From Halorubrum salsamenti (GTDB lineage Archaea > Halobacteriota > Halobacteria > Halobacteriales > Haloferacaceae): a DNA stretch of 64,000 bases. The first letter of the stretch is position 1. Each line of letters begins with the position of its first letter. The notes under the pieces are model-generated. The model made no database searches. It saw only the letters and a program-made list of their open reading frames with translations, and was not told the DNA's origin. Positions 1 to 64,000 of the stretch are shown here, one piece after another. The stretch spans positions 1-64,000 of the forward strand of contig NZ_VCNL01000008.1 in the NCBI RefSeq assembly GCF_007671685.1, written 5' to 3'. Made by a program: the position numbers and the translations under genes.

Positions 1-122
1 TTGCAATCACCAACTACGAGCGAGGAAACGAACCGGGCTGTGAGATGCTATGAGTTGGATTCTATGACACGCTCTACCCGTCCTAAAATGTCGACAGCCG
101 AGACATCGGAAACAACCTGTGA

Positions 123-335
123 TTGAGTTTGAGTAACAAACTGGAGAAGGAATTCAATACAACGAAAACGGTGATCACGTTCGTGGCCCTGCTCGCCATC
201 ATTATTGATGAGACGATTATGTATCCGATGACCACCAGTATAGTCATGATGGCGAGTGTCGGCCTCATCGTGTTCGGAGTCCTTACACCTCTTCTCGGGA
301 CCAAACACGGTGAGTATCGAGCAAACCGTACCTAG
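123..335 (+). CDS. Small two-span membrane protein (DUF7333-like)
   Basis: A 70-residue protein with two hydrophobic stretches (about residues 15-32 and 38-58) and a short polar tail ending in KHGEYRANRT. The first in-frame start is TTG at 123; an upstream GTG in another frame closes at once. The tail matches that of the 61-residue protein at 24977-25162 (KHGEFRASP), so the two are paralogs of one family of tiny haloarchaeal membrane proteins. I recall this type as DUF7333 but am not certain. Function is unknown; the location suggests the cytoplasmic membrane. It stands alone, in front of a winged-helix gene on the same strand. Confidence 0.6.
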   Translation: MSLSNKLEKEFNTTKTVITFVALLAIIIDETIMYPMTTSIVMMASVGLIVFGVLTPLLGTKHGEYRANRT

Positions 336-622
336 GTCTGCGTTTGAGATGGGGGAAACACAGAGTTCAACTTTGTATGTATATTAAACATTGGTAGTGA
401 ATGAGCGATTTATAGCAGCCGAGTTAATAAACTTGTAGCGGCTAGTGATGATCTCACCTGACGACGATTCCCACGACAGGAAGTGGTGAATCAATAGATC
501 ATACCCCTGAACACGAAGAGGGGTCTCACGAGCCTAGTCACAGGCATGACCACGACCATGCCGATCCGAGCACGCTCAACACGCAGAACGGGGCGTCAAA
601 AACGGTTTCCCACCGCTCGAAC

Positions 623-883
623 ATGGGGACGCTGACCCCGCGCGTCCTCGATCTCATCGAAGCCATCCGTCGGGAAGAGCCATCCAGCATCAACGAGACC
701 GCACGGGTTGTCAACCGGGACGTGAAGAACGTCCACGAGGAACTCAGTCGGCTCGCCCAGTTGGGCATCATCTTCTTTGAAGAAGACGGCCAGAGTAAAC
801 GTCCGGTCGTCTGGTTTGACGAACTCGTCATCAACCTCCCGTTTGATCCGGAAGCCGGTGACACCGCAACCGTCGCACCGTAA
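623..883 (+). CDS. HVO_A0114-type winged-helix DNA-binding protein, 5' end uncertain
   Basis: An 86-residue winged-helix protein. Its core (LTPRVLDLIEAI, then SINETARVVNRDVKNVHEEL and a wing ending KRPVVWFDEL) matches the haloarchaeal HVO_A0114 family of putative DNA-binding proteins. The family usually has a longer N-terminus. Here the frame stays open upstream to 452, encoding a His/Asp-rich stretch (HRHDHDH) but no start codon. An ATG at 448 lies one frame away and stops after 13 codons. So either the ATG at 623 is used, or a longer gene starting at 448 (or the in-frame GTG at 445) has suffered a frameshift near 480. A TATA-like ttaataaac at about 424-432 sits just before 448 and favours the broken longer gene. 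Role is inferred to be local transcription control. Confidence 0.65.
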   Translation: MGTLTPRVLDLIEAIRREEPSSINETARVVNRDVKNVHEELSRLAQLGIIFFEEDGQSKRPVVWFDELVINLPFDPEAGDTATVAP

Positions 884-1205
884 GGCCCGGCGAGTTTATA
901 CCATATCGAAAGTTGCAATTTGAAATTCGAATAACCCTTATATCGGCTTCGTTGAAACATGCTGCGAGTAATACTGTTGACCCACTCGCGGCCATTACAG
1001 TCACGCTCTATATACGAAGGGAGGACACGAGTATATGTATCAGTGGCGGCGAAAGTCACCTACCAGAAGATGATGGCAGGCAGTCAGAATTCAAACAGAC
1101 TAGATATGCGGCATACGGTATGGAAGACCGTATGCTACAGCAAGTGACGCGGATCTACGACAACCGATCACGGAACAAGACGAGCTACGAGAATTTCCGG
1201 GACGT
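884..1205. other. Gene-poor stretch
   Basis: No gene I can support. It contains a TATA-like cttatatcgg near 938-947, and overlapping reading frames without recognisable features. It leads into the small membrane protein at 1206. Confidence 0.5.
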
Positions 1206-1409
1206 ATGTGCTCTGACAACGACGCCACCGATGCCAATTCGCTGGTCTACGTCGGCGTTTTCTGCGTGAGTATGACCTCGGTTTTGTTCATGCGCTACAC
1301 CAGCGCAGAGAGCGGCGAAATGTTCGGATTCGTGGTTCCGTTCATCAGCGTGATCGTCTTCCTCTCGCTCAGCGAACAGGATCGGCGAATTGTCGAAGAG
1401 GACGAGTGA
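1206..1409 (+). CDS. Hypothetical small membrane protein
   Basis: A 67-residue protein with two hydrophobic segments (about residues 13-30 and 38-55), a short acidic N-terminus and a charged C-terminal tail (EQDRRIVEEDE). This is typical of small haloarchaeal membrane proteins. It ends about 30 bp from the converging antiporter operon. I do not recognise a family and see no functional motif. Confidence 0.5.
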   Translation: MCSDNDATDANSLVYVGVFCVSMTSVLFMRYTSAESGEMFGFVVPFISVIVFLSLSEQDRRIVEEDE

Positions 1410-1439
1410 GATGCACGAACCGGCGGCTCAACTCTCTCG

Positions 1440-3227
1440 CTACCCGAGCAGGAACACGAGCAGCGCGACACCAGCCGCGAGCGTCAAGAAGAGGACGCTC
1501 CGACCGATGCCCGCCCGGATCTCGACGTCGGCGCCGAGCGCCGAGACGGCCGCTCGCGGGTGCGTCGCGGTCCGCTTGACGCCGGCGACCAGCCGCATCA
1601 CGACGCGGTCGACGGCAGCCCACAGCTCCGTGACGCCCCAGACTGTTCCCCGGCTCAGGTAGAATGCGGCCGGGTACGTCACCGCGTCGACGTCGCGCAT
1701 ATGGTGGGCGAGCCAGCCGAGCGGGCGCTTCAGCGCGAAGAAGCCGACGAAGCCGGTCACGAGTAGCGCCGCGCTCTCCGTCAGGTGGCTCGCGCTGTAC
1801 GGGTGCAGTTCCGGCGCGACCGCGGCAGTGAACGGCATCAGTTCGACGAGGTAACCGTAGGTGAGCGGCGTGCCGAAGAAGACACAGGCGCCGCCCGCCA
1901 GGAGCATCCCCGCCGTCTGGAACGGCGTCGCGTCTTTCGGCGATAGCGTCGCCGACCCGTGAAAGAACATATAGTAGCCGAGCTTGATGAACGACATGAA
2001 CGTCCCCACGCCGCCGAGGATCAGCAGCCACCACAGCAGCCCTTGGCCGAACAGCAGCTCGAAGTTGTGGACCTCGTGGGCGGAGGAGATCACCATCCCC
2101 TTCGAAATGAACCCGTTGAACCCCGGAACGGCGGTAATCGAGGCCGCACCCACGAGGTAGACGAGAAAGGTGATCGGCATCTCCCGCCAGAGTCCGCCCA
2201 TGTCCCTGATGTCCTCGACGCCGGTACGGTAGACGACGACACCGACTGCCATGAACAGGAGGCTCTTGTAGAGGACGTTGTTGAACAGGTGCGCGAACCC
2301 GCCGGTGACGGCGAACTCGCCGACAGCAGTCGCGAGCCCGAGTCCGGCGAGCATGTAGCCGACCTGCGCCTGGATGTGGTACGACAGCAGGCGACGCGGA
2401 TCGTACTGCAGCAGCGCGAAGAACGCGCCGTAGACGGCCATGAACCCGCCGAGATACGCGAGCCACATCCCGCCCTCCGGGAACGCACGGTACATCACGT
2501 ACACCGCGGTCTTCGTCGTGAACACCGAGAGGAACACCGACGCCGCGACGTGCGGGCGCGGGTAGGTGTCCGGCAGCCACGTGTGCAGGAAGATGAACCC
2601 GCAGTTGACGCCGATCCCGATCGCGGCGAGTAGCGTCGCGGAGGCGTGGATCCCGGTCGTCGACGAGAACAGGAATATCTCGCCGGCCGGCACGCTCCCG
2701 AGCATCGCCGCGCCGTGGACGACGACCGCGCCGAGGAAGAATGTCCCGCCGATGCCGTGGAACAGCGCGTAGCGGTAGCCGGCCCGCACCGCTTCCCCGC
2801 CGTACTGCCACACCAGCAGCGTCGAGGTGACGGCCATCAGCTCCCAGAAGAAGATCAGGGTGAGCCAGTCGCCGGCGTAGATCGTCCCGATCGTCGAGGC
2901 GACGTAGATGAGCGCGAACGCAGTCACCCACGTGGGCGCCTCGGTGCCGTACGCGTACAGCACCGCCGCGGTCGCGAGGAAGCCGACGACGACCCCCATC
3001 AAAAGCGAGAACTGATCGACGTTGAAGAAGACCACGTCGAAGCCGAGGAACTGTGTCGCGAGGTACGTCCCCGCGCCGCCGTCGCCGAGCAGGACGGCCT
3101 GCGCGAAGGTGAACGCCGTCGCCAGCGCGGCCACTGCGTGACCGGACCGGCGCGGGAGCGCGAGCACGGCGAGGGCGGCGAAGGCGAGCAGCACGTACGG
3201 AGGCACCGAGGTGAGAATCGGGTTCAC
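1440..3227 (-). CDS. Mrp/NuoM-like proton antiporter subunit (distal copy)
   Basis: A 595-residue polytopic protein of the proton-conducting membrane transporter family (MrpA/MrpD, NuoL/M/N), expected to move H+ or Na+ across the cytoplasmic membrane. Family signs include the helix with FFWELMAVTSTLLVW (the conserved Glu of TM5), LHTWLPDTYPRPHVAASVFL and a downstream TTKTAVYVMYR with the conserved Lys. The GTG start at 3227 is chosen because it overlaps the TGA stop of the upstream gene (GTGA), which implies translational coupling; the longer open frame above it is only the antisense and out-of-frame face of the neighbour. It is the last gene of a three-gene operon. Which ion is carried cannot be read from the sequence. 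Confidence 0.85.
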   Translation of the reverse strand: MNPILTSVPPYVLLAFAALAVLALPRRSGHAVAALATAFTFAQAVLLGDGGAGTYLATQFLGFDVVFFNVDQFSLLMGVVVGFLATAAVLYAYGTEAPTWVTAFALIYVASTIGTIYAGDWLTLIFFWELMAVTSTLLVWQYGGEAVRAGYRYALFHGIGGTFFLGAVVVHGAAMLGSVPAGEIFLFSSTTGIHASATLLAAIGIGVNCGFIFLHTWLPDTYPRPHVAASVFLSVFTTKTAVYVMYRAFPEGGMWLAYLGGFMAVYGAFFALLQYDPRRLLSYHIQAQVGYMLAGLGLATAVGEFAVTGGFAHLFNNVLYKSLLFMAVGVVVYRTGVEDIRDMGGLWREMPITFLVYLVGAASITAVPGFNGFISKGMVISSAHEVHNFELLFGQGLLWWLLILGGVGTFMSFIKLGYYMFFHGSATLSPKDATPFQTAGMLLAGGACVFFGTPLTYGYLVELMPFTAAVAPELHPYSASHLTESAALLVTGFVGFFALKRPLGWLAHHMRDVDAVTYPAAFYLSRGTVWGVTELWAAVDRVVMRLVAGVKRTATHPRAAVSALGADVEIRAGIGRSVLFLTLAAGVALLVFLLG

Positions 3228-5305
3228 GGCCGCATCATCCCCTCGGGGAGTCGCGTGTCGACGATGAGCTCGATCAGCTCCAGGAAGCCCATCTCGTAGG
3301 GTATCACGCCGAGCAGCACCGCGAGGCTCATCGCGGTGAGGATCGGCCCGAGTGTGAACCACGTGGACTCGCCCCCGCAGAGGGCGTCGAGCCCCGCGAT
3401 GTGCTCCCAGTCGCTCGCGGGCGGCCCGCCCGCGTGGCCGTGGTTGTCGTGGTCTGCGTGATCGTCATGGCTCGTGTCGTGGGCATCATGCCCTGTCTCA
3501 TCGCCTCCGTCATCGCCGTCGCCGCGCCCCACGCCAAACGGAACGTCGGCGTCGGAGGGGCGCTGGTCGACCGCGTAATCGCCGGTGTCGACGCGCTCTG
3601 CGGGCTCGGAGAAGTCCCGGTCGCTCGTGTCGAAGTCCGGGCATACCACGCCGTCTTCGTCGGTCGGGAGGTCGTCCATCTCCGCGTCGGGGATGTCCGA
3701 GTCGTCCGGGACATCGGCGTCGTCGCCCGTGGACTCCGCTCCCTCGGCATCGATTGCCGAGTCGCCCTCGGCACTCTCGACGACCTCGTCGACGTCGGGG
3801 TCGTCGTCGTTACAAGCGTCAACGTCGTCGTCGGCATCCTTCGGACGGCCCCCATCGGTCGCCGGCAGCGTCGACCGCGTCTCGCCGCCCATCCGGAAGT
3901 CGACGAGCGGCTTCGCGTCGTGGGCGTCCTCCGCCTCGAAGAAGGCCGTGTAGATCACCGGCCAGAAGTACGCGATGTTGAGCACGCCGGAGAGCAGCAG
4001 CGCGCCGACGAGGTAGTAGGCGACCGGGGTCAGCCGAGCGCCCATCCGAATCCCGCCGATCAGCATGTAGTACTTGCTGACGAACCCGGCCAGCAGCGGG
4101 ATTCCGGCCATCCCGAGCGAGGCGACCGTAAAGGCCCCCATCGTCAGGGGCATCCGCTTGCCGATCCCCGCCATCTCGGAGATGTAATCGGTGTGCGTCG
4201 AGACGTGGAGGTTCCCGGCACAGAAGAACAGGGTGAGCTTCATGAACGCGTGCGCCGGGATGTGCAGCAGCGCGCCGACGAGCCCGTACCAGCCGTACAG
4301 GCCGAGTCCGAGGATGATGTAGCTCAGCTGGCTCACCGTCGAGTAGGCGAGCCGCTGTTTCAGGTGGTCCTTCCGCAGGGCGATGATCGAGGCCGCCGTC
4401 AGCGTGATCGCTCCGATGGTCGAGAGGACGAGTCCGGCCGAGAAGCCGAACGGGAGCGAGAGGTCGAAGACGAGTTCTGGGCCGAACACGTCGAGGACGA
4501 CCCGCGAGACGCCGAACGCCCCGGACTTGACGACCGCGACCGCATGCAGCAGCCCGGAAACGGGCGTCGGTGCGACCATCGCCTCGGGGAGCCACTGGTG
4601 GAGCGGCATGATCCCGGCCTTCACGCCGAACCCGATCGCGAGCAGGAAGAAGGCGAGCATCGCGAGGCCGGGGTCGGCGTTCGCCAGTTCCTCGATGCCG
4701 CCGGCCGTGAACGAGACGTTGCCGGCGATGAGGTAGACGAGGGCGGTCCCGGCGAGGACGAGCACGCCGCCGCCGAACATCGTGTACGCGAGGTACTTCC
4801 GGCCGGCCGCGCGGGCCTCGTCGGTCTCGTCGTGGGCGACGAGCGGGTACGTCGCGATCGAGAGGAGCTCGTAGAAGACGAAGATCGTCACGAGGTTGCC
4901 CGCGAACGCGATCCCCATCGTCGCCGACAGCGACACCGCGAACGCGGCGAAGTACCGGGTCTGGTTCACCTCGTCGTTCCCGCGCATGTAGCCGATGCTG
5001 TAGAAGGAGGTGACGATCCACAGCCCGCTCGCGAGGAACGCGAATAGCATCCCGAGCGCGTCGGCGCGCAGGACGAACTCGATGCCGCCGGGCAGGAACG
5101 CGCCGAGCGACCACTCGAACACCGCGCCGTCGAGGACCGCCGGCAGCATCGAGGCGACGATCGCGAACTTCGTGACCGCCGCCGCGATCGTCCACCCCTC
5201 GCGGACGTTCGGGGAGCGGTGCGACGCGGCGATGAAGAACGCCGCGACGAACGAGACGAGGACGGCCAGTAGGGGGCGTAGATCGGTTATGGGTACGTCA
5301 GTCAT
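3224..5305 (-). CDS. Mrp/NuoM-like proton antiporter subunit with a large acidic, His-rich insert
   Basis: A 693-residue protein. Residues 1-470 are a standard MrpD/NuoN-type transporter, with FVFYELLSIATYPLV, LHQWLPEAMVAPTPVSGLLH and VVKSGAFGV. Between the penultimate and last membrane helices lies an insert of about 150 residues, first almost purely Asp/Glu and then His/Asp repeats (HDAHDTSHDDHADHDNHGH). A last helix (TLGPILTAMSLAVLLGVIPY) follows. The insert lies in frame, so the gene is intact but much longer than the usual 500 or so residues. The ATG at 5305 overlaps the upstream stop (ATGA). Such a loop could bind cations or just hold solubility at high salt; that is inference. Confidence 0.85.
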   Translation of the reverse strand: MTDVPITDLRPLLAVLVSFVAAFFIAASHRSPNVREGWTIAAAVTKFAIVASMLPAVLDGAVFEWSLGAFLPGGIEFVLRADALGMLFAFLASGLWIVTSFYSIGYMRGNDEVNQTRYFAAFAVSLSATMGIAFAGNLVTIFVFYELLSIATYPLVAHDETDEARAAGRKYLAYTMFGGGVLVLAGTALVYLIAGNVSFTAGGIEELANADPGLAMLAFFLLAIGFGVKAGIMPLHQWLPEAMVAPTPVSGLLHAVAVVKSGAFGVSRVVLDVFGPELVFDLSLPFGFSAGLVLSTIGAITLTAASIIALRKDHLKQRLAYSTVSQLSYIILGLGLYGWYGLVGALLHIPAHAFMKLTLFFCAGNLHVSTHTDYISEMAGIGKRMPLTMGAFTVASLGMAGIPLLAGFVSKYYMLIGGIRMGARLTPVAYYLVGALLLSGVLNIAYFWPVIYTAFFEAEDAHDAKPLVDFRMGGETRSTLPATDGGRPKDADDDVDACNDDDPDVDEVVESAEGDSAIDAEGAESTGDDADVPDDSDIPDAEMDDLPTDEDGVVCPDFDTSDRDFSEPAERVDTGDYAVDQRPSDADVPFGVGRGDGDDGGDETGHDAHDTSHDDHADHDNHGHAGGPPASDWEHIAGLDALCGGESTWFTLGPILTAMSLAVLLGVIPYEMGFLELIELIVDTRLPEGMMRP

Positions 5306-5676
5306 GCGAACACCTCCATGAGGACCGGGTCGAACCACTTGAACAGCGCGTAGCCGCCGAAGCCGAGCGCGACCGCGACGAGGAACATCGCCAGTAACGC
5401 GGGCGGCACCCGATAGAGAACCAGCGAGGGACGCGGCGTGCCCTCACGGGCGCGACGGGGGACGTCGCCGTCGGCTTCACTTCCTTCGACGACAGCCTCC
5501 ACGATGTGCACGACTGTCGCACGGAGGGTCGGCAACGGCTCGACGGGGACGACGATCGTCAATCGCGGATCCGAGCCGGCGTCACCGGTAGCGTTCGTGA
5601 CGGGCTCGTCTGCGTCGTCGGTGTCAGTCACCCACACACCTCCGACGGGTTTAGGATCCACCGTCTCTGTGTACAT
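5302..5676 (-). CDS. Hypothetical single-span protein opening the antiporter operon
   Basis: A 124-residue protein with an acidic N-terminal half and one clear C-terminal membrane segment (PPALLAMFLVAVALGFGGYAL). The ATG at 5676 is chosen because it precedes the conserved-looking part; the frame above it is proline/arginine-rich antisense noise. It overlaps the next gene by the ATGA of stop and start, so the three genes form one transcription unit. I see no match to MnhB, C, E, F or G; it may be an assembly or docking subunit for the two antiporter subunits. Confidence 0.6.
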   Translation of the reverse strand: MYTETVDPKPVGGVWVTDTDDADEPVTNATGDAGSDPRLTIVVPVEPLPTLRATVVHIVEAVVEGSEADGDVPRRAREGTPRPSLVLYRVPPALLAMFLVAVALGFGGYALFKWFDPVLMEVFA

Positions 5677-6069
5677 GGGTATCCCTACTCGGATACTTTT
5701 CCTACCGTCCCTAAACGGTTTGTATCCCAGTCGATACGAACAGAACGACGAAAGCGCCGTCACTGATGTCGCAGCCGAGACAAGGATCCTACGCCTCCTC
5801 CACTCGCTCGAACGATACCACGAATCGGTCGGCAATCTGCCCGGCGGTGCAGTCCTTCGAGCCGGCCGCCTCCTCCGGAAGTATGCACTCATCTGCAAGC
5901 GAAGCTCGTGATCCTCGTCGTGACGCTTCTGATCTCGTACTGGTTGGCATACAAACGACGCCAATCGAGTCGCACCAATCGTCATATTGGCCGTAACTGA
6001 AGAGTGATTCATTACAATCGAACGACTGAACACCGATCTTCTGCTTAAATATCAAAGGTCACGCGGAGC
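5677..6069. other. Intergenic region between antiporter operon and 6070 gene
   Basis: No intact gene recognised. It must contain the promoter of the leftward antiporter operon and the rightward promoter of the next gene. Short frames on both strands show no family features. Confidence 0.5.
6043..6052 (+). promoter_or_regulatory. TATA-like element for the 6070 gene
   Basis: The A/T run gcttaaatat lies about 18-28 bases before the ATG at 6070, the spacing of an archaeal TATA box for a nearly leaderless transcript. A GGAG at 6065-6068 directly abuts the start and is too close to be a typical ribosome binding site. Confidence 0.4.
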
Positions 6070-6450
6070 ATGTCCCGCGTGCCCGAACCGAGCCCCAAGG
6101 CCAACACGGTAATCAGAAGCATCAACGTGTTTCGAACCGCCTTCATTTCGATCGTCACCGGCAATCAGTTGATGGACTGGTTCTCGGAGGCGATCCTGTT
6201 TGTGTTCGGCGAAACCGACCCTCATCGGATGTCGTTTCTGATCTCCGACCGCATCATCAGCCAACTCGGGGCGGTCGTCGCGCTCATGGCGATCACCTAC
6301 CTCGTCGTCCGCGAGCTCCCGGAACCGTTGACCATCCTAGAGGATATACTCTACTTGCTCACAGGTGAGGATCATGACCTCCAAGCCACTCTCGATCTCC
6401 CGCGTGAGCCCGCGGTCGAACAGCCAGAAGCGGCGACGAAAAGTGACTGA
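6070..6450 (+). CDS. Hypothetical membrane protein
   Basis: A 126-residue protein with a polar N-terminus, a moderately hydrophobic segment near residues 24-50, one strong membrane helix (SQLGAVVALMAITYLVVREL, about residues 64-84) and an acidic C-terminal tail. The ATG lies a helical turn downstream of a TATA-like element. I recognise no domain. It sits between the antiporter operon and the sppA remnant, on the opposite strand from the former. Confidence 0.55.
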   Translation: MSRVPEPSPKANTVIRSINVFRTAFISIVTGNQLMDWFSEAILFVFGETDPHRMSFLISDRIISQLGAVVALMAITYLVVRELPEPLTILEDILYLLTGEDHDLQATLDLPREPAVEQPEAATKSD

Positions 6451-6696
6451 GATCCTCCCAATCACCCACGATCCGGGATGTATGATCGCATTGCTGCCAC
6501 GACCTTATCGGTGACCACAGCCGTAATCGTTTCCTGCTTGCCAACGATGTGAAGACTATTTTCAGTATTGCCACCGTCTACGGGATTAATATTGGACGTT
6601 AGCCGGAGATCTGTGATCGGCACCATCGATCCTTAACCCTGCGCCAGTCTCCTAGTGCAACGTACATAGAATCTATCAAATCCCATATTTCTGGAG

Positions 6697-7529
6697 TTGC
6701 CACGGTTTTTTTACTTGTGTGACTCGATATCTAAACTCGTGGCGAATCCGATTGATCAACGAGTCGAGACGCTGTTGACCTCGTACACAGTTATTATTGT
6801 TGCCGCTCTTCTGATCGGTGCTGCGGTCGGTCCGACAGCCTCATTGGCGTTGTTTGAGGACGACGATCGTGGGACCGTCGCAGTGGTAACGATTGAAGGG
6901 CCGATCAGCGGCAATTCCGCGGACGATGTGACTCACGAACTACGTACAGTCCGGCAGAACAGCTCGATTGATCCAGTCGTGTTGCCCATCAACAGCGGCG
7001 GTGGGCCGTCGCGGCAAGCGAATCACAGTACCGGGCGGTCAAGCGACTTGCCCGCGTGAAGCCAGTCATTACCAGCGTCCGCAGCATCGCAGCCTCGGGA
7101 GGTTACTACACGGTGCTGCCGAGCGACGAGATCTACGTGACACCTGGAAGCCTCGTCGGGAGCGTCGGCGTACGCGCGCTAGTCCCCCAACCTGACGGAG
7201 TACCCTTGCCTATGGCGATCGGTCCTGATAAAGTCGGTGGCCTCACTAGTGACGACATCCGGGCCTAAGTAGAGACGCTCAAGCGCTCGTTCATCGATAG
7301 CGTGTACGCAGAGCGTGGCTCTCGGCTCTCACTGTCTCGAACTGATCTGAGCAACGCGAAGGTCTACTCTGGTGCTGCCGCCGTCGAGAACAGCTTGGCT
7401 GACGGGATCGGAGATAGGGAGACGGCTATAGCTGCCGCGGCAGAGGCGGCAGAGCTCGACGAATATTCGGTTGCTTACCGCTCGACGACGCCAAACCTGC
7501 GCTTCATCCCCCCAACTGGTGAATGTTAA
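6697..7529 (+). pseudogene. sppA: Broken signal peptide peptidase SppA (S49 family)
   Basis: The frames together spell a membrane-anchored S49 peptidase, which would degrade cleaved signal peptides. There is an N-terminal helix (YTVIIVAALLIGAAVG), then VVTIEGPISG, then the catalytic block IAASGGYYTVLPSDEIY with its Ser, then GSLVGSVGV and the C-terminal KVYSGAAAVENSLADGIGD. Between 7005 and 7020 the frame shifts: reading on in another frame gives SESQYRAVKRLARVKP, the expected continuation. A second lesion is an in-frame TAA at 7266-7268, after which the homologous frame resumes (VETLKRSFIDSVYAERG). The proposed nucleophile Ser is retained but the protein cannot be made whole. Confidence 0.85.
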
Positions 7530-7545
7530 TAACCAATAAAGCTAA

Positions 7546-10140
7546 TTACTCGTTCAGTAACGAATCTGGCTTGATTCTGGAGAGCCGCATCGCGTTGCCG
7601 GTGACACCAAGAGTCATACCAGCATCGCCGATAAGGACAGCTGCCCAGATCGGGACGAGTCCGAAGGGCACACCGAGTGCGAGGAGTCCTTTCGCACCCA
7701 GACTCGTCCAGATGTTCTGCCGGATGACGCTGTTCGCGTCGTGCGAGAGTTCGTAGAGGTACGGTAGCTTCGATAGGTCGTCGCTCATCAGTGCGATGTC
7801 TGCTGTTTCGAGAGCAGTATCCGTTCCAGCGGCACCCATCGCAATACCCACGGTCGCCGTCGCAAGCGCGGGTGCGTCGTTAACGCCGTCGCCGATCATA
7901 GCGACCCCGTCGTACTGTTCGTCGAGCTCTTTGATCGCCTCGACCTTCTCGTCGGGCAGGAGTTCTGCGCGGAACTCGTCGACGCCGACCTCCTCGGCAA
8001 TCGCCCGGGCCGTACGTTCGTTGTCACCGGTAAGCATAACGATGTGCTCAACGCCGAGATCGTGGAGCCGCTGGATCGCTGCCTTCGCTCCGGGTCGAAT
8101 CTCGTCGGCCACGGCGATCACGCCCTCAATCTCGTCCTCAGTCCCGACTAAGACGACAGTCTTCCCTTGTGATTGGAGTTCGGGGACCGTCCCCTCAAGA
8201 AGGTCGAGACAGTTGTTGCGCTCACACATCTGCTGACTCTTCGTCGTGACGACACCGCCGTCGGTCGTCGCGTGGACGTGTTCGAGATTGAACCCGAGTT
8301 CCTCGAAGAATCCCGGTTTCCCTGCGTAGTGTTTCTTGCCGTCGAGAGAGGCTTCGACGCCTTTCCCGGTGATACTATCGAAATCATCGACTGTCGGCGC
8401 TCCGATATCACTCTCCTCGGCGAATTCGATGATTGCATCGCCGATGGGGTGTTCCGACCGTGATTCCAGCCCGCGGGCACAGCGGAGAACATCGTCCTCA
8501 CTGTTGTCGTTCAACGGGACGACGTCGGTGACGGTGAGTTCGCCTTTGGTGATCGTGCCGGTCTTGTCCATTGCAATGGCGTCCACCGCGCCCATCGCCT
8601 CGAGATGGTTGCCGCCCTTGATGAGGACACCATTCTTCGCGGCGCTGGTGATCCCCGACACCACCGAGACGGGTGTGGAAATAACGAACGCACAGGGACA
8701 TGCAAGCACAAGCAGCGTGAGGCCGTAGACGATGAACGTCGGCCACGATGCCCCGAATAGGAGCGGCGGGACAACTGCAACCAGGACCGCAAAGCCGACG
8801 ACGACGGGGGTGTAGTATGATGAGAACCGCTCGACGAACTGCTCGCGTTCGGTTTTGTTGGACTGTGCGTCTTCGACCATCTGGACGATGCGCGAGAGTG
8901 TGTTATCGCCCGCTTCGGAGGTGACCTCGATTTCGAGATAGCCCTGTTCGTTGATTGTGCCAGCGTACACCTCGTCACCCGGTGTCTTGTCCACTGGCAC
9001 GCTCTCGCCTGTGATGGGGGCCTGGTTGACAGCACTCTCTCCGTCAAGAACCTCGCCGTCCATCGGGATTTTTTCACCCGGACGCACGACGACGACATCG
9101 CCGACAGCCACGTTATCGACAGGAACGGTTACCTCTTCGCCATCGCGTTTTACGGTCGCCTCGTCCGGCGATAGATCCATCAACTCTTGGAGTGAGTTCC
9201 GGGCGCGATCCATCGAATAGCGTTCAAGCAGCTCTGCAATACTGAACAGGAACGTGAGTGTGGCGGCCTCAAAGTAGAGCGCTTCCCCGAAGACGAGGCT
9301 GGCGATGATGGCGCCGCTGATGGCAATACTCATCAACAGGTCGATGTCGAGATTCCGGTTCAACGCAGAGTAGTAGCCGTTGCGGAAAATGATCTGGCCA
9401 GCGATCCCAACCGCGCCGAGGAACAGGATGTCGGCGACAAGTAACTCGCGCCCGACGAGCTCGGCCACAAGGACGTTCTGGCCCGTAAGGAAGAACTCAA
9501 AGAGGAGCCCAAGTGCGACGAGCCCCCCGCTAATCCACGTTTTTATCGCCCGCGAACTTGTCCAAACGTTCTCCCGTTCGTCAGTCGAACTCTCGGCAGT
9601 GTTTGCGTCGTTCGCAGTCGAGTCGGTCACTTCGTAGCCAGCACTCTCGATCGCATCAGTGATCTTCGATGGCGAAGTGGAGTCGTCATCGTAGGTCGTC
9701 ACTACTTTCCCAGTAGTCGGTTGTGTCTCGTAACTCGAGAGCCCCGGGAGATCATCAAGGGCGTTCTCAATTTTTCCCGCACAGGATGGACAGTCCATTT
9801 CGGGGACAGTGAACGCCGCGGTTGTCTCGCCCTGGTACTCAACCGTATAGCCCGCTTTTTTGACGCGGTCGGCGATTTCGTCCGGAGATGTTTGGCTTCT
9901 CTCATAAGAAACAGAGAGTGTTCCAGTCGTCACCTGTGGGTCAACAGTGGTAATACCATCAAGTTTTCTGACACTATTTTTCACCTTCCCCGCACAAGAT
10001 GGGCAATCCATCTCGGGCACCGAGAACTGGGCAACATCGTCCCGATTTGACGAGGTCGAGGATACGCTATCAGTGTCCTGTCCGTTAGTGTCATGGTCGT
10101 GTTCGTGGTCGTGACCACCTTCTTCTGGTGGTGATGTCAT
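7546..10140 (-). CDS. zntA: Zn/Cd/Pb-type P1B ATPase with two heavy-metal-associated domains
   Basis: An 864-residue heavy-metal pump that exports soft divalent cations at the cost of ATP. A His/Asp-rich N-terminus (residues 8-18) precedes two HMA domains, each with MDCPSC (Cys 46/49 and 117/120). The transmembrane metal motif is CPCAFVISTP near residue 480, the form typical of Zn/Cd/Pb (P1B-2) rather than Cu pumps, which carry CPCALGLATP. DKTGTITKGE (phosphorylated Asp near 523), MLTGDNERTA and GDGVNDAPALA complete the ATPase core. A further Cys pair (MCERNNCLDL) in the nucleotide-binding region may be an extra metal site. It faces the sppA remnant tail to tail. A TATA-like element 25-31 bases upstream suggests a leaderless message. 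Confidence 0.92.
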   Translation of the reverse strand: MTSPPEEGGHDHEHDHDTNGQDTDSVSSTSSNRDDVAQFSVPEMDCPSCAGKVKNSVRKLDGITTVDPQVTTGTLSVSYERSQTSPDEIADRVKKAGYTVEYQGETTAAFTVPEMDCPSCAGKIENALDDLPGLSSYETQPTTGKVVTTYDDDSTSPSKITDAIESAGYEVTDSTANDANTAESSTDERENVWTSSRAIKTWISGGLVALGLLFEFFLTGQNVLVAELVGRELLVADILFLGAVGIAGQIIFRNGYYSALNRNLDIDLLMSIAISGAIIASLVFGEALYFEAATLTFLFSIAELLERYSMDRARNSLQELMDLSPDEATVKRDGEEVTVPVDNVAVGDVVVVRPGEKIPMDGEVLDGESAVNQAPITGESVPVDKTPGDEVYAGTINEQGYLEIEVTSEAGDNTLSRIVQMVEDAQSNKTEREQFVERFSSYYTPVVVGFAVLVAVVPPLLFGASWPTFIVYGLTLLVLACPCAFVISTPVSVVSGITSAAKNGVLIKGGNHLEAMGAVDAIAMDKTGTITKGELTVTDVVPLNDNSEDDVLRCARGLESRSEHPIGDAIIEFAEESDIGAPTVDDFDSITGKGVEASLDGKKHYAGKPGFFEELGFNLEHVHATTDGGVVTTKSQQMCERNNCLDLLEGTVPELQSQGKTVVLVGTEDEIEGVIAVADEIRPGAKAAIQRLHDLGVEHIVMLTGDNERTARAIAEEVGVDEFRAELLPDEKVEAIKELDEQYDGVAMIGDGVNDAPALATATVGIAMGAAGTDTALETADIALMSDDLSKLPYLYELSHDANSVIRQNIWTSLGAKGLLALGVPFGLVPIWAAVLIGDAGMTLGVTGNAMRLSRIKPDSLLNE

Positions 10141-10163
10141 TATGTGAAACGAATGCTCTCAAA

Positions 10164-10172
10164 CTTATTAAC
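10164..10172 (-). promoter_or_regulatory. TATA-like element for the P-ATPase gene
   Basis: On the minus strand gttaataag lies 24-32 bases before the ATG at 10140. This is the normal archaeal TATA position for a leaderless transcript. No metal-regulator operator is obvious. Confidence 0.45.
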
Positions 10173-10455
10173 CTGGCTGCTATAATACCCCCCAATATTA
10201 ACAATTCTTATTAAATTCTGTAGTGTAGAATAATAAAAGCGGATGATTTACAGCCAGCCAAGGGACGCACTCGGAGACTTGATTCGAACCTACTCATTGG
10301 TGCCTACACTAACAGTAGTCTATCTGATATATGCTCATCCACTATCGGTAGTTCCCATCGTTCCTAATTACGGACTCTGCTTCTGGGAGAAAATGAGATC
10401 GACGTCAGAGATCCGTTTGTATATATGATCTGAATTCATATACAGGAATATAACC
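10173..10455. other. A+T-rich intergenic region
   Basis: Between the divergent P-ATPase and the small gene at 10456. It includes a very A/T-rich run near 10190-10250 and no recognisable gene; a 61-codon frame at 10243-10428 has no family features. Confidence 0.45.
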
Positions 10456-10692
10456 ATGACGTTACTCAAACAGGCGCTTGCGAGGGTCTATGAGTATCGG
10501 ATGTACTTCCTCGGCGTCTCGGGGTTCGTCATCGCTGGGCTCGCCGTTACCTACGGCGTCCAGACCGAAGACACGGTGGCGGCACTCGGTGCACTCCTGT
10601 TTCTGCCGAATGCGGTTGTCCTCCTCGGCATCGGGCTCCGAGAACAAGGATTGATCGGCAATCTATCGCCATCGGGATCCAACCCGGAGTAA
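10456..10692 (+). CDS. Hypothetical two-span membrane protein
   Basis: A 78-residue protein with two membrane helices (about residues 18-35, YFLGVSGFVIAGLAVTYGV, and 43-62, ALGALLFLPNAVVLLGIGL) and short polar ends. It converges on the cytochrome bd operon, ending 21 bp from it. I recognise no family; intact frame, ATG start and clear hydrophobic pattern support a real gene. Confidence 0.55.
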   Translation: MTLLKQALARVYEYRMYFLGVSGFVIAGLAVTYGVQTEDTVAALGALLFLPNAVVLLGIGLREQGLIGNLSPSGSNPE

Positions 10693-10713
10693 CGCCCTTC
10701 CGACACATTTCTC

Positions 10714-10992
10714 TTAGTTCGTTTTGACAAGCGTGAGCCGCTGCTGTATCATCTGATCGACGTTGTACAGGAGCACGCTGACCGAGGCGAGGACGGTTCC
10801 CAGATAGACGATCAATCCGGGTGGTCCGGAAACCGTTCCACCGAGGGCCGCGCCACCGAGTCCAACAACGATGAGCTCAGCCCACGTCAGCAGAATGCGC
10901 GACAATAGCCACGTTCGGTCGGCATCAATCGATTGCTCGTCCGACGCGACGGTGAGCCCTTCCCCGTCGTCAGGAACGTTGGCGTCGACCAC
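10714..10992 (-). CDS. Small membrane protein of the cytochrome bd operon
   Basis: A 92-residue protein: acidic N-terminal 25 residues, then two hydrophobic helices (LLTWAELIVVGLGGAALGG and GLIVYLGTVLASVSVLLYNV) and a basic tail. It starts two bases after the cydB stop, so it is very likely translated with CydAB. In bacteria small proteins such as CydX stabilise the bd oxidase. This one is not CydX-like in sequence, so an accessory role is only inferred from position. Confidence 0.6.
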   Translation of the reverse strand: MVDANVPDDGEGLTVASDEQSIDADRTWLLSRILLTWAELIVVGLGGAALGGTVSGPPGLIVYLGTVLASVSVLLYNVDQMIQQRLTLVKTN

Positions 10993-10994
10993 TG

Positions 10995-11996
10995 TCAGTA
11001 AGCCTCCTCGGGGGATATGGGACCACTGAACGCCGAGTAGAGCACGACAAAGTAGCTTGCCACCAGCGGCAACAACAGTGCGGCGGCTATTGACATCAGA
11101 TTCAGCGGGAGCGTCGAGACAATGGTTTCGCTGATCGTTGCTCCAGTTGCTGGGTCGATGGCAGGATACATAATAATCCCCACAACGGCGATCAGCCCGT
11201 ACGTGAGGACCGCTGCCGCCCCGAGTGCCAGTAGACTCTCACCGCGCCGCATGGCGACGATGTATCCCGCGGTGAGGCCGATCGAAGTCACCACTAACAC
11301 GACGATGGCCGGATGTAGCAGTGTCAACAGCCCACTGGGCAGTCGCACGGCGAGGATCGCTAGCGTTGCCACCACCGCCACCAAGTAGCCGACGACCGCG
11401 AACTGACCGTACGTCGACACCCGCTCGGGCAGATCGAGTGGCGCTTTCAGCCGGAGGAACGCCGCCCCGGAGACGACCGTCAGCAGCGTCAGCGTGAAGC
11501 CGACGACGACGCCGATGAGCGAGACGGAGCTCTCGTTGCCGACGAGCCAGTTGCCGGCGAAGACACCGAGCAGGAACGGCGCGAGGACGCTCCCAGCAAC
11601 GAAGGCGACACTCCACGCCCGCTGCCAGCGCTCGTCATGACGCTGTTCGTACATCTCAGGCGCCAGCCCACGAAGGATGAGCGCACCCAAAATCCCGAAC
11701 ATCAGCAGGTAGTGCCGGCTGAACAGGTTCGCGTAGGCCGCGGGAAAGGCGGCAAAGAGTGTGCCGCCAAAGACGACCAGCCAGACCTCGTTGCCGTCCC
11801 AGAACGGACCGACGGCAGCGAGGACAGCCTCATGTTCCCGGTCGGTGTTGAGCAGACCGTAAATCGCCCCTGCCCCGAAATCGAACCCATCGAGAAACAG
11901 GAACGTCGCTAGCAGCGTGAAGATGAGACCGAACCACATCTCAGAGAGCGGGAGGCCGAACAGCGGTCCAGCACTGAGCGACTCGACGCTAATCAT
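10995..11996 (-). CDS. cydB: Cytochrome bd-type oxidase subunit II
   Basis: A 333-residue polytopic subunit II of the bd quinol oxidase, which pairs with CydA in the cytoplasmic membrane. Family marks include MWFGLIFTLLATFLFLDGFDFGAG near the N-terminus, and GPFWDGNEVWLVVFGGTLFAAFP around residues 65-90. The ATG at 11996 is preferred over the TTG-type start 12 codons upstream because the conserved N-terminus begins there. It follows cydA by 68 bp and precedes a small membrane gene by 2 bp. Confidence 0.93.
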   Translation of the reverse strand: MISVESLSAGPLFGLPLSEMWFGLIFTLLATFLFLDGFDFGAGAIYGLLNTDREHEAVLAAVGPFWDGNEVWLVVFGGTLFAAFPAAYANLFSRHYLLMFGILGALILRGLAPEMYEQRHDERWQRAWSVAFVAGSVLAPFLLGVFAGNWLVGNESSVSLIGVVVGFTLTLLTVVSGAAFLRLKAPLDLPERVSTYGQFAVVGYLVAVVATLAILAVRLPSGLLTLLHPAIVVLVVTSIGLTAGYIVAMRRGESLLALGAAAVLTYGLIAVVGIIMYPAIDPATGATISETIVSTLPLNLMSIAAALLLPLVASYFVVLYSAFSGPISPEEAY

Positions 11997-12064
11997 TGAT
12001 GATACCTCTCGGCTGTCCGCTAGCAGTATCAATCTGCGTCGACCTCCCCATGACCGTCGGCACG

Positions 12065-13501
12065 TCAGTCATCGTCGGTACCTCCCGCGGCCGACGTGTC
12101 TAGCATAGGTGTGCGGTCGGGACGCTCGCGAAGCTGTTCGCGACCGGGCGGGCCGTTGCGGATGACCCGAGTGATAACGTAGGTATACAGCCCGAGCAAC
12201 GCAAGGTACACCACGGCGAAGCCAACGAGTGAGATCGTCGCTTCAGTTCCCGTTAACCCGGGTGAGACCGCTTCACTGGTCTTCATCACATCCTGAATGA
12301 CCCACGGCTGTCTGCCGACCTCGGTGACGATCCAGCCGAGTTCGACCGCGAGGATGCCCAGCAGTGACGAGCCCATCAGTGCCTTGTGTAACAGACCATC
12401 ATTCAGTAGCTGGCCCTTGTACCATCGGTAGCCACCCCAGAACGATAACAGGATGAACCAAAATCCCAGACCGACCATCGCACGGAAAGCCCAGAAGACG
12501 ATGGCGACCGGCGGCGCCTGGCTCTCAAAGGTGTTCAATCCACGTATCTCGGCGGTCGGATCACCCCCGCTGGCGAGCCACGACGCGCCACCGGGTATCC
12601 CGATGCCGAACAGTTCCTTCGCCCGTGGGTCGGTGATCGAATCGAGGTTCGTCGGGACGGCGATAAGATACTCAGGCACGTAGGAGTCGGTCTCCCAGAC
12701 GGCCTCCATTGCGGCAAACTTCTGCGGTTGGGTTTCGGCGACCGAGCGGGCGTACATGTCGCCCTGATAGACTTGAAACGGGGCCGTGATCAGCAGAGCG
12801 ACGAGGGCGATCTTCAGGGTCATCTCCCAGAAATTCACGTTGTCGACATCGATCCCACGAACGTGGTGTTTGAACACGTAGTAGGCGGCGATGCCGGCCA
12901 TGAAGAGCGCGACCGATTCGACGGCCGCGTTCTGCATGTGGACAAACATGTAGCCGAATCGGGGGTTAAAATACGCTGCAAGCGGATCGACGAGCTTAAC
13001 GACCGTCTGGCCGCCCTCGGTGACTAGTTCATAGCCACGCGGGGTTTGCATCCATGAGTTCGCGATGAGAATCCACACGGCTGAGAGCCACGTGCCAAGA
13101 CCGACAGCGACGCTTGAAATGAAGTAGAGCGTGTCATCGACGCGCTCACGGCCGAAAACGAAGATCCCGAGGAACGTCGCCTCTAGCATGAACGCCATCA
13201 TCCCCTCAACGGCTAGCGGGCCACCAAACAGTTCGCCGGCGGCAATCGAAAACGCCGCGAAGTTCGTCCCGAACTCGAATTCGAGGACGATTCCAGTAAC
13301 GGTGCCGACAACAAAGGAGATGGCGAAGATCTTGGTCCAGAAGCGACGCAACTGTTCGTACACCGGCTCGCCAGTTCGAATGTCCTTCCATGTAAAATAG
13401 ATAAGAAACGGGGCTAACCCCATGCTCATCACCGGAAAGATGATATGGACGATTGTGGTGAGGGCGAACTGGAGCCGGCTAGCGATAAGTGGATCGACCA
13501 T
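12065..13501 (-). CDS. cydA: Cytochrome bd-type oxidase subunit I
   Basis: A 478-residue haem-carrying subunit that oxidises quinol and reduces O2 to water. Visible landmarks are the N-terminal haem ligand region FALTTIVHIIFPVMSMGL (His18), YMFVHMQNAAVES with the second conserved His, and the Q-loop motif TQPQKFAAMEAVWET with the conserved Lys and Glu. The Q-loop is short, as in the cyanide-insensitive subfamily. Nine or so membrane helices can be seen. It begins the operon cydA-cydB-small gene, and the start ATG at 13501 gives a canonical N-terminus. High oxygen affinity is usual for the family and would suit low oxygen in brine. Confidence 0.94.
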   Translation of the reverse strand: MVDPLIASRLQFALTTIVHIIFPVMSMGLAPFLIYFTWKDIRTGEPVYEQLRRFWTKIFAISFVVGTVTGIVLEFEFGTNFAAFSIAAGELFGGPLAVEGMMAFMLEATFLGIFVFGRERVDDTLYFISSVAVGLGTWLSAVWILIANSWMQTPRGYELVTEGGQTVVKLVDPLAAYFNPRFGYMFVHMQNAAVESVALFMAGIAAYYVFKHHVRGIDVDNVNFWEMTLKIALVALLITAPFQVYQGDMYARSVAETQPQKFAAMEAVWETDSYVPEYLIAVPTNLDSITDPRAKELFGIGIPGGASWLASGGDPTAEIRGLNTFESQAPPVAIVFWAFRAMVGLGFWFILLSFWGGYRWYKGQLLNDGLLHKALMGSSLLGILAVELGWIVTEVGRQPWVIQDVMKTSEAVSPGLTGTEATISLVGFAVVYLALLGLYTYVITRVIRNGPPGREQLRERPDRTPMLDTSAAGGTDDD

Positions 13502-13618
13502 GGCTGAAGGAGTGGCTAACAGCCGATTCTAAAGAACATATCATGTTAAACATATCCGCACCTCCTTCTCGCCGGGAAGCGGCGAACCGTTTATTATGTC
13601 GACCGATAACGCCGCCGT

Positions 13619-13798
13619 ATGGATACCCGGCGTGTCGTTCTTGTGCTCGTCTGTCTGGTGACGGCGATCATGGCTATCAGAGGGTTTGTCGCGCTCCAGA
13701 ACGTGGAGTTCGGCACGGTCGGGCGACAGCTCGGTGTGGGGGCGATCGTCTTCATCTTCGGGATCGCACTTGTCCGTCGATGGGATGAGATCGGGTAA
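13619..13798 (+). CDS. Very small two-span membrane protein
   Basis: A 59-residue frame, ATG at 13619 and TAA at 13796. It encodes two hydrophobic helices (VVLVLVCLVTAIMAIRGFV and GVGAIVFIFGIALV) joined by a short polar loop (LQNVEFGTVGRQ), with an RRWDEIG tail. It is divergent from cydA, 117 bp away. The pattern is typical of conserved haloarchaeal micro-membrane proteins, but I do not recognise the family. Confidence 0.5.
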   Translation: MDTRRVVLVLVCLVTAIMAIRGFVALQNVEFGTVGRQLGVGAIVFIFGIALVRRWDEIG

Positions 13799-14118
13799 TA
13801 ATTGACGTAGCGTTCGGTGATTCATCAACACTCAACACGGTCCACAATCGGCAGGTCACATCGAGTTAGCGGAGAGCCACAACGGATAGAATTATTAAGA
13901 TATCAGGGTAATCCTCCGTTGACGTACGAAATCCAGGTTGATAACGGAATAGTTACTGTGACGAGGTGTTCTCTGTCCAAGGATCTAGTCTTTCATATCC
14001 GTCCTCCAGGCTCTTCTCCTTCTACAGATGATGCACTGGAGTGTTTCCTTCGTACGGCAGAACCCAAACCTGTGTGTTTAATCTACTAGATTAAGAATCA
14101 CAATGTAGGTGATTTCGT
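13799..14118. other. Intergenic region before the CDF gene
   Basis: A 90-codon frame at 13817-14089 exists but shows no hydrophobic, domain or composition signal I can support. The rest is A/T-leaning spacer before the TTG start at 14119. Confidence 0.4.
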
Positions 14119-15033
14119 TTGGGAACTACTCAGAGCCACGACAGCGGACACGGCCATGATAGTGGCGAACGGAGCATCCGGAAATTGGGCGTGGTCGCCC
14201 TGATCAACCTCGTCGGCTTCGTGATCGAACTTGCTGGTGGTCTCCTCTTCGGTTCCGTAGCCCTGATCGGCGACGCCTTCCACATGCTGTTCGACGCGCT
14301 CGCGTACGTTCTCGCCTTCGGTGCCGCCTACGTCTCACGACGTACTGAACCAGGCGAGTACTGGTCATACGGACTGGACCGTGTCGAGCCGTTCACTGCG
14401 TTTCTGAACGGTGTCCTCCTCGTTCCGATGGTGGGATACCTCGTCTGGGAGTCCTATCAGCGATTCCTCAAACCCGTCGAGATCGATCCGTTGATGACAG
14501 CAGGACTCGCTACGGGCGGACTGGTCGTGAACTTCGCGTCCGTGTACTACTTACAGGGCGGCGAAATGAACCTCAACGAGAAGGGTGCGTACTACCATCT
14601 TATCGGGGATACCGGCGCGTCCGTCGCTGTCATCGTTTCGATGCTCGTTGTTGAGTTCACTGGATCGACACTCGCTGACCCAATCACGGCAGTGTTGATC
14701 GCGGTCATCATTATCTGGTCGGCTGTGAAACTACTCCGTGAGAGCGGCAAAATATTCTTCCAGCGGAGTCCGGTTTCCGTCGACGAAGTCGAAACCCGGT
14801 TAAAACAACTCGAGGGCGTCGTGGCAGTCGATGATGTACACGTTTGGCAGTTATCGAGTACGATCCGCGTCGCGTCGATGCATCTGAAAGACGATGTCCA
14901 GTCACTCGAGGAGCGGGAGAAACTCAAAACACAGGCTGTCGACGTTCTTCACGACGAATTCGACGTTGACCACGCGACTATCGACATGGCTAGTGAATCG
15001 AACGAATATGCACAGGTGCCAGAGCATCAGTAA
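14119..15033 (+). CDS. Cation diffusion facilitator, CzcD-type metal exporter
   Basis: A 304-residue six-helix exporter that expels Zn/Cd/Co-type cations in exchange for protons. A His-rich N-terminus (HDSGHGHDSGE) is followed by the helix-2 metal site HMLFDALAY preceded by LIGDAFHM, and by LIGDTGASVAV in helix 5, the second half of the HD/DD site. A C-terminal cytoplasmic dimer domain (about residues 215-290, with VDDVHVWQLSS) closes it. The start must be the TTG at 14119: an in-frame TGA lies three codons upstream and the next Met is inside helix 2. It lies with the P-ATPase and bd oxidase in the same metal and respiration island. Confidence 0.92.
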   Translation: MGTTQSHDSGHGHDSGERSIRKLGVVALINLVGFVIELAGGLLFGSVALIGDAFHMLFDALAYVLAFGAAYVSRRTEPGEYWSYGLDRVEPFTAFLNGVLLVPMVGYLVWESYQRFLKPVEIDPLMTAGLATGGLVVNFASVYYLQGGEMNLNEKGAYYHLIGDTGASVAVIVSMLVVEFTGSTLADPITAVLIAVIIIWSAVKLLRESGKIFFQRSPVSVDEVETRLKQLEGVVAVDDVHVWQLSSTIRVASMHLKDDVQSLEEREKLKTQAVDVLHDEFDVDHATIDMASESNEYAQVPEHQ

Positions 15034-15071
15034 GCGATGACGGCGTGGGACTCACGGTTTCTCTGAGCACT

Positions 15072-15380
15072 TCACGTTACCTGCAAGTAGAGGGCGGAGA
15101 GCAATACGGCATTATACACACCATGGATCACAGCTGGGGTTACGAGGTTCTCCGCATATTCGTAGGTGGCGCCGAGGACGAGTGCGAGAACGAACACGAC
15201 GGCCATGTAGGTGAGTTGGCCATCACCACTGAGAGCTGTCGTGTGACTCACAGCGAAGATCGCACTCGCAATAACGACTGCACTCCCTGGCCGGAAGGTT
15301 TGTCGTAGTGTTCCCTGGATAAGCCCTCGGAATAAGAATTCTTCGCCAGGACCAACGAGCAGTAGTGAGAATGGCACTAC
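15072..15380 (-). pseudogene. CPBP-family intramembrane protease, 3' fragment
   Basis: Only the last 100 or so residues remain. They carry LLVGPGEEFLFRGLIQGTLR (the EExxxR site), FAVSHTTALSGDG and HGVYNAVLL. The fragment aligns well with the C-terminal half of the intact paralog at 21432-22160 (GPGEELLYRGLVQGTLR). The frame runs straight into the end of the IS1595-type element at 15381, so that insertion removed the first half. I find no matching N-terminal half on the other side of the element. Confidence 0.85.
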
Positions 15381-16353
15381 GCTCTTGTGACGTAGATTGT
15401 TGGTGAGTCAGAGAACTGCTTGGACAATCTCTTTCAGTGCCTCTCGACCCGGTTTATGGAGGATTCGTCGCCGAAGCTGGAGCGGTCTGAGATACGCTGT
15501 CAGTTTGTCCTTTGAGACGCCTCGATGCGGCGAGAGCCACCGTCGCGCCAGCGACGCGTGGCTCTCGCACGTGTTCACGTGCGCGTCTCCATCAGCGTAC
15601 TCGCCGTCATCGTGAATTACTGCTTCTCGGTGGAAGTTCTCGTCATCGTCGAGTGGATCGTAGGCCCGAAATCCGTCAGTATACACGGTCAGCGACTCCT
15701 TCTCGTGGTTGCCGAGAAGGAGTCGCACCGTCGCTTCGTCGGCGGATTTCGCCGGAATGACGTATCGCTGACCGCTGCCGCGATCCACGAGGACGAACAC
15801 GGGTGGTTTGTCTTGATCATACGTTCCGCGTCCGCGTCGAGAGAGGCCGCGAGAGCGCGACCAGCGGTCGCGCTCGCGGCCTTTCAAGCCGGAAGAGACG
15901 TAGAACTCGTCAATCTCGACCGGGCCAACGAGAGAGATGTCTGGCGCGTCGAGCGTTCTGGCGAACTGCTCGACGCGCCGGCGAAGTGAACGATACGAAA
16001 CGTCAATTTCAGCATCTAACTGGCGGATACTCGTGTTGAATCGGAGGAACGAGTAGAACGCGAACAAGAGCTTGTCGAGGCCGATCTTCGCGTGCGCGAA
16101 GATCGTGCCAGTCTTGTCGTTGAACGTGCGGTCGCAATCCTTACAGAGATACCGTTGATACTCTCGATAGCTGCCGTGTTTGATCACTGACTCAGACCGG
16201 CAGCGGGGGCAACAGAGGCCCTCGCGGCGCTCGCCTCTGAACTCAGCAATTCAAATGGGAACATTGCGTTCGGGTGACGCGTTCGCGTCACCCTTGCCCG
16301 CTACGCTTCCACAGCGACAGCTCTACCTGACCAACAATCTACTTCCGAAGAGC
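15381..16353 (-). mobile_element. IS1595-type insertion sequence (ISH4-like)
   Basis: About 973 bp bounded by imperfect 33-bp inverted repeats. The left end is 15381-15413 and the right end 16321-16353; both begin GCTCTT and share the perfect core GTAGATTGTTGGT. It carries one transposase gene on the minus strand. No 8-bp target duplication is visible (left flank ggcactac, right flank gtaagagg), so one flank was probably rearranged. It truncates the CPBP gene at 15072-15380. Confidence 0.8.
15408..16187 (-). pseudogene. IS1595-family transposase, N-terminus shifted out of frame
   Basis: The 259-residue frame holds most of an ISXO2/IS1595 transposase: a zinc-finger end (YLCKDCDRTFNDKTG), VGPVEIDEFYVSSGLKG with the first catalytic Asp region, VYTDGFRAY with the second, and NTCESHASLARRWLSPHRG near the C-terminus. 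Upstream in the same frame the zinc finger continues (GLCCPRCRSESV) but meets a stop without an ATG. The expected start MFPFELLSSEASAA is present at 16264 in another frame. So a deletion or frameshift between about 16190 and 16245 separates the start from the body. A GTG at 16187 could still make a shortened protein lacking half the zinc finger. Confidence 0.7.
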
Positions 16354-16498
16354 GTAAGAGGCAAAGGAGGATACCCAATACGTAGGACACCGACCTCATT
16401 TGACGTACCGAACTCGCAAAGTCGGAGTGACCACGGACTCGTTATGTAGACACCATGAGTCGTCTACGGATGTCGAATTCTGTTTCGTAAAGTGATTA

Positions 16499-16509
16499 GG
16501 CTTAACTGG
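16499..16509 (+). promoter_or_regulatory. Promoter-like element before the tRNA gene
   Basis: The run ggcttaactgg is centred about 27 bases before the first base of the tRNA, at the distance and with the composition of haloarchaeal tRNA TATA elements. This supports expression of the tRNA. Confidence 0.45.
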
Positions 16510-16530
16510 ATTCGCCAGTGAGATCAATAT

Positions 16531-16605
16531 GCTCCGTTGGTGTAGCTCGGCCAATCATCTCGGTATCTCACGCCGAGGACCGAGGTTCAAATCCTCGATG
16601 GAGCA
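16531..16605 (+). tRNA. tRNA-Glu (anticodon CTC)
   Basis: A full cloverleaf can be drawn. The acceptor stem GCTCCGT pairs with ATGGAGC with one G-U pair. The D-arm region is GTGTAGCTCGGCCAATCAT, as in other haloarchaeal tRNA-Glu. The anticodon stem TCGGT/GCCGA encloses the loop ATCTCAC with CTC at positions 34-36. The T-arm CGAGG-TTCAAAT-CCTCG is perfect, and A follows as discriminator. CCA is not encoded, as is common in archaea. It lies between an insertion sequence and a decayed ATPase, an unusual place for a housekeeping tRNA. It could be a plasmid-borne extra copy or mark an old integration site. Confidence 0.85.
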
Positions 16606-16789
16606 TCTCCAACCCGCTTCGACCCTCTATAGGCCGACCTCATATCTGCCCACTACACGACTAGCTTCACAGAATCGCGTGTTGGGCAGGTATACCTCCG
16701 TAGAACTAGTTGCAATCACCAGCCTATGTCTGGTTGCTTTTGCTACCGCGACGGTCGTATTTACCGTAGGCGGAACTCCTTCAAGCACG
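16606..16789. other. Spacer with a stray membrane-helix reading
   Basis: No gene supported. The plus strand near 16690-16765 reads SVELVAITSLCLVAFATATV, a good hydrophobic segment, but without a convincing start or continuation. It may be the leading end of a lost gene. Confidence 0.35.
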
Positions 16790-17387
16790 TTGTCGACGGC
16801 AGGTAGATGTCAAGAAAGCCAGTGGCATCCTCGTCATCGCCGATCAGAACGATGATCTTCGTATCACGGTTGCTCAGCTGCGTGAGCGTGTCATCTCTAC
16901 CCAATTGTGATTCGCCGACGACAACGTCGCCGTTTCGGAGACACTCGAAGACGATTTCGTCGAACACGATGATACCGCGGATCACTGTTTCCTCGATACT
17001 CGTTGCGACGGAGAATGGTGTCGCGAACTCGAGTACCCATGGACACCCGATCAAGACACTGACAACGCCGTCAGGACGGCGATCGAGACGCCAGCCCCCA
17101 TCACGAGCGACCAGCCGCCAGCAATACCGCTCCGCCCACGACGACTGAAAGACCGGACGACCCGGATCGATCGACCCATCGCTGGATGCCGTGGTCTCCA
17201 CTCTGGTGACCTCAGACCCACGTGATGAGCCGTCAACTCTGCTGGATACACTGTCACTCACCGTGAACACAGCAGCCCCGTTTGTGACGACCGCTCCGCC
17301 GACGAGATTGTCGCCCACTCGCTTCAGGGCTGGAAGGTGATTCACCCGCCGTGACTGCTTTCTCGACCGTACATTCGCTCTCGGCAA
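16790..17387 (-). pseudogene. Decayed heavy-metal P-ATPase (relative of the 27383 gene)
   Basis: Three blocks of the intact ATPase at 27383-29887 are recognisable in order. LPALKRVGDNLVGGAVVTNG corresponds to the actuator-domain end; GCPWVLEFATPFSVATS, then RGIIVFDEIVFECLR, to membrane helix 4 and beyond; DTKIIVLIGDDEDATGFL to the start of the hinge region. The DKTGT phosphorylation site and most of the ATP-binding domain are gone, as are both termini, so it cannot pump. In this copy the metal motif reads CPW, where the intact one has SPW. Confidence 0.85.
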
Positions 17388-17395
17388 GATCAGAG

Positions 17396-17674
17396 CTATT
17401 TCTGAATATACAAAGAATACATAATAATCGCGAGTGCGAAAGCGACGAACATACTATTTATGAGGACAACATATGCCAATGAGACAGAGAAGAACTGATT
17501 AGCTACACCTGTCAACAGTGCTCCGAGCGTGAGGACACCAAATCCGATACCCAGAACGCGGAGAGAATTCTCACCAGTTCGCCGATAAGCTTTGAACGCG
17601 ATATAAGTAATTCCACCCCCGAGAATCAGGATTACAAACTTAACTATCGCAATTGCGGGTACAACTTCCTTCAT
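17396..17674 (-). CDS. DUF7521-type membrane protein
   Basis: A 92-residue protein with three hydrophobic helices (IAIVKFVILILGGGITYIAF, VLGIGFGVLTLGALLTGVA and a C-terminal LINSMFVAFALAIIMYSLY). This is the size and pattern of the haloarchaeal DUF7521 family. Its start overlaps the stop of the upstream winged-helix gene by 4 bases. The regulator-plus-DUF7521 arrangement recurs in haloarchaea as I recall, suggesting a membrane sensor or partner for the regulator; the function is not known. Confidence 0.65.
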   Translation of the reverse strand: MKEVVPAIAIVKFVILILGGGITYIAFKAYRRTGENSLRVLGIGFGVLTLGALLTGVANQFFSVSLAYVVLINSMFVAFALAIIMYSLYIQK

Positions 17675-18048
17675 ATTTCGTCCCCCATCATTGTCCAGAT
17701 GTCAGCAAGTCGCTCGTCGGTAGACTGTGATAGCCGCTCGATATTCACCGAAAACTCACCCGTGTCATCCAGGGAAATCATTACGTCATTGAATGACCGC
17801 TCGTAGTGAGTGACACGTCCGCCACCGGGATTGATCGTATCCCACTTTCGTACGAGAGCAGCGGAGCTGAGAAGTTCTAATTTGCGATACAACGTCGACT
17901 TGGGGATGTCACAGACATCGCTCAATTCGTTTGCAGTCATAGGTTCAATGGTTTCGCGGAGAATGGATCGACACTCAGGATCGTCCAACGCATCGAGGAC
18001 ATCTTGTAACGCCGGTGTGTCCTCAGATGACGCTGAATTGTCTCGCAT
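17671..18048 (-). CDS. Winged-helix (ArsR-like) transcription regulator
   Basis: A 125-residue regulator. The recognition region reads MTANELSDVCDIPKSTLYRKLELLSS, followed by a wing with GGGRVTHYERSF and a C-terminal helix. The ATG at 18048 gives the family-size protein; the longer upstream frame lacks any family features. It overlaps the DUF7521-type gene by 4 bases (coupled). Probable autoregulator of this pair; its signal is unknown. Confidence 0.75.
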   Translation of the reverse strand: MRDNSASSEDTPALQDVLDALDDPECRSILRETIEPMTANELSDVCDIPKSTLYRKLELLSSAALVRKWDTINPGGGRVTHYERSFNDVMISLDDTGEFSVNIERLSQSTDERLADIWTMMGDEI

Positions 18049-18211
18049 TGTTCTATTAAATATGTTGGGCGGAATATGGGGTCCAATTGTTCTTCGGGAA
18101 TGCTCCTGATGGTTCGGATCTAAGACCGGTTGCGATATCCAGCTCATAACAGGTAAGTTGTCGAAAGAATCGCGAGATGAGAGTCGACATAGTGATACTA
18201 ATAGCGGGGTG

Positions 18212-18439
18212 TTATAACCTATACTGAGTTTCGGATCGTTGTGCCGTTTCTTCAATGATTTCGGAGAAGCCTCGCCCGAGCGAACTGATGAACTCGTCAT
18301 TATGAAAGTGGGTACATGTTTGTTCGACAGCAATCAAATGTTTGTCAACTGAATTAACAATATCTATTACGTAAGAAGGTGGCTGGCTACTAACTGTTGT
18401 ATCTCGATCAATCTTGGTCTCTATCTGAAATTTGCTCAT
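18212..18439 (-). CDS. Hypothetical small protein downstream of TFB
   Basis: A soluble 75-residue acidic protein (MSKFQIETKIDRDTTVSSQP at the start). The ATG at 18439 is preferred over the one 20 codons upstream because a serine-rich leader precedes it. The region PPSYVIDIVNSVDKHLIAVE is faintly like the start of haloarchaeal output domains (HalOD1), but the diagnostic PLYDVIDPDAL stretch is missing, so I leave it unnamed. It lies on the same strand after the TFB gene and could share its transcript. Confidence 0.45.
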   Translation of the reverse strand: MSKFQIETKIDRDTTVSSQPPSYVIDIVNSVDKHLIAVEQTCTHFHNDEFISSLGRGFSEIIEETAQRSETQYRL

Positions 18440-18499
18440 ATTAGAATTACGGCTGTGAGTGAATGAAGAGCTGTTTGCTGTCCGAACAGACCCACCCAT

Positions 18500-19459
18500 T
18501 CAGGCATGCTTCTCATACACCTCGAGAAGTTCCTGATATCGGTTTTGGATCGTTACTTGGCTGACGTGGGCGATTTCACTTACAGTCTCCTGTGTGAGCT
18601 GTTCGTTCGTGAGATGGGTCGCAGCATACAGCGCGGCGGCCGCCAATCCTGCCGGGTTTTTCCCACTGTGGACACCATTATCTGTTGCCACCTCAAGAAG
18701 TTCTCTAGAACGTCGTTCTGCTTCATCGCTCACATCAAGCGATGACGCGAATTGTGGAAGATATTGAGTCGGATTTTGCGGCTCGATCTCCAACCCGAGT
18801 TCACGGGAGAGATATCGGTATGCTCGCTGGACTCTGATTTTTTTGACACGACTTACGTCGGAGAATTCAGTCAGTGGACGTGGCGTCCCATGCTGTCGAG
18901 CAGCCGCATACAACGAAGCCGTTGACATCCCCTCAATCGATCGGCCAGGTAGCAGGTCCTTCTCTACAGCACGCTTATACAGGATGCCGGCAGTTTCTCG
19001 GACTGATTTCGGAAGACCGAGAGCAGACGCCATGCGGTTGATCTCACCGAGTGCTTGTTTGAGATTTCGCTCATAGGAATCTTTCGCCCGAAACCGCTCA
19101 TCCCACATCCGAAGGCGCTGTAGTTGAGCGCGTTTGCGATCAGGAACTGCTTGTCCGTAGGCATCCTTATCCCGCCAACCAATGGTAGTACTCAATCCCT
19201 TATCGTGCATCAGATGCGTCGTCGGGGAACCAACACGACTCTTTTCATCACGTTCTTCCGACGTGAACGCACGCCATTCCGGGCCGTGATCGACTCGGCT
19301 TTCCTTGAAAATTAACCCACAACCTTCACAAGCCGATTCACCTCCATTGCCCTTCTGAATGATTTGGCCTTGACACTCAGGACACACATTGCTCTCGATA
19401 CACTCCGAGACCCGCTTGCGACTATCTAACGACTGTTCGTTGCTTTGTTTTTGACACAT
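18500..19459 (-). CDS. tfb: Transcription initiation factor IIB (TFB)
   Basis: A 319-residue general transcription factor that bridges TBP on the TATA box and RNA polymerase. It shows the N-terminal zinc ribbon CPECQGQ...CEGCG (about residues 27-50), the B-reader region ending GPEWRAFTSEERDEKSR, and two cyclin-like repeats (about residues 120-215 and 220-315), each with a typical AAALYAA or TASLYAA helix. The ATG at 19459 is chosen just before the ribbon. Haloarchaea carry many TFBs, often on plasmids, that redirect transcription under stress. The variant reader sequence here would fit an accessory TFB. It is divergent from the ctaA-dsb operon. Confidence 0.93.
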   Translation of the reverse strand: MCQKQSNEQSLDSRKRVSECIESNVCPECQGQIIQKGNGGESACEGCGLIFKESRVDHGPEWRAFTSEERDEKSRVGSPTTHLMHDKGLSTTIGWRDKDAYGQAVPDRKRAQLQRLRMWDERFRAKDSYERNLKQALGEINRMASALGLPKSVRETAGILYKRAVEKDLLPGRSIEGMSTASLYAAARQHGTPRPLTEFSDVSRVKKIRVQRAYRYLSRELGLEIEPQNPTQYLPQFASSLDVSDEAERRSRELLEVATDNGVHSGKNPAGLAAAALYAATHLTNEQLTQETVSEIAHVSQVTIQNRYQELLEVYEKHA

Positions 19460-19638
19460 AATGATAATATTATGGACAGGTTTGCACCTCCAAATCGTGG
19501 GTCTTCTTGACAATTCGGAGGGGTGGCTCCGCAATGAACAAGTGGCGGAATCCCACTTAGGGGGAATCCGACCTATACCTTTGTCATCATGCCTTTAACA
19601 GCCTTATCGTAATTGGGAGGCATCCCATCAATCGAGAT

Positions 19639-20190
19639 ATGGCCCAAAATTCAGCGAACTCAAACTACCTTCGAAAGACGATTTCAGAGGGTCCAGTTAA
19701 GTTCGAGCACATCGCCGGCCTGACGCTGGTTCTGACGTACATCGTGATGCTTCTCGGCGCCTATACGAGTGCAATCGGTGCTGGACTCTCTTGCCCCGAC
19801 TGGCCGAGCTGCTACGGTACCTGGGTACCCTTCTTCCAACCCGATATCATCGCAAATTCACCGTACTCTGCCCTGCAGATATTCGCCGAATGGGCCCACC
19901 GGGGACTTGCGATGACTGCTGGCCTCTTCATCGCGGGGACAGCAGTTGGTGCGTGGATTTTCTACCCAGACGATACGTTAGTCAAGTGGTCCGCAACAAC
20001 GGCACTCATCTTGCTTCCAATTCAGGTCGTACTCGGACGACTGACTGTCACAGAGAACCTCGAACCAATAATAGTCACGACGCACCTCGGAGTCGCTATT
20101 CTCATTCTCCTCAGCCTGCTCATGACCGTCCTTACGACCTATCTTCGTGACACACGAGTCGATAAATCCAAAATATGGGGAGAAGCATGA
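19639..20190 (+). CDS. ctaA: CtaA/COX15-type haem A synthase, short form
   Basis: A 183-residue, four-helix member of the haem A synthase family, which oxidises haem O to haem A for aa3-type oxidases. It carries the conserved GAGLSCPDWPSCYGTW loop with its Cys pair, EWAHRGLAM with a haem-ligand His, and the C-terminal TVTENLEPIIVTTHLGVAI with another. It is half the length of bacterial CtaA, as in other archaeal versions. The stop overlaps the next start (ATGA). The fused coxAC and cox2 genes in this same window are the likely user of haem A. Confidence 0.85.
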   Translation: MAQNSANSNYLRKTISEGPVKFEHIAGLTLVLTYIVMLLGAYTSAIGAGLSCPDWPSCYGTWVPFFQPDIIANSPYSALQIFAEWAHRGLAMTAGLFIAGTAVGAWIFYPDDTLVKWSATTALILLPIQVVLGRLTVTENLEPIIVTTHLGVAILILLSLLMTVLTTYLRDTRVDKSKIWGEA

Positions 20191-20930
20191 CCGATAGCGA
20201 ACGCATCTCGACTATGCTCACATCATCTGGTGGAGGACATAGACTGTTAACGAGACGTCAGTTCCTCGCGACAAGTGGAGTATTGGCGCTCAGTGGATGT
20301 CTCGGTGGCGAAAATAATGAATCAACAAATGCTGCTGTTGATGATGCGGTAGCTAACGCGCCGGACCCAGACGACCCCACATCATCCACATACGCAAGAG
20401 CGGGAGCGGCCGACCGACCAACGGTGACCTACTATGGGAACTGGAAATGTCCGTACTGTGCAGACTTCAGCACAGATTTTCTCGGCAATATAGTCACAGA
20501 CTACGTCGAGCCCGGAGACATCAGCCTACAATTCCGTGCGTTGGCCTACATCGACGGTGAGCCATTCCTCGCCTCTGATGCCCCTCGTGCCGCTCAAGGT
20601 GGTCTCGGTGTCTGGAATGTAGCTCCTGAAACCTACTGGCGATACCACGAATACGTCTTCGCCAATCAACCACCGGAGGGTGAGGAATGGGCAACCACTA
20701 ACAAACTCGTGTCATTCGCTGAGGAGGCTGGAGTAACGGAGACGGAACAGCTCCGGACAAAAATTCAGGAACAAGCCTACGAATCACCGGTTCGAGAGAC
20801 GAGTCAGGCAGCAGCCGACGCCGGCGTTTCGGGAACCCCCGCCCTTGTGATCGATGGTGAAACAGTCAACCCGCTGAGTGACGAACAACGAACTCGTACC
20901 CTTATCGAACAACTCGCAGATGGATCGTGA
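20187..20930 (+). CDS. DsbA-like thiol oxidoreductase, Tat lipoprotein
   Basis: A 247-residue exported protein. A twin-arginine signal (LTRRQFLATSGVLALSGC) ends in a lipobox, so the protein should be folded before export and anchored by a lipid on Cys. The thioredoxin-fold domain carries the active site NWKCPYCADFS (CPYC) and the cis-Pro loop GVSGTPALVIDG. It would introduce or shuffle disulfides outside the cell, possibly for the CuA subunit of the oxidase. Its start overlaps the ctaA stop, and its end overlaps the dsbB remnant by 11 bases. Confidence 0.88.
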   Translation: MTDSERISTMLTSSGGGHRLLTRRQFLATSGVLALSGCLGGENNESTNAAVDDAVANAPDPDDPTSSTYARAGAADRPTVTYYGNWKCPYCADFSTDFLGNIVTDYVEPGDISLQFRALAYIDGEPFLASDAPRAAQGGLGVWNVAPETYWRYHEYVFANQPPEGEEWATTNKLVSFAEEAGVTETEQLRTKIQEQAYESPVRETSQAAADAGVSGTPALVIDGETVNPLSDEQRTRTLIEQLADGS

Positions 20931-21349
20931 TCGGATCTGGCTCGTATTGGGTAGTGCAACCCTCATCGCCGGGATCGCAACAGCTGGGAGTCTCTGGTTT
21001 AGCCTCGGACTGGTACCGTGTGACCTCTGTTGGTACCAACGAATTCTGATGTACCCACTAGTAATGGTTATGGGTGTCGCAGCGATCGAAGCTCGCCCTA
21101 CTGTTTGGCGGACTAGTATTCCCTTGTCAGTTCTGGGTGGAGTGATCGCAACGTATCACACAGTGTTGCAAGCGCGACAACCACCTGCTCCCTCAAAGGA
21201 CCGTGTGCCGCTGTACAATAGCAGTTCCTGTAGAAAAGATGACAATTCTGAATCTCTCACTTCTGGCATTCACGCTCATTACAGCCGCAGGAGCTATCTG
21301 TATAATTGTATCTGTGAGACAAACGAAGACAAAACCACGCAACCAATGA
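20920..21349 (+). pseudogene. Broken DsbB-type disulfide reoxidase
   Basis: The first part is a clean DsbB: four-helix start with GLVPCDLCWYQRILMYPLVM (first redox Cys pair) and SVLGGVIATYHTVLQA. Near 21175 the homologous sequence continues in a second frame (TTTCSLKGPCAAVQ, the second redox Cys pair), and near 21225 it moves to a third (PVEKMTILNLSLLAFTLITA, ending at a TGA at 21347-21349). At least two indels are therefore needed, so this is unlikely to be a single sequencing error. An intact DsbB would reoxidise the DsbA-like protein just upstream using quinone. Confidence 0.85.
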
Positions 21350-21431
21350 TCAAACCCAATTTACAAGCACAACCCAGTATCAGAACTCGACGTATCGCTT
21401 TCACAGATCGATCAGTGACCAGTATTTTCAA

Positions 21432-22160
21432 ATGACAGAATCAACGACACGGATTCAGTCTGTCGGGAGTGCAGTTGGGCTCACGTACGGCTCAACGGTT
21501 ATCGGGTCGATAATTGTCACCATCGCTGCCGCACTGCTGGGCGCATTCGGGGTCGATGTAACCGCTCGTCCATCGTTGCGCCTCGTAATGAGCACGATCC
21601 TATTACAGGGGGTAACATTCGGAGGGCTCTCAATCCTCTATCTCAGATTTCGCGATCTCGACTTCGAATTCGTTTCGCTTTCGATTCCGGACAGGCGGGA
21701 TATTGCTGTAATCATCGGGGGAATAGGTACACTTCTCGGATTGCTCATTGTCGCATCACGCGTTATCTCCTCACTCGGACTGGAATCGGCGGAAAACCAG
21801 GTAGTAACAGTTGGCCAGCAGAATCCGACAGCGTTTCTGATTCTCATCCCTCTATCGTTTCTGCTAGTCGGTCCGGGCGAAGAGCTGTTATACCGAGGAC
21901 TGGTTCAGGGAACACTTCGAGAAACGCTACATCCAACCCGTGCAATCGTTCTTGCGAGTGCCCTCTTCGCGTCGATCCATCTCTTCTCGTTGAGTGGAGA
22001 AGGAAAGCTTGTGTACGTCGGTATCGCATTCGTGCTAGCTCTAGTACTCGGTGCGACCTACGAGTACACCGATAACCTCGTTGTTCCGGCTCTGATTCAC
22101 GGTGCGTATAATGCGATACAGTTTACGAGCGCATATTTGACGGCCACAGGTGGAATGTAA
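21432..22160 (+). CDS. CPBP-family intramembrane metalloprotease
   Basis: A 242-residue polytopic protein of the Rce1/CPBP family. It has the metal-binding and catalytic motifs GPGEELLYRGLVQGTLR (EExxxR), FASIHLFSLSG (FxxxH type) and HGAYNAIQF near the C-terminus. About seven or eight helices can be drawn. Family members cleave peptides within the membrane or act in bacteriocin immunity-like roles; the substrate here is unknown. It has a truncated paralog at 15072-15380 cut by an insertion sequence. Confidence 0.85.
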   Translation: MTESTTRIQSVGSAVGLTYGSTVIGSIIVTIAAALLGAFGVDVTARPSLRLVMSTILLQGVTFGGLSILYLRFRDLDFEFVSLSIPDRRDIAVIIGGIGTLLGLLIVASRVISSLGLESAENQVVTVGQQNPTAFLILIPLSFLLVGPGEELLYRGLVQGTLRETLHPTRAIVLASALFASIHLFSLSGEGKLVYVGIAFVLALVLGATYEYTDNLVVPALIHGAYNAIQFTSAYLTATGGM

Positions 22161-22323
22161 CTGTTTGCTACCCGTTGACCCCGGATACTAGCTCTCGTGA
22201 CGGAGAACTAAGCGTTTGCTTGCCGGATCCGTCCGGCTGTTACCGAACATGTTAGCGTGCCCTCTCACAGACAGAGATTCTGCAGTCTCCCTTTATCGCG
22301 ACAGCACAACGTCCAAATGGACC

Positions 22324-23478
22324 ATGACCCGATCTTTCGGTGCCCCTGGAACTGGACTGTCCCGGCGGGAATTTCTCGCTGCAACCGGCGTGACGGGTGT
22401 ATCGGCGTTGGCAGGCTGTTCATCAAAAACAATTAACGCGCCGACGGCGGCCGCGAACGCCCCGAACGAAGGACAGACGTCGTCTGACCTTCCCTACACC
22501 AGTCCTCCAACGGTGGTCAACGTCGACGAGCAGGGAGGTTCCGTAACGATGGGGACGCAGCCGGCGCGACACGCCGTCCACCCGCTCGATTCAATGGGTG
22601 GCCCGGTCGAGTTCCCGCGCGTCTGGGCGTGGCAGGCCGACGACAACGACCCGAGCGTTCCGGGCCCGATCCTCCGAACGACCGAAGGTAACGACATGGA
22701 AGTGACGCTCGACAACACGAACGGACGCCGGCCGCACACGATCCACTTCCACGGCGTCACGAAGACGTGGAAGAATGACGGCGTTCCGACGTCGACCGGC
22801 ATCCAAGTCCCGGCAGGCGAGAAACACACGTACGAGATCCCGGCGAACGTTCCGGGGACGCACTTGTACCACTGTCACCTCCAGACCCACCGCCACATCG
22901 ATATGGGGATGTACGGGATCTTCCGGGTCGACCCCGAAGGCTACGAACCGGCGGACCGGGAATACTTCATGACGATCAAAGACTGGGACTCGCGGGTCCC
23001 GAAGAAGTGGGCCGGTGAAGCGGACTTCACGTACGACACGGCCTCGCGCAATCCGGACGTCTTCACCGTCAACGGGAAGAGCGCACCCCGAACCCTCCAT
23101 CCCGAACAGGGCTCTCCGATCATCGTCGATAAGGGAGATTTAGTCAGAATTCACCTCGTCAACGGCGGGTACATGTCCCACCCGATGCACATCCACAACC
23201 ACCGCTTCCAGCGCGTCGAAAAGGACGGTGGAGTCGTCCCGGAAGCAGCCCGACACGACATCGACGTCACGAACATTGCCCCCGCCGAGCGGCACACGAT
23301 CGAGTTCACGGCCGACGCGGACCCCGGCATCTACCTCATGCACTGCCACAAGGTCAACCACGTCATGAATGGGACGTTCTATCCCGGCGGGATGCTTACC
23401 GGAGTCGTGTATCGCTCCGTCATGGATTCGGACATCTTCAGCCAGCTCATGGAGTACGCCGGATACGAACCGAACTGA
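22324..23478 (+). CDS. Two-domain multicopper oxidase, Tat-exported lipoprotein
   Basis: A 384-residue cupredoxin protein. The ATG at 22324 leads directly into a twin-arginine signal (LSRREFLAATGVTG) with a lipobox ending AGC; the longer upstream frame has no signal. Copper motifs are HFHG (about 150 residues in), LYHCHLQTH, HPMHIHNH and LMHCHKVNH, that is two cupredoxin domains with type 1, 2 and 3 ligands. It should oxidise phenols, metals such as Cu(I) or Mn(II), or reduce nitrite-like substrates; the motifs fit a small two-domain laccase better than nitrite reductase, but I cannot separate these by eye. It sits before a polytopic membrane protein with a Cys cluster. Confidence 0.88.
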   Translation: MTRSFGAPGTGLSRREFLAATGVTGVSALAGCSSKTINAPTAAANAPNEGQTSSDLPYTSPPTVVNVDEQGGSVTMGTQPARHAVHPLDSMGGPVEFPRVWAWQADDNDPSVPGPILRTTEGNDMEVTLDNTNGRRPHTIHFHGVTKTWKNDGVPTSTGIQVPAGEKHTYEIPANVPGTHLYHCHLQTHRHIDMGMYGIFRVDPEGYEPADREYFMTIKDWDSRVPKKWAGEADFTYDTASRNPDVFTVNGKSAPRTLHPEQGSPIIVDKGDLVRIHLVNGGYMSHPMHIHNHRFQRVEKDGGVVPEAARHDIDVTNIAPAERHTIEFTADADPGIYLMHCHKVNHVMNGTFYPGGMLTGVVYRSVMDSDIFSQLMEYAGYEPN

Positions 23479-23623
23479 TAAGATCGGACATTTTCACAAA
23501 ACAACCTGATCGGGCTCTCTCCAAAACGTTTTGCCCGGACGGAAATTTCCGCGGAGTCACTTCAACGATTTCGTGAGGGCCGAAAGAGACAGATAATTGT
23601 ATGCGGATCGCTAAACTTGGGTA

Positions 23624-24817
23624 ATGCTTCCGAGAGGACGCCAACAGGATACAGACGGTGACAGAGAGGGCTCTCATCGAAGGTTCTCCCGCTTATGTAT
23701 CCTGTTTTCAGTCGGGGTTATCCTCCTCTCTCTGATCCCGACCGTGGCCGCTCACGGTGGCTCCGAAGCGTCAGGCCTCTCGCAATCGCACGGACTGGCG
23801 ATCGTTCTGATCGGCGTCCTGTCAGTCGGTACTCTCGTACTGCTCAAACGAAGCGGGCGAATCTCTCCGACAGCCGCTCTGTACGGGATTGCGGTCGGCA
23901 TCGGGATTACTGTCGCCGGAGCGATTCTGTTCGAGGGGCTGGCCCCGGACCCGACGTATCAGGCCAGTTCGATGCCGTTCCCCCGGTCGTGGTATCAGCC
24001 GCTCGCGATCGTAACGGGTCTTTCGGTCGTGGTTGTGAGTTTCATCGTCGGGGTCGTGCGTTGGACAACATGTCCCCGGTACATGGTTCTCGGAATGATA
24101 CTTGGAGGATGGATACTGTATCCGTACCTACTTCCGGGTTTTAGCGGCTACACGAATCCGATAGGTTACGGGATTGTCCTCGCAACACCACTGCTCGTTG
24201 GATATATTCTCTGGAAAGATGTGGGCCCGACGCTGTCCGTGATTCTTCAGGATCCGGTAGCACGTCGGTTCGGATTCGGTATCGGAGCCATGGTGAGTAT
24301 CTTTTTTATGGCGACATCGGGGTATCTGTCGTTCTTCAGTGAGGAAGGTGCCCCCGAAGAGACAACTGTGGCCGTCTTATCCGTACTGTATCAGATCGTA
24401 CGGTGGCCCACACTCGAAATACTCCTTCCGGACGTTCCGTTCTTCATCGCTATCTCTCCGGGAGTACTACTGGTACTCGGATCGCTTGGCGTTCTCGTGG
24501 GCCTGAATGCGGCCGCCGTTGCTCACTCTTGGCGTCTCAATCGTGAGGCAGGAGCGACACAGGGCACCGCCGGGACGGCGACGGTCGTCGGTGCGTGTAC
24601 GTGTGGATGCTGTGGGCCGCTCGTCTCCCAAGTCGCAGTAATCGCCGCGGGTCCCACGATTGCGGCGCCGATATACTGGATCTTCGTCGATTCGGCGTCG
24701 CCGCTCAACTCGATATTCCTCTTGGGTAGCATCGCGCTATTCACCGGGACGCTCATCTATTCGATCGATTCCGCTACACCTACCCGAAAAGACGTGTTTG
24801 AGGTTAGTGCGGATTAG
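23624..24817 (+). CDS. Polytopic membrane protein with CTCGCCGP motif
   Basis: A 397-residue protein with about ten membrane helices, starting after a charged leader and a Gly/His segment (VAAHGGSEASGLSQSH) that should lie outside. Near residue 325 is the unusual Cys cluster GACTCGCCGPLVSQVAV at the edge of a helix. His and Cys placement suggests a metal or redox role, and the preceding gene encodes an exported copper oxidase. Nothing recognisable from transporter families was found. The function is open. Confidence 0.65.
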   Translation: MLPRGRQQDTDGDREGSHRRFSRLCILFSVGVILLSLIPTVAAHGGSEASGLSQSHGLAIVLIGVLSVGTLVLLKRSGRISPTAALYGIAVGIGITVAGAILFEGLAPDPTYQASSMPFPRSWYQPLAIVTGLSVVVVSFIVGVVRWTTCPRYMVLGMILGGWILYPYLLPGFSGYTNPIGYGIVLATPLLVGYILWKDVGPTLSVILQDPVARRFGFGIGAMVSIFFMATSGYLSFFSEEGAPEETTVAVLSVLYQIVRWPTLEILLPDVPFFIAISPGVLLVLGSLGVLVGLNAAAVAHSWRLNREAGATQGTAGTATVVGACTCGCCGPLVSQVAVIAAGPTIAAPIYWIFVDSASPLNSIFLLGSIALFTGTLIYSIDSATPTRKDVFEVSAD

Positions 24818-24976
24818 ATAGACTCAACTACATCTGTTGATATCCTCTGTCGGTGATTGTTCACCGAGGTCTTGTTGAAATAAAGAGCGTATTGATCAGC
24901 AATATCAATCGGATAGAGACAACGCAGGGCGAGCATGGATCTCGACCCTGTGAATCTCACGGACTGGGCTGTACCA

Positions 24977-25162
24977 CTACGGACTAGCGCGGAACTCACC
25001 GTGCTTCATCCCGAAGAAGAACGCGATGACCGAGAAGACGATCATTGAGGGGAGGACCATCATGAAGACCGTCGAGGGGGTCATCATAACCGTTAGCGCG
25101 ACTGTTGCGACGGCGACGATCACAGCAAGTGGAATCACCGAGCGCGTGAAGTCGAATTCCAT
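24977..25162 (-). CDS. Small two-span membrane protein (DUF7333-like), second copy
   Basis: A 61-residue protein with two helices (IPLAVIVAVATVALTVMM and FMMVLPSMIVFSVIAFFFG) and the tail KHGEFRASP, the same tail as the protein at 123-335. The ATG and clean frame support it. It lies between the polytopic membrane gene and an insertion sequence. Function unknown. Confidence 0.65.
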   Translation of the reverse strand: MEFDFTRSVIPLAVIVAVATVALTVMMTPSTVFMMVLPSMIVFSVIAFFFGMKHGEFRASP

Positions 25163-25290
25163 ATCAGGAATGGTGGCTGGACAAACAAAGTGTTTAAGAA
25201 AGCAAATCTGATGATCAACTGATTTACAATTATCGCCGTGAAATCACACTGGCCGAGTGCTACATAGATCCTCTGATGGCACCGTAGAAA

Positions 25291-25314
25291 GGGGTGTTCT
25301 GACGAGAACACCCC
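25291..25314. repeat. Perfect 10-bp-arm hairpin inside the IS left end
   Basis: GGGGTGTTCT, a GACG loop, then AGAACACCCC. It directly follows the left inverted repeat, downstream of the transposase reading frame. It could act as a transcription stop or block read-through; this is inference. Confidence 0.7.
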
Positions 25315-25402
25315 GGCCCGATCACCGGTGATTCTCTCATCAAAACGGAGCCGTCACCACACAGGGACCAGCTGACAGCGACAAACGACACTTCTTGCCC
25401 GG

Positions 25403-27176
25403 CTATCCTGTCGATTTCTCTTGCTTCGCCTCCGATTCCAGGAATCTGGAGGCTCGCTTCAGGTTTCTCCCCATTGCTTTCGCTATCGAGGCGTTTTTCA
25501 CCTTGATTTTCCCCGTGAACTTCGTTTTCTCACCGTCTTTGTGATACATCTCGTTCATCAATGACTCAACTCCGGCACGTAAGTTCAGGAACTCCTGTTC
25601 CGCTGGATCATCCAACCGCCTCCGTCGCTGAGCCACTTCTACCCGCCGTTCCCTGAACCCGTAGCTATAGTGTTCTTGCTGTTCCTCGACGAAACAGTTC
25701 TCTTGGTGCTGGCAGCCATCACAGAACTTCTTGTCCATCTTCCCCGAGATACGGCCGGTCTCGTAATGGTTCTGCTCGAATGGTTCGTGTCCGGCAGGAC
25801 ACGCAACCATTCTCGTCCCATCCCACTCTGGGGCGGCAAGCGACATCTTCTCCGCCGCAGGCCGTTGACCCGTGATTCCTGTGAAGTGCTGCGTGATCTC
25901 CTGATCACGGCAGCACTTTTCTACTTCCTTGTGCGTGTACCCACCATCTACGAGCAGGTCACGTAATCCCGTTTCCTCGGCGAGATTCCTCGCGTCTTCG
26001 GCCAAGAGGTCTCCATCATCCGTGTTGTTCGTATCGACTCGAACCGCCGTAATTAGACGAAACGGATTTTCACCATCGCATGTCTCAGCGATATTCGACT
26101 TGTAGCCGAAGTAATCTTCCGCGTCCTTGGAACGATACGTCGCTTCGTCGTCGTGAGGGTTTTGCAGTGAGCTGCTGTCGATCTCGTCGGACTCTTCCAG
26201 TCCGATGTGATCGTGTCTGTCTTCGGCGTCTCTTTCTAACGACTCGGAGTCGGGTTCATCTTCGGCAGTCTCTGTAGAGTCACTTGAAGAGGTGTACGTT
26301 TGGAGTGGCTGCCAGCCCGGTGACTCGTCACCGGGATGGCCCTGATCAGCAGAATCCTGATTATCGTCATCGTCTTCGAGATCAGGAATGCGATAGCATT
26401 GTTCGTCGAGGACACGCTGTAGATGAGCGAAGCTGTTCAACCCGGCGTATTCATCCTCGTCTCCGAATCGATCAACAAGCCACGCAGTATGCTCGGCGAG
26501 CGTTTCCATCGTTGCGGGAATTTCGCCCGGTTCAAGATGATAGGACAGCTCTAAGTTCTCGATGTCGGCGAACTCGTCATTCCAGCAGGAAGTTCCTGTG
26601 CGATCTCCCGAAGGAGATCGCACAGGAAATTGTGAAGCACTTTAGCGAGGAGATCGACACGAGACAGTTGCTTGATGTTGGCCTCAATGAACGTCGAATC
26701 CATCCGTTGAGTACTCGCATCAATCTCAAATTCACCCTGAAAGTAGGTACGGTGATTCTCGAAAACCTCGTTTAGCAGGTCGTGACCGGTCTCTTCTTCG
26801 TATTCCATCAACCGACGGCGGAAATTGGTGAGTGTCTTCTCACAAATATTGTCTCCGAGTGTCTCCTTTCCTAATACGTTCCTGACGCGAAAGTCGAAGA
26901 CGTAGGCGTGTTCGAGCTCTTTGTCGGACATACCGGCAGGTGTTAGATAATCTCCAAGGAGACAAGCTCGTTGACTGGCTTGTTCGGACGGCTATACCCG
27001 TCGTGGTATAGCCGTTCGAACTTTGTTTCATCAATTTGGGTGAAAACATGTTCGCAGAAGTGAGTAGACCAGTGATTCTGCAGTTTCTTTCGTATCCTGC
27101 CTGAAAGGTCTTTCAAAGGCGAAAAGAGCATCTCTTGCTCATGTTCAGTATTTTCTCTAAACACGTTATTACCCAA
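25403..27176 (-). pseudogene. IS1182-like transposase in three frames
   Basis: The transposase begins at 27176 (VFRENTEHEQEMLFSPLKDL) and runs to a stop at 26943. It continues in another frame from 26931 (MSDKELEHAYVFDFRVRNVL, then EFEIDASTQRMDSTFIEANI with a catalytic Asp region), and passes into a third frame from about 26620 to 25403 (LVDGGYTHKEVEKCCRD with the second Asp region; RRRRLDDPAEQEFLNLRAGV with the Glu region; a CPAGH...CDGCQHQENC zinc-like segment). At least two frameshifts make it inactive. The second junction coincides with a 36-bp perfect palindrome at 26593-26628. Confidence 0.8.
26593..26628. repeat. Perfect 16-bp-arm palindrome at a transposase frameshift
   Basis: TTCCTGTGCGATCTCC, loop CGAA, then its exact reverse complement. 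It lies where the reading frame of the transposase changes. The protein read on either side repeats the same idea (FLCDLLREIAQE), suggesting the palindrome arose by a local inverted duplication that broke the gene. Confidence 0.75.
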
Positions 27177-27382
27177 TTTATTGACTTAACGAAACTCTGA
27201 TGTAAATAACTTACAAATATTATTTTAGACACCTCAATTGAAGTCACATAGAAAACTCAGGTAACTCATCAATACACCTTTCTACGGTGCCGTCATCCTC
27301 TGAATTTAGCACGAAAAATCTATCAACTCCTGAGGATTTCAACCGAGCGACTCAACTCTGTTCTCGTCTTGGCTCGTACATG

Positions 27383-29887
27383 CTACTGAAGCAACTTTCG
27401 TCGGGTGTTCACAGCGACTAGACCGCCGCCGGCAATGACTGCGATCGCTGCTGACAGCGGATTGAAGAACCCGACGGCCAACGCCAAGAGAGCGATTCCG
27501 TTGTAGGAGAACGCGAGGAGGTTGTTCTGTTTCACGCGACGACGAGCCGCACCCGCTAGGTCGAAGGCGGTTTCGACGGAGCGGATGTCGTTGTCGACGA
27601 TAGCGATATCGGCGGCGTCAGCAGCTAACGCCGTGCCGCCGCCCAACGAAATACCGAGGTCGGCGGCTGCGAGTGCCGGGGCGTCGTTGGTACCGTCCCC
27701 GATCATCGCGACCTGACCGTCTGATTTGAGTCGCCGGATCGTCGCCGTCTTTCCTTCCGGTGGAACCTTCGCGAAGACGTGCGTCACGGCTTCGTGCTGC
27801 TTGAAGAAGTCCGTCGCTTCCTCGTCGTCACCGGTCAAGACGACGATGTCCGTGTCTCGTGCTCCGAGCCGAGAGATGGTGTCGTCCCAGCCGTCCCGCG
27901 GCTCATCGCCCACGACGATCAGCCCCTCTGCTGTCCCGTCGCGACCGACGACGACCGAAAGCTGACCGAAGCCCCGAGCGTCGGCGACACGAGACCGGAT
28001 GTCGTCGTCCACGGTCCACCCCTGTTCCGCGAAGAGATCGAGGTTTCCGACAAGATACGGAGTTCCATCGATCACCCCTTCGATACCGGACTGGTGATTC
28101 GTGAACTCGCTTATCTGGCCTGTTTTCTCTGTCTCATTACCGTTATTGTCCGAGTTCGATTGATCGTCAAGGCCTTGGTCGGTCGCATTCCTGTGGGCGA
28201 AAGCCGTTGTGATGGCGTTTGCAGCGGGATGTGATGCTCGTTGTTCGAGCGCTGCGACGGCGTCAAGGAGGTCCGCAGGAGCGTCCGCTTCGATCACCTC
28301 CATCTCTCCGGTCGTGAGGGTCCCCGTCTTGTCGAAAACAACGGTATCGATGTCTCGGAGTCGTTCGAACACCGTCTCGTCGAAGATAATGATCCCCCGA
28401 CGGAGTGCACTTGCGAGGCTCTTCGCGACCGAGAGCGGCGTCGCAAGTCCGAGGGCCCACGGCGAACCGGCGAGGAGGACCAGCAGTGCGAGGAGGATCG
28501 CGTCCGGGATGCTCATGTCGAACGCGATTACACTGGCACCACCGATCGCAACGGCGGCTCCGACAACGAGAAGTACCGCGTACGACGCGAGTTGGTCGGC
28601 GTGGCGTTGGACGCCGTGAGTCGCGCTCTGGAGGTCCCACACGGCTGTGGTTATCCGATCGATACTGCTCGTCACGTCCGTGCCGACACGAACCAAGGCC
28701 GCGCCGTCCGTGACGATCGATCCACCAATGATCTCGTTGCCGGCGCGTTTTAGCACCGGAAGCGACTCGCCAGTGACGATCGCTTCGTCGACGGTACAGC
28801 TGTCTTCGACCAGTTCACCGTCTACTGGGACTCGTTCACCCTGTCGAACGAGCACGACATCCCCTGAATTGAGGTCCTCCACGCGAACTTCCTCAGTCTT
28901 CCCGTCCGAGTCATACGTTCGTGCGCGCTCGACTTGTGATATCGTGAGTTCGGTGAGGCGATCAAGGGCGCGCTGCTTGATCGACGACTCGTAGAACACC
29001 ATCGCGGTGACTGCGGCCGTGACGACGATCGCGAGGTCGTAGAAAATGTCGTTTTGTCCGAGGATGACAGCGGCCGTACTGTACGTGTACGCGCTGATCG
29101 CGGTGATCGCGACCAACAGGTCGGTGTTCGGGCGTCGCATTTTGAGACTGAGGTATGCGCCGCGCAACACCGGGAGACCGGTGAAGAGGAGAATAATGCC
29201 GGTCATCACGAAATACAGCCGGAGGAAGACGAACGCTCCCTCGCTATCTAGACGGAAGGCACCCTCGAATATTTCGAGCGCTTGCCAGTCAAATATTGAC
29301 GCAAGGTGAGCGGGATAGATAATTGCGACGTACGGGACCAACAGAAACGCACCGAAGAGGAATCCGACGGAGTATCGCATTCCCAACAGCTGGTCGTCTC
29401 GACGCTTTCGAATTCCACCCATCTCTCGTGCTCGGCGCGTCGTCCCACCGGTTTCGCTCACGTCTGACGAGGCATCCTCACGGAGATACGCCGTATACCC
29501 GAGGGTACTCAATACATCACGCAGCGACTCCTTCGAAACAGTGTCTGGGTCGTGTTCAACTCGGATCGTCTCGGTGACGTAACTCGCCTCGGCACTGATC
29601 ACTCCCTCTTGTTTCTCAGCGAGAGATTCAAGATACGCCTCACACGTCGCGGAGTACATGCCGTCAATCCGGAGGAACGTCCGAGAACGATACTGATCGG
29701 GAGGAACAGTGTCGTCTCCCTCATCAATCTTGTTCTCAGTTGTGGTCTGGGTGACATCGAGAGAATCGGGAGCCCCAAGCGTCGTGTGTACATCGTGGCA
29801 CCCGCTCGAACAGAACGAGCGTTCACCATCAGCCTCGAACGTGGAAGACTGAATCTCTCGACCACACAAATAACATTTTTCAGTCAT
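27383..29887 (-). CDS. Heavy-metal P1B-type ATPase with SPW in place of CPC
   Basis: An 834-residue P-type ATPase. It begins with a TRASH/YHS-like Cys cluster (CYLCGREI...SFCSSGC, residues 5-30) and a degenerate HMA domain (GMYSATCEAYLE, where the first Cys of CxxC is Ser). Eight membrane helices, TGESLPVLKR, DKTGTLTTGE (phospho-Asp near residue 517), HPAANAI, VLTGDDEEAT and GDGTNDAPALA are all present, so catalysis should be intact. The membrane metal motif near residue 474 reads GSPWALGLATP where copper pumps have ACPCALGLATP. Both metal-site cysteines are thus replaced. Its substrate cannot be assumed to be copper. A decayed relative lies at 16790-17387. Confidence 0.88.
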   Translation of the reverse strand: MTEKCYLCGREIQSSTFEADGERSFCSSGCHDVHTTLGAPDSLDVTQTTTENKIDEGDDTVPPDQYRSRTFLRIDGMYSATCEAYLESLAEKQEGVISAEASYVTETIRVEHDPDTVSKESLRDVLSTLGYTAYLREDASSDVSETGGTTRRAREMGGIRKRRDDQLLGMRYSVGFLFGAFLLVPYVAIIYPAHLASIFDWQALEIFEGAFRLDSEGAFVFLRLYFVMTGIILLFTGLPVLRGAYLSLKMRRPNTDLLVAITAISAYTYSTAAVILGQNDIFYDLAIVVTAAVTAMVFYESSIKQRALDRLTELTISQVERARTYDSDGKTEEVRVEDLNSGDVVLVRQGERVPVDGELVEDSCTVDEAIVTGESLPVLKRAGNEIIGGSIVTDGAALVRVGTDVTSSIDRITTAVWDLQSATHGVQRHADQLASYAVLLVVGAAVAIGGASVIAFDMSIPDAILLALLVLLAGSPWALGLATPLSVAKSLASALRRGIIIFDETVFERLRDIDTVVFDKTGTLTTGEMEVIEADAPADLLDAVAALEQRASHPAANAITTAFAHRNATDQGLDDQSNSDNNGNETEKTGQISEFTNHQSGIEGVIDGTPYLVGNLDLFAEQGWTVDDDIRSRVADARGFGQLSVVVGRDGTAEGLIVVGDEPRDGWDDTISRLGARDTDIVVLTGDDEEATDFFKQHEAVTHVFAKVPPEGKTATIRRLKSDGQVAMIGDGTNDAPALAAADLGISLGGGTALAADAADIAIVDNDIRSVETAFDLAGAARRRVKQNNLLAFSYNGIALLALAVGFFNPLSAAIAVIAGGGLVAVNTRRKLLQ

Positions 29888-30078
29888 ATATTAGTGGGAG
29901 TGGTTCATGCTGTCTGTCTGAGAGCACACCGGTCTGAATGGACACTATGAACCATGTTTTTTATAGAACGTATTCGGATGATAGGGTGTCTGTCGCTTAT
30001 GATTCGGTAAGTGGGTCGTGTTTATGTGGTTGTTGATACTCTCTGTGGTGGATCTGTGTCAATCAGTCGTATCCACAC
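29888..30078. promoter_or_regulatory. Upstream region of the SPW ATPase with an inverted repeat
   Basis: TGGTTCAT at 29901-29908 and ATGAACCA at 29947-29954 form an 8-bp inverted repeat with a 38-bp spacer, upstream of the leftward ATPase start at 29887. It could be an operator or mere chance. No other signal is clear. Confidence 0.3.
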
Positions 30079-30437
30079 CTACGTAGCATCCTCGGAAATA
30101 TGCGACCACCACCCTCGCTCGCTGATCGCTATGTGTACTTGAGCGATGATCCCCAACAGGGGCAGTTCCAAGAGCGGACCGATCACAAGCGCCAACGGAA
30201 TGAGTGGTTCATTCGGGAACGCGACGACGGCGATCGCGAGTGCAGTCGGTGAGTTTCGCGACAGGATAGTGTTGTTGAAACACACGAGTTCCTCGTACGA
30301 GAAATCAAGCATACGACCAATAGCGAATCCGACACCGAGGTTGATCACGTAAAAGGCGATCACGGGAATCGCCATCACAGCGAGCAGTCGCGGATTCTCG
30401 ACGATTACCTGAATTGAGGCGCTAAGGCCCCTTCCTC
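30079..30437 (-). pseudogene. ACR3-type arsenite efflux gene, 3' fragment
   Basis: The C-terminal third of an ACR3/bile-acid-symporter-like transporter: SASIQVIVENPRLLAVM, then CFNNTILSRNSPTALAIAVV and PLALVIGPLLELPLLGIIAQ. It aligns residue for residue with the intact gene at 31656-32651. The frame is lost where the MITE-like element starts at 30438, and the rest of the gene is not found beyond it, so the deletion is larger than the insertion alone. Confidence 0.85.
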
Positions 30438-30658
30438 ATTCGTCTTTAGTTAATACTCTTAGTAATACTTAGTAGCTTCATATTCGATCCAGATTCGACA
30501 CGTTCGTGCCGGCAATAGGTGGAAAATGGCGGTTTTGAGGGTTGCTTGTCGTTCGATATCAGCAACAACAGAATCTCAGCCGTGATTTCTACTACATCTA
30601 ATACTCTTAGACATAATTTAAACTCAAGTATTACTACTGGGCTTAACTAAAGACGAAT
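30438..30658. mobile_element. MITE-like element with 12-bp target duplication
   Basis: A 221-bp A/T-rich, non-coding element. Its ends are perfect 16-bp inverted repeats (ATTCGTCTTTAGTTAA at the left, its reverse complement at the right), with a further shared AGTAATACTT block inside each end. It is flanked by the exact 12-bp direct repeat GGCCCCTTCCTC (30426-30437 and 30659-30670). This is the structure of a non-autonomous transposon moved by a transposase in trans; a 12-bp duplication would fit an IS4-type partner. Confidence 0.85.
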
Positions 30659-30713
30659 GGCCCCTTCCTCAACGAGCGACCGAAGGGAGCGAGTAAGGAG
30701 GGGATACAGCGCC

Positions 30714-31618
30714 GCGGCTCTGTTGAAATCCTCAAAGAGTTACATGTTTAGCCTGTAATTCGACGAAATGAAGGCCCTCCCGAAGTCGCAGATTCTCCGT
30801 TTTGCTGAGAAGGCGATCCATCTGGCGCGTCGAGCGGTCTCCCGATACTCCTCGAAATTTTCTAAACACCGCTATACACTTCCCCAACACGTTGTTCTGT
30901 TGTGTCTCAAAGTTCAAAAGAACACAACCTACCGTGGCTTGCTTGACGAACTGATCGAGATGCCACGCATCCGTCGAGCTCTTGGATTAGCTGAACTTCC
31001 TACTCCTTCAACGCTCTGTAAGGCGTTCAATCGACTTGATATGACCGTATGGCGTATCATATTGACTCTCTCAGCGACGCTACTTCCGACGAGCGGAGTT
31101 GTTGGAGTTGATGCATCAGGGTTCGACCGCAGTCACGCTTCGAAACACTACACGAAACGCGCCGAGCTCACGATTCAGCAGCTCAAAGTGACGCTGCTGG
31201 TCGATGCGAAGGTGAACGCAATCCTAGATTTACACGTGACGACGACCCGGAAACACGATAGCCAGGTTGCGCCGTCACTGATCAAACGCAATCCCGAGAA
31301 TATCGACATTCTGCTCGGTGACAAGGGCTACGACGACCAGAAGATCAGGCGGCTTGCTCGTCAACACGAGGTTCGTCCACTGATCAAGCATCGTGAGTTC
31401 ACATCGCTCCATAAGGCATGGAACGCGCGCTTAGATGCTGATCTCTATGGCCAGCGGAGTCAATCCGAGACAGTCAACTCTACGCTCAAGCGGAAGTACG
31501 GTGCGTTCGTCCGCTCACGACGATGGTGGAAGCAGTTCCGTGAACTCACCATCGCTTGTCTCAGTCACAACATCGACCGATCACTCTGAGTGGTCAAGAC
31601 ATATGATTCACAGACCGC
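30714..31618 (+). mobile_element. IS5-family insertion sequence
   Basis: About 905 bp. The left end GCGGCTCTGTTGAAATC and the reverse complement of the right end, GCGGTCTGTGAATC, form imperfect inverted repeats around a single intact transposase gene. No clear target duplication is seen. It lies between the ACR3 fragment with its MITE and the intact ACR3 gene. Confidence 0.7.
30768..31589 (+). CDS. IS5-family transposase
   Basis: A 273-residue, apparently intact DDE transposase. Landmarks are LPQHVVLLCLKVQKNTTYRG and LPTPSTLCKAFNRLDM in the N-terminal domain, VVGVDASGFDRSHAS with the first Asp, ILLGDKGYDDQKIRRLA with the second, and QRSQSETVNSTLKRKYG with the Glu. Length and motifs match the haloarchaeal IS5 group. 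A decayed relative occupies 36518-37354. Confidence 0.9.
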   Translation: MKALPKSQILRFAEKAIHLARRAVSRYSSKFSKHRYTLPQHVVLLCLKVQKNTTYRGLLDELIEMPRIRRALGLAELPTPSTLCKAFNRLDMTVWRIILTLSATLLPTSGVVGVDASGFDRSHASKHYTKRAELTIQQLKVTLLVDAKVNAILDLHVTTTRKHDSQVAPSLIKRNPENIDILLGDKGYDDQKIRRLARQHEVRPLIKHREFTSLHKAWNARLDADLYGQRSQSETVNSTLKRKYGAFVRSRRWWKQFRELTIACLSHNIDRSL

Positions 31619-31655
31619 TCAGGATCAGGGAGTAATGATTCTTGCCAGTCTTCAT

Positions 31656-32651
31656 TCAGTCTCTGCTAAACACCGTTGCTGGATCAAACGGCCACCACTC
31701 GCGGTTTCGGATCGCCAAATGGATTTGTGCAATGAAGCCTAACAGCGGAAGTTCCAACAGCGGCCCAATAACCAGTGCGAGCGGGATGAGCGGCTCGTTC
31801 GGGAACGCGACGACGGCAATTGCGAGGGCCGTCGGTGAGTTCCGTGAGAGGATCGTGTTGTTGAAACAGACCATCTCCTTGTAGGAGAACGAGAGTACTT
31901 GTCCGACGCCAAACCCGATGCCGAGATTGATCGCATAGAAGACGAGAACGGGAACCGCGAGAAGAGCAAGTAATCCGGGGTTTTCGAGGATTAGCTCCCC
32001 CTGCGAAGCGAACATTGCGCCGATGGCGAGACTGAGGAAAATAATCTGGAGCGGACTCAATTTCGGCAGGAAGTGCTGCTTGAACCACTGCGTCCCCTTT
32101 TGTCGGGTCAATGCCCACCGAGCAAGTCCACCAACCACAAGCGGGACGACGAGTACGAGAACGACGCTTTCGATCAGCAGCTCCATCGGTAACGCGACCA
32201 GTTCGCCCGCGAAGACGTACAAGTAGAGTGGAAGCAGTATCAACTGGAGAACGAGGTTGTACGGGAGAATAGAGGTAGCCAGCGGAACATCTCCGTCCGC
32301 AATATCGGTGAAAATGAGATACCAATCCGTACATGGTGTCACCATCAGCATGATGAGTCCGACCCACAGGGCAGGGTGATCTCGAAGGAAAACCGCGCCG
32401 AGTGCCACCGCTAACAGCGGACTCCAGATGAAATTGACCAGAAGACTAGACCCGACTACACGACGATTTCCGAACGCTGCCCGGAGGCGAGAGAGTGGGA
32501 TTCCGGTGAACGCGGCGAACAGCATCACCATCAAGAACGGGAGAATGAGTGAGTCCGCAATCGGCGGAACACCAGCGATCTGACCGAGCACTAACCCACT
32601 CAGAATCGCAATAATAACGAATACACTCTGGTACTTCTCGACGAAATCCAT
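31656..32651 (-). CDS. ACR3-type arsenite efflux permease
   Basis: A 331-residue, ten-helix transporter of the ACR3/bile acid:sodium symporter superfamily, expected to export arsenite. Conserved points are MLMVTPCTDWYLIFTDIA with the functional Cys of ACR3, SVVLVLVVPLVVGG and CFNNTILSRNSPTALAIAVV. The ATG at 32651 opens the first helix directly. There is no arsR or arsC nearby. The 3' fragment at 30079-30437 shows the locus was once duplicated. Other substrates (antimonite, bile-acid-like solutes) cannot be excluded. Confidence 0.82.
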   Translation of the reverse strand: MDFVEKYQSVFVIIAILSGLVLGQIAGVPPIADSLILPFLMVMLFAAFTGIPLSRLRAAFGNRRVVGSSLLVNFIWSPLLAVALGAVFLRDHPALWVGLIMLMVTPCTDWYLIFTDIADGDVPLATSILPYNLVLQLILLPLYLYVFAGELVALPMELLIESVVLVLVVPLVVGGLARWALTRQKGTQWFKQHFLPKLSPLQIIFLSLAIGAMFASQGELILENPGLLALLAVPVLVFYAINLGIGFGVGQVLSFSYKEMVCFNNTILSRNSPTALAIAVVAFPNEPLIPLALVIGPLLELPLLGFIAQIHLAIRNREWWPFDPATVFSRD

Positions 32652-33078
32652 TCTGTTGCGTCTGTGTCGGGAGCCATCCTAAGGATGTTGCTTATTGTAA
32701 TGACACTAAAGAGATAGATTGGGAATACAATAGACAATTTTGTGACAACGTGAGACAGTCACTGGCCATTTCTGGTCCATATGTAGCGAGTGAATTAGTC
32801 TCAACTGCAGAAGATCCCACGAGCGCAAAACCGAGGGGGAGAGAAGGAGACACGTGGAGGCTCTCGTCGATGGCGACCGCGTCGAAATGGTGGTCGTTGA
32901 TACAGTTGGAACGTCGTTCATGAGCTGGAATACAGTCATATCGAACGCGCGACGGAAGGGTATCTGTCTCGGTTTCGGATGCGTGTCTGATTGCGCAAAT
33001 CGTCTGTTACAATCTTGCTCTGTCGGCGTCGCCGTAACGTCTCGTCCGAGAGTTCGGTGCGGCCATTCTAGCCGGACG
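32652..33078. other. Gene-free region between ACR3 and cox genes
   Basis: About 430 bp with frames on both strands but none with family features. Divergent promoters for the efflux permease (leftward) and cox2 (rightward) must lie here. Confidence 0.45.
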
Positions 33079-33092
33079 ATACAAAATAATAA
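33079..33092 (+). promoter_or_regulatory. TATA-like element for the cox operon
   Basis: The run atacaaaataataa lies about 43-56 bases upstream of the cox2 ATG and gives the strongest A/T block in the region. A transcript starting about 25 bases further on would have a short leader. Confidence 0.4.
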
Positions 33093-33134
33093 GTGTACCC
33101 TCGTGAAGGGGCGCGCAAGAGTCGAAAGGCAAAC

Positions 33135-33926
33135 ATGATAGATCCAATTATCCTGCAACAGGGGAGCGACTGGCGCGCGCAGGCGGAGGTCTTCGACGAG
33201 ATCTTCTTCGTCTTCCTCGCGCTCGGTACGCTCGTCGGCACAATCGTCGTCGCGTACACGCTGTGGAACGTGTTCAAATATCGCGACGACGGCAGTGAAC
33301 CGAAGGAGGACTTTGACGCGCCGATCGTCGGTGAACTCCCGACCGGACAGGGCGGTCCGAAAGCGAAGAAGCTCTTCCTGTCGTTCGGATTGAGCGCGAT
33401 CGTCGTCATCAGCCTTGTCGTGTACGCGTACGGACTCCTCCTCTACGTCGAAGAGGGTCCAGACACGAGCGACGCGGGGAATATCGAAATCACCGTCGAG
33501 GGGTACCAGTTCGGTTGGGAGTACATCTATCCGAACGGTTACTCCACGAGGGGCGAGATGATCGTTCCGGCCGATCAGCGGATCGACCTCAACGTGACTT
33601 CACGCGACGTGTGGCACAACTTCGGCTCGTCGGAGTTACGGATAAAATCCGACGCCATCCCCGGAGAGTACAGTAGTACCTGGTTCTCCGTGAGTTCCGA
33701 GGACGTTGAAGCACAGGGTGGCGAAGCAACTTACCGAGTCGAGTGCTTCGAACTCTGCGGCGCGGGCCACTCTGCGATGACTGGTCAAATCACGGTGCTC
33801 CCGCAAGACGAGTGGGAAGAATGGTATGCTGGAACCCAAGGTGAAAACACTTCTAGTGTCGACAGCGCTGGCGCCGGAAATGCCTCCAGCGTTGACAACG
33901 CAGTCATTCGAGGTGCCCCCGCATGA
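33135..33926 (+). CDS. cox2: Cytochrome c oxidase-type subunit II (CuA)
   Basis: A 263-residue subunit II. Two N-terminal helices (about residues 18-43 and 78-100) anchor a CuA cupredoxin domain. The CuA ligands are VWHNFGSSELR and VECFELCGAGHSAM (C-x3-C-x3-H-x2-M). It accepts electrons from a halocyanin-type or cytochrome donor and passes them to subunit I. The ATG at 33135 gives a typical start before the first helix. The stop overlaps the start of coxAC (ATGA), so the subunits are co-translated. Confidence 0.93.
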   Translation: MIDPIILQQGSDWRAQAEVFDEIFFVFLALGTLVGTIVVAYTLWNVFKYRDDGSEPKEDFDAPIVGELPTGQGGPKAKKLFLSFGLSAIVVISLVVYAYGLLLYVEEGPDTSDAGNIEITVEGYQFGWEYIYPNGYSTRGEMIVPADQRIDLNVTSRDVWHNFGSSELRIKSDAIPGEYSSTWFSVSSEDVEAQGGEATYRVECFELCGAGHSAMTGQITVLPQDEWEEWYAGTQGENTSSVDSAGAGNASSVDNAVIRGAPA

Positions 33927-36421
33927 GCGAACTCCCGCCAACGACTTCCGTCAAACGATGGCTCGTCACGACCAACCACAAGGACATCGGCATCCTATAC
34001 ACGATTACTGCCCTGTTCTTCCTACTGTTCGGCGGTGTCCTTGCGCTGCTGATCCGTGTCCAGCTCTGGGACCCGATGAATCAGATCCTGTCTGGGCTCG
34101 CGTACAACGAGGCCGTCACGGCCCACGGACTGATAATGGTGTTCTGGTTCCTCTCCCCGTTTGCCTTCGGCTTTGCAAACTACTTCGTGCCGCTCCAGAT
34201 CGGTGCCGACGACCTTGCGTTCCCACGGCTTAACGCGCTCTCCTATTGGATGTACCTGTTCTCCGGCGTACTGTTGTCAATCAGCTTCTTCCAGGGCGGC
34301 ACGCTGAGCGCTGGCTGGACGATATACGCTCCGCTCAACATACCCGCGTACACACCGAGTATCGGCTCAACGGGAGCGATACTGGCACTCGCGATGTTCA
34401 CCATCGGAGTCACCGCCTCGTCGGTGAATTTCCTCGTGTCTATTCATCACTCGCGTGCCGAAGGAATGGGGATCATGGATATGCCGATGTTTACCTGGAC
34501 CATCCTCGCGACCGTGTGGATGATGCTGTTCGCGTTCGCTGCATTGCTCGCTGCGGGACTCATCCTCGCGTCCGACCGCGTGCTTGGGTCGGTGTACTTC
34601 TCCGCAACAGAGGGCGGGTCCCTGCTATGGGGCCACCTGTTCTGGTTCTTCGGCCATCCGGAGGTGTACATCGTCTTCTTCCCGGCTCTCGGTGCGATGT
34701 TGGAGCTGTTCCAGACGTTCTCAGGGCGCCGGCTCGTCGGACGGAAGTGGGTGATCATCGCCATCTGTCTTGTCTCCGTCCAGTCGTTCCTCGTATGGAT
34801 GCATCACATGTTCCTGACGACGATCAACCTGGAGATCAAGACGCTGATGATGGCGACCACTATCGGGATCTCCTTACCCTTCGACCTGATCGTGTTCTCG
34901 CTGATCTACACGCTCATCAAGGGACGAATACAGTTCACGACACCGTTCCTCTTCGCGTTCGGGGCGCTACTATTGTTCATCCTCGGCGGCATCACCGGAG
35001 TGTTCCTCGGCGCCATCGTCCTCGACTACGAGTTCCGTGGCACCTACTGGGTGGTCGCGCACTTCCACTACGTGATGTTCGGGGGGGCGACAGCCCTGAT
35101 CGGCGCTGCGTACTACTGGTTCCCGAAAATAACCGGGAAGATGTACGATGAACTCCTCGGGAAGATCCATTTCGTGCTGTTCTTCATCGGGTTTAACGCC
35201 GTCTACTTCTCGATGTTCCTCGGCTGGGAGACGCCGCGCCGTGTCTTCGAGTACAACCCCGAACTCCAGATCTATCACCAGTTCGGGACGATCGGTGCAT
35301 TCGTACTCGGATTCTCCTTCTTCATCATGTTCTACAACTTCGCGAAGTCGTACGTTTCCGGCGAGCCCGCCGGCGACAACCCGTGGGACTACTCGCGGAC
35401 TGCCGAGTGGGCCATCTCTTCACCGCCGCCGCTCCAGAACTGGCCAAACCGGCCGTCCTACGCGTCCGGCAAGCTCGAATTCGTGAAGGATTATGTGCCC
35501 GACAGAGGTCCGGCAGTGAAGACCGACGCCAACGGGAACGGGGCGACTGACGGTGGTGACACCCACTCCGAGCACATCAAGGAGTACCCGTACTGGGACA
35601 AGCACCCGAGCCACGCAAGCATATGGCCGCTCACACTCTCGTTTGCAGTTGGTGTGTTGTTCCTCGGGCTTACCGGATTCCGCGATAACGTTGTCTTCGA
35701 GGTCGGCGAGTCGCTCGCATCGACGAGCGTGACGATCTCGAATCCGGTATACCCGATACTCATCGTTGTCGGATTGGTCGGACTCGTCTGGACCGGGGTG
35801 AAGTGGAGCCTCGAGGACTTCTATGCCCCACCGACCGAGTTCGCCGAACGGTGGCCGTTCGAAGGTGTCGAGAAAGTCAAGCTGGGGATGTGGTTCTTCA
35901 TCGCGTCGGACGTGATCGTCTTTGGCGCGTTCCTCTCCGCGGCCATCTTCGTCCGGTACAACGCCGGCTGGATGACGTGGGAGCCACTGGCCGAACCACT
36001 ACCGGGACTGATCAACACGTTCGTGCTGCTCACCTCATCGTTCACCGTGATCTTGGCGCTGGTCGCTGCTCGCCGGAAGAGCCGGCAGGGCCTGCTTGCG
36101 TCACTCGGCGCAACGATAGTGCTTGGGTTCACATTCCTGGGTATCAAGCTCTGGGAGTGGAACAAAGAGATCTTCGAGCGGGGCGTGACGATTTCGGCGA
36201 ACGCCCACGGTGACCCAATCCAGGCGTCGATCTATTACGTGACGACGGGGCTCCACGGGATCCACGTAGTTATCGGCCTCGTGATCGCCATCTTCCTGTT
36301 CGTCAGGGCGTATCAGGGGCACTACTTAGAGGACGAGCGGCCGATCGAGTACTTCGGCCTCTACTGGCACTTCGTCGACATCGTCTGGGTGTTCATCTTC
36401 CCGCTGTTCTACCTCTTCTGA
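33923..36421 (+). CDS. coxAC: Fused haem-copper oxidase subunits I and III
   Basis: An 832-residue fusion. Residues 1-520 or so are subunit I, with [11 protein letters not shown] (low-spin haem ligand), [16 protein letters not shown] (CuB His and the Tyr cross-link), VWMHHMFLT (CuB pair) and [12 protein letters not shown] (haem ligands). A Gly/Asp/His linker follows, then subunit III (about 590-832) with [21 protein letters not shown] and [11 protein letters not shown]. Such I-III fusions are known from haloarchaea. It reduces O2 and pumps protons. Haem A supply may come from the CtaA-like gene at 19639. Confidence 0.93.
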
Positions 36422-36446
36422 GGACAGCGGCGGAGTCACCGTATTT

Positions 36447-37386
36447 GACTGTGTTGAATCACCATACAGCAGCGGGGTAGGCCACTAAATCAAAGGAGTT
36501 GAAGCGGGAAGATCCGGTTGCCTGTGACACAAATCTCCCGCTTCATCGGGGAAGTTGTGCCGGTTGCTCAAAGAGTTACTGGCGATGGAGGCGAATCTGC
36601 CGCCCCGGAAGGCGGCGGCGGATTCGCCGACTATGCACTCGTTTCCCTTCACTGTCTGCGGATTTACCTCGATTCATCGTACCGCATTACGATCGACCTG
36701 CTCAAAGAAATGCCACAAATAACCGGAGAGATCGGCCTCAACGCGGCCGATCTCCCAGCGCCGTCCACGTTGTGTAAGGCGTTCGACCGGATCAGTATGA
36801 GCGTGTGTCGAGTGCTGCTGCGCCAGTCGGCGCAGCTGCACGATCTCTCTGAACACGCCGCGATCGACGCCACGTTCTACGAACGCTCAGCAGCGAGCCG
36901 CCACTACTGCCAGCGAATTAGCTACCGCGTTCAAAAGCTCAAAGTCACGAAATTAGTCGATACAGCGTCTTAAGCCGTCCTTGACGTTCACTGCTCAACG
37001 AACCGGGAAGGAAGCGACGCAGACCTTGCTGAGCAGATCGCCCGCCGGAACGCGGGCGATCTGCGGTCTCTTGCGGCCGATAAAGGCTATGACAAGCAAT
37101 CGCTTCGTGAAGGATTACGCGACCTCGGGATCAGACCGCTGATCAAGCACCGTATCTTCGCTCCGTACGACCACGCACACAACGCCAGAATTGACGATAA
37201 CAGCTACAATCAGCGCTCTATGACCGAAACCGTGAACTCGGCTGTGAAGCGCTCGCTCGGCTTCGCCGTGCGAGCGCAGACGTAGTTTCGTGAGTTCCGA
37301 GAAATCGCTCTGATGTGTGTCGTCTATAACATCAAGCGCTTCGTTAAACAGTGAATCACTACGCCTTACAGCGATTCAACACAGCC
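36447..37386 (+). mobile_element. Second IS5-family element, decayed
   Basis: About 940 bp. The left end GACTGTGTTGAATCAC (36447-36462) and the reverse complement of the right end, GGCTGTGTTGAATCGC (37371-37386), are near-identical inverted repeats. The transposase inside has two nonsense codons. The element has replaced the 5' part of the CDF gene to its right. No target duplication is visible. Confidence 0.8.
36518..37354 (+). pseudogene. IS5-family transposase with two stop codons
   Basis: Reads as an IS5 transposase through MPQITGEIGLNAADLPAPST, HAAIDATFYERSAASRHYCQ (first Asp), SLAADKGYDKQSLREGL (second Asp) and SMTETVNSAVKRSLGF (Glu). An in-frame TAA at 36971-36973 and an in-frame TAG at about 37283-37285 (where a Trp codon is expected before FREFREIAL) interrupt it. 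The frame is otherwise preserved to the TGA at 37354, so decay looks recent. A Gly/Pro-rich segment (ESAAPEGGGGF) near the N-terminus is unusual for the family. Confidence 0.85.
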
Positions 37387-37801
37387 TGTCTAAGTTAACA
37401 CGACCGTCATCTGCTGGGCGAACGTCACGTATCTGTCTGGCGCAGCCCCGCCAGCCGGCGTCCAACAGTGCGTCGAAGACTGCGTTCGTGAACACCCTGC
37501 CGTCGAAGGTGTCCACGACACTGCCGTCTACTATATGGGGGCTAATCTCGAAGTTGAACTCCACGTCGAGGTTCCCGGAGACTACACACTTCGCACTGCC
37601 CACGAAATCGAAACAGTGCTTATCGACAGGCTTCGAGATCTCCCCGCCGTCGGCGACGCACACGTCCATCTTGATCCGGCAGGAACGGACGAGTGGAAGG
37701 ACGCCGACGAGGACGGCTCACCCGTCGAGTCTGACGGATCCGGAGACCAGCTCCACGACCAACGCACGAATACAGAGATACGCCACACTCCTGGTGTGTA
37801 A
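37387..37801 (+). pseudogene. Cation diffusion facilitator, C-terminal fragment
   Basis: The frame directly after the IS end reads VREHPAVEGVHDTAVYYMG, then VELHVEVPGDYTLRTAHEI and DLPAVGDAHVHLDP, the cytoplasmic dimer domain of a CDF metal exporter, plus a long Asp/Ser tail. The membrane part is missing, replaced by the IS5-type element. An ATG at 37535 could in principle give an 88-residue soluble domain. It converges on nikR, sharing the stop region. Confidence 0.8.
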
Positions 37802-38212
37802 TCAGTCGGCCGTCTGATTATCGTGGTCCGGCTGAAGGAACATTACGTTGACTCTCCCCACAGCGTCGAAATCGCGAAGCTGGTAGACGAGTTCGCGAAT
37901 CCGTCCAGCTGACCCCTCACAGAAGATTGTTTCGAGACACCACTCGCCATGATGCATATGCTGAGTCGTCCCGATGATATCATCAAACTCGTGTTGGACA
38001 GTGTGGAGATCCCCGATGACGAGCGTGTGCTCGTAGTCGAAGGCGAGCGCAGCGACTGCGGTCCCGTCAAGCCCTTCGAGGGTGGTATGACGCTCTATAT
38101 ACTCTTGGATCGCCTCCCGAACAGCACGCGAGCGCGATTCGAGTCCTTCGTCTTGCCACGTTTCGTCGAACGACTCGAGAATTTCTCCGGGAATATTCAG
38201 GCTGGTTCGCAT
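37802..38212 (-). CDS. nikR: NikR-type metal-responsive regulator
   Basis: A 136-residue ribbon-helix-helix repressor. The N-terminal 45 residues are the DNA-binding RHH (RTSLNIPGEILESFDETW). The rest is an ACT-like metal domain with HTVQHEFDDIIGTTQHMHHG and EWCLETIFCEG, placing His and Cys as in the Ni site of NikR; the His-to-Cys spacing is about one residue shorter than in E. coli. It is divergent from a nickel-type permease, its probable target. Nickel is the family inference, not proven. Confidence 0.82.
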   Translation of the reverse strand: MRTSLNIPGEILESFDETWQDEGLESRSRAVREAIQEYIERHTTLEGLDGTAVAALAFDYEHTLVIGDLHTVQHEFDDIIGTTQHMHHGEWCLETIFCEGSAGRIRELVYQLRDFDAVGRVNVMFLQPDHDNQTAD

Positions 38213-38314
38213 TAAGGGAATGTTAGCCGGGGACGCCTATGAAACTCATTATTACGGGATCCCCGAATCGGCCATAACAACCCCTATCAGTCCGTCAGTC
38301 TCGTATTCTTCTAT
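38213..38314. promoter_or_regulatory. Divergent nikR/permease promoter region
   Basis: The 102 bp between the two starts should hold both promoters and any NikR operator. It contains the small palindrome gggatccc and A/T blocks (cattattacg, cggccataac), but no clean long inverted repeat like the bacterial NikR site. Confidence 0.4.
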
Positions 38315-39094
38315 ATGGTGACTGGAGTACTTGGTCTTGCACTCGGGGCGAGTGTGCTCGGGCTCTCTCACGGGCTCGCCCCGGGCCACGGGTGGGCAAT
38401 CGCGGCGAGCTATGCACTCGACAAACCGAACAAGTGGTTCTACGGCGCTGCATCGAGTCTCATCCTCGGGATCGGCCACCTCATCAGTAGTATAGCGATG
38501 GTGGTGGTCTACTTCTGGGCGCTTTCGTACTTCGGGCTCACACAACTCAGCTGGATGAATTACGTGGCGGGCGCGCTACTTATCGGGCTCGGAATCTGGC
38601 AGTATTTCAACGGGCATGACCACGGTACTGGATTTAATCACGACGGAGAAGAAGAGGAAGATAAGCACGCCCATGATCACGCGGACGACCACGAGCACAC
38701 ACATCGCACTGAAGAGACGTCCACGTGGGGGGCTCGCATTCGACGCGCCCTCCCATTCGTCGGTGAGTCCAGCCACGACCACTCGCACGGTCGCGTCGAC
38801 GAAACGCCCGAGCGTGGCCTCTACGGGATGGTTGCACTCGCGTTTGCGCTTGGCTTCACACACAACGAAGAGTTTGACATTATTGCCATCTGTACCGGCT
38901 CGGCATACTGTCTCGAGTTGATGCTTCTCTACTCGCTCGCCGTCATCGTCTCCCTCGTCGGAGTGACTCTCCTGCTTGTGGCCGGCTATGAGCGGTACGA
39001 AGAGCGGCTCGAAGGATATGTCGAGTACCTCCCTACATTTACGGCAGCGATCCTCATCGTGATGGGGATCGGGTTCATCCTCGGGGTCTTTTGA
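38315..39094 (+). CDS. Nickel/cobalt-type permease with His-rich loop
   Basis: A 259-residue, six-helix protein of the NicO/UreH/RcnA-like group. GLSHGLAPGHGWAIAASYAL gives the HxxxxxH signature in helix 1, and LGFTHNEEFDIIAICTGSAY the matching second motif. Between helices 3 and 4 a long Asp/Glu/His loop (about residues 103-155, HAHDHADDHEHTH) should collect metal ions. Family members import or export Ni/Co. Pairing with NikR argues for nickel; the His-rich loop is more often seen in exporters. Direction cannot be decided from the sequence. Confidence 0.8.
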   Translation: MVTGVLGLALGASVLGLSHGLAPGHGWAIAASYALDKPNKWFYGAASSLILGIGHLISSIAMVVVYFWALSYFGLTQLSWMNYVAGALLIGLGIWQYFNGHDHGTGFNHDGEEEEDKHAHDHADDHEHTHRTEETSTWGARIRRALPFVGESSHDHSHGRVDETPERGLYGMVALAFALGFTHNEEFDIIAICTGSAYCLELMLLYSLAVIVSLVGVTLLLVAGYERYEERLEGYVEYLPTFTAAILIVMGIGFILGVF

Positions 39095-39566
39095 AAGGAC
39101 TGAATCTATACTTCCACGATGCGCCTATCGCAGGGTTATGTAGACGGTCGGTCGGACACTGTCCACCAAAGAATTGGCAGTGAAATTCCGGAAAGTGATA
39201 CGAAGAGTGGATGTCCGAAAGACACTTGAGAAAGCACAGGAGAGCTCCGGGGTTGCCCCTGAGTGGATCCTCCTAATACTGCGCGTGGTGATCGTCGCGA
39301 ACAGAGCTGTAGACGTGACAGTACTCCTTTCGACGTTCCTCGCACCGACGTTTCTCATCCAGCTGGTTAGCCCTGTCTTCCATGATGAACCTGCCGAGAT
39401 TACGGGTTCCTCGAAATCGCACGCCTCGAGGAGATAGCGACTGCTTCGAGTTAGATTTTCTGGAGCGCGAGGCAATACCCAAACCTGCGATGAAGCTCGG
39501 TATGTGCCCTATTTAGCTTAAGTGAATATAGGAAATTGTTTTTATACAACATACGGTGAGGTCAAC
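39095..39566. other. Region of unrecognisable sequence, probably remnants
   Basis: No gene I can support. An 87-codon plus-strand frame at 39174-39437 has one hydrophobic stretch (WILLILRVVIVANRAVDV) but no family signature. The neighbours to the right are clear gene fragments, so this is likely more of the same debris. Confidence 0.45.
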
Positions 39567-39671
39567 CGTTGTCCGTCAACCATCCACAACTGGGTACTGA
39601 AGACAGATCTCCAGTCGCTCGATGGGGTAAATCCGGATCACGTTGCGGTCGACGAGACTGTGATCCACTGA
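39567..39671 (+). pseudogene. IS6-family (ISH14/15-like) transposase fragment
   Basis: Thirty-four codons reading RCPSTIHNWVLKTDLQSLDG, then NPDHVAVDETVIH. This matches the helix-turn-helix end and the first catalytic Asp (VAVDETVI) of haloarchaeal IS6-type transposases. It ends at a TGA, and no other part of the element is nearby. Confidence 0.75.
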
Positions 39672-39788
39672 ATGATAACCGAGAAGGGCTTCGTTGAAAC
39701 CAAAGACGTGGGGCGAAGGACGGACGTAGATCTTACCGAGGAGGGGAAAAATACACTCTCCGCGTTTAGGCATCTCATCGAAAAGTGA
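39672..39788 (+). pseudogene. C-terminal fragment of a winged-helix regulator
   Basis: ATG-to-TGA frame of 38 codons reading EKGFVETKDVGRRTDVDLTE, then EGKNTLSAFRHLIE. This is the wing and last helix of a MarR/PadR-like haloarchaeal regulator; the DNA-recognition helix is absent. It directly abuts the transposase fragment, and 9 bp separate it from the recombinase gene on the other strand. Confidence 0.55.
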
Positions 39789-39797
39789 TTAGTATAG

Positions 39798-41036
39798 TTA
39801 GCGCTCAGTCGAATCGACCTCTTCCAGAGCTTCTGTAGCAACATCACCTAACTCCCCTGCCTCGATATGTGAATACCGTTCTCGAACCATCTCTTCGGAG
39901 TTATCGAGATACCGGGCCGCCACCGTGTACCCAAACGCGCGGACAAGTACCTCGCCCATTCCACGTCGACCACCGTGGGGCGCGAGATAATCGTGTTTCG
40001 GGTGGTCGATATCGACCTCTGCGGCCTCCGAGAGCCGTTGGAGAATCGTCCGTGCGCCGTCCGTCGTAATCGACGGCGGCCGAATGTCCTCATCGAGCGC
40101 CAGCAGTAGATCGCGAGCGTATTCTTCACGGCGCTCAGTAATTGCTTCCGGGAGTTCCCCTCGTTCGGCTAGCTCATCCTGGATGAGTCCTGCGAGCGTC
40201 CGTTGGTCGAACGTCGGGAACACCGGCCAGCGTTCCGTCGGTGGGTCCATCAGCCTTCGATAGCTCCGCAGTGGAGAGATTACTGGGTCGGGGAGACTGG
40301 CGGCGTCCCATTGCTGCTTCTTCCGGTAGACATCCATACTACCGTCGTCGAGCGAAATTTCCTCCCACCGGACGCCGCGCCGGCGTGGGTCGTTCGGATC
40401 CCGGAGCAGTTCCCCGACGCGGACAGCGGTGTACGCGAGAACGAACACCAGCGCCCGGTCACGAGCCGCCTTCAGCGCCGCGTAGCGCGCTCGCTGTCTG
40501 TCAAGAGGGTCAGTATCCCCCGGGAGTGTGGTGAACGTCTCGATGGCGTCACGGGCTCGCTCGTCGACGTACCGGGTCAGGGCGTGGCGCTGCTCGGACG
40601 TCCAGGCCTGCTGATCACCGGGCTTGCGACCGTCGTCCTCCGGCAGCGGCGCCATCGCACTCGCCCGCTGCGCGTAATGGGCTTCGAGATATCCCTCGTT
40701 GACGCACCACCCGCACCACGCGGAGATATAGCGATAATAGGTTTGTACGGTATTCTGTTTGAGCCCGCGATCGCCGGCGAGATGCCGGGCGTACTCCCGG
40801 AAGACGCGTTCATCGAGGTCTTCGAAGGTGGGCTCCTGGTCGACGTCGTCGGATACGATCCCGGTCCAGTCGTCGGCGCCGCGGTCGCCGGCGGCCCACT
40901 CGGCGAACCGCTCGAGCTCGCGTGCAGCGTTACGTCGGTAGTTCCCGCCGTCGCCACCGCGGCCTTTCCCCTTATCCTGGAGGTAGCGCTCGAAGAAATT
41001 CTTGAGTGACTGATCGGCGCGTTCTCGGGGTGTCAT
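39798..41036 (-). CDS. Tyrosine recombinase / phage-type integrase
   Basis: A 412-residue recombinase. An N-terminal SAM-like core-binding domain (about 1-150) precedes the catalytic domain with LAYTAVRVGELLRDP (Arg I), VYRKKQQWD (Lys), APHGGRRGMGEVL (His-x-x-Arg) and MVRERYSHIEAGE (nucleophile Tyr). The ATG at 41036 overlaps the stop of the upstream gene (ATGA). It could resolve plasmid multimers or integrate the element; the nearest tRNA is 23 kb away. It is the last gene of a three-gene set with a TumE-like and an HTH gene. Confidence 0.9.
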   Translation of the reverse strand: MTPRERADQSLKNFFERYLQDKGKGRGGDGGNYRRNAARELERFAEWAAGDRGADDWTGIVSDDVDQEPTFEDLDERVFREYARHLAGDRGLKQNTVQTYYRYISAWCGWCVNEGYLEAHYAQRASAMAPLPEDDGRKPGDQQAWTSEQRHALTRYVDERARDAIETFTTLPGDTDPLDRQRARYAALKAARDRALVFVLAYTAVRVGELLRDPNDPRRRGVRWEEISLDDGSMDVYRKKQQWDAASLPDPVISPLRSYRRLMDPPTERWPVFPTFDQRTLAGLIQDELAERGELPEAITERREEYARDLLLALDEDIRPPSITTDGARTILQRLSEAAEVDIDHPKHDYLAPHGGRRGMGEVLVRAFGYTVAARYLDNSEEMVRERYSHIEAGELGDVATEALEEVDSTER

Positions 41037-41491
41037 GGTTCCTCGTTCGCGTACTGGTAGGTCGGACGGACGTCCTCGAGGAGCTCTTCGACGATTTCCC
41101 AGAGAACCAGGGAAGGGGTCTCGTGTTCGAATGTAATCTCCCAGCGATCCTCCGTATCGGCGACTGAGTACTGGAAATGCGCCCGTCCGAGATCGGGATG
41201 GTCCTCGTCCTGGTGCCAGCCGGCGTGAAAGCCCGTGTTCGGGTCGGTGTAGTTGATACGGAACCAATCGTGAGGGTCCTGCCGATACCACTTGACGGTC
41301 AGCTCCGGCGAATCAGGGCCTGTCGGGGGATCCAGACGGGCCGGATCGAAAATCGCCCGCAGCTGCTTGGCCTCGATATCGTCAGGAACGTACTCGACGG
41401 CCGTGATCTGGGGAACACGGTCGAGGACGTCCCGCTTCAATTGGGTGTAGAGGTTCGCGTTCGGATCACCACCTGGATGCGGGACCGACAT
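41033..41491 (-). CDS. TumE-like protein (DUF6516 family)
   Basis: A 152-residue acidic protein. The central part (SPELTVKWYRQDPHDWFRIN, then GWHQDEDHPDLGRAHFQYS) follows the pattern of TumE/DUF6516 proteins, putative toxins usually paired with a small HTH antitoxin. An HTH gene lies just upstream, three bases away. The stop overlaps the recombinase start. Toxicity is inference from the family only. Confidence 0.6.
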   Translation of the reverse strand: MSVPHPGGDPNANLYTQLKRDVLDRVPQITAVEYVPDDIEAKQLRAIFDPARLDPPTGPDSPELTVKWYRQDPHDWFRINYTDPNTGFHAGWHQDEDHPDLGRAHFQYSVADTEDRWEITFEHETPSLVLWEIVEELLEDVRPTYQYANEEP

Positions 41492-41494
41492 TCG

Positions 41495-42034
41495 TTAGCT
41501 GCTGGCCTCAGCGGGCTCTGTCGTCGGAGCGAGGAAGTCCCATTCGCGGATGGCGAAGCCAACGATCTGGATACGCCGCTGAAGGTGCTCCCACTCGCGG
41601 GCAATCTCACGGCGACGATCTTCCTCCTCAGCGTCAAGAGACTCGTCAGCGAGCGTCCCGCGAAGCTGGTTCGGTGACTCGACCTCGAATTCATTCTCCC
41701 AGTCGCGAATCTGCGTCTTCATATCGGCGAGACGGTCCGTGAGTTCCTCGACAGTGTGCCCGCTGTCTCGAAGCCGCATCGCCTCCTGCATTGCTTGGCG
41801 GCGGTAATCAGGGTAATACGTGGTGTGAGTCCCGCTTTCGTCACGGTGGAGGATGCCATCGTCGACGAGCCGATCGAGGACGCGTTTGGTCGGCTCGTGT
41901 GACCAGCCCGCTTCCGAGGCGATCCAGTTCGCCGTCTGAGGCTCCGAAAGCTGCCGGGCGGTCATCCTCACGCGGTCTTCACCCGTGGTCTGGCGTTCCA
42001 TCAGGCCCTCGGAGTTCGATTCGTCTTCGGACAT
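41495..42034 (-). CDS. HTH regulator paired with the TumE-like gene (DUF7342-like)
   Basis: A 179-residue protein: winged helix at residues 30-90 (MTARQLSEPQTANWIASEAG, then RVLDRLVDDGILHRDESG), followed by a coiled-coil-like acidic half (VEELTDRLADMKTQIRDWEN). The ATG at 42034 is taken because the extension above it is short and unlike the family. The likely partner is the TumE-like gene 3 bp downstream, as antitoxin or regulator. I recall this type as DUF7342 but cannot confirm. Confidence 0.65.
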   Translation of the reverse strand: MSEDESNSEGLMERQTTGEDRVRMTARQLSEPQTANWIASEAGWSHEPTKRVLDRLVDDGILHRDESGTHTTYYPDYRRQAMQEAMRLRDSGHTVEELTDRLADMKTQIRDWENEFEVESPNQLRGTLADESLDAEEEDRRREIAREWEHLQRRIQIVGFAIREWDFLAPTTEPAEASS

Positions 42035-42503
42035 ACAACACCGTTCGCGCTTTATCTTAATATAGGTTGAGGTCATTAGTTCTATATCGAATGCGTTTCT
42101 TCGCCATCGCCTCGACCTCGGCTGAGGAGAGTCAGAGAAATCTCAAACCCCGTTCTTGGCAGTTCTACCCCGGGGGAAGCGCCGTCGTGAGGCGGTTGCA
42201 GCATTCGTGCTTCACCGACGGCGGCGTGGTACTTCAAAGTGGTCGTGATTACCCACATAATCAGGACCACCAGTGACAGAAGTCTCATAACCATTTTTCC
42301 GATGATAGAGGAGTTCTATCGCCCGAAATTCGGAGTTGGCCAACGGTATAAATCATATACCGCTATACCAAAACCGCGACCGCCGTTCGGACCCGGTTCC
42401 GAGAATAATCGCGAGACTGCAAGCAGATGGCTTGCTACACAATCTGCATAATGTACAATGCGCACGAAATCTGAATGATGAGGGAAATCGCCCAAATCTA
42501 ATG
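42035..42503. other. Non-coding region left of the ParA operon
   Basis: No gene. It contains GGTATA-aatca-TATACC near 42340 and one copy of the partition-type repeat (CAATCTGCATAATGTACA, 42440-42457) that recurs on the far side of the operon. Confidence 0.5.
42440..42457 (+). repeat. Outlying copy of the CAATCT(A/G)CAT repeat
   Basis: CAATCTGCATAATGTACA. Its first 15 bases recur exactly, inverted, at about 44206-44221 beyond parA. The ParA operon is thus bracketed by the same motif. Confidence 0.65.
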
Positions 42504-42989
42504 TTAGTCGTTCGTAGCTTGCTCGCTCAGCATCTCCACAACTTCCTGAACACGTTCCTCATCGGCTTCGATACCACGCTCCCGGAGGATCTGGAGGGCG
42601 ACCTCATCACCGTGGTCTGCAATTACCCGGAGACACGCATCTTGAAATTCTCTTCCCTCAAATTCGGGAACATCAAACATAGAGCACGCAGCAGTTACCG
42701 ATGATCGCATCCGGGTGACGCCATTCCACGTGTCTTCCCGGACATAGAAGCCGTGCATATCGGTCTCATCAAAGGAGAAGGCCGGTCCACCGGTGGATTC
42801 GTCCACATCCTCCTCATCCTGCTCAGGAATGGACTCAGTCTCCGACTCTGTGTCCTCAGGAATTATCTCTTCATCCGGTTGCGGTTCATCCTGGGTGTCA
42901 GTACGTTCGTCGTCATCCGATTCGGCTCCTTCCTCCGTTTGTTTGAGCTGTTCAGCGACGTCCCCGAAACGGTCGTCCTCATTAGGCAT
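42504..42989 (-). CDS. Acidic ParA-partner protein, candidate centromere-binding protein
   Basis: A 161-residue protein. The first 75 residues are almost all Asp, Glu, Gln and Thr. The remainder is a compact domain starting AFSFDETDMHGFYVREDTWN and ending in a helix (RVQEVVEMLSEQ). It overlaps the end of parA by 8 bases. Position and size fit the second gene of a par locus (ParB-like function), but I see no ParB or ribbon-helix-helix motif. Confidence 0.65.
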   Translation of the reverse strand: MPNEDDRFGDVAEQLKQTEEGAESDDDERTDTQDEPQPDEEIIPEDTESETESIPEQDEEDVDESTGGPAFSFDETDMHGFYVREDTWNGVTRMRSSVTAACSMFDVPEFEGREFQDACLRVIADHGDEVALQILRERGIEADEERVQEVVEMLSEQATND

Positions 42990-43854
42990 GGCTGTGTTCC
43001 TCCACGAGGTCCGCTAAGTGGTCGAAATTCGGGATCTGGTCACAATCTTCGTCGAACTCCGAGACCGGCATTCCTTGCTTGAACGCGCGGGAAATTGCGG
43101 TCCGTTCGCGAATCCCTGGCTTCGGAATACTATCGATGGTGCGTCCCGAATCATCGAGGGCATCGAAGATCTCCGGGTCCACACGAGCGTACTCGGGGAC
43201 GAATGAACCGAACTCCCGGTTGAGATTTTCAACGAGAGTCCGATGCTCGTTGCGTTGTCCCATTGTTTCGCGAATCATATTCGGAGTGACTGCGAGGATA
43301 TCCAACCCGATATTCTGCCGGATTGGGGAGATCTGGCGTTCAATCATCTTATTGAGGCCGTTGATCGAGCCAGCACGCGGGATTAGCGGGATTATGACGC
43401 GCTGGACGGCGATGAGGGCGTTATCGGAGAGTTTCCCACGGCCGCCTGCGGCATCAATTATCACGTAGTCGTATCCGTTTTGTATGAGCGGATCGACAAC
43501 GTTCCGTCGAAGCTTCACGTCTGCGAACCGTTCGTCCTTCAGCCTCGTCTCGACGTTCTCGAGTTCGTTACTCGACGGGAGTAGGTGAACGCCGAAGTCC
43601 GTCTCGATAAGCAGGTCTTCGGGGTCCTCACCATCGATAAGGGCGTCACCGAGGTTCGCATCTCGGTCGTACGCATCGTCGTATCCCAACTGGGTCGTCA
43701 TGTGCCCGTCCTTATCCAGATCCAATAGTACCGTCTCATGGCCACGAGCAGCGAGTCGATCAGCGATGTTGAGCGCGATCGTGGATTTCCCTACCCCTCC
43801 CTTGAGCAACGAGACAGCTGCTCCGGGGAGCCCTTCAAACTCGTCAGCACTCAT
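42982..43854 (-). CDS. parA: ParA/Soj-type partition ATPase
   Basis: A 290-residue deviant-Walker ATPase. The Walker A motif LLKGGVGKST (residues 16-25) carries the signature Lys; then VLLDLDKDGHMTTQLGY (Walker A' and the switch Asp) and YVIIDAAGGRGKLSDNA (Walker B). It segregates plasmid copies by moving partition complexes over the nucleoid. It overlaps the acidic partner gene. Upstream lies an A/T-rich block of repeats that is the natural candidate for the partition site and for autoregulation. Confidence 0.92.
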   Translation of the reverse strand: MSADEFEGLPGAAVSLLKGGVGKSTIALNIADRLAARGHETVLLDLDKDGHMTTQLGYDDAYDRDANLGDALIDGEDPEDLLIETDFGVHLLPSSNELENVETRLKDERFADVKLRRNVVDPLIQNGYDYVIIDAAGGRGKLSDNALIAVQRVIIPLIPRAGSINGLNKMIERQISPIRQNIGLDILAVTPNMIRETMGQRNEHRTLVENLNREFGSFVPEYARVDPEIFDALDDSGRTIDSIPKPGIRERTAISRAFKQGMPVSEFDEDCDQIPNFDHLADLVEEHSHA

Positions 43855-43879
43855 AGCTCAGCACCCCCATAAGAAGAGG

Positions 43880-44240
43880 ATTTTGTACATTTTGTAGGTA
43901 ATGTACATTGGGTAGATGTTGAAGGTTGCGCGAGTTTTGTCGATAATGTAAGTTTCGCACTGGTCATACGCGGTTAGTGAAGCTCGTCCATCTTAATTCT
44001 GTGTCAGACAGATTGCGCACGCCATCTACACAATCTACATTTTGTACATTACGTAGATTGTTGGCACAATCTTAATTGGCATAATCACCGTCGACCCTAC
44101 GCAATCTACATAATTTAGATTATAAGCATTTCATACGTATTTATCGCAATCTTTGCCACCCACACGAACCAATTGAAGAAGTCCAATTTGCATTATCTAC
44201 ATTATCCACATTATGCAGATTGGCTATGAGATCTACATTC
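43880..44240. repeat. A+T-rich repeat cluster upstream of parA (candidate partition site or origin)
   Basis: Many degenerate copies of CAATCTACAT / TTGTACATT occur in both orientations. At 44031-44060 CAATCTAC and GTAGATTG form an inverted repeat around TTTTGTACAT. At 44103-44121 CAATCTACAT and TAGATT do the same. At 44192-44221 ATTATCTACATTATCCACAT runs into TATGCAGATTG. Near 43881-43915 TTGTACATTTTGTAGG and AATGTACATTGGGTAGATG recur. No gene lies within. This is the pattern of a centromere or iteron origin, right between parA and a divergent HTH gene. Confidence 0.75.
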
Positions 44241-44347
44241 TTCGGTTATTCAATTGAAAGTCCTGAGTGATAGAACTCAGACAGAGCAGTTCTACCCCGT
44301 ACTCTAGTAAGGCTTTTAACTGTTACCGGATTATTGGTAATCACCAG

Positions 44348-45022
44348 ATGTATGAGGTTCTCGACGACACCGCGGCGCAGGTCATCCTCACCATCGAGAG
44401 TGGTGACTCCATCCGCCGTGTCGCCCAACACCTCCACACGCCCTACGAGACAGTGAGACAGGCCGTCAATCGGCTGGAAGAGGCAGGCTACGTTTCCTAT
44501 GACGACGGCCTCACTGTAGTCGACGAGCGCGTATGCGACGCAGCGCTCGATCTCGTCGCTGCCAGCGCCGGCGTCAGTCCACCCTCCATCGAGGAAACGT
44601 ACGTCATCCCACAGTTCAGTGACTGGCCGTTCGCGTTCACGCGGATCGACGCCGTCTACGTGTGGACTCAGGGCGGCTACCAGGTCGGTCGCAAGCCCGA
44701 CGACTATCCACTGTTCCTCGCTGTTCGTGAGCAGGACGTCGACGCCTGGGAGGCGTTTTTCGAGTCGTTCGGCCTCCCCACTGCATTTGAGCGACAGCCG
44801 GGAGGCGAACTGGACGGACCGCTGCAAATCGTCCTCGAGCCACGCCCCTCACTCGACATTGAACACATCGAGGGGTACCCGGTGATCCCGAGAGACGAGA
44901 CGATCGAGTATATGTGCGAGAACTACGCCCAATTCCAGTCGGCACTGGCAATGCTCAACCGGATGTACGAAGACCTCGAACTCGGTATCACCGACAGGAA
45001 GACTGAGCGAGTGCAGTCATAA
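44348..45022 (+). CDS. Haloarchaeal HTH protein beside the partition locus
   Basis: A 224-residue protein. Residues 1-70 are a winged helix (MYEVLDDTAAQVILTIESGD, HTPYETVRQAVNRLEEAGYV). The remainder is an alpha/beta domain with WPFAFTRIDAVYVWTQGGYQ, then DDYPLFLAVREQDVDAWEAF. The whole architecture is familiar from haloarchaeal genomes as an HTH protein of unknown role. The ATG at 44348 follows the end of the repeat block. The second domain looks substrate- or nucleotide-binding rather than DNA-binding. Confidence 0.7.
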   Translation: MYEVLDDTAAQVILTIESGDSIRRVAQHLHTPYETVRQAVNRLEEAGYVSYDDGLTVVDERVCDAALDLVAASAGVSPPSIEETYVIPQFSDWPFAFTRIDAVYVWTQGGYQVGRKPDDYPLFLAVREQDVDAWEAFFESFGLPTAFERQPGGELDGPLQIVLEPRPSLDIEHIEGYPVIPRDETIEYMCENYAQFQSALAMLNRMYEDLELGITDRKTERVQS

Positions 45023-45087
45023 GTTTCGGCAATCGGAGTGGCACCCATCGAACTCCTACGGTTCACAGTGATTTCTAAGTCGGCCGT

Positions 45088-46272
45088 TCAGCCCCCAGAA
45101 GGGAACTGACCAATATCCTCGAACCGGACTGTCGGTCCCATCCAGTTCCCGTCTTCGTCGTAATGGAGGTTGACGTTCCAGCCGAGTTCCTGCCAGATCT
45201 CCGTGAGCGGGTTGCGTAGCGAGTCGGTGACGTCGGCCTCGGCCAGCGGGATTTCAGCCAGGTCGGTCGTGTACCGGTCCGTCCGCAATGGCTGCTGCAC
45301 CGCCGGTCCCGATATCCGGGTTTCGTATGCGATGGTCGCGCCCTTGGCGTCCAGCAGGCTGATAAAGCAGAACACGGTTCCGGTCACACCCATCTCCTTC
45401 AATGCGCGGATCCCGTCCTGCACCGCGATGCCCGCCTTGCAGTCCAGCGACTTGTCGGTGTCCCGGGCGTTATTCAACAGGAGACCGTCCTGCTCGTCCT
45501 CACGGAACACCCACGTATCCACCGCCTCGTACAACCCGTCTTTCTGCAGGTACGTGTAGGACTTGTACGGCTGTCCCATCCGTCCGCCCGCGTTCAGCTT
45601 CCCCTTCCCCACGGTCTCGGTGCCGGGATGGACGTTCAGCTTGCCCATCCGGGGAAGTCCGGGGAGACCGTCGGATTGTTGGACGTAGTTCCCGCTGAAA
45701 ACGCCGTTCGGAATCAGGTGGACGACCGCTGTCGGGCCTTCCTCCAAGTCGCTGGCCACGCCTTCCCGGTTGGAAATCAGGTCAAGGCGTTCGTCCCGTA
45801 GATCGATGATCTGGTCCAGATGGTCGTCGTTCCGCTTCGGGTTGAATCCGAAGTGCCGCTCCGCGAGGTCCGGTCGTTCATGACCGGTAATCCCGATGAT
45901 ATGCCGCCGGTGCAGGATTTTCAGATCCCATCCATACGCTTCTTCGATCTCTGCCTCCATATCCAGTTCCTGCTGTCCGGTGACGCGCTGGTTCGTCACG
46001 AACACCAGGAGGTCGAAGGACTCGCTCTGCGCCTCCTCGAGTTCCTCCACGCTTTCGGCGTCGTCGCGGAGCTTCCCTCTCCAGTTGTTGTCGACGCTGG
46101 CATGGCCGATTCCCTTTCGGCCGTTGATCTCGATGCGAGCATCCCAGCCGCCGTCGGTTCCGATCACACCGCTTTCGTGAACGTCGTAACCTTCGTTCCG
46201 CAGTACCTCGCCGGCGATCTTCTCGAAGGTTGTTCCGTCGACGGTGTCGACGGCCCACTCGAGTTTATCCAT
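45088..46272 (-). CDS. Mrr-like nuclease-fold protein (candidate defence nuclease)
   Basis: A 394-residue protein. The N-terminus has the Mrr-type PD-(D/E)XK shape: TFEKIAGEVLRNEGYDV, then GTDGGWDARIEING with the Asp. The usual QxK is replaced by GIGHASV followed by WRGKL, so the active Lys may have moved or be lost. A small alpha/beta extension with LLVFVTNQRVTG fits the Mrr fold. The C-terminal half (VVHLIPNGVFSG, GQPYKSYTYLQKDGLYEAV) resembles the region after AlbA/Schlafen-type ATP-binding domains, faintly. It is divergent, 126 bp apart, from the HEPN pair. Confidence 0.6.
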   Translation of the reverse strand: MDKLEWAVDTVDGTTFEKIAGEVLRNEGYDVHESGVIGTDGGWDARIEINGRKGIGHASVDNNWRGKLRDDAESVEELEEAQSESFDLLVFVTNQRVTGQQELDMEAEIEEAYGWDLKILHRRHIIGITGHERPDLAERHFGFNPKRNDDHLDQIIDLRDERLDLISNREGVASDLEEGPTAVVHLIPNGVFSGNYVQQSDGLPGLPRMGKLNVHPGTETVGKGKLNAGGRMGQPYKSYTYLQKDGLYEAVDTWVFREDEQDGLLLNNARDTDKSLDCKAGIAVQDGIRALKEMGVTGTVFCFISLLDAKGATIAYETRISGPAVQQPLRTDRYTTDLAEIPLAEADVTDSLRNPLTEIWQELGWNVNLHYDEDGNWMGPTVRFEDIGQFPSGG

Positions 46273-46398
46273 GCCCTGTTTTCACTGCGGTTGATAAATA
46301 ACCGTTTGCTCAACCAGCACCGCTGTTTTAGAGGAAGATGATTGTATTCTTCGCTATCACTTAACTAGCAGGAGGTCCGAGGTTCGGTCATTCAACGG

Positions 46399-46944
46399 AT
46401 GACCGGGGAAGACGACAAGTTCACGGAGTGGATTGACGAGTTCCACGAGAAGGACCGAGAACATCAGATTGAGCGGATGGAGTGGATCGATAAACACCAC
46501 CCAAACACGGATGGGTACCGGGCCTTTCACGGCGGCTTCTCATCCTCCAATCTCTACGAAGAAGCACAGCAGGCCTACCTCTTCGGCCTGTTCCAAACCA
46601 GTATGATCAGCGCTCTCTCAGTGGTCGAACAGGAACTGATCGGCATCCTATATGGGGCGGGAGATGACGAGATCAAGGAGAAGGGTGCTGCCGCAGCGAT
46701 CGACGAAGCCGCATCGCGCCACCTCATAACACCGGAACAGAAACAGGTCCTACATCGGGTGCGGAAGGTCCGGAACCCGACTGCCCATTTCCGTCTGGGC
46801 GTGGACGATGATTCACTGGAGGCTCGCGCAATCAACCAAGATACCGCGCCATTCGATTTGATGAAGGAAGAGGCCCAGACAGCTTTGAAGGCCATGTTCA
46901 GTGTGATCGGGAACGGCGATGAGGGACTGAATGGATATCTCTGA
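46399..46944 (+). CDS. HEPN-domain protein, first gene of a double-HEPN operon
   Basis: A 181-residue, mostly alpha-helical protein. Around residues 120-132 it carries VRKVRNPTAHFRLG, the RN-x3-H (Rx4-6H) motif of HEPN ribonucleases. Helix pairs before it (AYLFGLFQTSMISALSVVEQ) form the rest of the four-helix fold, as in DUF4145-like proteins. It overlaps the next gene by 14 bases, so the two are co-translated. RNase activity is expected from the motif but not shown. Confidence 0.75.
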   Translation: MTGEDDKFTEWIDEFHEKDREHQIERMEWIDKHHPNTDGYRAFHGGFSSSNLYEEAQQAYLFGLFQTSMISALSVVEQELIGILYGAGDDEIKEKGAAAAIDEAASRHLITPEQKQVLHRVRKVRNPTAHFRLGVDDDSLEARAINQDTAPFDLMKEEAQTALKAMFSVIGNGDEGLNGYL

Positions 46945-48301
46945 CTTCGCCGATGTGGCGGATTCTGACGACCAGCTTGAGGAACTGGTGCACGACCTGC
47001 TCGACGCGACTGCGGACATCCTCGTCGACGTCGACCTGCCGCGGACGCAGGTTTCCGAACTACAGGGAACGGGCGGCGAAGCCAAGCACGTCCGGATCGA
47101 ACGCCCCAGCCTCGGCCCGGTTGTTCGAGACGTTGAGTGGTTAGACGACGTTGATGAAGCCATCGACTTTGCGGACCATCTTAGCGAGGAGTACGACTAT
47201 TCCATCGACCAGCATTACCTGACTAACCTGTTCAAAGACTCGTTCGGCCGAGCCGGACAGCACCTCGATTCGTACCAGGAGCAAGAAGACCGGATAACCA
47301 AGAACATCATCGCAGACGTCCACGGCCAGGGGAAGGCTGAGCTGATCGCCCCCTTGGAAGGATTGGACATCGAAACCGACCGGGTGCGCATTCGGGACGG
47401 GGTCGAGGTCCGCGACTACGAGGACGGCGTGGTCCTGGGCGAGGACTCCCTCCCACTTGTGTCCGATACGTTCGGCGGCCGGCACCGTGTGTACAACGAC
47501 TCCTACCTCCGCATTGAGTTCACAGAGAATGACTTACTGGCAAAGGTGCCGATGCAGGCGATCAACCTATACACGTTAGCGATCAGCCTATCGCTCGGCG
47601 GGTTGGTGCGCGACCTTCGTACCTACATCAGTCCTGTAACGTACAGCATGCACAAGTGGGGGCGGAAGATGTCATCCGGCCAGCCCACCGGGTTCGGAGT
47701 TGAAATCACCGAGAAGAACGGTCCGCAGATACAGGCCACCTTGGACCTGCTGGAACCGTACTTCGAGTTGTCCTCGGAACCGTACGAGACGCCGTACGCA
47801 GCCTTCTACAATTTCAGTGGTCCAGGAAACCTCGCTATCAGCCACTACGGCAGGGCGATCAACACGTGGAGCATCCCGGATAACACGGTCACGTTCACGA
47901 TTCTCGGCCTAGAATCACTGTTCATTCAGCACACCGCTGGCGAAACCCCGAGCAGAGACGTACCACGATACGCCGGTTTTCTCATCGGGAACGCCGTAGA
48001 CATGTTCGACCCGATCACCGTCGCCGACTACATCAGCAGCGGTTACGAACTCCGGAACCAGTGGGCTCACGGCGGGAAGCCCGACCGTGAACCAAGCGAA
48101 CTGGAGGCGTGGTTGTGGGCGATTCTCCGCGCCGCGATATACGTCTTCTACTGGCTCGACACCTACACGTCACTGCTTGACCAAGGACTTCCGCTGGGTG
48201 ACGCATTGATCGACGGAGAAACCAGAGAGTCGGTGAAAGCGGAGCTGGACACGTTCGATGTCACAGAGTACATGGAAGTCGAGTATCTGAAAGCCGACTG
48301 A
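46931..48301 (+). CDS. Larger HEPN-domain protein, second gene of the operon
   Basis: A 456-residue protein. The first 230 residues show no known domain. The C-terminal part has YELRNQWAHGGKPDRE (residues about 372-385, again RN-x3-H), with flanking helices (TFTILGLESLFIQHTAG and LWAILRAAIYVFYWLDTY). This resembles ApeA/Apea-type HEPN effectors, in which a large N-terminal sensor precedes the RNase. It overlaps the smaller HEPN gene. The two RN-x3-H proteins might form a heterodimeric RNase; that is inference. Confidence 0.7.
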   Translation: MDISDFADVADSDDQLEELVHDLLDATADILVDVDLPRTQVSELQGTGGEAKHVRIERPSLGPVVRDVEWLDDVDEAIDFADHLSEEYDYSIDQHYLTNLFKDSFGRAGQHLDSYQEQEDRITKNIIADVHGQGKAELIAPLEGLDIETDRVRIRDGVEVRDYEDGVVLGEDSLPLVSDTFGGRHRVYNDSYLRIEFTENDLLAKVPMQAINLYTLAISLSLGGLVRDLRTYISPVTYSMHKWGRKMSSGQPTGFGVEITEKNGPQIQATLDLLEPYFELSSEPYETPYAAFYNFSGPGNLAISHYGRAINTWSIPDNTVTFTILGLESLFIQHTAGETPSRDVPRYAGFLIGNAVDMFDPITVADYISSGYELRNQWAHGGKPDREPSELEAWLWAILRAAIYVFYWLDTYTSLLDQGLPLGDALIDGETRESVKAELDTFDVTEYMEVEYLKAD

Positions 48302-48319
48302 CGACGAATAATCGCTGGT

Positions 48320-48794
48320 CTACAGTTCGTTCGGCAGGAGGGCAGTGATTGACGCCTTGAACGCTTGCTCATCGTCGACGGCTCCGCGCACCACGAGGCC
48401 GTCAGATCCGTACTCGGCCAGTAACTGCGGCATGCGCCGCACACCGATATCTCTCCTTCTTCGGCGTGCACGGTCGCGGCTACGACCTGATCCACACCGT
48501 CCGCAACGCCATGAACACGACCAACTCGACCGTCGCTAATACGCGGATGTCCGTTGCTGAATGTCGTTCCCGTTCAGTACGGGCACCGTGCTCGTGGAAG
48601 AACTTATCAATACGATCAGTAAGGGAATCCGCATTCTCTCCATCGACGTGAACGACCAACGTCGGATGCTCCGCGTCGCTATTTTCAATGACGAGGGAGA
48701 CATCTTTGAACTAGTCCGGCTGTCTGTACGCCTAAAACTCATCGGCGACTTGGTCGGCTAGGTCGTCAAGCACCTCGATCGGTTCCTTTGTCAT
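48320..48794 (-). pseudogene. Decayed gene with two in-frame amber codons
   Basis: From an ATG at 48794 the frame reads MTKEPIEVLDDLADQVADEF, stop TAG, AYRQPD, stop TAG, then FKDVSLVIENSDAEHPTLVV and IDKFFHEHGARTERERHSAT to a TAG at 48480. A further coherent piece in another frame (MPQLLAEYGSDGLVVRGAVD, ending NEL at 48320) looks like its continuation after a frameshift. Codon use in these frames is haloarchaeal, so it was once a gene. I do not recognise the family. It follows the HEPN pair tail to tail. Confidence 0.55.
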
Positions 48795-48950
48795 AGATTG
48801 AAGTTCGGCCTTGGAAGGTTGTGCCATCGCGAACGGGCGGAGAAAGCGTGAATTGCCTTTCAGAACCACCTCCATCAAACCAGCTCGAATGGAGCTTTCT
48901 CACACCGATGATTTACCGAGGAGAAGACCGAGCCACAGAAGTACAGCGGG

Positions 48951-49385
48951 TTAGAGCGCTCGCGGGTCGCTATCGATGATCCTCGCAAACGCGACGTTCT
49001 CCTGAACTTGTTCGATTTCGACTGTTGGCTCGTCGCCGGGTTGAGCGCCAGGAACGATCACGACGTACCCACGTTCGACTTTCGCAATACCGTCGCCCTG
49101 ATCGCCGACTGTCTCAATGGTCACATCACGTACTTCGCCTTCCTCAACGGGGGGTCCAGAGGGAGAATGGCCCGCAGTCTCCCGAGAGGGGGTTCTCCGT
49201 GACTCCCGTTGTACTGACGACTCCGTCGAGTCAGGAGATTCCAGAATCGCTACGCGATACGTCTCGTCAGCCGACAACGCTTCAGAACCGACTTCTCTGG
49301 AAGGAACCTCTACTATGTATGTCCCATCTTGTTCTTCGATTGGAGCACTGAACAGAGAGCGAAGGGAGTTGGGGATTTCAATCAT
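48951..49385 (-). CDS. TRAM-domain protein
   Basis: A 144-residue protein. The N-terminal half is a variable haloarchaeal region; residues 80-140 form a TRAM OB-fold (EEGEVRDVTIETVGDQGDGI, VVIVPGAQPGDEPTVEIEQV). TRAM proteins bind structured RNA and can act as RNA chaperones. It is a stand-alone gene, 74 bp downstream of the cytidine-deaminase-like gene on the same strand, so it may belong to the end of that operon. Confidence 0.8.
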   Translation of the reverse strand: MIEIPNSLRSLFSAPIEEQDGTYIVEVPSREVGSEALSADETYRVAILESPDSTESSVQRESRRTPSRETAGHSPSGPPVEEGEVRDVTIETVGDQGDGIAKVERGYVVIVPGAQPGDEPTVEIEQVQENVAFARIIDSDPRAL

Positions 49386-49459
49386 TTCTAACTATATGAA
49401 CACACGGTGATAATTAGCTTCTGTGATGACCACCGACTTCTGGTCCAGATCGGGAGACA

Positions 49460-49921
49460 TTAGGGAAGTAAATCAGCGAGAGCGGTCTCTTCGACCTGCT
49501 CACCGTCAGTAATGTGTATGATCACTTCATCTTCAGATGAATAATCTCTGAGAACCTGAAGACAGCGTCCACAGGGGGGCGACAACTCGTCACTCGCGAC
49601 TGCGACATCTACAATTTGTTGCTTAGTGCTGTCAAACCCTTTCCAAACTGCAAGTTCGAGAGGATGTACATCATGAGACATCCCTTTCGTTAGTCGAGTT
49701 CCAGCCCAGACGGAACCATCCTCAGTTCGGACTGCTACCCCAACATCTGACTCATCTTTGGCCTCAAACGCTTTTTCCCGCAGAGACTCCCAGCGTGTTT
49801 CTTCATCTTGTTCATCCCCACTTGAAGGGATACCGAGCTGATCAGGGGTTAGTCGTCGTATTTTAGTCGGTGTACGGTGGGTGTTTCTAATTCCCAGCTG
49901 TGTTTGGGTGTGCTCAGTCAT
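49460..49921 (-). CDS. Cytidine-deaminase-like protein, last gene of the candidate defence operon
   Basis: A 153-residue protein of the cytidine deaminase superfamily. The zinc half-site SPPCGRCLQVLRDY (PCxxC) is intact. The other half reads DVHPLELAVWKGF: His and Glu are separated by two residues (HxxE) where the family has HxE or CxE. It could be a real variant or alter the active site. It overlaps the upstream 202-residue gene by 8 bases. Within an operon holding a methyltransferase and helicase, it may act on free nucleotides or DNA during defence. Confidence 0.7.
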   Translation of the reverse strand: MTEHTQTQLGIRNTHRTPTKIRRLTPDQLGIPSSGDEQDEETRWESLREKAFEAKDESDVGVAVRTEDGSVWAGTRLTKGMSHDVHPLELAVWKGFDSTKQQIVDVAVASDELSPPCGRCLQVLRDYSSEDEVIIHITDGEQVEETALADLLP

Positions 49922-50522
49922 AGGTGACGAATGACTCCTCCGTTATTTCTGAATCACTAGTTCTGTACAAGTGGGAGAAAGCTTCTCCACCAAACTCGTA
50001 GCCAAATTCCTCAATGAATGTCTCAACAAGAGTATAAGCAGAAGGATCGTCCACCTCAAATCCATAGTCGCGGAACAGATACGCAGACAAAGATTCTGCG
50101 GGAATTTGATTGTCATCACAAAGATGGTGTCGGGCAAGCTGCCAATGACGATCTTCAATTCCCCATTTCGAATTATGTCCTCCTTCCTCAACTTCGGCTA
50201 TTTGCATAAGTGGGGCAGTTGATCGAAGGGAGGAAGGAGCATATGTACCGGCGACGTTCTTATTATACCAGAGAGAACTCAGCGACGGATTTGTTGATTG
50301 ATTGAAGGGGACAAAATAGGGCTTGGCCGAATCATCCTCCCCGACACGGAGGTAATCGTCGAAAAATTCGTTATAGGGAAAGGAGAGTCCAGTGTTCCGA
50401 TTATCGAGTCCGGATTGTTGCTGGAGACAAAGATATCCAGGAAACATCCGGTGGATAGGGGCATCGATTAACCGGTGGAGACAATCTCGTACGACTTCAG
50501 GTTTCAGGACGTATCTCGTCAT
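49914..50522 (-). CDS. Unknown protein between methyltransferase and deaminase genes
   Basis: A 202-residue soluble protein that I do not recognise. It contains DCLHRLIDAPIHRMFPGYLC near the start, an aromatic/Pro-rich centre (SSLWYNKNVAGTYAPSSLRS) and an acidic end. Both ends overlap neighbours (4 bases with the methyltransferase, 8 with the deaminase-like gene), so it is clearly part of the operon. In restriction-modification contexts this position is often taken by the endonuclease, but I see no nuclease motif. Confidence 0.6.
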   Translation of the reverse strand: MTRYVLKPEVVRDCLHRLIDAPIHRMFPGYLCLQQQSGLDNRNTGLSFPYNEFFDDYLRVGEDDSAKPYFVPFNQSTNPSLSSLWYNKNVAGTYAPSSLRSTAPLMQIAEVEEGGHNSKWGIEDRHWQLARHHLCDDNQIPAESLSAYLFRDYGFEVDDPSAYTLVETFIEEFGYEFGGEAFSHLYRTSDSEITEESFVTYD

Positions 50523-51883
50523 TTGTATGTGGACAGTGCTTGGTCCTGTTGGAAGTTGGAAGTATCTAAGTCTGTCCCAAACCCATTATATCCGAGACTG
50601 TTCGCCACTTGGATGGTGGTTCCAGAGCCAGCAAATGGGTCAAAGACAGTTCCCCTAGTCCAATCAGGATCCTCACACTCACAGCTGGTCCACCCGACAG
50701 TAGTCCACTCAGGGAAAGTGAATTCACGGAAGTAACCACCTAGAATTTCTTTTGCCTTCTTAGCACGACGCTGAACATCTTCATCGTTTGCTCCAGCACC
50801 AACTTGGAATTCCTCTGCTTTCCCCACGTCAGAAATCCCGACGGCCTGAATGGCTCGGATATGGTCCTCTGTCAACTCGTCGTGATTATGGTAAATTTCC
50901 AATGCCCGCTCTGCCTGCGGACGATCCGTATTGAGCTCTGTTAATCCTCGCTTCGTATCCCGACGTCTAGGCTCATTACACTCGGAACAGATTGAAGGGG
51001 GACATGCAAGCGTGATTGCCCTCCGCACTAGGTCTCGTGGGAACGGAGCAAGGTGATCTCCAGTATTCCGATCATGAGAGATGCGCCATACGTCTCCCGG
51101 GTTCGATCCATTTCCGTATAACTCTGAGTAGCCGTGCAAGTCGTAGAAATAATTATCTTTGTCTTGGACTAGATGGAATATTGGCTCATGCCGTGGAACA
51201 AGCCGGTCTTGGGCTGAAGACGGGATTCCATTATCCTTAGCCCACTGAATTTCGTTCCGGATAGTCCATCCCGCCTCTTGAGCAGCTCTTGCAAACCGAC
51301 CAGGGATTCCCTGAAGGCTTTTATTATGGTATGTGTCGCCGATGTTAAGGAACACAGACCCAGTAGGCCGAAGAAACACTTTCCAGTGCTCTAGTGCATC
51401 GATCAGGTTCTCGATATAGGTATCCGGATCAGGCTCCTGTCCCAGCTGGTCTTCGGTCCCATAGTCCCTCTTTTGCCAATAAGGGGGAGAGGTGACGATG
51501 AGATCTACTGAATTCTTACAGAGATCGATCGCATTCTCTTGGTTTTCACTGCCACCGTCTTTGGGATGGATTTTCGCTGCGTCGGCCTCAACGACATTCC
51601 ACCAAGGCTCAGTATCAGCGGGGAATTCCCCTTGTCCTTCTTTCAGTTTCTCCAAGTCAGGAGCAGGGTGATCGAAGTACTCCTCTAGATCACCGACTAG
51701 ATTGACCGCAGCTTTCGGGTTGTCAAGGAGGTAATCATATAGGTCATCAATATTACGAGCCTCCCCGACTTCGTCCACGAAGTCCGTAAGAGAGGTAGAA
51801 TTGTTTTGATGACTGATGTGCTGAGCTATAATTTCTATTACACCTCGAACTTCCTCGTCAACCTCAGATAGATTCTCATCCAT
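50519..51883 (-). CDS. Beta-class DNA methyltransferase, N4-cytosine type
   Basis: A 454-residue modification enzyme. Motif IV is LIVTSPPYWQKRDYG (about residue 126-140); TSPPYW is typical of N4-methylcytosine enzymes. Motif I, TVFDPFAGSGTTIQV, follows near residue 410, so the order is the permuted beta class. Between them lie a target-recognition region and a Cys pair (CPPSICSECNEP) that may bind zinc. An N-terminal helical extension of about 100 residues precedes the enzyme. It would mark DNA against a paired restriction activity. The stop overlaps the 202-residue gene. Confidence 0.88.
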   Translation of the reverse strand: MDENLSEVDEEVRGVIEIIAQHISHQNNSTSLTDFVDEVGEARNIDDLYDYLLDNPKAAVNLVGDLEEYFDHPAPDLEKLKEGQGEFPADTEPWWNVVEADAAKIHPKDGGSENQENAIDLCKNSVDLIVTSPPYWQKRDYGTEDQLGQEPDPDTYIENLIDALEHWKVFLRPTGSVFLNIGDTYHNKSLQGIPGRFARAAQEAGWTIRNEIQWAKDNGIPSSAQDRLVPRHEPIFHLVQDKDNYFYDLHGYSELYGNGSNPGDVWRISHDRNTGDHLAPFPRDLVRRAITLACPPSICSECNEPRRRDTKRGLTELNTDRPQAERALEIYHNHDELTEDHIRAIQAVGISDVGKAEEFQVGAGANDEDVQRRAKKAKEILGGYFREFTFPEWTTVGWTSCECEDPDWTRGTVFDPFAGSGTTIQVANSLGYNGFGTDLDTSNFQQDQALSTYK

Positions 51884-51979
51884 GAATCAGATCCCTCCGA
51901 CAGAGTGGGGGTTGCATCGTTGTTACGCTTGTTTCTCGGGGTGCTACTAGTGGACTTCGCAATAATATTCGACGACGAC

Positions 51980-52438
51980 TCACGGTTCGTCGTCCTCCTC
52001 CGGCTGATACTGCTCCTTGACCTCGAGAGCCAGTTCCCGCCGTGGTTCGTCATCTGCCGGACCAAATACTCGACCGTGTAGCAATTCGATCCCCGCATTA
52101 GCGTACTCTTCGGCGATCTCATAGACCATCCGCTGGTCACGAAGAACTCGAACATCTCTCTCTTCACTCACTGCCACAGCCTCGATAACAGCCTGCTGGC
52201 GTTCCGAGAGACTCGCACGCCCGAAAAACGCACCCTTTTCGTTCTTTATCGTTTCAGGCATTGTGTTCTCTCTCCCATATCCAAGTGCAAACATGAACAG
52301 ATCGTGATTCTCAGCCTGATAGAAGGGAGAATCCTCAGATTCCTGCAACGCCTCAAACATTTCTCGCCGTTCGCTATCTATATGAACGTCACGCCGGGGT
52401 TCACGCTCCTCGTAGCTGTCTTCGGTATCTTGACTCAT
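51980..52438 (-). CDS. DNA-phosphorothioation-associated protein 4-like
   Basis: A 152-residue acidic helical protein. DLFMFALGYGRENTMPETIK, then FFGRASLSERQQAVIEAVAV and AEEYANAGIELLHGRV follow the pattern of the small protein known as dnd system-associated protein 4, found beside DNA phosphorothioation restriction genes. The assignment is from memory of the family and needs a profile search. The start overlaps the stop of the DndD-like gene by 4 bases. Confidence 0.6.
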   Translation of the reverse strand: MSQDTEDSYEEREPRRDVHIDSERREMFEALQESEDSPFYQAENHDLFMFALGYGRENTMPETIKNEKGAFFGRASLSERQQAVIEAVAVSEERDVRVLRDQRMVYEIAEEYANAGIELLHGRVFGPADDEPRRELALEVKEQYQPEEDDEP

Positions 52439-54435
52439 CGGTCGGTCACCTGTGTTACACCGTTTTGGAATTCAAGATGGTACTCATTCGCAACCTCGTT
52501 GGAAATGTACGCCCTGACGTCTTCACTATACTCGACGTCAGTCATGAGGAACGTGACCTGGGTATCATTCAGGTAGTCAGGTACATTCTGCGCGATAAGC
52601 TGTTTCGGCTCGCTAGATATCCGTCCCAAGGGTGTATCGATGACAACAGGGGCGGAGAATCCGCTGATTTTGGAAAGTGCAGCCATGAACGAGAGAGCAA
52701 GCACTTGTCGTTCGCCAGCAGAAAGTGAACCCAGATTCTTCCGACCGTCCGGACCGTAGAGGCGCACCTCATACTCTTCAGTGAGGACTACCTCATAGTC
52801 TTCATCTTTCCAAATAAGATCGTTATAGTATCGTTCGAGCCGTTGTTCAGTTTCCGTTCGAACCTGCTCCAGAATCTCTCCTTTGATCTCAGAGAGCTTG
52901 TCAGTAGCACTGTCGATGAATTCACTCTGTCTCACAAGCAGGTCATGTTCGTCCTGCTCTCGCATTGCCTGTTTCCACTCCTCTCGGCGCTCATCAACGA
53001 CATCTTCCTGTTGTTCAATTTTCCCGTTCAGCTCCCCAACTTCACGTTCCATCTTACTGATCCGGCCTTGGATATCCCGACGGCGTTGCTCTAGTTCCTG
53101 GGCGCGTTCATTATCGATGATATCTTCGTCTTCAAGCTGGGCAGAGATGTTGGCCAGTTCTGTCTCGTTCTCGTCGATAGCTGTCCGTGTATCCTCTAGC
53201 TCGCTGAGGTCAGCCAGGAGATCCTCAATAAGCGATTCGCCATCGCGGAGTGCTCGCTCCATCCGGAGTCGACCCTCAATTGCGTCTTGGCTTTCACTAG
53301 TTTGCTCTTCCAACAGGTCCTCAATGTGTTCTCGTGAAGAGTCACATTCGGCCAAGTCAGTCCCACAAACACACGTATCCCGAGAAAGAATCCCTCGTAG
53401 TAATTCCTCTGTTAGCCCAGGGACACCGTTTTGTGACGATTCGTACTCTTCCAGTTCAGAAACAGCATATCGGAGGGCATCAGCGTTGTATGCAATCCCG
53501 CCCGATCGGGCGAGTGATGCCCCTACAGCCTCTTTCGCATCTACAAGCTCCTCTTCCTGTTCATCCAAGCGTTCTTCCAGATAGACACGGCGCTGCTGCA
53601 TCTCCCGAACGTCGTCGTCTGCACTGCCCGCAAGCTCATCGTAGATGTCATCTATTTTGCCCTCAGCAGTGTCGATCTCGTCCTCTAAGTTATCCCGCTT
53701 TTGTTTGAGCCGTTCTAGCTCTTGTGAGGCTTCCTCCTTCCGTTCTTGGAGTTCTTGTATATCACCGCCGAGCTCGGAGGATTCACTCTCAAAGTCCCGC
53801 TGTACCTTCCCTAAATGACTAACAGCACTATTCAGAAGTTCAATATGAGATACATCGAGCACCGCTGCCCGTACGTGGTCGGTATATCCAGTTTGGAAGA
53901 ACTCATCTAGCTGCTCACCATCGAACAAGAAATATTCGTGGACGTGGGTTGGGAGAATCTCGCGAAGAATATTTTCAGGGTTCGGGTTCGGTCGCCAGTC
54001 ATTCCCCCCAAACCGCTGGCGTAGCCGAAGGTCACCTATAGAGCTGTTAAATTGTCGTTCCTCGCGGTCTCCTTCTGTATCATCTTCTTGACGAGCTGTC
54101 GAGAAAGTTCGTCGGAAGGCGTACTCGGGTTCGCCTTTACCCAGCTTGATCTCGATGTGCCCCTGAATCGATTCACCAGGTTCCAATTCCTTCAGCCGTT
54201 TCTTGTTGACAAGCGGGTCCGACTCGAGGCCCTCGTCATCGTTCGAATCAGTATGGGTTTCTTCCCCATAGAAACACAGTGTAATCGCGTTCAGAATGTT
54301 TGACTTGCCAGATCCATTCTGCCCCTCAATCACGTTGATGTGCTTCTCTGCTGTGGTCTCTAAGGGGATAGTTTGATTTCCTTCATATTGCCGGTAATCC
54401 TCTATTTCGAGTTCGAATATCTGAACGTTATTCAT
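52435..54435 (-). CDS. DndD-like SMC-type ATPase
   Basis: A 666-residue ABC/SMC ATPase. Walker A VIEGQNGSGKSN (residues 36-46), a long coiled coil (about 195-540) with a zinc-hook-like CVCGTDL near 353, the ABC signature LGSLSAGERQVLALSFMAAL near 570 and Walker B PVVIDTPLGR near 600. The HVHEYFLFDGEQLDEFF stretch is characteristic of DndD and its relatives. Proteins like this couple ATP to DNA nicking, unwinding or sensing in sulfur-modification systems. The ATG at 54435 begins the conserved MNNVQIFELEIEDYRQYEG. It overlaps genes at both ends. Confidence 0.85.
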   Translation of the reverse strand: MNNVQIFELEIEDYRQYEGNQTIPLETTAEKHINVIEGQNGSGKSNILNAITLCFYGEETHTDSNDDEGLESDPLVNKKRLKELEPGESIQGHIEIKLGKGEPEYAFRRTFSTARQEDDTEGDREERQFNSSIGDLRLRQRFGGNDWRPNPNPENILREILPTHVHEYFLFDGEQLDEFFQTGYTDHVRAAVLDVSHIELLNSAVSHLGKVQRDFESESSELGGDIQELQERKEEASQELERLKQKRDNLEDEIDTAEGKIDDIYDELAGSADDDVREMQQRRVYLEERLDEQEEELVDAKEAVGASLARSGGIAYNADALRYAVSELEEYESSQNGVPGLTEELLRGILSRDTCVCGTDLAECDSSREHIEDLLEEQTSESQDAIEGRLRMERALRDGESLIEDLLADLSELEDTRTAIDENETELANISAQLEDEDIIDNERAQELEQRRRDIQGRISKMEREVGELNGKIEQQEDVVDERREEWKQAMREQDEHDLLVRQSEFIDSATDKLSEIKGEILEQVRTETEQRLERYYNDLIWKDEDYEVVLTEEYEVRLYGPDGRKNLGSLSAGERQVLALSFMAALSKISGFSAPVVIDTPLGRISSEPKQLIAQNVPDYLNDTQVTFLMTDVEYSEDVRAYISNEVANEYHLEFQNGVTQVTDR

Positions 54436-54631
54436 TGTCGAATTCTTGCAGTGATTCGTTCCCGACAAAGTTGTCCACGAGTTCTTTATACTGCTCAGCG
54501 TACTCGGCTCGCGGCTCTTTCAGAATGTCCCGTTCATGCTCCAAAACCCCGCGTAAGAAGGCCCGAAGATCGTCATCCTCAACCCCGTCAACACGGTCAA
54601 GGATTAACGAATGTACCTCGGAGTCGTTCAT
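54428..54631 (-). CDS. Small helical protein in the operon
   Basis: A 67-residue acidic protein (MNDSEVHSLILDRVDGVEDD at the start, then AFLRGVLEHERDILKEPRAE). It is fully alpha-helical in appearance and overlaps the DndD-like start by 8 bases. No family is recognised. It could be an adaptor between the helicase and the ATPase. Confidence 0.6.
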   Translation of the reverse strand: MNDSEVHSLILDRVDGVEDDDLRAFLRGVLEHERDILKEPRAEYAEQYKELVDNFVGNESLQEFDNE

Positions 54632-54675
54632 GCGATACTGCAACCATATCTACAAACGCATATCAATGTATCTTC

Positions 54676-56697
54676 TCAGATACCATATGCGATACGAACG
54701 TCTTCGATCTTGTTGCGGGCTTCATATTCATTTTCAGCTGTTTCAGCAAATTCCTCGAACCGACGGAGTTCCTTCTCTAGAATGTATTGTTCAGACGTCG
54801 CAATATCTTCATCTGGCTCAAGAGTGGGAACAACAAGTAAGTCATAGATATCCGCACGATCCTTACCGGGGGCTTGCCGAAGAACCCTACCTCGACGCTG
54901 GATAAATTGCATCGGGTTCCCAGTATTAGCCATCAAGATTGCTGTCCTAGTAGCTGGAACGTCAACACCTTCGTCTAGACACCGCATTGCCACAAGCGCT
55001 TCGTATTCACCCTCCCCAAACCGGGTGAGCAACTCCTCACGCAAGTCATCACCCTCCTCATGAGTAAACCGGTGATGCATAACCCCAAATTCGTTCAGAA
55101 TCGACCCGACTGTGTCTATCTGTTCTGGATTCGTATAGACTAGAAGGTGCTTGATATCATCTAAACCTCGAAGGATGTCTCGGAGGACATCGTACTTATT
55201 GATCGCTTCTTTAACGATTTCTGCGCGTTGTGATTGGAGAATATTTGTTGTCTCCTCATCCGCATCTTCAGAATATCTTGATGCGACTACAGACTGAGTC
55301 ATTTGACGATAGTCCTCCAGCTCGTCTTCATCCATTTCAACAACAATGGGATGATACCGATATGGGGTCAGATACTGCGGAATGGCGTCTTCTAACGGGT
55401 ATTCGTATATGACCCCGTCAAAATAGTCAAGCAGATGGTTAGAACCTTCTTCATCATAATAGCGCTCCGGTGTTGCTGATAGCCCAATCCTCGCATCATA
55501 GGAATCAAGAAGCCCTTTTCGCCTACCCTCAGAACCAAGGCCGTGTACTTCGTCCCCGATGAGGATTGTATCCCGAGAAAGCTGACTCACTTTCTCTCGA
55601 AAGTGCTCTCCAGAGAATGTTTGATGAGTTGTAATCAGGCATTCGTAATTCTTGATTCCGAGTTCTAAATTAGAAACCGCTCGGGAGAGATCGTTTTTCC
55701 AGTCGGGATTAGCTGAGTGATAGACAAATTTTGGTTGGTCAAGCCCGAACGTATCCATCTCCTGGGCCCACTGCCGCGCAAGGTGTTTCTGAGGGACAGC
55801 AATTACACAAAGAAGTGGATCATCTACGGTATCTGTGTATTCATCAAGCGCCGCTAGAGCTGTGAACGTCTTGCCTGTTCCAGTTGCCATCTGGAATAGG
55901 CCTCTGTTGTCATTCTCGAACCAAGCATCGACAGCGTTCCGTTGATAATCTCGGAGAACAATTTCAGATTCGGTTGTAGGGACTGGTTCTGGCGGTTCAT
56001 AAGGTCGATTGTTATTATCTCGGAGTTCAGCGATTCCCTCCTTAACCCCCTCAGGGATTGTATGGACCCCGACATTCTCATCTCGGTCTTTCCAAAGATT
56101 CTCAAACCGCTTTTCTTGCATATTCACCCCCTCATTATCGCGGTCGCTTATCCAATCGCAGTCGATGGTATATGCTTCGTAATTCCGGAGAGCCTGTTCG
56201 CTATCGTTCTGGGAGCCATGGAAGGCGACTCTATTCCCATTCCAGTCATAAAATACGCCAAATTTATCGTGGAAATCCCCAGAGAGGTTCTTTGAGGGGA
56301 CAGCCAGCTTAATTTCGAGTAGACCATCGGCGATCATCCACGCGATCGCATTACGAGTTTCATACTCGAGGTCATACCGGAGATCAGAAATCGTGCTATC
56401 TAACGATTCCCGGAGTACCTCATCTGTTTTAGCACGATTCCCCTTCTTTAGAGCCTCCCAGTCATCTTCTTCTAAAATAGGGCTCATTATCCACTGCGCA
56501 GTGCCACCATTTTCGGCAAGCTCTGCTATTCCGCGAGCTGCAGATCGAACCCAATTCGTAGTGAAATATCCGACACCACGTCGATAGATCTTAGCTCGTG
56601 AGAGAAGGGGGACATAGAAATCCTCCATTAGGTCATCAGAAGAAGTATCGATGACCCGGGGGAGTTCCAAATCTGTGAAATCGCTCTCGGGATCCAT
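54676..56697 (-). CDS. PLD-nuclease-like / SF2 helicase fusion
   Basis: A 673-residue protein. The first 190 residues form a phospholipase-D-like domain: YRRGVGYFTTNWVRSAARGI, then DFHDKFGVFYDW (HxK near residue 141) and FHGSQNDSEQAL. From about 240 it is a superfamily 2 helicase: Q-motif region LRDYQRNAVDAWF, Walker A MATGTGKTF near 270, DEVHGLG (DExH) near 380, LSATPERYYDE near 405 and QRRGRVLRQAPGK (motif VI). The ATG at 56697 is preferred to one ten codons upstream. It is the first gene of the operon and likely the DNA-engaging engine. Confidence 0.88.
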   Translation of the reverse strand: MDPESDFTDLELPRVIDTSSDDLMEDFYVPLLSRAKIYRRGVGYFTTNWVRSAARGIAELAENGGTAQWIMSPILEEDDWEALKKGNRAKTDEVLRESLDSTISDLRYDLEYETRNAIAWMIADGLLEIKLAVPSKNLSGDFHDKFGVFYDWNGNRVAFHGSQNDSEQALRNYEAYTIDCDWISDRDNEGVNMQEKRFENLWKDRDENVGVHTIPEGVKEGIAELRDNNNRPYEPPEPVPTTESEIVLRDYQRNAVDAWFENDNRGLFQMATGTGKTFTALAALDEYTDTVDDPLLCVIAVPQKHLARQWAQEMDTFGLDQPKFVYHSANPDWKNDLSRAVSNLELGIKNYECLITTHQTFSGEHFREKVSQLSRDTILIGDEVHGLGSEGRRKGLLDSYDARIGLSATPERYYDEEGSNHLLDYFDGVIYEYPLEDAIPQYLTPYRYHPIVVEMDEDELEDYRQMTQSVVASRYSEDADEETTNILQSQRAEIVKEAINKYDVLRDILRGLDDIKHLLVYTNPEQIDTVGSILNEFGVMHHRFTHEEGDDLREELLTRFGEGEYEALVAMRCLDEGVDVPATRTAILMANTGNPMQFIQRRGRVLRQAPGKDRADIYDLLVVPTLEPDEDIATSEQYILEKELRRFEEFAETAENEYEARNKIEDVRIAYGI

Positions 56698-56879
56698 CTT
56701 AAAACAAATAATGAGGCAGAGGGTCAAAAGCGTATACGCTCTTCCGTAGGAGATTGTTGATACAGCCTCTCGTTACGTATATCATTCAGTAGCTGACAGT
56801 CAAAACTGCTGAGTCGTGTGTTCTCACTCTGCTCGATTCACCACGGGATCACTGGACGGCTCTCCATCAACAATATGCT
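56698..56879. promoter_or_regulatory. Upstream region of the seven-gene operon
   Basis: This stretch must hold the promoter for the leftward operon. A/T-rich bases (aaaacaaataatgag) flank the start at 56697. No operator is recognised. Confidence 0.4.
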
Positions 56880-57226
56880 ACACAAGAGCGTACGTCGATA
56901 GAGGATATGGACATTAACGAATAGTTGGCTGAGGTATCGGACAATATCGGTTCGGCACTCGACGGCCGAGAGGGAGAAGTCTGGATCCTGGTCGGCAAGT
57001 CCCACCTGAATGCCGAGAACGCGGACGGGTACAGCCTACGCCGTACGCTCAATAAGCAGGAGGATATCACGGTCCGATACCCGTTCCACCAGACAGCGGG
57101 GTAGGTGAACAGCAAGGGTGGCTGAACAAGGCCGTGAAGAGTGACCGGCCGAAGATGCCGTACGCCATACTCGATGACGGCCAACAATCTCTGAATCGGT
57201 ATGAAGACGACGCCCTCCCGGATTAA
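56880..57226 (+). pseudogene. Decayed gene converging on the GHKL gene
   Basis: A coherent frame reads QERTSIEDMDINE, a TAG at 56920-56922, then LAEVSDNIGSALDGREGEVW, VGKSHLNAENADGYSLRRTL and RYPFHQTAG. It then shifts frame and continues EQQGWLNKAVKSDRPKMPYA and DDGQQSLNRYEDDALPD to a TAA at 57224-57226. One nonsense and one frameshift lesion are needed. No start codon is evident, so the 5' part may be lost. I do not recognise the family. Confidence 0.55.
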
Positions 57227-59853
57227 TCGCCGCCGTCGTCCGCCGGCCCCTTCATCGACTCGAGAATCTGATCAGGCAACTGGTGGACCGAGAACGTACC
57301 GTCATCTGGGTCGAAACTGACCATACCCGTGCTGGCCTCGGCAACGACCAGGACGCTACGGATCTTATCCTTCGTGATCGAGTTCTTCCCCTCTGCGCGG
57401 AGGGTTGCACGGACCATCCCGACGTCCGGTTTATCGTCCGTCTCGCTCATGTACTGGTTCCGCGCCTCTTCCAATACCGTGCGGACGATCCCCGTTTCTT
57501 CGGGCATCTTGCTCCATTCCTCATCGATCACCTCCAGCAATCGCTCGTTCCGCGGCTCGGCGTCCGTCGTCATGATTTCCTTGATGTGCTGGTGGCTGAA
57601 TCCTTGGGCCGCGTGCCTGTCGAGGATCTCCTTCACGGCGTCGACGGTCAGCAAGGTGAGCTCGTCGTGCATCTTGAACTGCTTCAACAATTTGCTCTCG
57701 TCCTCTCCCGGCGGCCCGTTCAGCTGGAACTCGCGTGCGACGAACAGTGTATGGTCGCATTCGTCGGTCTCCATGTGCTCAAGTGCGGTCGCGAACTCTG
57801 CGTCGGAGTGGTCGACCGGGCCCTTGTCCTCTCCTTTCCCCTTCGCTTCCATCGAGACCTTGAACGGGTCGTCCGCCTGCACGCCGAACGTGATGATAGC
57901 GTCGGAGTCTCCGGACGCCCCGAAGTGCTCGGCCTCCAGTCCGATGTGGTTGCAGGCGTCGACGATGGCCTGCTCGAAGTCGTCGTCGCCCTCGTAGGAC
58001 ATCTTCTCGATCTGTTCCTTGTGGTACTCCATCGGGTCTTCGAGGAACCGTGAGGCCGTCCGCAGCGCGTCCTCCGAAATGTCGATACTGCTGTCCACCA
58101 GGTCGTCGCGGACGTTCTTGTATGAGAGAAATCCCGAGGAGATTAGGTTCCCGGCTAACGCCTCGCCTATCACCTTCACCAGATCGTTCGGCAGGTCCTT
58201 CGCCTTCAGAGACTGGAACAACGGGTGGTCCTCGTTCACGTAGATGGTTCCGTCGTGGTAGTCCACCGCGTTCCCTTTCCGCCCGTGCTCCGCGAGATGG
58301 ACATCAACGTCCTTCCACCCGCTAGCCGGGTAGTCGGTGTCATCCCGGTTCGCAAGACCTTCCAGTGCTTGCGGCGCCATGTGCGGCGAGATCGAGTGGA
58401 GACGGTGGCCGAACTCTTCGGGGTCGTACTCGTCTTTCTCCTCGGCGTCGACGGCACGGCCACGGAGGACGCTGAAGAAGCTCTCCATCAACGCACGGCT
58501 GAGTTCGGGGCGCAGTCCTTCGCGGACGGAGTCGCGCTGGACGAGGATGTCCTCGTCGAGTTCCGGGATTTCGAACTCGCCGGCGAACCGGTAGAACCAC
58601 TTGTACACCTTGTCCGCGGTTCCGAAGTGCGGGTCACCACGGTTTAACAACTTGCCGCGGACGGTGACCTTGAACCCGTAGTCGTGGAGGTTCCTGTCCT
58701 GGAGTTTGTCGCTGGTCAGCAGTTCCTTGTAGATCGAACCCTGGGCGATGACCGGGCCGAGTTCGTCGACTTCGACTGCTGCTATCTCGTTCGACGATTC
58801 GTCTTCCGATTCTTCCTCCTCGTCGATGTCCGCTTCCTCGTCTCCCTCTTCCGATGCTGATTCTACTTCCTCGTCCTCTTCTGGTTCGTCGCTGGTTTCC
58901 TCGTACGGGTTGAGATAGACCGTTTCGAGCTTGTACTTCTCTTCCGGGACGTCGTCACCGTCGTCGTAATCGTCGCTCCAGCCGACCCAGAATTCCTTCA
59001 ACGCCTGCTGAACCTTTTCGCGGGCGTCCTCGTCGTCCGCAAGGTTGTCAATCGAGGCGTAGGTCTCGTCCGGGTAATCGCGTTGATCGATCTCTCGCCC
59101 GTTCTTGTGGATGATGAAGTTCGCGGATCGGGGAATGGCGGTTCTGATCATCCGGTCCAGGTACTCCGGTTTCAAGTCGCGGCCTGTGCTTTCCTCGTCG
59201 ATGTCGTCAACAACGGCCAAGGTCCAGCTGTCCCAGTCTTTGTCCCACGGGTCCGGAACGTCCTTCAGGTAGGATCCGAGGTATTCGCGGGCCTCGTCTT
59301 CATCCATCCGATAAACCTCTGCATTGGGCGGGTCGGACATGTCGTGGCCCTCGATCTCCTGCTGCGACACGGAGACGATGCGCGTGACGCCGTCCTTCGT
59401 TGCGACGTGGGTGAGCTGGTTCCCAAGCGCGAATGCCGCGAGCTTGCCGACGCCGAAACGGCCGATCTGTCGCCGGCCCTTGACGTCGTCGGCGTCGATC
59501 TTCCGATCCTCGCCCTGTTCGGCAAGTTTCTTTTTTGAACCTCCCGCGACTTCCCACAGGATCTCGAGCTCGTCCTTGTCCATCGAGACGCCGTTATCGA
59601 GGACTTGGAGCACGTCGTCGGACTTCTTCGGTGTGGAGACGTAGCACTCCGTTGCCGCGGCGTCGTAGCTGTTGCATACGAGTTCCTCGATGGCGCGTCG
59701 CGGATTCGTGTAGAGCTGGGACGAGACCTGGCGGAGGATGTCGTAGCTGATCTGAATGGAGAACTCGTGTTCCTGGGTGGCGTCAGAAAAGAAATCGTCG
59801 AGACCGCGGTGATCCCCGTCCGCGTCGGATGAGGAGGGATCTGTTTGGGCCAT
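57223..59853 (-). CDS. GHKL ATPase fused to a PD-(D/E)XK nuclease domain
   Basis: An 876-residue protein. The GHKL (Hsp90/MORC/histidine-kinase) ATPase motifs are AIEELVCNSYDAAA (N box, residues 55-67), VLDNGVSMDKDE (G1, 84-95) and IGRFGVGKLAAF (G2, 130-141). A long acidic linker (about 325-360) is followed by a helical middle. Near residue 655-675 IITFGVQADDPFKVSMEAKG has the D-x(n)-E-x-K layout of a restriction-endonuclease fold. The combination recalls MORC-like ATPases predicted in prokaryotic defence. It lies alone, beyond the seven-gene operon on the same strand. Confidence 0.75.
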   Translation of the reverse strand: MAQTDPSSSDADGDHRGLDDFFSDATQEHEFSIQISYDILRQVSSQLYTNPRRAIEELVCNSYDAAATECYVSTPKKSDDVLQVLDNGVSMDKDELEILWEVAGGSKKKLAEQGEDRKIDADDVKGRRQIGRFGVGKLAAFALGNQLTHVATKDGVTRIVSVSQQEIEGHDMSDPPNAEVYRMDEDEAREYLGSYLKDVPDPWDKDWDSWTLAVVDDIDEESTGRDLKPEYLDRMIRTAIPRSANFIIHKNGREIDQRDYPDETYASIDNLADDEDAREKVQQALKEFWVGWSDDYDDGDDVPEEKYKLETVYLNPYEETSDEPEEDEEVESASEEGDEEADIDEEEESEDESSNEIAAVEVDELGPVIAQGSIYKELLTSDKLQDRNLHDYGFKVTVRGKLLNRGDPHFGTADKVYKWFYRFAGEFEIPELDEDILVQRDSVREGLRPELSRALMESFFSVLRGRAVDAEEKDEYDPEEFGHRLHSISPHMAPQALEGLANRDDTDYPASGWKDVDVHLAEHGRKGNAVDYHDGTIYVNEDHPLFQSLKAKDLPNDLVKVIGEALAGNLISSGFLSYKNVRDDLVDSSIDISEDALRTASRFLEDPMEYHKEQIEKMSYEGDDDFEQAIVDACNHIGLEAEHFGASGDSDAIITFGVQADDPFKVSMEAKGKGEDKGPVDHSDAEFATALEHMETDECDHTLFVAREFQLNGPPGEDESKLLKQFKMHDELTLLTVDAVKEILDRHAAQGFSHQHIKEIMTTDAEPRNERLLEVIDEEWSKMPEETGIVRTVLEEARNQYMSETDDKPDVGMVRATLRAEGKNSITKDKIRSVLVVAEASTGMVSFDPDDGTFSVHQLPDQILESMKGPADDGGD

Positions 59854-60096
59854 AGTTGACTCGACGATGTTGGCGGGTTGCCTTAAAACTCGCCCGTCTG
59901 TTCCTCATCCGAACCGAAAGAGTCTCTGATAGATATTTTAATTATATCATGATTCCGGAAGTAGGCGGTTTCCGAGAACAGGAATCAACTGACAGCGCTC
60001 GGTCGAAAACAGCTCTCGGTACCATAATAACGTCTTCCCGGAAGCGACCCGGATACGCTTTTATGACTTGCCCGAAAATCAGACTGTCAGAAACAA
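59854..60096. other. Divergent region between GHKL gene and orc1/cdc6
   Basis: A 243-bp stretch with the A/T-rich run gatattttaattatatcatg (about 59930-59950) and two similar blocks, attccggaag and ttcccggaag. Origins often lie next to orc1/cdc6 in haloarchaea, but I see no convincing origin-recognition repeats. Confidence 0.4.
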
Positions 60097-61125
60097 ATGA
60101 TTCGCGATGCTCGCGTTCTCCGCGCCGGGTTCGTCCCTCGGGAAGTTGAGCATCGCGACGCCGAAGTCAACCACCTCTCCAGCGTTCTTGAGCCCCTCAC
60201 GAACGGTGAACCCGCCGACACGGCCATCGTCACTGGACCCAGCGGCGCCGGCAAGACCTGCATCTCGAAGTTCGTCACCGAACGGCTCCGCGAAGAGGTC
60301 CTCGACGTCGAGACCACCTACGTCAACTGCTGGCGCAACTACACCCGATTCCGGACGCTCTACTAGATCCTCGACGACCTCGGCGCCACCATCGACATCC
60401 ACCGGCAGTCGACGCCGCACGACGAACTCGTCGACCGCCTCCAGCAGCATGACGGCCCCCGAACGGTCGTCATCCTCGACGAGGTCGACCAGCTCGAAGA
60501 CCCCAGCGTCATCTACGACCTCCACAGCCTCGCGCAGTATGCGATCATCTGCATCGCGAACACGGAAGAGGAACTGTTCAGCCGCGTCGACGACCGCCTC
60601 GTGAGTCGGCTCCGTTCGAGCGAACACGTCCGGATGGACAAGTACCACGACGAGCAGCTGTACGACATCCTGAGTGCTCGCGCGAAGTGGGGGCTCGACG
60701 AGGACGGCATCACCGACAACCAGCTCTACCGGATCGCCGACGCCGCCGCTGGCGACGCCCGCCTCGCAATCGGCATCCTCCGAACAGCCGCCGGCAAAGC
60801 CGATCGTGAGAACCACGAGCGCATCACCGACGATATCCTCCTGGACGCCGCCGAGGATGCCCGGGCCCAGATTAAACAGAAGAGCATCGATTCACTCACC
60901 CCTCACCAGCGGGTCGTCTACGACATCGTTCGCGAACACGGACCGCTCGGACCCAGCGAGATTCACGAACGCTATTCGCAGGACGTCGATGATCCACGGA
61001 CCAAGCGAACCGTTCGGGCGTATCTGTCAAAGATGACTCAATACAATCTCCTCAAAGCAGACGGATCCAGCCGAGATCGTGAATACACAGCCATCGACCA
61101 ACCATCTCCTACGCTCGCTGAGTAG
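60097..61125 (+). pseudogene. Orc1/Cdc6-type replication initiator with an in-frame amber
   Basis: The full frame is 342 codons with one TAG at 60364-60366, where Gln (CAG) or similar is expected (RFRTLY-stop-ILDDLGATID). Everything else is intact: IVTGPSGAGKTCISKFV (Walker A), VVILDEVDQLED (Walker B), IANTEEELFSRVDDRL with the sensor region and Arg finger area, and a C-terminal winged helix (YDIVREHGPLGPSEIHERYS). The start is MIRDARVLRAGFVPREVEHR. A protein starting after the stop would lack Walker A. It would otherwise initiate replication of the replicon. Confidence 0.85.
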
Positions 61126-61212
61126 GTGGCTAAGGAACTGATCGGTCTTGTTTTGTTGACCGAGAGAATGCACCCCCGTGATTTATTACTGCAGGAGCGA
61201 TTATGTCCTACT

Positions 61213-61335
61213 ATGAGCGCAAAGGGCCAGCTCCGTCGGTTCGAGAACAGGGCGCAGTTGCTGCGCCATATCTCTGAGGAGACCGGCACGGACATCGACA
61301 CGCTTTGGGACGAGTACGAAGCCCAGGTCGAATAG
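61213..61335 (+). CDS. Very small charged protein
   Basis: Forty residues (MSAKGQLRRFENRAQLLRHI at the start, ending DEYEAQVE), helical and acidic at the end. The ATG at 61213 is preferred over the longer frame from 61126, which starts directly behind the orc1/cdc6 stop and has no composition signal. It lies 21 bp before the HEPN gene on the same strand. Unknown function. Confidence 0.5.
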   Translation: MSAKGQLRRFENRAQLLRHISEETGTDIDTLWDEYEAQVE

Positions 61336-61356
61336 AGCCCTTTGCAGTTTTGACGC

Positions 61357-62757
61357 GTGGGCGACGACACTGATCTCGACGTATCGTTCGAAATAGACGC
61401 AGAGACAGTCTCTCTGAGCCCTATCGGTGAATATCAGGTTCTCGATCTGGAAGGGCCGGTCGTCATCGTTGGAGATGCGTCGTACCGCGTTGTTCCGGTC
61501 GGTGAAGACTCAGAGGCGTCAGAAGATGTTCGGGAACTTAGTGTCGACGAGATACGTGCTGCACTCAGCGAGCTCGCTGACAACGACGACTTTCAGTCAA
61601 TCGTAGACAATTGCCCGACGAATACGCCGCTCGTCTACGACGACATCGATTATTTGACTCGCCATCTCCCCACAAGTTCGCTCCAGAAGTGCCAGAAGCT
61701 GAGTGAGAGCACCCCTTTCGAGAAGGAATTACTCCTCCAAGTTGCCTACGTAGAACGCCAAAACTCTCTCGTCGGGCACGCAGACAACGTCCTCGAGTAT
61801 TATCTCGAACAGCGTGCTGAAATCGCTGAAAAACTCCGGTCCACCGACGAGATCGACAGCGACGTTGAGCGGTCATTCTTTTCGTATCTCCTCCTCGCCT
61901 CGGCACTCATCGAAGAGCTGACGACAGAAACGGTCCTCAACGAACTCTTTCGCGAGGAAGCTCGTCTCGACAGCATCACCGAGCACGTTCGGAGTATGGG
62001 GCACGCGAAGCGATTAGAGAAACTCTGTGATATCCAAATACTGACCGGAGGTGACCACGGATCGCTTGTCGAGGTCAAAGAACGCAGAAACAACCTCGTC
62101 CACGACGCGCAGAAACGTGCAGGCCTTGACGAACTCGAATCGCGTCGTGAAGTCGCACAGATCCTCGAACAGACTGATCGATGTGCGTCCGTCCTACTGA
62201 CGATCTCGGGAAAGAACATCGAGTCAGTCATCGCGAAGCGAGGGTGTGAGCCCTATATCGAACACGCTCAATCTGAAGCAGTAGCCGACACAATCACAAC
62301 CTGGGAACAGGAGAATCCAGAGCGCCTATCGAGACTTCACGACTGTGAAAGAGCAACCCTCGAAGAAATTCGCTGGGATACCGAAGAGAGTGACCCTAGG
62401 AACAACATCACGGAGGGATTCACATTTGATGGATTTGATGACGAAGAGCGGTATGAGATACTGATGGAGTTCGTCGGTGATGCCTCAAAGGCGTTCCTCG
62501 ACCGGATTGATGCTGATGCAAACGAGAGCAATCTCGATCGCTTCGATTTCGCGTTGATGGTGCTGCTCTGTGCTGGTCACAGGTACGAGGAGATTGCCCG
62601 GTGGCTGGATACCGACGAAAAGTACGTCCAGCGGAAGGAGAACGTGATAGCCTGGAGAGCTTCGCAGTTCGAGAAGGATTTGGTAGATGAGATCCCCCGC
62701 CCAGAGGGCCCAACATGGCCATCGGACACGGAATCAGATGAACAGGATGGGTGCTAG
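61357..62757 (+). CDS. Third HEPN-type protein, beside the initiator gene
   Basis: A 466-residue protein starting at a GTG. After an acidic N-terminus and helical region, residues 238-252 read VKERRNNLVHDAQK, a clear RN-x3-H HEPN motif, preceded by the helix pair SFFSYLLLASALIEELTTET. The C-terminal quarter has a helix-turn-helix-like stretch (RYEEIARWLDTDEKYVQRKE). It could be an RNase effector or RNA-binding protein. No partner nucleotidyltransferase is visible. Confidence 0.7.
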   Translation: MGDDTDLDVSFEIDAETVSLSPIGEYQVLDLEGPVVIVGDASYRVVPVGEDSEASEDVRELSVDEIRAALSELADNDDFQSIVDNCPTNTPLVYDDIDYLTRHLPTSSLQKCQKLSESTPFEKELLLQVAYVERQNSLVGHADNVLEYYLEQRAEIAEKLRSTDEIDSDVERSFFSYLLLASALIEELTTETVLNELFREEARLDSITEHVRSMGHAKRLEKLCDIQILTGGDHGSLVEVKERRNNLVHDAQKRAGLDELESRREVAQILEQTDRCASVLLTISGKNIESVIAKRGCEPYIEHAQSEAVADTITTWEQENPERLSRLHDCERATLEEIRWDTEESDPRNNITEGFTFDGFDDEERYEILMEFVGDASKAFLDRIDADANESNLDRFDFALMVLLCAGHRYEEIARWLDTDEKYVQRKENVIAWRASQFEKDLVDEIPRPEGPTWPSDTESDEQDGC

Positions 62758-62831
62758 CCCGATAACAGACGGGTCATCCTCGCATAGTACGTATGCTCTC
62801 TCAGCGGAAGGCACACTCGGATAAGACCGAG

Positions 62832-62933
62832 CGTAAGCATCTCGAAGACCGCCTCACGGCAGAAGGTACCATCCGGGATCGAGAGTACTCGCTCGTCGAT
62901 TCGGTAGCTACGTCGCCGATGCAGCGACCGTGA
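62832..62933 (+). pseudogene. Possible C-terminal remnant of a second Orc1/Cdc6
   Basis: The frame reads HLEDRLTAEGTIRDREYSLV before a TGA. This aligns with the end of the initiator at 60097-61125 (LLKADGSSRDREYTAID), where DREY falls at the same place. Only about 30 codons remain. Confidence 0.45.
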
Positions 62934-63006
62934 CGCCGCCACCAATCAGGCACTGAACTCGCCGAGGCCCGATTGCTCGTGCTCCAGTGGCTCAGCCGTA
63001 CTATGC

Positions 63007-64000
63007 CTATTCCCGGACATCGAATGCTTTCACCGCGACACGGACCGGATACCCACTCTCCGACTCCAGTCGATATACGCCGTGATCTGCAATCTCCGGC
63101 ACCTCAGAAACGTACCGGTCGTGCGCCATCGTCGCCTCCCGTATCCGGTCTTCAACCGTCCCGAAGTCCTGGCGCCGTGAGAAGATCAAGAGTGCAGCGT
63201 GTGAATCCCGGACAGTCAGGTTGTTTAGGAGCTGGTCAACCGCGTCCGTATACACAGATGGTCCATCCCAGAATTTGCACTCCGCGATGAACAGGTTCTC
63301 GTTATCATACCGGAGCAGGATATCCGTCTTCCCACCGCGGTTGAACGTTTCTCCGGTCGCGAACCCGGAGTAATGCGAATTAATCCCCATCAGGAAAATA
63401 TCCCGTAGCGACTCCTCATCCAGACCCCGGACCGGCGTGGCGGATCGTTCCAGATCACGTCCTAAGTCGTCAAGCAGATCCAAGACCTCGATAAAGGTCC
63501 GGTCCTGGAGCACCTCGTCATCACTGTCCGCAGCCGGTGACGGTAGCTCAATCTCTCGCTTTTTCTCCGGCACTACATATCCAGGTTCCGCGGTGTCACC
63601 GGTGTCGACACCCAGTTCGGCCATCACCGCATGGTTTGTATCAACGATCTCCCGCCGTTCCTCAATCGAGCGGCGGGCGGTTCGCCGCAGCTGCTCCTCC
63701 ATCTCCGCGATATCATCCTCAAGCTGTTCCACGAACCACGCCACCTTATCCACCCATTCGTCAACCTCTGACTGAATTTCGGCTTGGACCTGTTCCGCAT
63801 CCTTATTCCCGATTGTGTAGTCAACGTGGTAGACGACCTCGTTCCGGTTCAATTCATTGTAGCGCGGTTTGTTCAGCTTTGAGGAGCTAGGATTGATCTG
63901 CAGGAGGTCGCTGTCGCCGTCGAACGGCAGCTTCACACGGATCCGCTGGTACGTTTTAGTAGGCCGACCGCGCTGATTGAGGCCGGGCAGGCCTTGGCCA
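63007..64000 (-). CDS. PD-(D/E)XK nuclease-fold protein, runs off the window edge
   Basis: At least 330 codons; the frame stays open to base 64000 (GRPTKTYQRIRVKLPFDGDS precedes the apparent Met region), so the start lies outside. A central coiled coil (KVAWFVEQLEDDIAEMEEQL) precedes a C-terminal nuclease fold with GGKTDILLRYDNENLFIAEC, then KFWDGPS: the D...ExK pattern with Glu-Cys-Lys. A GTG-like start at about 63936 is possible but unlikely given the continuing frame. Probably another defence nuclease. Confidence 0.7.
   Translation of the reverse strand, partial: GQGLPGLNQRGRPTKTYQRIRVKLPFDGDSDLLQINPSSSKLNKPRYNELNRNEVVYHVDYTIGNKDAEQVQAEIQSEVDEWVDKVAWFVEQLEDDIAEMEEQLRRTARRSIEERREIVDTNHAVMAELGVDTGDTAEPGYVVPEKKREIELPSPAADSDDEVLQDRTFIEVLDLLDDLGRDLERSATPVRGLDEESLRDIFLMGINSHYSGFATGETFNRGGKTDILLRYDNENLFIAECKFWDGPSVYTDAVDQLLNNLTVRDSHAALLIFSRRQDFGTVEDRIREATMAHDRYVSEVPEIADHGVYRLESESGYPVRVAVKAFDVRE

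Follow-up and report, generated by a model that had tools for sequence, protein, structure and literature searches.

A haloarchaeal PbeABCD operon with a DNA methyltransferase and a cytidine deaminase-like protein that has lost its catalytic glutamate

The window, a 64,000-nucleotide stretch of contig C20, carries seven ORFs between positions 49460 and 56697 that the initial annotation described as a coupled operon resembling phosphorothioation restriction without the sulfur genes. The seven ORFs, all on the minus strand and free of internal stops, are the following.

54676..56697, minus strand: PbeA, 673 aa, with an N-terminal HKD/PLD-like domain and an SF2 helicase (PADLOC PDLC02707, 5.6e-228)
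54428..54631, minus strand: PbeB-like small protein, 67 aa, with its ATG at 54631, assigned by position and 44-99% identity
52435..54435, minus strand: PbeC, 666 aa, a CxC-type ABC ATPase (PADLOC PDLC02723, 3.4e-219)
51980..52438, minus strand: PbeD, dnd-associated protein 4-like, 152 aa (TIGR04062, 5.3e-11, below cut-off)
50519..51883, minus strand: gene 5, beta-class N4C/N6A DNA methyltransferase, 454 aa (PF01555, 3.5e-36; PADLOC MTase_II, 3.7e-121)
49914..50522, minus strand: gene 6, 202 aa, without a library match
49460..49921, minus strand: gene 7, 153 aa, cytidine deaminase fold with the catalytic Glu replaced

Five of the six junctions are overlaps or gaps shorter than 50 bp: pbeA and pbeB are 44 bp apart, pbeB and pbeC overlap by 8 bp, pbeC and pbeD by 4 bp, the methyltransferase gene and gene 6 by 4 bp, and genes 6 and 7 by 8 bp. 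The exception is the 96 bp gap between pbeD and the methyltransferase gene. The complete gene order is found again in eight or more other loci, some with homologues only ~35-70% identical, which is more than expected by chance. The operon is thus real, and its orthologues keep the seven-gene order.

Genes 1 to 4 are pbeA, pbeB, pbeC and pbeD of a named system (PbeABCD; CxC-ABC ATPase/DndE type), in the A-B-C-D order and with both the PbeB small protein and PbeD present. PbeA has the ResIII and Helicase_C domains of Pfam; motif search and alignment reveal the HxK/GSxN pair of its HKD-type domain (FHDKFGVFYD and GSQNDS) together with conserved SF2 helicase motifs. PbeC features a Walker A motif, a CVCG zinc hook at position 355 corresponding to the CxC type, the LSAGER signature of ABC ATPases and a VVIDTP motif. 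The PbeB-like protein gives no match in Pfam, PADLOC or NCBIfam, and occupies the same place in the other Pbe loci carrying genes 6 and 7, with the identity range given above. PbeD, termed DndE cognate in the literature (PMC10853773), matches dnd_assoc_4 so weakly that it is assigned mainly by its position and by identity between loci.

The operon shares the pbeA-pbeB-pbeC-pbeD order and full-length PbeA and PbeC family matches with the PbeABCD genes described together with DndCDEA (PMC6459918), but has no adjoining dnd genes and codes instead for the methyltransferase, gp6 and a pseudo-deaminase. The CxC-ABC ATPase/DndE systems of a 2024 reappraisal have the HKD-SF2 helicase, the small protein, the CxC ABC ATPase, the DndE cognate and a methylase, which can be of the cytosine-C5 or N4 type with an associated MTaX1 domain, whereas the terms deaminase and gyrase are absent from that text (PMC10853773). 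Methyltransferase genes were also reported beside 155 of 320 solitary pbeAC pairs, and a pairing of methyltransferase and Pbe was proposed on that occasion (Xiong 2019, PMC6459918); no experimental test of it was found in the literature searched. Methylase-coupled Pbe is therefore already published as observation and hypothesis, and the idea that the operon is a distinct system does not hold for genes 1 to 5. What is new is the adjacent pair formed by gene 6 and the pseudo-deaminase gene, which travels with the methyltransferase and not with Pbe, and the fusion of the pseudo-deaminase to a GyrA domain in three genomes. None of the three (gene 6, pseudo-deaminase, fusion) is described in the literature searched, from which most subscription papers were outside scope.

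The absence of sulfur genes noted at first is correct for the window, where no dndC, dndD or dndE ORF lies beside the operon and pbeABCD is not joined to a dndC-dndD-dndE-dndA set. It is only local, since contig C12 of the same genome codes for DndC (4.6e-171), DndD, DndE and a DndA homologue near 326.9-332 kb. These dnd genes are flanked by two further Pbe modules in the order pbeA, pbeC, pbeD, dndC, dndD, dndE, DndA homologue, a third PbeA/PbeC-like pair and a 153-aa gene (~321.6-338.2 kb). The DndA homologue (L003:75-989) is 59% to the cysteine-desulfurase-like gene that follows dndE in locus L144. A gene at L003:1422-2642, which separates the DndA homologue from the third PbeA on C12, was considered as DndA and discarded, its product being TFIIB-like. 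A pattern search that missed the HKD motif in the C12 PbeA was corrected by alignment, which displays YHEKLGII and GSLNET.

With dndCDEA supplied in trans, the Pbe proteins of the window could in principle read phosphorothioate in this genome, the methyltransferase being then an unrelated passenger. Dnd-coupled Pbe was shown experimentally to block a virus (PMC6459918, PMC10853773), and in the one system tested Pbe depends on phosphorothioate (PMC6459918). The distribution of the genes makes this reading improbable. Gene 6 occurs in 11 genomes in a survey of 392 genomes of the order, with a gene-7 relative adjoining it in every case, and 9 of these 11 have no dndC, the exceptions being the genome of the window and G123. 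Phosphorothioation is therefore not required, and as a general mark made in trans it is disfavoured. Moreover, the C12 locus owns two Pbe modules itself, and the methyltransferase stays with the operon in diverged loci. tblastn found no dndC, dndD or dndE beside the other gene-6 loci either, and the linkage to dnd genes in relatives that would have spoken against a sulfur-free operon is missing there.

PbeABCD lies beside genes 6 and 7 in 9 of the 11 genomes. The pbeABCD-MTase-gene6-gene7 order is complete in G046, G088, G363, G134 (Halovivax asiaticus) and G197, as well as in Haloarcula amylovorans, Halogranum rubrum and plasmid pMHR1-1 of Haloprofundus sp. MHR1; G383 (Halobiforma nitratireducens) has the same seven-gene arrangement spread over contig ends. 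These genes thus co-occur in further haloarchaea as well. The methyltransferase gene of G157 and G244 (Natronomonas aquatica) is found beyond a gene-7 fusion and does not adjoin gene 6, so the tie between the two is looser there. G244 also has two incomplete copies of gene 6, each at the end of a contig (L100 29-286 and L101 8692-9054), which may be one second copy split over contigs. G039 and G123 (Salarchaeum japonicum) have MTase-gene6-gene7 behind two genes, one for a GHKL-type ATPase (685 aa in G123) and one of 247 aa, with no PbeC found in either genome at 1e-40, indicating that genes 6 and 7 accompany the methyltransferase rather than Pbe. A PbeC tree groups together six sampled sequences linked to genes 6 and 7 (95/98), while a seventh linked one, from L097, is placed without support.

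Gene 5 codes for an N6_N4 methyltransferase in which a conserved TSPPYW motif precedes a conserved DPFAGSGT, with a Cys cluster inserted. This is the beta-class order (SPPY before DPFxGxGT), from which a cytosine-N4 product cannot be read, archaeal m6A and m4C methyltransferases being sometimes highly alike in sequence (PMC10609329, R-M survey). TSPPYW makes N4mC a plausible product rather than N6mA. Methylation is likely the self-mark, because the methyltransferase replaces local dnd genes, the gene order is kept and dndC is missing from most carriers. The proposal that N4-methylcytosine takes over from sulfur is in this way supported as regards the probable replacement of the mark.

The initial annotation also assigned to gene 7 the role of an added effector, a nucleotide deaminase. 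The protein gives a weak match to the cytidine deaminase model TIGR01354 (1e-9) and a sequence-profile match to 1ux1 (1.1e-12); its predicted structure (pLDDT 76.8) matches 2d30 (1.6e-8) and 1ux1 (4.7e-8), establishing a cytidine deaminase fold. Eleven system-linked proteins were aligned with 18 haloarchaeal housekeeping enzymes, using as numbering aid a B. subtilis row whose register agrees with the database alignment of gene 7 to 1ux1. Glu55 of the B. subtilis enzyme is catalytic and Asn42 contacts the ribose. The three zinc ligands (H86, C117 and C120 in gene 7) are retained in all 11 system-linked copies. The [HC]xE motif of active enzymes, in contrast, has lost its Glu: every one of the 11 copies has Leu or Ile there, and none of them has Asn42, while both residues are kept by all 18 housekeeping enzymes. 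Gene 7 shares with cytidine deaminases (B. subtilis 1JTK/1UX1 and the haloarchaeal housekeeping proteins) the fold and the His/Cys/Cys ligands, and differs further by an N-terminal extension and, in some cases, by a fused GyrA C-terminal domain.

An active enzyme that would, for example, deplete nucleotides during infection has the fold and ligands in its favour, and deaminases with catalytic activity do take part in defence against phages (AvcD, PMC10511110). The motif comparison leads us to reject this effector, which is very unlikely also from the fact that gene 7 follows the methyltransferase and not one effector module. A role on DNA is suggested instead by three genomes (L095, L097 and L100) that encode gene 7 as the N-terminus of a longer product of 659-699 aa, which also contains six repeats of the GyrA C-terminal domain (PF03989, 1.9e-56 to 3.9e-62) and a GyrA-box-like motif. 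Together with the Glu loss, this fusion points to a non-catalytic, DNA-associated function of gene 7. L146 1804-3447 encodes a GyrA C-terminal-domain protein of 547 aa that stands alone; it shares 38-43% identity with the fusion proteins and lies ~2 kb away from another Pbe-like locus.

Gene 6 has no match in Pfam, PADLOC, NCBIfam, PHROGs or phage and viral collections. No copy outside the order turned up in a sample of 393 genomes of the phylum, and gene 6 is confined to Halobacteriales within the searches run. A sequence search of the PDB gave no convincing relative, the best hit (7awz, 2.1e-4) having no single stretch that passes alone, and the AlphaFold model, of low confidence (mean pLDDT 41), was left unused. 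An alignment of the genes that follow pbeD elsewhere among Pbe loci established no relation to gene 6. Gene 6 may be the MTaX1 domain of the published systems.

Taken together, the operon probably codes for a Pbe-type (CxC-ABC ATPase/DndE-like) restriction system for virus defence, with base methylation as self-mark and with genes 6 and 7 on the methyltransferase side. The methyltransferase would methylate host DNA, probably at cytosine N4, and PbeC and PbeD would scan DNA. PbeA, with its helicase and HKD-type domain, and PbeB would act with PbeC and PbeD to block replication of unmarked DNA or to cut it. Gp6 and the pseudo-deaminase would most likely form a pair of non-catalytic DNA-bound subunits that helps the methyltransferase or the scanner to recognise its target or the methylation state.

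The same two genes might form a control switch of the operon that, for example, postpones or restrains restriction, and not recognition subunits. The overlaps of gene 6 with gene 7 and with the methyltransferase gene are consistent with tight dosage, and gene 7 evolves fastest, but the fused DNA-wrapping domain of GyrA type indicates a task carried out on DNA and we regard a switch as rather unlikely. A broader conjecture, also unlikely, combines methyltransferase, gene 6 and pseudo-deaminase into a portable self-marking module that connects to two restriction engines unrelated to each other, Pbe and the GHKL-ATPase operon. The dead deaminase would there read the methylated or unmethylated base while bound to DNA, with the gyrase-type wrapping domain keeping it in place in some lineages.

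The region has signs of transfer. Positions 42164-56736 are 96.4% identical to pMHR1-1, near-identical operons are present in genomes of other families, and the G+C of the operon region is ~0.47-0.51 compared to 0.56 for the window. Among near copies dN/dS is at most 0.09 in six genes and 0.17-0.24 in the pseudo-deaminase gene; all seven genes are therefore under purifying selection, with gene 7 changing fastest.

Proteins with a HATPase domain are also found around Pbe loci. An 876-aa GHKL/HATPase_c_3 protein (57223-59853, minus strand) adjoins pbeA in the window. GHKL profiles match 8 of 25 Pbe loci and both gene-6-only loci, compared with 1 of 30 control loci, a contrast biased by profile seeds taken from these same loci. 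Proteins of 968-979 aa are encoded downstream of pbeABCD at L137 14142-17081, L138 3020-5926 and L139 3481-6408; in the L138 protein a HATPase is joined to an N6_N4 methyltransferase (Pfam), and the other two proteins resemble it in length, HATPase profile and ITSPPY motif. On the other side of the operon, a 456-aa gene without Pfam match (46931-48301, plus strand) has a start resembled by that of a 450-aa Salarchaeum plasmid gene, which adjoins an 881-aa HATPase.

A recognition role for the cytidine deaminase fold was not found described in the literature searched. The conserved dead deaminase and its fusion to a GyrA domain are unexpected parts of a Pbe operon that suggest such a role, and carriers of the operon free of dndC, for example Halovivax asiaticus (G134), would allow a clean test of methylation-coupled Pbe.
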